From a virus, in IMG/VR virus record IMGVR_UViG_3300010885_033466, positions 1 to 24,658 of that record: 24,658 bases of DNA. One strand, given 5' to 3'. The position numbers and the translations under genes are program-made. Of the stretch, positions 1 to 24,658 are shown one piece after another; within the stretch, counting starts at the first letter, position 1, and every line of letters starts with the position of its first letter. The notes beneath the pieces were generated by a model, which was given only the letters and a program-made list of their open reading frames with translations, did not search any database and was not told where the DNA came from.

Positions 1-116
1 AAATCCATGTTCTCACCAATGACCAGCACTAGATTTTTGCCAGCAAAATTTACCGCTTGAGTATGATTACCCACGCTCATGAAATTTTTTACTGTGAGAT
101 CTCTAATTGTTAACAT
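1..116 (-). CDS. 46: Recombination endonuclease subunit gp46 (Rad50/SbcC-like), 5' end only
   Basis: Partial gene entering from the left edge; only the first 38 codons are visible. The start is the ATG read from 116 down. The peptide begins MLTIRDLTVKNFMSVGN and reaches LVLVIGENMD, which matches the first beta-strands of T4 gp46 and of SbcC/Rad50 ATPases just before the Walker A loop. The P-loop itself lies outside the window. In T4, gp46 is the ATPase partner of gp47 in the nuclease that resects DNA ends for recombination-dependent replication. The start codon lies inside the end of the gp47 gene, a 14-nt overlap in another frame, which suggests translational coupling. Identity rests on the N-terminal sequence plus the adjacent gp47. 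Confidence 0.88.
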   Translation of the reverse strand, partial: MLTIRDLTVKNFMSVGNHTQAVNFAGKNLVLVIGENMD

Positions 117-1125
117 CTAAATTGTTATAAATTGCCATTAATACTTTTTTATCATAGGTCTGTGAATCCACTGCTTCCAATTGTTTGATCACAATCTGAT
201 CCACACTGTCAAACTTTTCCACTTTAACCATAGGTTGATCTGCTTGATCCAATTGTTCTGGTATCAATTGTAATTCTCTCAACTGATATTTTTCCATAAA
301 TGTTTCTCTGATAAAATTAGCTTCTTCATAAGAAATCTTAATGTCTAATCCCACACGCACATACATTCTTGATGCTAGTATGCTGTCAGCATCAGACAAT
401 AATTGTGATATTTTTACATTTCGGTATTTTGGCATGTTGGGATAGTTGATATATTTGGGTTCGCCACCATATTCCAACACCATCATGCCACGCTCATCAT
501 CGCCAGCATCAGCATAATTGTGTGGAAATGCATTGCCAATGTAATGTATGTTGTTTCTTATCTGTCTCTTATGGAAATGTCCTGTGAACACATACTCTTG
601 ATTCACAAAGTGTTCTGCTTTAATAGTGCCGACATCTGGCATGTCTACCATGGCATTCATTTTAAAATAAGGTAATTCAAAATGTCCAAAAATATATCTC
701 TGTTTTAGATCCTGTATTCTTCTCCACTCATCATGCACAATCCATGGCACTATGGCTACATCGTCGGCCAATAACCAATCATTCACAATCTGTATGTTGG
801 GAATATTTCTACAATATTCCATACTATTAATTTCTCTTTTGTCTCTGTAGAATAGATCGTGATTGCCCATAATTACATAGACTTTTTCAAAAGCTCTTCC
901 TAACCTTTCCATATTGCTCACTGTGTAGTTCATGGTGCTAACATTGGTAGCAGATCTGTGATGATGCCAATCGCCTAAGAATATGCAGGTTTCACAACTG
1001 TGTGCTCGGGCCTGTTCAATGAACCAATAACAAAATGCTTCTCCATCATCGTTATGAACTCGACTGTTGCCTTTTAATCCAAAATGTATATCAGTAAAAC
1101 AAGCAGCTCGTTTAAAAAATGCCAT
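103..1125 (-). CDS. 47: Recombination endonuclease subunit gp47 (Mre11/SbcD-like)
   Basis: 340-residue metallophosphoesterase, almost the length of T4 gp47 (about 339). All Mre11-type metal-binding motifs are visible: TDIHFG with D12 and H14, LGDWHHHR with D52, GNHD at 87-90, GHFE at 147-150 and GHFH at 182-185. The fold should bind two divalent metals. With gp46 it should form the end-processing nuclease for recombination, replication restart and host DNA breakdown. The roughly 100 C-terminal residues are the expected partner-binding region and lack recognisable motifs. Only 9 nt separate it from the gp55 stop upstream, with no good Shine-Dalgarno, so it is probably co-transcribed with gp55. 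It overlaps the gp46 start by 14 nt downstream. All key catalytic residues appear intact. Confidence 0.95.
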   Translation of the reverse strand: MAFFKRAACFTDIHFGLKGNSRVHNDDGEAFCYWFIEQARAHSCETCIFLGDWHHHRSATNVSTMNYTVSNMERLGRAFEKVYVIMGNHDLFYRDKREINSMEYCRNIPNIQIVNDWLLADDVAIVPWIVHDEWRRIQDLKQRYIFGHFELPYFKMNAMVDMPDVGTIKAEHFVNQEYVFTGHFHKRQIRNNIHYIGNAFPHNYADAGDDERGMMVLEYGGEPKYINYPNMPKYRNVKISQLLSDADSILASRMYVRVGLDIKISYEEANFIRETFMEKYQLRELQLIPEQLDQADQPMVKVEKFDSVDQIVIKQLEAVDSQTYDKKVLMAIYNNLDVNN

Positions 1126-1134
1126 AGTTAGATA

Positions 1135-2064
1135 TTATTTTGTTTTGTCTTCATCTGCAAGAGATAATTTGCCAGCTGCTTTCAATTCTTTGTTTAATTC
1201 TTTTAGAGCAGCTTTGCTGTAAACTTTAACTTCTCCATGCAATTCTTTTTGTCTCTTTTTTGCTGCCACAGTCTCACTCTCATTTTTAGCTTGTCGAGTA
1301 TAACTCGGCATCATCTCATTCATTTCTAAAATATCATCACGAATATTTTGATTTTTCTTTTCAATGTTTAGAATTCTTGTGAATGAGTTTGTGATGGCTG
1401 CTGTATAATAAGCAAAAGGATTCTCAGATTTTGATTCGTCAAATTGTAGACCAATTTGACTCAATTGCATCAGTGCCTGTGATCGCATCTCGTCCACATA
1501 AGTGTATCCTCTCCAGTTGCTCCTTTGGCTATATCTTTCTGCTAGTTTTAAAAACATGTTTGCTAGATTAGGAGTGATCTTGCCGTGGTCATTACTGAAA
1601 TGTCCATTGGTCATACCACCAACCCAGTGTGATTTACCCACACACACTGTTTGTCCTTTTTCATTGATTCTGTAGTGTTGAAATGGAGGAAAATTAACTT
1701 TCGTGTGATGATCTGCTCGAGTTTTAGGATTTTTTTTTCTTTCGCTGTCCATGGTAATATGATCAAACATCATTACTCGAAACACTAGATCAGTTTTTTT
1801 AACTTTTCTTGGAGAGACTTCATAATCACTCATCTTAATTCTTTTATTGCCTAATTTTTTAGCTGCCTCCCAAGCCTTGGCTGTTAATCTTTTGGCTTGT
1901 ATCTTTCTTGCTTTGGCAATATTAGCATTGTTGATCTTTTTAATATCATTAACAATCATGTCATAGTCGCTGTCTTCGAGACTAACATATGAGCAATAGG
2001 TATTCTTGCTCTTGTGTATCTCCGCCAGCAAATCGCGATTATTCAGATAATTCACTCTTTTCAT
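1135..2064 (-). CDS. 55: Late-transcription RNA polymerase sigma factor gp55, enlarged form
   Basis: 309 residues, much longer than T4 gp55 (185). The N-terminus (NYLNNRDLLAEIHKSK) matches the T4 opening NYVNNKELL. The core at about residues 161-245 has the family pattern: a helix LANMFLKLAERYSQR, then GYTYVDEMRSQAL, then FDESKSENPFAYYTAAITNSF and RILNIEKKNQ, resembling sigma region 2. Between these lies a roughly 130-residue Lys/Arg-rich segment absent from T4. The tail after about 250 is charged and ends LSLADEDKTK; the hydrophobic clamp-binding motif known at the T4 C-terminus (LDFLYE) is not seen. Function by homology: directs host RNA polymerase to late promoters with a TATAAATA box. A good Shine-Dalgarno (AAGGA) sits 7 nt before the start. 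It is transcribed away from the baseplate operon. Confidence 0.88.
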   Translation of the reverse strand: MKRVNYLNNRDLLAEIHKSKNTYCSYVSLEDSDYDMIVNDIKKINNANIAKARKIQAKRLTAKAWEAAKKLGNKRIKMSDYEVSPRKVKKTDLVFRVMMFDHITMDSERKKNPKTRADHHTKVNFPPFQHYRINEKGQTVCVGKSHWVGGMTNGHFSNDHGKITPNLANMFLKLAERYSQRSNWRGYTYVDEMRSQALMQLSQIGLQFDESKSENPFAYYTAAITNSFTRILNIEKKNQNIRDDILEMNEMMPSYTRQAKNESETVAAKKRQKELHGEVKVYSKAALKELNKELKAAGKLSLADEDKTK

Positions 2065-2071
2065 AAAAAAT

Positions 2072-2076
2072 TCCTT
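2072..2076 (-). promoter_or_regulatory. Shine-Dalgarno site of gp55
   Basis: AAGGA on the minus strand, separated by a 7-nt T-rich spacer from the ATG at 2064. It supports this start and is the clearest ribosome binding site in the window. Confidence 0.7.
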
Positions 2077-2105
2077 ATTTTAGTTGTTTGCTTTGTTGCC
2101 TGGAG

Positions 2106-2134
2106 ATTATAAAGTGCGCCTATTATGATGCCTA
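2106..2134 (-). promoter_or_regulatory. Possible sigma-70-type promoter for gp55-gp47-gp46
   Basis: On the minus strand a perfect -10 hexamer TATAAT (2106-2111) is preceded, after a 17-bp spacer, by TAGGCA (2129-2134), which matches four of six bases of TTGACA. The predicted transcript would start near 2099 and give a leader of about 35 nt before gp55. Early or middle expression from host polymerase would fit genes needed before late transcription. In AT-rich DNA a chance TATAAT is common, so confidence is limited. Confidence 0.4.
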
Positions 2135-2140
2135 TAAATA
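2133..2140 (+). promoter_or_regulatory. T4-type late promoter (TATAAATA box) for the baseplate operon
   Basis: An exact match to the T4 late consensus TATAAATA, read on the plus strand inside the intergenic region between divergent gp55 and gp48. The predicted start is near 2147, giving a leader of about 50 nt before the gp48 ATG at 2200. It is the only exact plus-strand match I noticed, although I did not search exhaustively. It sits directly beside the gene for the sigma factor that would recognise it. It overlaps the proposed -35 of the opposing promoter by two bases. Confidence 0.75.
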
Positions 2141-2199
2141 TTGTTATAGTATACTGAATTTTATATGAAAAAACAACCTATTAATAAACGGATTTAACA

Positions 2200-3081
2200 A
2201 TGGGAATATTAGACACAGCAGGCAAAGTTTTAGGTGTTATCGGAGGGGTTAATAAAGTTATTTCTTCCAATCCCACTTTAAATCGTTTGTTTGGAGCAGG
2301 ATTAACCAAAGGTGCAGAAGTATCAGATCAATTAAACTCTAAAGCCACGTGGACTGTAAGAAATGGACAAACAGATTTTAGAGTTAAAGTTACTTTACCA
2401 TCAGAAAGTGATTTAAATGAAATATTTTTTGGAGGATCGAGACAACAATTTAAAAATAATAGACAAAAATCTCCCAACAATGTACTTTGGCCTCTAGCTG
2501 CCGAGGGTGGAGTTATATTTCCGTTAACTCCGAGTATTATTATTCAACATGCTGCCAGTTACAATGCCATGGCATTGACCCACAGCAATTATCCTTTCTA
2601 TGCATACGGTCATAGTGAGGTACCATCATTCACAGTAACTGGAGAATTTCCTGTACAAAATCAAGAAGATGCTCAATATTGGGTAGCCATGTTACATTTC
2701 TTTAGATCAGTAACCAAAATGTTTTTTGGAGGAGCCAACGATGCTCTAAAAGGTAATCCGCCACCAATCCTACAGTTAAACGGATATGGAAATTATGTAT
2801 TCAATAATGTGCCTGTGGTGGTAACAAACTTTAACGTAGACATGAGAGCCGATGTAGATTATATATGTACTACGCAAAAAACCGATCAAACATCATTGTC
2901 ACAAATGGAACCAATGATCAACGTTATGGATGATAAAAATAGTACATGGGCACCAGCATTGAGCACAGTAACTTTACAATTACAACCGGTGTATTCTAGA
3001 GAGTCTATTAAGAAATTTAATATGAGAGATTTTGTTAATGGTCGTCTTAACGGTGGAAGCAAAGAAGTAGGATTTATCTAA
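2200..3081 (+). CDS. 48: Baseplate tail tube cap / tube initiator, gp48-like
   Basis: 293 residues; T4 gp48 is longer (about 364). The central region has the pattern of gp48 proteins of marine T4-like phages: GVIFPLTPSIIIQHAASYNA, then THSNYPFYAYGHSEV, VTGEFPVQNQEDAQYWVAML, FFRSVTKMFFGG, PPPILQLNGYGNYVFNNVP and VVVTNFNVDM (about residues 104-215). The opening residues (MGILDTAGKVLGVIGG) are hydrophobic and glycine-rich but there is no cleavable signal. The likely role is to cap the hub and nucleate tail-tube polymerisation. It is the first gene of the plus-strand operon, about 60 bp after the late promoter. Its stop codon overlaps the next ATG by one base (TAATG). The related gp54 cap is the alternative, since the two T4 cap proteins are similar in role. 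Confidence 0.8.
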   Translation: MGILDTAGKVLGVIGGVNKVISSNPTLNRLFGAGLTKGAEVSDQLNSKATWTVRNGQTDFRVKVTLPSESDLNEIFFGGSRQQFKNNRQKSPNNVLWPLAAEGGVIFPLTPSIIIQHAASYNAMALTHSNYPFYAYGHSEVPSFTVTGEFPVQNQEDAQYWVAMLHFFRSVTKMFFGGANDALKGNPPPILQLNGYGNYVFNNVPVVVTNFNVDMRADVDYICTTQKTDQTSLSQMEPMINVMDDKNSTWAPALSTVTLQLQPVYSRESIKKFNMRDFVNGRLNGGSKEVGFI

Positions 3082-3380
3082 TGGCCAAATATAGCAATAC
3101 CTCTCCATATTTCACAACTAGCGAAAATAATATCAGTCTAGATTTCTTAAGTCCTAGAACTATAACTGCTGAAAACGACGATATGTCTTACACCATTGAT
3201 AGAACTTACGCTTATAGACCAGATTTATTATCTTATGACTTGTATGGTACGCCACGATTATGGTGGGTATTTGCTCAAAGAAATCCAGATGTAATCGAAG
3301 ACCCAATTTATGATTTCTATCCAGGTAAAGTAATTCAATTACCTAAACTCAGCAATCTTAAAAATGATTTAGGCATATAA
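3081..3380 (+). CDS. 53: Baseplate wedge subunit gp53 (LysM-like)
   Basis: 99 residues. The start overlaps the preceding stop by one base, and AGGA lies 8 nt upstream. The second half holds the gp53 signature: RPDLLSYDLYGTPRLWWVFA, then QRNPDVIEDPIYDFYPGKVI, ending in QLP. This is the LysM-like fold used in small wedge proteins to bridge other wedge subunits. T4 gp53 is about twice as long, so this is a compact form of the kind found in marine T4-like phages. Only 2 nt separate it from the next gene, so it is translated as part of the operon. It has no catalytic residues; the role is structural. Confidence 0.85.
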   Translation: MAKYSNTSPYFTTSENNISLDFLSPRTITAENDDMSYTIDRTYAYRPDLLSYDLYGTPRLWWVFAQRNPDVIEDPIYDFYPGKVIQLPKLSNLKNDLGI

Positions 3381-3382
3381 AA

Positions 3383-5497
3383 ATGGCCAACGATTCAGCT
3401 TATAACGGTAAAATTTTAAAATCTTCGTCTAATAATTATAAACCATTACCCAACGAATTGGACAAATATGTTTCTTATAATGCTATATGGACTCTATCTG
3501 CTCTCTATAAAGAAGAATTAAAAGATCCAAAATTAATAACAAAAGGTAGACCACATGATATTATTGCTAAATCTGGAGGCATAGGCAGAGATGGAAATTT
3601 TTCTGATTTTAATAAATCTGATATAAGTGTAGGCAAGACTTTAAACACAGAGCGTAAATCAGACAAAATTTTAAGAAGAGGACACGATATATTCTTTGAA
3701 AGAGTAGTGATAGATGCCACCAATAGTCCTAATGCACAGAGAAAAATGATGAATTTTAATAAAATAGAAATAGAAATGACAGAACCATTTGGAGTAACTT
3801 TATTTGATAAACTTCGTGCAGCAGCTTTTAATTGTGGTTTTCGCGATCATGCAGATGCTCCTTTTCTATTAACATTAGATTTCAAAGGATATAATGATAA
3901 AGGTGGCCTAGAAACCGGAATAACCACTCGATATCTACCTATAAAAATCACCAATGCAGAAATGAATATAGATCAAGGAGGAACAAGATACAGTTTAACC
4001 GCAGTACCATGGACAGAATTTGCAATGACAGATAGATTTTTATACACTAGAGGAACCAGTGGAGGATTAGTAGCAAAAGTCGTTGGAGAGGCAAAAGCAT
4101 TTTTGAAAACAGAATATGGTGCTACTTTGCAAGATGCTCTAAGTATATTAGCAAAAAATTTAAATCAACAACAAGACATAGAGATTGATAAAAAAATAAG
4201 AGAAAAGAAAGATATTTATATAATTAAATGCGATAAGTTAGGTTCTCTTACAGCTAATTCATCAGCCAATTGGAATCTTAATTCTAAAGACGCTAGGTTT
4301 AGAGTCACTGTTAGACCTAATATGAGCATAGCTAAAATAATAACAGATTTACTAGTATCATCAGATGGTTTTAGAAATATAGAAAAAATAGTAGACAAAT
4401 ACTGGAAAGATTTAGCAGCAACAGAATCATCTAAAGAAAATCAAATGGAATCACAAGGACAAGGAGACACGCCTGATCCCATGGTACCGTGGTTTAAAAT
4501 TAAGACTTCTATATATCCTAATGATGGAGGAGATCCAGATGGCAATAATCAAACTGGAGGATGGGATAGTATTAGAAAAATGGACAGTAAAGTTATAGTA
4601 TTTGAAGTAATACCCTATCAAGTTCATGTGATGAATTTCACAGTGCCTGGTCTTAGTGCCAGTAAATTATGGGGTAAGAGTGTGAAGAAAGCCTACAAAT
4701 ATATCTATACTGGAGAGAACACTCAAATTATGGATTTAAAAATTAATTACAAATATGGATATTTTCAAGCTAGATTATTAGACGGATCAAGAGCTGAAGC
4801 AGCAAGTAAAAAAAATGTTAAAGATTTATCTCTATCAGAAATTGTTTTAAGATATGGTAATAAAAGTATAGATTTTCCCGAAAAGTTATTGCCTTTAAGA
4901 AGCGAACCCACTACAGTAAAATCTGAAGATGCTGCAACCGACGATGGAGCGCCTAGAACCATGGCAGATGATTTTCTTGAGTATCTCACAAATCCTCTAG
5001 CCGACATGGTTAATGTAGAGATGACCATACTGGGAGATCCTGCTTTTATAGGACAAGAATCTTATTTGCCTATAGAAGCAAAAAAAACAGCAACAGCTGG
5101 AGGTACAGGGCAGCAGATAGAACAGGTAGCACAATTTAAAGGCAAACAGTGGGATGACGAATTAAAATGTTTCAATTATGACGAATCAGAAGCATTTATT
5201 ACATTAACTTTTAAATTCCCTACAGATATTAATGAGAAAAAAGGTGTTATGGATTTTCAGAGTTTAGAGGATACACAATTTACTGGATTATATAAAGTAG
5301 TAAGAGTAGAGAGTATGTTTGAAGGTGGTAAATTCTTGCAAACATTACATATGGTAAGATACAATAATCAAGGTCAAGAAATTAGTGTAGTAGATGCTCT
5401 TAAACAGATAGATAATATGAAAGAAGCTGCCAACAGAGGAGTAACGTGGGAATCAGATGCACTGGGAAATATTACAACCGGAGGACCAGCAGCATAA
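3383..5497 (+). CDS. Large baseplate hub protein, gp27-like
   Basis: 704 residues, clearly longer than T4 gp27 (391). Three stretches suggest a hub of the gp27/gpD type. Residues about 125-215 contain FDKLRAAAFNCGFRDHADAP, LTLDFKGYNDKGG and YLPIKITNAEMNIDQGGT. A later stretch reads DMVNVEMTILGDPAFIGQES, the GDP-x(n)-GQ turn common to hub proteins. The C-terminus has FTGLYKVVRVESMFEGGKFL followed by QTLHMVRY, typical of the last hub beta-strands. It lies between gp53 and the gp5-like spike, where marine T4-like phages carry a large hub or structural gene. Acidic, N/Q-rich linkers fill the middle. The specific gp27 equivalence is inferred; other annotations would call such genes gp26-like hub or just virion structural protein. 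Confidence 0.65.
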   Translation: MANDSAYNGKILKSSSNNYKPLPNELDKYVSYNAIWTLSALYKEELKDPKLITKGRPHDIIAKSGGIGRDGNFSDFNKSDISVGKTLNTERKSDKILRRGHDIFFERVVIDATNSPNAQRKMMNFNKIEIEMTEPFGVTLFDKLRAAAFNCGFRDHADAPFLLTLDFKGYNDKGGLETGITTRYLPIKITNAEMNIDQGGTRYSLTAVPWTEFAMTDRFLYTRGTSGGLVAKVVGEAKAFLKTEYGATLQDALSILAKNLNQQQDIEIDKKIREKKDIYIIKCDKLGSLTANSSANWNLNSKDARFRVTVRPNMSIAKIITDLLVSSDGFRNIEKIVDKYWKDLAATESSKENQMESQGQGDTPDPMVPWFKIKTSIYPNDGGDPDGNNQTGGWDSIRKMDSKVIVFEVIPYQVHVMNFTVPGLSASKLWGKSVKKAYKYIYTGENTQIMDLKINYKYGYFQARLLDGSRAEAASKKNVKDLSLSEIVLRYGNKSIDFPEKLLPLRSEPTTVKSEDAATDDGAPRTMADDFLEYLTNPLADMVNVEMTILGDPAFIGQESYLPIEAKKTATAGGTGQQIEQVAQFKGKQWDDELKCFNYDESEAFITLTFKFPTDINEKKGVMDFQSLEDTQFTGLYKVVRVESMFEGGKFLQTLHMVRYNNQGQEISVVDALKQIDNMKEAANRGVTWESDALGNITTGGPAA

Positions 5498-5513
5498 CAA
5501 AGGTTAACAAAAT

Positions 5514-7793
5514 ATGGTATCATACGGAGACACATCAACACCCAATAGACAGAATAGGGAAACATCTTATACAGAGATCAATCCCGGTCCTTATATTGGC
5601 ATAGTTAAAGACAATGTAGACCCTGCTAAAATGGGAGGCCTTAGAGTCTTAATTCCTAGTTTATCAGGCACAGACGAAGGCCCTGCAGGTAGTCTTTATG
5701 AAGTAAAATATCTTACTCCTTTTTATGGAGCAAAAAGTCCCAATGCATTATCAGGAACAAACAACTCTGATATAGGAGATTATACAGCCAGTCAACATTC
5801 TTATGGTATGTGGATGGTACCACCAGATATTGACACAAGAGTATTGGTTATATTTGTAGAAGGCAAAGTATCTCAAGGATTTTGGTTCGGTTGTGTACAA
5901 GAACCATATGTCAATCATATGATACCGGGTTTAGCAGCTTCCAAAGACACTGTGGGAGAAACTTCTTCGGAAGACACCACAGCAGATCTTAAAAAAGATA
6001 TCTACGGAACAGACGTTGTTCCAGCTGGAGAAGTTAATAGAAAAATATTCAGTTATGCAAGCAGTCTAGGAGGCACAGATAGACTTAGAAAACCTATACA
6101 TCCTTTTGCAGAAACATTAAGAAAACAAGGATTAAGCCAAGACACAGTGCGAGGAACTACCACAAGTTCTGCACGTAGAGAGAGTCCTAGCGCTGTATTC
6201 GGTATTAGCACACCAGGCAGAACCGATGCCGGAGCTAAAAAAGCAAAATTAGGACCTACAGATGCAGCATCAGATACAGCCGTGGTTAGAAATGCTGGAC
6301 ACACTTTTGTTATGGACGACGGAGATGTTAATGGTGATAACCAACTCGTAAGATTAAGAACCAGTTCTGGACATCAATTATTAATGCATGACACCAAAGG
6401 TGTGGTATATCTTGCTAATGGATCAGGCAATGTATGGATGGAATTTGCTGCAGATGGCACAGTGGACATATATTCTAAATTAGGATACAATCTAAGATCG
6501 GGAGGAGATATTAATTTCCATTCTGAAGGCGATATTAATATGTACGCTAACAGAAATATTAAAATTAAAGCCAATCAGCATCTAGGAGAAGATCTTTACG
6601 ATAGAACAATTAAAGGTTTTATCAGTATAGATGGATCTGTAATCAATCAAATAGCAAGTAGACACATCAATGTCACAGCAGAACAAGGAAATTATAATCT
6701 TCGCACCGGTATGAGCATATATTCACAAGCAGCCGGAGGACAACAAATACATCAAGCAGCAGGACAAGTGCATCTAGTAGGTAGCCAAGTACATTTTAAT
6801 AGTATACCAGCAGATCCGTATCTTCTTCAACCATTGCAAAGAACAGGATTCAATCAACCACACGGAACAGGCACAGCAGAAATACAAGTACCAGATGTAA
6901 CTCCATCTTTAAAAGGCAGTGTTGGTGTACTACAAGTAGACACACAAATACTAGGCATGAGTGGTATGCGAGTACCTACTCATGAACCATGGACATGGCA
7001 TTCAGATAATTTTGTAAAATTTCCAACAGGTGGTAAAATAGAAGACAGTAATACTCCAGGTACCTTAGGATATGTAGCACAACAAAATAGATTAAATGAA
7101 AATACAGTTATTAAATTAGGACAGTATGAATCTGATTTATCAGATTATATTAAAAAAACAGTACCAAGTACCACAGATATTACCGCGGTACAAAAAGCCA
7201 CAGACGAATTTACAAAAAAATATTCAACTACATATAATCTTCCTACTTCAGGACCTTTTACAATTAATCCATTACAAACAGGAGTCAGCGATGTATCACA
7301 AAGATTGGTTAGAAATATAACTGGACAATCAAATAATACTTCTGATTTATTTAAAAATCAAATATTTGTAAATCAAAGTGGAGTATTGTACACAGTGGGA
7401 GATCTTAATAGATCGATCAGCAGTTTAGGAAATAATTTTACAGGACAACTTACAGCGAATGTTAAAAATTATGCTACTACCACAGTAGGAGGAATAATCA
7501 ACAGACAGATCGCTAATACCACAAGAGATGTTGCAGGTCGAATATTTGGCAATGCAGGAGATGCTGTGTATACAGATTATGGAAGTGGTTTTATAGATGG
7601 TACAGTTCCAGGATTAGGAAATTCATACTTTTCAGACAGTATAAATATTGCTACAGATAGTTATGCAAACGTTATAGGTGGAGAATACACATCATTCACA
7701 GATGTAACCAGCGTACTATCAGGAGGATTTGAAGATCCAGTTGGAATAATGGCAGAGAGTGTGTCAAGTTTCTTTGGAGGAGGATTTTTTTAA
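5514..7793 (+). CDS. 5: Baseplate hub / central spike protein gp5-like, without a visible lysozyme domain
   Basis: 759 residues. Near the N-terminus, PGPYIGIVKDNVDPAKMGGL then RVLIPSL marks the OB-fold of gp5/VgrG spikes (about residues 22-130). Residues about 130-260 form a Ser/Thr/Gly-rich linker with HPFAETLRKQGLSQDTVRG. From about 262 a beta-helix begins (GHTFVMDDGD, VRLRTSSGHQLLMHDTKG) and continues through the short repeats GDINFHSEGDINMYANRNIK, the octad-like spike pattern. At about 486 the signature RVPTHEPWTWH appears, followed by a roughly 260-residue Gly/Asn/Thr-rich tail. T4 gp5 carries a T4-lysozyme domain between OB-fold and helix; I see none here, so cell-wall cutting must come from elsewhere or be dispensable. 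AAAGG lies 10 nt before the ATG. Confidence 0.82.
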   Translation: MVSYGDTSTPNRQNRETSYTEINPGPYIGIVKDNVDPAKMGGLRVLIPSLSGTDEGPAGSLYEVKYLTPFYGAKSPNALSGTNNSDIGDYTASQHSYGMWMVPPDIDTRVLVIFVEGKVSQGFWFGCVQEPYVNHMIPGLAASKDTVGETSSEDTTADLKKDIYGTDVVPAGEVNRKIFSYASSLGGTDRLRKPIHPFAETLRKQGLSQDTVRGTTTSSARRESPSAVFGISTPGRTDAGAKKAKLGPTDAASDTAVVRNAGHTFVMDDGDVNGDNQLVRLRTSSGHQLLMHDTKGVVYLANGSGNVWMEFAADGTVDIYSKLGYNLRSGGDINFHSEGDINMYANRNIKIKANQHLGEDLYDRTIKGFISIDGSVINQIASRHINVTAEQGNYNLRTGMSIYSQAAGGQQIHQAAGQVHLVGSQVHFNSIPADPYLLQPLQRTGFNQPHGTGTAEIQVPDVTPSLKGSVGVLQVDTQILGMSGMRVPTHEPWTWHSDNFVKFPTGGKIEDSNTPGTLGYVAQQNRLNENTVIKLGQYESDLSDYIKKTVPSTTDITAVQKATDEFTKKYSTTYNLPTSGPFTINPLQTGVSDVSQRLVRNITGQSNNTSDLFKNQIFVNQSGVLYTVGDLNRSISSLGNNFTGQLTANVKNYATTTVGGIINRQIANTTRDVAGRIFGNAGDAVYTDYGSGFIDGTVPGLGNSYFSDSINIATDSYANVIGGEYTSFTDVTSVLSGGFEDPVGIMAESVSSFFGGGFF

Positions 7794-7796
7794 ATT

Positions 7797-8204
7797 ATGG
7801 CATACGAAGATAAAAATAGTAATAGCAATTTAAGACAAGTATTCAAAGGGTTTAGCTCACGAGCGGATCAAACCAATTTTAGATTATACGACTTTGAATT
7901 GATCAAACAGGATCTTATCAATAGATTAAGTGTGAGAAAAGGTGAACGAGTAGAAAATCCAGAATTTGGCACTATAATATACGATGCCATATTTGAACCT
8001 CTTACTAATGCTCTAAAACAAGCCATAGCCGATGATATCACACAGAATTTAAATGCAGATCCTAGAATTAGCACATCAGATATAACAGTGAGTGAAACCG
8101 AAGGTGGTATTAGTGTGCAGGCTACTATAACCTATGTGCCCTATAATATTACCGAGAAATTAACATTTTCATTCGACGAAAACTCTCTTTTACGCCTGTC
8201 TTAA
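7797..8204 (+). CDS. 25: Baseplate wedge subunit gp25
   Basis: 135 residues, very close to T4 gp25 (132). The family pattern is clear: LYDFELIKQDLINRLSVRKG ERVENPEFGTIIYDAIFEP (shown as two adjoining pieces), then a helix ALKQAIADDITQNLNADPR, and a final strand ending LTFSFDE. gp25-like proteins are conserved in all contractile injection systems, where they staple the wedge (gp6/gp7) to the inner baseplate and to the first sheath ring. Despite a historical lysozyme label, no glycosidase active site is evident. The gene starts 3 nt after the gp5 stop. A 43-bp gap to gp6 follows. Confidence 0.93.
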   Translation: MAYEDKNSNSNLRQVFKGFSSRADQTNFRLYDFELIKQDLINRLSVRKGERVENPEFGTIIYDAIFEPLTNALKQAIADDITQNLNADPRISTSDITVSETEGGISVQATITYVPYNITEKLTFSFDENSLLRLS

Positions 8205-8224
8205 TCTACGCACTTAATAATATC

Positions 8225-8232
8225 CATAAATA
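8225..8232 (+). promoter_or_regulatory. Possible secondary late promoter before gp6
   Basis: CATAAATA, one base from the T4 late consensus, lies in the 43-bp gap between gp25 and gp6, the largest gap within the operon. The predicted start would leave a leader of only about 9 nt before the gp6 ATG at 8248, which weakens the call. No Shine-Dalgarno is obvious here. Confidence 0.35.
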
Positions 8233-8247
8233 TCCGTGTATTAAACT

Positions 8248-11200
8248 ATGGCCACCACTGATAGACAAAACCGATTGCTAGTAGCCGAAGATTGGCGTAA
8301 AATCTATACCAGTTTCCAACAGGCAGATTTTAAATCATACGATTTTGAGACACTAAGAAGGACCATGATTGCCTATCTTAGAGAAAATTACCCAGATGAT
8401 TTCAATGATTTTGTTGAGAGTTCAGAATACATTGCTCTTATTGATCTTATTGCTTATATTGCTCAAAGTTTAAGTTTCAGAGTGGATTTAAATGCTAGAG
8501 AAAATTTCCTAGAGACTGCTGCTAGAAGAAACAGTATTCTAAGATTGGCACGATTAATCAATTACAATGCCAAAAGAAATCTTCCAGCCACAGGACTTTT
8601 AAAATTTACATCAATATCTACCACACAAGATGTCAGAGACAGCAGCGGCAACAGTCTAGCAAATCTTACAATATCATGGAACGATCCTACCAATGCTAAT
8701 TCTAGAGAGCAGTTTATTAATATATTAAATTCTGCCACGGTTAGCGGACAAAAATTTGGAAAACCTAGAGAATCCAACAACATAGGAGGCATTAATACAG
8801 AAACTTACACAGTTAATTCTAACAACACAGATGTACCAATGTTCACATTCACCAGAGGAGTGAGTGGTATAGCAAGAAATTTTGAAATAGTACCAGCCAC
8901 AATATCTAATTCAGAATCTATCTATGAACAATCACCAATACCAGGCACTGGTTTCAGTTACTTGTATAGAAACGACGGAGCAGGAGATTCCAGTCCTAAT
9001 ACAGGATTTTTTGTTCTACTAAAACAAGGATCATTAGCCAATTACGAATTTTCAATAACTCAACCCACTACGAATTACATCCAATCGATTAATGTTAACA
9101 ATATTAATAATACCGATGTATGGTTATATAAATTGGATGATTTTGGACAGATAGAAAAAGCATGGACCAAAGTACCCGACCTTAGCGGCAATAATGTTAT
9201 CTATAACAGTTTATCATCTGATGTAAGAGATATCTACAATGTTGTAACAAAGAATAATGATGCAATAGATCTTGTGTTCGGAGATGGTAACTTCTCTAAT
9301 ATACCATCTGGTAGATTTAGAGTTTATTATAGAACCAGTGCTAATTCTAATTTTTCAATTCAACCTGCAGACATGCAAGGTATATCATTCGGTATTGCTT
9401 ACACAGATGCCAATGGATCTCAACAAACTTTAACTATTACAGCATCTTTACAACAGAGTATCTATAATGCTGCTGCCACAGAGAGTAATGATAGTATTAA
9501 AACCAAAGCACCACAAGTGTATTATTCTCAAAATAGAATGATCACAGCAGAAGATTATAACGTAGTACCTCTATCAGCATCACAGGAAATTATTAAAATA
9601 AAATCAGTGAATAGAAGTGCCAGCGGTATCAGTAGATCCAAAGAAATTATAGATCCTACAGGTGCTTACAGTAATGTATCAGTATTTGCAGATGATGGAA
9701 TACTTTACAGAGAAGAAGTTTCTCCAGCGTTCACATTTACATTTACAAATAGAAATGAAATATTGGATATAATCAATCGATTAGTAGAACCAAAATTAAC
9801 AAAATCTTATTCTAGACAATTTTATTATCTCAAATATGGTAGTAAAGATCTTAGCACATTAGCAGCTAACTGGGTCAGCACCACAACAGGAACCAATGCA
9901 AATACAGGATATTTTACAGCAGGCGGACCATTAGCAGTGGGAGATTTTGCAACCAGCAATTTAAAATATGCTATACCCGGATCTATAATAAAATTTACAT
10001 CACCAGATTCAAGAGAATTCTTAAACGGAAAATTAGTAACTGCAGGCACAGGACTTGCTCAAGATAGACAATGGAGTAAAATTGCTGCAGTAGTAGGAGA
10101 TGGCGCTAATAATGGAGCAGGTAATTTAGAAACAGGAGTAGGACCAATCACATTAAATGATACAGTGCCAGCAGATGCTGTATTATCATCGGTTATTCCA
10201 AAATTTGCAACAGTGTTTGATACTGCTTTAAAAATTGATCTACAAGATAGAATAGAAGTTTATGAAGAATTTGGTCTTAGATATGATGAAGAAAATTCAG
10301 AATGGAAAGTAATAACAGCAGCTAATTTAGATTATTCTAAAGAATTTTCTTTAATGGATGCAGGAGATACAACCAATAGTAATTTAGATGCCAGCTGGTG
10401 GTTCAAGTTCACCAATGATGGCAACACATACACAGTGACTTATAGAGCTTTAGATTATATTTTTGAATCAGTGGGAGATAATAAATTTCATTTTGATACC
10501 GAAGAAAGAATATATGATTATACCACAGGAAGATCGGTTAAAGACACAGTAAGAATACTAAAAAGTAACACCGTGCCTAGCACAGGATTAGGTATAGGTT
10601 ATCCAATTGATTGGCAGATTGTGGACACAGTGGAAGAAGCAGATGGCTATCAAGATAATAGAAAAGTCAAAGTAGGATTCTATGATAGCGACGACGATGG
10701 TGTAGTAGACAATCCAGATATTTTTGATATAGTAGTAGAACCAGACACAAATATTACAACAAAATTTGTTTTCTTTGAAAAATATATCAGTTATGATAAC
10801 ATAGAAAGATACCGACCTTATTCTGCTACTAATTTTGTTGTTGCAGCAACAGAATCTGCTATAACATTACCAGGTGCTTATGAGAATGGACAATTATTTT
10901 ATTTTTACACAGACGATATTGTTAAAATATATGATAGCGAAACAATAACATTAACTACCACAACAGATTATTATGCTAGAAGAGGTAGAAGCGATATAGA
11001 ATTCCACTATCGTCACAATGCAGGACAAGGTACTAGAATAGACCCTTCTCAAACCAATATCATTGATATCTATATGTTGGAAAGATCCTATGATCAATTA
11101 TACAGAACATGGTTGGCTGAAGGAGGAGAAGAACCACAATCATCTACATCGGATCAGTTAAGAATTTCTTATTCGGGAGTATTAAATCCATTGAAAGGAT

Positions 11201-11727
11201 TGTCAGATCAAATAGTCTATCATCCGGTAAAATACAAAATATTATTTGGTTCTAGAGCAGAAGAACAATTTCAAGCTACATTTAAAGTGGTAAAAAATTC
11301 TTTAACCAATGTTACAAATGCAGTAATCAAAACTCGAGTTATACAGGCTATAAATGAATTTTTTGCTCTAAATAATTTTGACTTTGGAGATACTTTTTAT
11401 TTTACAGAATTAGCCACTTACATACACAACGAATTAGCACCATATCTATTAACAGTGGTCATAGTGCCTAATCAACACGAACAGTCATTTGGATCATTAT
11501 TCCAAATTAGTGGTGCTGCAGATGAGATTTTTATCAGTGGAGCGACCGTGGATGATGTTGTGATCATTGATGCTATAGGTGCCAATCAGTTGGCAGCCAG
11601 TGGCACAGTTGTAACCAGTACTACTGGAACAACTACCAGCAATAGGTCAACATCAGCAGTATCATCGGTCACTACAGGAAAAGCTGGATCAAGATCCAAC
11701 ACAGGCAGTAGCGGAACGGGATACTAA
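8248..11727 (+). CDS. 6: Baseplate wedge subunit gp6, enlarged
   Basis: 1159 residues against 660 in T4. The N-terminal signature is diagnostic: DFNDFVESSEYIALIDLIAY, then SLSFRVDLNARENFLETAAR and RLARLINYNAKRN (about residues 50-115). A middle block with FGDGNFSNIPSGRFRVYYR (about 345) and APQVYYSQNRMITAEDYNVV (about 422) is also typical of gp6 and of J-type baseplate proteins. The C-terminal block has IVYHPVKYKILFGSRAEEQF, TRVIQAINEFFALNNFDFGD and ELATYIHNELAPYLL. Extra length lies at about 500-950. Residues 813-824 read DSDDDGVVDNPD, resembling a calcium-binding DxDxDG loop. The last roughly 35 residues are Ser/Thr/Gly-rich and probably disordered. gp6 forms the wedge ring that holds the baseplate together and rearranges on contraction. 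Next gene: 2-nt gap. Confidence 0.9.
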   Translation: MATTDRQNRLLVAEDWRKIYTSFQQADFKSYDFETLRRTMIAYLRENYPDDFNDFVESSEYIALIDLIAYIAQSLSFRVDLNARENFLETAARRNSILRLARLINYNAKRNLPATGLLKFTSISTTQDVRDSSGNSLANLTISWNDPTNANSREQFINILNSATVSGQKFGKPRESNNIGGINTETYTVNSNNTDVPMFTFTRGVSGIARNFEIVPATISNSESIYEQSPIPGTGFSYLYRNDGAGDSSPNTGFFVLLKQGSLANYEFSITQPTTNYIQSINVNNINNTDVWLYKLDDFGQIEKAWTKVPDLSGNNVIYNSLSSDVRDIYNVVTKNNDAIDLVFGDGNFSNIPSGRFRVYYRTSANSNFSIQPADMQGISFGIAYTDANGSQQTLTITASLQQSIYNAAATESNDSIKTKAPQVYYSQNRMITAEDYNVVPLSASQEIIKIKSVNRSASGISRSKEIIDPTGAYSNVSVFADDGILYREEVSPAFTFTFTNRNEILDIINRLVEPKLTKSYSRQFYYLKYGSKDLSTLAANWVSTTTGTNANTGYFTAGGPLAVGDFATSNLKYAIPGSIIKFTSPDSREFLNGKLVTAGTGLAQDRQWSKIAAVVGDGANNGAGNLETGVGPITLNDTVPADAVLSSVIPKFATVFDTALKIDLQDRIEVYEEFGLRYDEENSEWKVITAANLDYSKEFSLMDAGDTTNSNLDASWWFKFTNDGNTYTVTYRALDYIFESVGDNKFHFDTEERIYDYTTGRSVKDTVRILKSNTVPSTGLGIGYPIDWQIVDTVEEADGYQDNRKVKVGFYDSDDDGVVDNPDIFDIVVEPDTNITTKFVFFEKYISYDNIERYRPYSATNFVVAATESAITLPGAYENGQLFYFYTDDIVKIYDSETITLTTTTDYYARRGRSDIEFHYRHNAGQGTRIDPSQTNIIDIYMLERSYDQLYRTWLAEGGEEPQSSTSDQLRISYSGVLNPLKGLSDQIVYHPVKYKILFGSRAEEQFQATFKVVKNSLTNVTNAVIKTRVIQAINEFFALNNFDFGDTFYFTELATYIHNELAPYLLTVVIVPNQHEQSFGSLFQISGAADEIFISGATVDDVVIIDAIGANQLAASGTVVTSTTGTTTSNRSTSAVSSVTTGKAGSRSNTGSSGTGY

Positions 11728-11729
11728 AA

Positions 11730-14700
11730 ATGGCTGACGCACCTATTAATAGTCAATCCAATTATGAGGTTGTAACAGATTCTCAAGGCACTGTACTTCG
11801 AAGATCCATAGCTCATCTACCATCTTTTTATAGAACAGATAATAATCATAGATTTTTAACCAGCACACTGGATCAATTAATACAACCAGGCAGATTAAAA
11901 AGATTAGATGGTTATATCGGTAGACAATATTCTTATACTAGATTGCCTTCCGATAGTTATATTGAAGCAACCAGTGAAGACAGAACAAATTATCAATTAG
12001 AACCTGCTGTAACATACACAGATAAAGATACATCATCGGTCAATCCAGAAGATCAAGTTAAATTTACTGCAACCTATGATGATTATATTAATCAAATAAA
12101 ATTCTTTGGGGGAAATGTTGAAAATCATGATAGATTAAACAAAGAAAAAGTTTATTCATATAATCCAGCAATAGACTTTGATAAATTGATCAATTATAGA
12201 GAATATTATTGGTTACCCGAAGGATCAGATCCGATATTGGTTTCTAATAATGGCACAAATACAGTGACTGAAATAAAAGTAGATCGTATAGGTAATTCTG
12301 CTTATACATTCAGCACCTATAAAAATTTAGAAAATCCTACAATAACTTTGTATAGAGGTAATACTTACAAATTTGTAATTAACGCACAAGGTCATCCTTT
12401 CTACATAATGACCGAACCGTTCACAACAGGTATAGCCGAAGATGGCAGCACATCAGTGATATATTCTTCTGGAGTATCGGGTAATGGCACAGAAATTGGA
12501 ACTTTAAATTTCACAATACCTTCAGATGCTCCTGATATATTATATTATCAGTGCGGTAATCATCAAGCAATGCAGGGTATTTTTACAATCAAAACCATCA
12601 CTGCTACCACAAAAATAGATGTAGAACACGAGATAGTAGGTGCTAAAAATTATACTTTAGCCACAGGAATAAAATTGAGCAATGGTATGAAATTAAGATT
12701 TGATTCAAATACTGTTTCTTCGTCTTTTAATAATAAACAATTTTATGTAGAAGGTGTTGGAAGTTCTATCACTTTAACTGATACTGCTCGATTGATAACT
12801 CCAGAATCTTATTCTGTAGAAACTACAGAATTATATGATACAGTTTCATATGATAGTAGACCTTATGCTATAAGTTTTTATAGACCAGAAACACCAGATT
12901 ACATAACAATTAAAAGAGACAGTCCCGATAATAATGCATGGAGCAGATACAATAGATGGTTCCACAAAGCAGTGTTAGAAACTACTGCAGAAGCCAACGG
13001 GCATACAATTTCTCTTTTAGAAACAGACAGAGCCAAAAGACCCATAATAGAATTTGATTCAGGCATACAATTATACAATCACGGAACCGAAGGATTAAAT
13101 TCTGTGACTCTAATAGATACTGTTACTACTGATGTATTTTCTACAGTGGTTAATGCTGCAGGATATATTGTGGATGGTATAGCATTGGTGCATGGCATGC
13201 GAGTGTTATTCTTAGCAGACACAGATTTGCTAGTTAAAAATAGAATTTACAAAGTTAATTTTGTCACAGTGGGCGACAATTCAGTAATAAATCTTACTCA
13301 AGAACCAGATGGTATACCACAAGATGGTCAGACATTTTATGCAGAATTAGGAGCAAATTATCAAGGAAAAACTTTTTATTTTAAACAATCTGATAATATA
13401 TGGACACAAGGACAGATCAAAACTGCTCTAAATCAACAACCTTTGTTCTCGTTAGAAGACGACAATCATGTAAAATTTAGTGATCAAACAGTGTATGAGA
13501 ATTCTTCTTTTACAGGTGCTGCTGTTTTTGAATATAAAACTTCAGAAACTTCTCCTGTGGATACTGTGTTAGGATTAAGAGTAAAATATAATACCATTAA
13601 TAATGTGGGAGATATTATTTTTACTTCTGATCTTGGTTCAGATTCATTCACTTATAAGAGTGGAGAAAAAGTTCTTTCAAAGAGTTTTACAACTGGCCAC
13701 GTACATTATATTACTGGTAGAGATACCAATATTCCTAGAACTTCGTGGATAGAAAGAGCCGAAGAGAGTAAACAGAGAGTAATAAGAACATTCATAGTAG
13801 AAGCTGGAGAATTAAGATTATTTCCTATAGATGTATTTGCCAACAGTGCTGGTCTACAGGATTTAGATGTTCAAGTGGATGTTAATCATACAACACAGAA
13901 TTTAAACATTGATTATGTACTGGTAAATGGAACCACTAACAAATATGTAAAATTTTTATATGATTTAGCAGTCAATGACATAGTAAAAATACAAGTTCAC
14001 AGCTCTGTTAAAAAATTAACAGGCAAAGGATTGTATGAAGTACCAGAAAATTTAGGAGTTAATCCATTCAATGAGCAATTAACAGATTTTACATTTGGTC
14101 AAATATTAAATCACGTACACGATATTAATGAAAAAAATATTGAATTAACAGGAGATACACCAGGCAATAGTAATTTAAGAGATCTTCCTGATGTAAGAAC
14201 CAAGGGTGGAACTATATTACAACATTCAGCACCGTTGCCACCAGCAATGTTTTTATTAATAGATCAAAATGCCAATGCAATATCGGCTATAGAATATTGT
14301 TCTTTAGAATATCAAAAATTTAAAGAAGGATTTTTATCAAATATCTCTAATGGAAGTACGTATGAGAGTAATGTTGCTACTGCAGTAGATGAGATAATAA
14401 AATCTATGATAGGAGATAAGGGAATTAGTTTTCCATTCTTCTATGAAGATATGATAGGATATGGAGAAAAAGTCAGCACAAGAACATACACAGTACAAGA
14501 CAGTGCAGAGACCGAATATACCATAGACAATCAGTTTGATATAAAAGTCTCTAGCAATAGAGCAGTTTATGTTTATCTCAATGATACGCAACTATTACAA
14601 GGTTATGATTATACTTTTAGTGAAACTGATGACAGTGTGAACATAACTGCGGCTCTCACAGAAGGAGATATAATTAAAATTAAAGACTACAGCGACACCA

Positions 14701-17700
14701 CAGGTAGTTTTGTACCACCAACACCAACTAAATTAGGAATATATCCTCGATTTAAACCAGAAAAAGTTCTTGATAACACATACGTAGAACCAACCTATGT
14801 GATAGTAGGACACGATGGCAGTAAAACTGTAGCATACGATGATTATAGAGATGATTTATTATTAGAATTAGAACGAAGAATTTATAACAATTGCAAGATT
14901 GTTTATAATCCAGAATTATTACCAGAAACTGAAGTAAGACCTTCAGCATTCCAAACAAGCGAATATTCTATAAACGAAATTAATAATATTTTGAGTTATG
15001 ATTTCTATTTTTGGGCAGGAAAAAATGCTGTGGATTATCAAAAGAATAATATCTATAATGAATCTAATCCTTTCACTTTTAATTATAGCAGTAATAAAGA
15101 TTTTTTAAACGGTGAATATCTACCAGGACATTGGAGAGGCATATACAACTATTTCTATGACACAGACCGACCACACACGCATCCTTGGGAAATGTTGGGT
15201 TACAGCGAAAAACCATCATGGTGGGAAGATACCTATGGTCCAGGACCCTACAGCTCGGGTAACGAATTATTATGGAACGATTTAGCAGCTGGATATGACA
15301 ACGGATTAGGAGCAGCCAATTCTAGATATGCTAGACCAGGATTATTAAATTATCTACCAGTGGATGAGAATGGAAATTTAAAATCACCGATAGAGGCAGG
15401 ATTGATAGACAACTATGAATCATCAGGTATTAATAAAGTATGGAAATTTGGAGATCAAGCACCAGCTGAAACTGCTTGGAGAAGAAGTTCTCAATATCCT
15501 TTTGCTGTGATGAGATTGTTAGCATTAACAAAACCAGCAAAATTCTTTGGATTATTTTTTGACAACAGTAGATTAGGTTTAAATGCATCAGGAAATGTCA
15601 TAGATAAAGACACAGATGTAGCACAGAGTATAAGAACTGCCAAATATCATTTAGAAACAGTAACAGATAGCGAAACAGGAGCAATCATTCGTTATATAAC
15701 CGGAGGATATCAACCTTTTGTTGTTAACTATCTAATTAAAAATGGATTAGATCCAGCAGTATTCTTTTATGATAAAATGAAAAATCTCAATGTGCAATTA
15801 GCATATAAATTAGGAGGATTTTCAGATAAACAAAATTTAAGAGTATTAACAGATAGTGTTAGTCCAGGATCCACAGCAGGATCACAATTTATTCCTGATG
15901 AAAACTATAAAATTTTATTTAGAATCAGTAATCCTATTAGAACATTTGAATATTCTGGAGTATTGATAGAATTAAACACAGCTACCACAAATGATGGTAG
16001 TACATTAGAAGGTGGTTATAAAGTTGTAGGTTATAATACAATTAGACCTTACTTCTCAGTTTTAGAACCAATACAGAATGGTAATAGTTATTCCGTTGAA
16101 GCAGGTAATGCTCGAGCAATTATCTATAAAGATTATGCAGATGTAGAAAAAATTGTAACTTATGGCGCAGTGTTTAAAGATGTTCAATCAGTGATTAATT
16201 TCTTAACAGGATACGGAAAATATTTAGAATCACAAGGATTTGTTTTTGATAGATTTACAAAAGAATTACAAGAAGTTGCAAACTGGGATATGTCAGCCAA
16301 AGAATTTTTATATTGGACCAGACAAGGATGGGCAGCAGGATCTGCTATTACATTAAGTCCAGGAGCAGAAGGATTCCATCTTACAACCAAAGATAGTGTG
16401 ATAGGAAAATTAAAAAATTTACAAGGAGAATACACAGTATTAGACTCTTCGGGTAGAACAGTTAATAACAAATCAATTAGTACCAAACGTGTGGGTACTA
16501 CTTTTGAAATAGTTAGCAAATTTCCAGAATCAGGCATATACAATATCTCAATGAATGCTGTACAGAAAGAACACATATTATTATTTGATAATATCACAGT
16601 GTTCTCGGACATACTGTTACAATTAACCACAGGATTCCGTCAACAAAGATTTCGATTAATCGGATGGAAGACTGGTGACTGGAATGGTGATTATTATTCT
16701 CCAGGATTTATATTTGACGAAGCACAAGTAGCAGCATGGACAGCAAATACTGATTATCAAATCGGTGATACTGTGGAATATAATGCTAAATTTTATACTT
16801 CTAAAGTCAATCATAATTCTGGAAGTTCTTTTGAATCAGCTAAATGGCAAAAAAAATCTCAAAAACCTGCTGCACAATTAATACCTAATTTTGATTATAA
16901 AATTTCACAATTTAATGATTTTTACAATTTAGAGAGCAACAATTTTGATGAAGCACAACAAAAGTTAGCACAACATCTTACAGGATATCAATCTAGAAGT
17001 TATTTAGATAATCTTTTCTTAAACGATGTTTCTCAATATAAATTTTATCAAGGATTTATTAGAGAAAAGGGTACACTTAATGCTATAAACAAATTAGTCA
17101 AAGCCAAGTTTTATGGAGAAGATATCAGTATCGATCTTTATCCAGAATGGATGATTAAAGTCGGAGAATTTGGAAATACTGAAAGTAAAAAATCTATACA
17201 GATTCGTATGTCTGACAACTCATTCACTAACAATATACAGAGTATAGAGATATTGGACAATTCAACAGATTCTTTAAATTGGGACAAATCAGTTAGAGTG
17301 CTTAGTTCAGAATTATACAACAAACCAGTGGAATATGTTGCTCAAGAAACATTTTCTCTTTATGACTATAATACAGAAGGTACAGATAAAGACACAGTTC
17401 AAAAATTTAAAACAGCAGGTTATCCTAGATTGCTAGATGTAGACCATACTGCATTTACAACATCGGATCTTCTTAATTTAAATGTGTCAGCAATTACTAA
17501 AAATGATCTGGTATGGATAGCAAAAAAAGACAATAGTGAATGGGACGTGTTAAGATTAACGTCCACTGGATTAAAAATAGCAGCCATGAGACAGATTAAT
17601 AATGCTACTCAAGTAGAAATATTATTAACCGGAAATCACAATTTTATAAAAGGAGATTATTTTACAATATTAAACAGTCAATTTACACCATTGAATGGAG

Positions 17701-20700
17701 TATATCAAATATACAGCACACCTACCAGTTCATCTTTGATATTCAATTACAGCAATTCTAATAGAGTATCCGGCACAGTATTAACTTCAGATCAATCCAC
17801 AATAAACACCTATGGTAACATTTATAAATGGGTTAGTGTGAGAATTTCTAGTATGGATAATGTCAATGATAGAATATCTTACAATGTTTATAGAGATGTT
17901 GATACTACAAATTTTGTTAACGGAGATAGAATATTTGCAGACAATAATACTGAAGGTAAGTGGAGCATATATGAAAAAACTGACCCTTATGCAGTAACAA
18001 TACTACAATCTCCAGACACAGACAACGAGCAGGCATTTGGTTATCAAGTAGTGGCTAGAAATGATGGTAGAACTTTAATAGTATCAGCTCCAGACGAGGG
18101 ACAAGGTCATATACATTTCTTCTATAGAGCAGAAAATAAACCAGGTAACTTATTCTTCCCTACAGGCAGTTATGAGATGACCGATAGCAACAACGAAACA
18201 GCAGGATTAGGGCGAGTTTTAACAATCAGCACAGATGAAAATTATATTGTGGCAGGAGCACCCTATACAAATACATTAACATCTGATGGCAGCACCAGAC
18301 ACGATAAAGCTGGATTAATAAAGATTTTTTCTTGGAATTCTGAGGATAAATTTTATTCATTATCACACACCGTGTTACCACTATCAGATGATAGTACCAC
18401 ATTAACAAATTTAAATTATGGATGGGCATGTGCTATAGCCGAGCCTTCGGATGCTAGTACAGTATATACAAGACCGAAATTTCTTTTTGCTTCTGCACCA
18501 GGTTTAAACAATGATTCTGGTGTGGTTTATGTGCATACCTTACAAAAAGATGTAGGCGACAGCACCATCTCTCTTTGGAGACAAGATTCAGCTATATTCA
18601 GCAATGAATCAGGCTCAGGCAAAAGATTTGGACATAGATTAGCAGTCAATGACAATGCAGATATATTGGCTGTGAGCAGCGTTGCTCCAGGCACCGCTGG
18701 GCAAGTAGAAATATTTACAAAAAATAGTGTGAATGATGATGGCAGCAGTATAGAAGACGGCAGTACAAAACATATATTCACTCACAGACAAACACTTAAA
18801 GGAGTAAATGCAGATGGCAGTACATTAAACACTGCATTTGGTGAGAGTATATCTATGAGCATCGATGGAGAATGGCTTGTAATATCTGCTCCTGGATTTG
18901 ATAAAGGCGAACAAACAGATGCTGGCACAGTTTATGTCTATAAATGGAATGCCGATGGATCAACAAACACCTATACTTTACAACAAACTATTTCAGCACC
19001 AGATTCTGCCACAAACATGAGATTTGGTTCTTCAGTACAAATTAATAGAGCAAATAATAGAATAGTGATAGGAGCTGAAAAATTTGGCAATCAAAGAAGT
19101 ATGAGTTTCGATAACGGTGCTACCACATTTGATATAGGAGACACAAGAATAGTGGATCTTAATATAGGATCCGGCGGTGTTTTTACCGCTACAAAATATG
19201 ATACAGAATTTGTAATAGATGACAAATTAGTTACAACCAAAGTTAGCGCCAATGATGATTTTGGTAGAGGTGTTTTTATAAATGATACAACAGTATTTGT
19301 TGGAGCTCCTCAGGATGACACAGCAATAGATGACAGCACATATCGTGTAAATGATGGAACATTAACAATATTTGATCTTAAAGAGAGAGATTCTTATGCT
19401 TGGAACGCATTATCAACGGAAACTAATCTTGTTAATAATAATAGAGCAGATTCTGCTTTTATATTTGATAGTGCAACCAACGAAATAATTGATTATTTAG
19501 ATTATTATGATCCTATCAAAGGTAGAATATTAGGCATAGCAGATAGAGAAATTAATTATAAAACAGAATGGGATCCTGCTGTTTATAATATAGGAACACA
19601 AAATAAAACTGTCAGTGCTAACACAGCATGGGGAGAAGAGCATATAGGAGAAGTTTGGTGGGACATGAGTACTGTAAGATGGTTATGGTATGAACAACAT
19701 GGCACAGAATATAAAACTAAAAATTGGGGTAATATATTTCCAGGCTCCTCTATAGACATATATGAGTGGGTAGAATCAACTCTATTGCCATCAGAGTGGA
19801 ATTCTAGAGCTGACACAGTGGTAGGTTTAGCACAAGGTGTATCAGGCACGCCATTACACATTGACAATACAGTTTTTACAGTAAAACAAAAATACAATTC
19901 TAACTCAGATAGTTTTATCAATTACTATTATTATTGGGTAAAAAATTCTGTATTTTTACCACCATTAAACAAATCAGTCACACAAAGAAAGAATACTACT
20001 GCTTATGTGGCTAACCTAATAGAAAATCCATTGGGGTCTGGAATAAAATATTATGCTATCACAGGCACAAATTCATTGATAACATTTAATGTTAAAAATA
20101 GTTTGAATAACGATAATACAATACTTAATGTTAATTTTAAAAATAACGATAATGAATCAGGGTCTCACTCTGTTTGGAAATTAATCAGAGAAGGTGATAA
20201 AAATGATCGTCCTAATGAAATGTTGGAAACAAAATGGTGGGATAGTCTTATAGGTAAAGACACAGCTGGTAATGAAGTACCAGATGTAAATCTACCTCTT
20301 AATCAAAGATATGGAATCAATATAAGACCTAGACAGAGTTGGTATGTGGATAGATTTGCTGCATTAAAAGAAATTATAGATTATAGTAATATTGTGTTAA
20401 AAGCAAAACAATTAGCCAACAATATCGATTATACAAATTTAAATTCTGCCGATCCAGAACCCACAGAAGTGTCAGGAGAATGGGATCGTAGAGTGGAAAG
20501 TTATGCAGATTTAACATATATTGATACTCGAGATATCAGCGGTACAATTAATGTATTAGTAGCCAATGATGAAGAAAATAGCAAAGGTTCGTGGGCTATC
20601 TACAATTGGAATCTTACAGAATGGGTTAGAACCAAAGTACAAACATACAAGACCAGCACTTACTATAGTTTAGCTGATTGGTATGCCGAAGGATACGACA

Positions 20701-23700
20701 CAAATACTGTGATTGATAAACAGGTTAATTATCAGTATGAGGCTGACACAGCAGGTTTAGAAATTGGACAGATTGTAAAAGTATTACGAGCTGACACAGG
20801 TGGATGGAAATTATTTGAACAAACCACAGAAGGATTAAAAAATATTGCCACGCAAAATGGCACAATACAATTGTCCAAAGCTCTATATGATTATACCATT
20901 AAGAATACAGGATTTGATGCCGATGATACTTTTGACGTTAATTTCTTTGACCAAGAACCCACTATTGAGACTAGAAATATTTTAAAAGCTCTAAGAGATG
21001 ATATATTTGTAGGTGATCTTGCAATAGAGTACAATAATATATTTTTTATAGGATTAAGAAAAGTATTAGAAGAGCAATTATACGTAGATTGGTTAAACAA
21101 ATCTTCATTCATAAATGTAACCAATAATTTAAGACCATTAGATCAGCGCAAGACCTATAGAGTGGGTAATGAGAACTTCGTGGAAGATTATATCAATGAA
21201 GTCAAACCTTATCATACAAAAATAAGAGAATACAAATTAGGTTATACCAATACAGAAACACAAGATGGAATCAATGCAGATTTTGATCTTCCAGCGTTCT
21301 ATGATGGCACTCGTATTAGAAATGTGGATACCACAGCAGATGTAGCAGTAATGGCGAGTTATCCTTATCGATTCTGGAGAGACAATTATAAAAAATATGT
21401 AGATTCTATTGTGGTAACCAATAGCGGTAGTGGTTATATCACTGCTCCTACAGTTACATTGGTAGGAGGAACAACCAAATCAGTGGGACCGTTTACAGTG
21501 TTAGGCAGAAGTAATAGTGGCACAACATCGGGACAATCAGGCTATTTCTATCCATTATACACAGCCAAAGCAGATGCTGATTTAGCAGATAGTCAAGCAG
21601 GTGGATTAAGCTCTAGTTCATTATTCACATTTGAAGAATACACAGGCATAGAATTCTATATGCCAAATACAGGACAGAATATCGCTGTTACAGATAGACC
21701 GGAAGGATATGAAGTTTATACCACAGCAGATAATACTCAAGCCACAGCCACAGCAATAATACAGAATGGATCTGTAACAAAAATAAAATTATTAACGCCA
21801 GGTAGCAATTACACAGCCACACCAAGAGTGGTATTAACAGGCGGGGGTGCTGGAGGAGTTACACCAACAGATGCTGCTCGAGCCTATGCTAATTTAAGAA
21901 ATGATCTTGTGAGAGATATTGCTACAACGATTAAATTTGACCGAGTTCAATCCACAGCCACAGTGTTGGATTGGGCAGCAAATACTGCCTATGCTTATAA
22001 TGATTTAATCAGATATGAAGATGGATTCTATAAAGTTAATAGTGGTTTTACCAGCACAGAAAATTTTGATGATGGAGTAACATATCTAACAAAATTACGA
22101 GGTGACGAGCCTTATATTACTGCTGCTGAAAGAACACTGGGATTATATGCTCCAGAAGCTGGTATGCCAGGCAATGAATTATCTCAAGTGATGACCGGTG
22201 TGGATTATGGTGGAGTTATGGTCACAGGACTGGCATTTAGCAGTGGTCAGGGTTGGGATCGATCTCCATGGTATGACAATCCATGGGACACATATGGTTT
22301 AAGTCGAGTTAAAACATTCTACGGCGATGGCAGCACCACAGCATTTACATTTCCAAGTGCACCAAGTGCAACTGATGTATACACAGTGTACATAAATGGT
22401 GTGAGACAAACATCACTGGTGTTCAGAGGCGATGGATCTACCAAAACATTCACAGTTATACCTGATGATAGTTCAGTGGTCGGTTCTGGAGATGAAATAC
22501 AGTTCATACCGTTCGATGATGACGGAGTTCTAACACCCACAGATGACAAAACTCTAGATTCATTGATCAGTGGTGGTCTTTTTGGATCAGCAGTGGGAAT
22601 AGCACCAAGTGACATTGTATTAGAAGGTGATGGATTCGTAACACCAGAAACCAGCTACGCCCCAGAAGAGAATGTGCCAGGATCCATGTTTGATACTGTG
22701 GACATTAAAGTTTATACCACACCAGAATCGGGTGTGCCATTTATTGTAAACAAAAATTACATTGGCGATGGCACAACAGCAACTCATGCCATTGGTCAAA
22801 TGCCAGGCACACAAGCTTCAGTGATAGTGACAGTGGATGGAGTAACCAAAGATATTGCCACACACTACACAGTGGACACAGCAGCAAACACAATCATATT
22901 TACATCAGCACCTGCTGTCGACAGCAGGATATCTATCAAGAGTTTTGCTATATCTGGTGCTAAAACAGATAATAGCACAATTAATTTTATGGTAATGAAT
23001 AGATTCTTAGGAGATGGATCTACAGCATCATTCACAACATCTGCTAGAGAAACTTTTCAATTAGACAGTGCTTTATCACAGCTTTATGTCACAGTAGACG
23101 GTCAGCCAAACACAAATTATACCACATTAGTATCTAATAAATTAGTTACAATTACATTCCATACTGGAGATGGATCTACATTAAATCCTCCGGCAGCAGG
23201 CAAATCTGTACAGATAGCAGCATTCAATCAAGCACCAGGCAGCGGCAGAGCTTACGCTGAAATAAGATCAGAAGATATCGTCTATGATGGCAGCACCAAC
23301 AGATACACCTTAACGTATCCATCAGGAGCAATAGGTCCATATTCAGGATTGACTCTATTACAACTGAATGGCAAAATATTGCGAGGACCAGACAACACCT
23401 ACTATGCTGGTGACGGCAGCACCACAAGTTATAGTCTGGGCACAGATCCTGCCAACACTGTGACCACAGCCAATCAAGTGGAAGTGTATGTGAACGGTTC
23501 TAAAAAATATCTGTTCACTGATTACACAGTGAACATAGGCACACAAAAAGTAGAGTTTGTGTCAGCACCAGGAGCAGCGGATGTTATCGCTGTGTCGGTA
23601 TTATTGGATAATCATTATTACAACGAAGGATCAGATGTGATATTACGACCAACACAAATCTCAGCAGATGGAATATCTCTATCAGCCACAGATACTCTCA

Positions 23701-24626
23701 CTGCAATTACATTTAACAACGCTGTGGGAATGAATCAAAGAAGAGAAGTGTTTGCTGGCGTAACATCTGGAGAATTCTATTTACAGAACACACCACTTAA
23801 CAGTGATTATGTGTTTGTGTGGTTGAATGGAGATTCTTTAACAGCAGGATATAATTTTCTTTTAGAAGGAAAAAAAATAACCATAGGTGGTGTGACATTA
23901 TCACCCACGGACAGAATAGATGTGATGTACTTTGCTGTGGTGAGTGCCACCAACGCCACGGGATTCCGCATATTCAAAGACATGCTGAATAGAAGTTTCT
24001 TCAAAAGAATCAGCGCCGACAACACCACAACACTGGCCGCAGCACTGGCAGATGATGCCACAGCAATCATAGTGGCAGATGGCAGTGTGTTGGCATCTCC
24101 TCCAGGAGGTTCAGTGCCAGCAGTCATATTCATAGACAAAGAAAGAATTGAATATTTCATCAAATCAGGCAGCACTCTATCTCAATTGAGAAGAGGTACT
24201 CTAGGAACAGGTATAAAAACTCATGCAGCAGGTACATCGGTGGTGGACGCTTCAGGTTCTCAAACTGTGCCTTACGCAGAAACAGTTTACACAAAAACAT
24301 CTATGGGAGATGGTAGTACCAATATATTCCCTACCACAATTGCGGCAGCCACACCATACGAATTAGATGTGTTTGTGGGAGGTAGAAGATTGCCATATAT
24401 GAGTGAAGATGGCAGCACTGTTAACTATACAGTGGATGGCAGCACTGCAAATGTGGTACTCGCTGATACACCACCAGCAGATGTGCAAGTAAAAATCGTA
24501 CAAAAACGTGGAGTAGTATGGTATACACCAGGTGTAGGCACTGCAGCTGATGGTAAAGGACTACAAAAATCAACAACTAACCAAGCAAAATTCATAGCAG
24601 GAGAACCAACAAATGTACCTGAATAA
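11730..24626 (+). CDS. Giant modular baseplate/virion structural protein in the gp7 position (4298 aa)
   Basis: One uninterrupted frame of 4298 codons, roughly 470 kDa by average residue mass; T4 gp7 is 1032 residues. The core resembles large virion proteins of marine T4-like phages: RRSIAHLPSFYRTDNNHRFL at the start, FGQILNHVHDINEKN and NLRDLPDVRTKGGTILQHS (about 790-840), GHWRGIYNYFYDTDRPHTHP (about 1133-1152), LNQRYGINIRPRQSWY (about 2855-2870) and INEVKPYHTKIREY (about 3156-3170). Into or onto this core are added a cupredoxin-like domain (202-290), two CBM5/12-like modules, a seven-blade FG-GAP propeller (2100-2550), a split GSGY-type domain and a C-terminal GDGST repeat array (3531-4240). 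Operon position after gp6 implies a wedge protein of the gp7 type, with domains that may reach the cell surface. The gp7 assignment rests mainly on position. Confidence 0.7.
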   Translation: MADAPINSQSNYEVVTDSQGTVLRRSIAHLPSFYRTDNNHRFLTSTLDQLIQPGRLKRLDGYIGRQYSYTRLPSDSYIEATSEDRTNYQLEPAVTYTDKDTSSVNPEDQVKFTATYDDYINQIKFFGGNVENHDRLNKEKVYSYNPAIDFDKLINYREYYWLPEGSDPILVSNNGTNTVTEIKVDRIGNSAYTFSTYKNLENPTITLYRGNTYKFVINAQGHPFYIMTEPFTTGIAEDGSTSVIYSSGVSGNGTEIGTLNFTIPSDAPDILYYQCGNHQAMQGIFTIKTITATTKIDVEHEIVGAKNYTLATGIKLSNGMKLRFDSNTVSSSFNNKQFYVEGVGSSITLTDTARLITPESYSVETTELYDTVSYDSRPYAISFYRPETPDYITIKRDSPDNNAWSRYNRWFHKAVLETTAEANGHTISLLETDRAKRPIIEFDSGIQLYNHGTEGLNSVTLIDTVTTDVFSTVVNAAGYIVDGIALVHGMRVLFLADTDLLVKNRIYKVNFVTVGDNSVINLTQEPDGIPQDGQTFYAELGANYQGKTFYFKQSDNIWTQGQIKTALNQQPLFSLEDDNHVKFSDQTVYENSSFTGAAVFEYKTSETSPVDTVLGLRVKYNTINNVGDIIFTSDLGSDSFTYKSGEKVLSKSFTTGHVHYITGRDTNIPRTSWIERAEESKQRVIRTFIVEAGELRLFPIDVFANSAGLQDLDVQVDVNHTTQNLNIDYVLVNGTTNKYVKFLYDLAVNDIVKIQVHSSVKKLTGKGLYEVPENLGVNPFNEQLTDFTFGQILNHVHDINEKNIELTGDTPGNSNLRDLPDVRTKGGTILQHSAPLPPAMFLLIDQNANAISAIEYCSLEYQKFKEGFLSNISNGSTYESNVATAVDEIIKSMIGDKGISFPFFYEDMIGYGEKVSTRTYTVQDSAETEYTIDNQFDIKVSSNRAVYVYLNDTQLLQGYDYTFSETDDSVNITAALTEGDIIKIKDYSDTTGSFVPPTPTKLGIYPRFKPEKVLDNTYVEPTYVIVGHDGSKTVAYDDYRDDLLLELERRIYNNCKIVYNPELLPETEVRPSAFQTSEYSINEINNILSYDFYFWAGKNAVDYQKNNIYNESNPFTFNYSSNKDFLNGEYLPGHWRGIYNYFYDTDRPHTHPWEMLGYSEKPSWWEDTYGPGPYSSGNELLWNDLAAGYDNGLGAANSRYARPGLLNYLPVDENGNLKSPIEAGLIDNYESSGINKVWKFGDQAPAETAWRRSSQYPFAVMRLLALTKPAKFFGLFFDNSRLGLNASGNVIDKDTDVAQSIRTAKYHLETVTDSETGAIIRYITGGYQPFVVNYLIKNGLDPAVFFYDKMKNLNVQLAYKLGGFSDKQNLRVLTDSVSPGSTAGSQFIPDENYKILFRISNPIRTFEYSGVLIELNTATTNDGSTLEGGYKVVGYNTIRPYFSVLEPIQNGNSYSVEAGNARAIIYKDYADVEKIVTYGAVFKDVQSVINFLTGYGKYLESQGFVFDRFTKELQEVANWDMSAKEFLYWTRQGWAAGSAITLSPGAEGFHLTTKDSVIGKLKNLQGEYTVLDSSGRTVNNKSISTKRVGTTFEIVSKFPESGIYNISMNAVQKEHILLFDNITVFSDILLQLTTGFRQQRFRLIGWKTGDWNGDYYSPGFIFDEAQVAAWTANTDYQIGDTVEYNAKFYTSKVNHNSGSSFESAKWQKKSQKPAAQLIPNFDYKISQFNDFYNLESNNFDEAQQKLAQHLTGYQSRSYLDNLFLNDVSQYKFYQGFIREKGTLNAINKLVKAKFYGEDISIDLYPEWMIKVGEFGNTESKKSIQIRMSDNSFTNNIQSIEILDNSTDSLNWDKSVRVLSSELYNKPVEYVAQETFSLYDYNTEGTDKDTVQKFKTAGYPRLLDVDHTAFTTSDLLNLNVSAITKNDLVWIAKKDNSEWDVLRLTSTGLKIAAMRQINNATQVEILLTGNHNFIKGDYFTILNSQFTPLNGVYQIYSTPTSSSLIFNYSNSNRVSGTVLTSDQSTINTYGNIYKWVSVRISSMDNVNDRISYNVYRDVDTTNFVNGDRIFADNNTEGKWSIYEKTDPYAVTILQSPDTDNEQAFGYQVVARNDGRTLIVSAPDEGQGHIHFFYRAENKPGNLFFPTGSYEMTDSNNETAGLGRVLTISTDENYIVAGAPYTNTLTSDGSTRHDKAGLIKIFSWNSEDKFYSLSHTVLPLSDDSTTLTNLNYGWACAIAEPSDASTVYTRPKFLFASAPGLNNDSGVVYVHTLQKDVGDSTISLWRQDSAIFSNESGSGKRFGHRLAVNDNADILAVSSVAPGTAGQVEIFTKNSVNDDGSSIEDGSTKHIFTHRQTLKGVNADGSTLNTAFGESISMSIDGEWLVISAPGFDKGEQTDAGTVYVYKWNADGSTNTYTLQQTISAPDSATNMRFGSSVQINRANNRIVIGAEKFGNQRSMSFDNGATTFDIGDTRIVDLNIGSGGVFTATKYDTEFVIDDKLVTTKVSANDDFGRGVFINDTTVFVGAPQDDTAIDDSTYRVNDGTLTIFDLKERDSYAWNALSTETNLVNNNRADSAFIFDSATNEIIDYLDYYDPIKGRILGIADREINYKTEWDPAVYNIGTQNKTVSANTAWGEEHIGEVWWDMSTVRWLWYEQHGTEYKTKNWGNIFPGSSIDIYEWVESTLLPSEWNSRADTVVGLAQGVSGTPLHIDNTVFTVKQKYNSNSDSFINYYYYWVKNSVFLPPLNKSVTQRKNTTAYVANLIENPLGSGIKYYAITGTNSLITFNVKNSLNNDNTILNVNFKNNDNESGSHSVWKLIREGDKNDRPNEMLETKWWDSLIGKDTAGNEVPDVNLPLNQRYGINIRPRQSWYVDRFAALKEIIDYSNIVLKAKQLANNIDYTNLNSADPEPTEVSGEWDRRVESYADLTYIDTRDISGTINVLVANDEENSKGSWAIYNWNLTEWVRTKVQTYKTSTYYSLADWYAEGYDTNTVIDKQVNYQYEADTAGLEIGQIVKVLRADTGGWKLFEQTTEGLKNIATQNGTIQLSKALYDYTIKNTGFDADDTFDVNFFDQEPTIETRNILKALRDDIFVGDLAIEYNNIFFIGLRKVLEEQLYVDWLNKSSFINVTNNLRPLDQRKTYRVGNENFVEDYINEVKPYHTKIREYKLGYTNTETQDGINADFDLPAFYDGTRIRNVDTTADVAVMASYPYRFWRDNYKKYVDSIVVTNSGSGYITAPTVTLVGGTTKSVGPFTVLGRSNSGTTSGQSGYFYPLYTAKADADLADSQAGGLSSSSLFTFEEYTGIEFYMPNTGQNIAVTDRPEGYEVYTTADNTQATATAIIQNGSVTKIKLLTPGSNYTATPRVVLTGGGAGGVTPTDAARAYANLRNDLVRDIATTIKFDRVQSTATVLDWAANTAYAYNDLIRYEDGFYKVNSGFTSTENFDDGVTYLTKLRGDEPYITAAERTLGLYAPEAGMPGNELSQVMTGVDYGGVMVTGLAFSSGQGWDRSPWYDNPWDTYGLSRVKTFYGDGSTTAFTFPSAPSATDVYTVYINGVRQTSLVFRGDGSTKTFTVIPDDSSVVGSGDEIQFIPFDDDGVLTPTDDKTLDSLISGGLFGSAVGIAPSDIVLEGDGFVTPETSYAPEENVPGSMFDTVDIKVYTTPESGVPFIVNKNYIGDGTTATHAIGQMPGTQASVIVTVDGVTKDIATHYTVDTAANTIIFTSAPAVDSRISIKSFAISGAKTDNSTINFMVMNRFLGDGSTASFTTSARETFQLDSALSQLYVTVDGQPNTNYTTLVSNKLVTITFHTGDGSTLNPPAAGKSVQIAAFNQAPGSGRAYAEIRSEDIVYDGSTNRYTLTYPSGAIGPYSGLTLLQLNGKILRGPDNTYYAGDGSTTSYSLGTDPANTVTTANQVEVYVNGSKKYLFTDYTVNIGTQKVEFVSAPGAADVIAVSVLLDNHYYNEGSDVILRPTQISADGISLSATDTLTAITFNNAVGMNQRREVFAGVTSGEFYLQNTPLNSDYVFVWLNGDSLTAGYNFLLEGKKITIGGVTLSPTDRIDVMYFAVVSATNATGFRIFKDMLNRSFFKRISADNTTTLAAALADDATAIIVADGSVLASPPGGSVPAVIFIDKERIEYFIKSGSTLSQLRRGTLGTGIKTHAAGTSVVDASGSQTVPYAETVYTKTSMGDGSTNIFPTTIAAATPYELDVFVGGRRLPYMSEDGSTVNYTVDGSTANVVLADTPPADVQVKIVQKRGVVWYTPGVGTAADGKGLQKSTTNQAKFIAGEPTNVPE
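12332..12597 (+). other. Cupredoxin-like domain within the giant protein (residues ~202-290)
   Basis: Starts at NPTITLYRGNTYKFVINAQG and ends with YYQCGNHQAMQGIFTI, the strand order of a small Greek-key cupredoxin. Candidate type 1 copper ligands are present: His222 in GHPFY, then Cys275, His278 and Met281 in C-x2-H-x2-M. Similar domains occur in virion proteins of marine phages. Whether it binds copper is not shown by sequence; the H-to-M spacing is shorter than in plastocyanin. Confidence 0.7.
16737..16868 (+). other. CBM5/12-like carbohydrate-binding module 1 (residues ~1670-1712)
   Basis: W-x(n)-Y-x2-GDTVEYNAKFYTSKVNHNSG, then FESAKW: the order of Trp, Tyr, GD-x-V-x-Y, F/Y and closing Trp fits the short chitin-binding (ChiC-type) CBM5/12 fold. 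It may bind surface glycans or serve as a structural insert. Confidence 0.55.
18033..19382 (+). other. Seven-blade FG-GAP-type beta-propeller within the giant protein (residues ~2100-2550)
   Basis: Seven repeats each open with FG or a close variant (FG 2103, LG 2160, YG 2230, FG 2300, FG 2370, FG 2432, FG 2511). Most continue to a hydrophobic-GAP/SAP strand (LIVSAP, YIVAGAP, FLFASAP, WLVISAP, VFVGAP) and a V-Y/F-V-Y strand. Three successive spacings are exactly 70 residues. The pattern matches the FG-GAP_2 style of repeat and lacks the integrin DxDxDG calcium loop. Blade 6 is degenerate and carries an insertion. Seven copies would close a complete propeller, commonly a protein- or glycan-binding platform. 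Confidence 0.8.
21420..21865 (+). other. Split GSGY-type domain pair with inserted YPLY...YMP module (residues ~3231-3378)
   Basis: NSGSGYITAPTVTLVGG (from 3231) and PGSNYTATPRVVLTGGG (from 3357) are two copies of the same short motif, G-S-x-Y-x3-P-x-V-x-L-x-G-G. Between them lies a segment bounded by FYPLYTAKADAD (3273) and FYMPN (3309), a module also known from marine phage virion proteins. The arrangement looks like a domain inserted between two repeats. Confidence 0.5.
21972..22096 (+). other. CBM5/12-like module 2 (residues ~3415-3456)
   Basis: WAANTAYAYNDLIRYEDGFY then KVNSGFTSTENF, resembling module 1 in order (W-x3-T-x-Y, D-x-I-x-Y, F-Y) but without the closing Trp and with N-D in place of G-D. 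It is a more divergent copy, so weaker than module 1. Confidence 0.4.
22320..24449 (+). repeat. C-terminal GDGST beta-repeat array of the giant protein (residues ~3531-4240)
   Basis: Ten D-G-S/T-T turns at residues 3533, 3568, 3680, 3762, 3814, 3853, 3895, 4194, 4227 and 4236. The complete units follow the pattern GDGST-x-F/Y-T, then V-x-V-N/D-G, then D/H-Y-T-V, then I-x-F-x-S-A-P and D-x-I-x-I. One further unit near 3970-4040 has lost the GDGST turn but keeps FVWLNG and DRIDVMYF. Such repeats usually build stacked beta-sandwiches in fibres or adhesin-like stalks. A separate module with IDKERIEYF and LRRGTLGTG (about 4099-4175) interrupts the array. The underlying DNA often repeats GATGGCAGCAC. 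Confidence 0.75.
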
Positions 24627-24636
24627 ATACAACGCA

Positions 24637-24658
24637 ATGACAGAACAAGAGAATAACA
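24637..24658 (+). CDS. Next gene of the operon, 5' end only
   Basis: Only seven codons are visible (MTEQENN) before the window ends. It begins 10 nt after the stop of the giant gene on the same strand, in keeping with operon spacing. No Shine-Dalgarno is apparent. In T4 order gp8 would follow gp7, but seven residues cannot identify the product. Confidence 0.45.

Follow-up and report, generated by a model that had tools for sequence, protein, structure and literature searches.

Beta-propellers are known from phage tails, where they are rare, usually form domains of fibre or peripheral proteins, and have roles that are mostly unproven. Described examples include the five-bladed propeller in the receptor-binding protein of phi11 and the seven-bladed propeller of phiKZ gp131C (PDB 4GBF), which lies at the periphery of a jumbo-phage baseplate (PMC4901313). 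Stand-alone integrin-like FG-GAP proteins have been described in Sinorhizobium phage AP-J-162 and Agrobacterium phage Atu_ph07 (PMC11242549). Here we describe a predicted integrin-type propeller within a scaffold protein encoded at the wedge position of a phage genome. It is this placement that is new, given that phage-tail propellers and stand-alone FG-GAP proteins are already known; a search of the open-access literature (openly licensed papers) found no phage baseplate protein reported to contain an FG-GAP domain. The window referred to below is the whole 24,658-nucleotide stretch analysed (IMG/VR record IMGVR_UViG_3300010885_033466, positions 1 to 24,658), and residue numbers are those of its largest protein.

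The propeller most closely resembles that of integrin alpha subunits, with which it shares seven FG-GAP blades, a putative N-terminal closing strand, homology at the profile level and the best structural match; it differs in lacking DxDxDG calcium loops, in having the short turns of the FG-GAP_2 subtype, and in being located within a baseplate protein. Like phiKZ gp131C it is a seven-bladed propeller in a jumbo-phage baseplate, but the gp131C propeller is the C-terminal domain of a separate protein from a different phage group, whereas that of the window is an internal insert in the protein encoded after gp6, and 4GBF was not among the 50 best PDB matches listed. The FG-GAP 'hemagglutinins' of Atu_ph07 and AP-J-162 and a virion protein of cyanophage S-TIM5 have FG-GAP repeats and an integrin-like structure in common with it, but are products of separate genes (~375-420 aa) elsewhere in the genome; no FG-GAP match was found in the syntenic 4,450-aa protein of Atu_ph07. 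Virion structural proteins of PHROG 10938 from RaK2/121Q/PA5oct-type jumbo phages occupy the same place in the gene order and have a homologous scaffold, but without the propeller, their stem hairpin being uninterrupted or holding other sequence.

Gene order and the host protein

The propeller is encoded by an open reading frame (11730-24626, plus strand) whose product has 4,298 residues and matches PHROG 10938 (virion structural protein). The genes preceding it are, in order and by PHROG matches, gp53-like, hub/lysozyme-like, gp25-like (baseplate wedge subunit; 7797-8204, plus strand; PHROG 43, E=3.7e-16) and gp6-like (baseplate wedge subunit; 8248-11727, plus strand; PHROG 10646, E=1e-301), while genes for a late sigma factor and an SbcD-like nuclease lie on the minus strand upstream of the gp53-like gene. 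Because the gp25- and gp6-like wedge genes come directly before it, the large protein occupies the position that gp7 holds in T4. A first-pass annotation of the sequence had spoken of a T4-like wedge-position protein, and the gene order agrees with this; a sequence match to T4 gp7 was not found, as profiles of residues 2-1660 and 2565-3400 returned nothing meaningful against PDB chains. Since these other regions match no solved T4 baseplate protein, "gp7" is used here as a positional label only. According to the PA5oct record, the syntenic relative in that phage was detected in virions by mass spectrometry.

Upstream of the propeller, the same protein carries a CBM5/12 chitin-binding-like module (residues 1669-1713; 16734-16868, plus strand; PF02839, E=1.4e-6). 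A cupredoxin-like stretch (HPF...YYQCGNHQAMQGIF; 12282-12584) with possible type-1 copper ligands is 36-51% identical to a cyanophage 'baseplate wedge tail fiber connector' (gp9).

Repeat units and predicted fold

Seven FG-GAP units start at residues 2103, 2160, 2230, 2300, 2370, 2432 and 2511 (18036-19379), at spacings of 57, 70, 70, 70, 62 and 79 residues. Five open with FG, the unit at 2160 with LG and that at 2230 with YG. The first-pass annotation had read seven FG-starting repeats with GAP/SAP strands, three consecutive spacings being exactly 70 residues; the seven repeats and the three equal spacings are borne out, the latter being those of 2160-2230-2300-2370. The pattern [FLYW]G-x12-24-[GSV]A[PE] occurs seven times in the domain, whereas 5,000 shuffles gave 0.10 occurrences on average and never more than 3, and in an alignment of 66 homologous propellers (23-82% identical) the seven units are conserved, with the unit glycines present in 64-66 sequences and strong conservation of all but one of the seven (G/S/V)AP turns. 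The shuffles and the conservation together rule out a chance repeat pattern.

A Pfam FG-GAP_2 search, one of the checks that the annotation had proposed, gave E=4.4e-20 for the excised domain, with only three units passing on their own. Sequence homology to integrin propellers was found with the 66-sequence family profile, which matched integrin alpha-4 (E=3.5e-12); the single propeller sequence, searched without the family profile, did not match it. The calcium-binding integrin FG-GAP subtype was ruled out by the absence of DxDxDG loops: between strands 1 and 2 the strict DxDxDGxxD form is present in 0 of the 66 propellers, and in the propeller of the window even the loose form is absent.

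Structure prediction, likewise proposed beforehand, was performed with AlphaFold2 on the 66-sequence alignment and yielded 28 blade strands making up all seven blades (mean pLDDT 88.9, pTM 0.89). The propeller strands were retained in a wider model of residues 1660-2760 (pLDDT 77.6, pTM 0.63). The best 50 PDB structural matches listed were all integrin alpha chains (best E=1.2e-15, TM by target length <=0.68), and full-length integrin matches in combination with the 28 strands imply ring closure in the predicted model. The complete seven-bladed, integrin-type propeller put forward in the annotation is thus supported by model, PDB matches and FG-GAP_2 profile, and the prediction points to a closed FG-GAP_2 ring that forms a discrete side domain in a beta-hairpin.

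Based on Pfam, the model, PDB matches and conservation, the domain extends from about residue 2085 to 2556, N-terminal closing strand included (17982-19397, plus strand, as are all features below). This is wider than the 18033-19382 originally assigned, an interval that is right for the repeat units. A model strand, YAVTILQ (2087-2093; 17988-18008), lies ahead of blade 1 and probably supplies the fourth strand of blade 7. In integrins, an N-terminal strand likewise provides the closing strand of blade 7. The model, conservation and the unit pattern define blades 1 (2103-2149; 18036-18176), 2 (2160-2215; 18207-18374), 3 (2230-2289; 18417-18596) and 4 (2300-2357; 18627-18800), as well as strands 1-3 of blade 7 (2511-2550; 19260-19379). 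Blade 5 (2370-2422; 18837-18995), assigned by Pfam and the model, is the best FG-GAP_2 match among the blades, and blade 6 (2432-2500; 19023-19229) was delimited by the model and loop conservation.

Blade 6 carries an extra hairpin in its 2-3 loop (2450-2481; 19077-19172; model strands 2454-2460 and 2472-2478). The annotation had noted an extra segment here, at about 2440-2505, and considered it a possible binding loop. The segment is present, but shorter, because residues 2482-2500 form strands 3 and 4 of the blade, and a free variable loop is ruled out by the motif FDxxxTTFDxxxTxI (19107-19151) that it holds: D2468 is found in all 66 homologues and T2465 and T2472 in 65 each, and no other loop sequence of the domain is as well conserved. 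Many loops vary in length, on both faces of the propeller; variability limited to one face was not seen (top/bottom loop conservation 0.37 vs 0.33).

Insertion site and distribution

In the model the propeller is flanked by two stem strands, WSIYEKT (2078-2084; 17961-17981) and AWNALSTE (2557-2564; 19398-19421), the latter also placed by flank alignment, and in relatives without a propeller the first joins the second. When the flanks were fused and used as a profile, the alignment ran through the junction with no insertion in L145, PA5oct and SCTP-2, and with about four inserted residues in Atu_ph07 and Phosso, from which it follows that the propeller occupies the turn of the hairpin WSIYEK/WNALSTE. 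By this alignment, the propeller is an apparent insert in a hairpin that runs without a break in relatives lacking the propeller. The sequence at the propeller position comprises ~68 residues in 121Q, 124 in Vibrio phage 2.275.O, 225 in PA5oct and 343 in SCTP-2, and ~1,170 residues without FG-GAP in Atu_ph07 and Phosso. A LamG-like insert suspected by eye at this site in SCTP-2 received neither Pfam nor PDB support.

At E<=1e-5 the propeller itself has no match among cultured phage records, whereas its flanks are 24-32% identical to jumbo-phage sequences. Relatives were drawn from IMG/VR by searches with the downstream flank, and the composition of the sample depends on these queries. A survey of related phages, also suggested by the annotation, was carried out on a tree of 125 non-redundant related proteins: the propeller is present in 113 lineages, all uncultured, and absent in 12, mostly cultured jumbo phages. 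Presence and absence require one change on this tree, which is unrooted so that the change may be a gain or a loss; a second tree that included L145 again required one (support 94). Neither loss nor replacement of the propeller was seen in the 113 sampled lineages. The propeller thus sets one large, mostly uncultured phage lineage apart from its relatives. With an integrin-type propeller built into the wedge-region scaffold of a large environmental lineage, and an exact empty site in its relatives, the contribution of a propeller to a contractile baseplate can be addressed directly.

Divergence and possible function

Within the window's clade (49 sequences), divergence of the propeller is 1.10x that of the rest of the protein (r=0.87), and in a distant clade (17 sequences) it is 1.56x (r=0.57); blades 1-3 diverge faster (ratio 1.26). 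Host-switching tips usually display recombination and replacement. When L003 was compared with L055, L066 and L034, propeller identity was 50-55%, the connector-like gene directly downstream of the large gene was 85-90% identical, and the second fibre-like gene of L003 had no counterpart in the other three. Products of the genes downstream of the large gene include a protein of ~230-240 aa (PHROG 11259) and a first fibre protein. Downstream fibre genes are lost or replaced between lineages, a turnover of the kind that host-range proteins would be expected to show. One fibre-like protein, encoded at 19083-20516 of L055, has long glycine-rich runs like those of glycine-rich adhesin tips and is a candidate host-range determinant.

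Scaffold-like divergence, the conserved blade-6 motif and fibre-gene turnover together lead us to prefer docking over host-range determination. We consider the chances about even that the propeller is a fixed docking platform for a conserved partner, which we favour over a switchable host-recognition tip. Its two stem strands would hold it, as a rigid disc, away from the wedge scaffold, and it would bind a conserved partner, most likely another protein of the baseplate or a fibre connector whose gene lies just downstream. The conserved blade-6 hairpin would be a structural or contact element, and host specificity would reside in the separate, fast-changing fibre genes. Counting against a docking platform are the faster blades 1-3 and the length-variable loops on both faces. 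The roughly 1.6-fold faster and less correlated propeller of the distant clade also speaks against docking and would fit recognition of a variable target.

That the propeller is instead a receptor- or glycan-binding head contacting the host surface, as has been supposed for five- and seven-bladed phage-tail propellers, we regard as the less probable of these two readings, although a substantial one. It has precedents in the phi11 receptor-binding protein and in phiKZ gp131C at the baseplate periphery (PMC4901313), and it would agree with the CBM5/12 module in the same protein as well as with the variable loop lengths and the faster divergence of the distant clade. It is weakened by the inheritance of the propeller with the scaffold at a near-equal rate in the window's clade, by the lack of any swap in 113 lineages, and by the host-range-like turnover already found in the downstream fibre genes, even though a conserved host-surface ligand would give the same conservation pattern as a docking partner. 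The first-pass annotation had offered a receptor-binding or protein-docking head; divergence, fixation and fibre turnover weaken its receptor half and leave docking as the better, putative one.

A mainly architectural role, in which the propeller would bind no specific ligand and would mainly space or stabilise an enlarged baseplate, seems improbable: fixation in the clade, location in a hairpin turn, and different or no material at the site in other relatives would be compatible with it, but the conserved blade-6 loop motif suggests a specific contact and relatives assemble without any insert. A glycosidase- or lyase-like enzyme is very improbable. Resemblance to carbohydrate enzymes has been noted for some phage propellers (PMC4901313), but the 50 best PDB matches listed are integrins, not enzymes, and no enzyme family reaches the Pfam cut-off.

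Propellers of this family can, as their sequences indicate, accept inserted domains. In L161 (6089-9979), whose propeller is confirmed by Pfam, the blade-1 and blade-2 regions are separated by a YHYH domain (Pfam E=5e-37). Cyanophage proteins, including one with the annotation gp7, contain a domain that shares 43-48% identity with it. Read by eye, L163 is a near-copy of L161 and is arranged alike. L192 (7361-9988) and L198 (7112-9997), whose propellers are Pfam-confirmed, have other modules between FG-GAP units. Such accessory domains in propeller loops are reminiscent of the I domain inserted in some integrin alpha chains. A more elaborate and rather unlikely proposal is that the propeller forms an integrin-like baseplate platform, in which the blade-6 hairpin would dock a conserved partner, loops would take accessory domains (YHYH in L161 and L163, others in L192 and L198), and baseplate triggering or fibre attachment might proceed via an integrin-type joint.

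Additional observations

The tetrapeptide DGST occurs 15 times in the 4,298-aa protein, 82-fold over expectation, at residues 238, 1422, 2186, 2343, 2362, 2409, 3533, 3568, 3762, 3814, 3853, 3895, 4194, 4227 and 4236. Its serines use both AGY and TCN codons, so the repeat is probably selected at the protein level. About nine copies lie in C-terminal GDGST modules; the others occur in loops of unrelated domains, among them several loops of the propeller. DGST is absent from four upstream structural genes examined, and enrichment is restricted to the window's clade, with 1-18 copies in 49 homologues of that clade vs 0-1 in 17 distant homologues.

Propeller relatives with 51-52% identity (L201-L203) are found on contigs in three marine metagenome-assembled genomes (Porticoccaceae, Betaproteobacteria, Pelagibacter); a host assignment from these was discarded, as they are probably mis-binned phage contigs. 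In Sinorhizobium phage Phosso (PV764938.1), 42 FG-GAP_2 matches fall at about 48-69 kb and 92-94 kb, most of them in two giant frames (3,702 and 3,182 aa) whose position is unrelated to the wedge protein.
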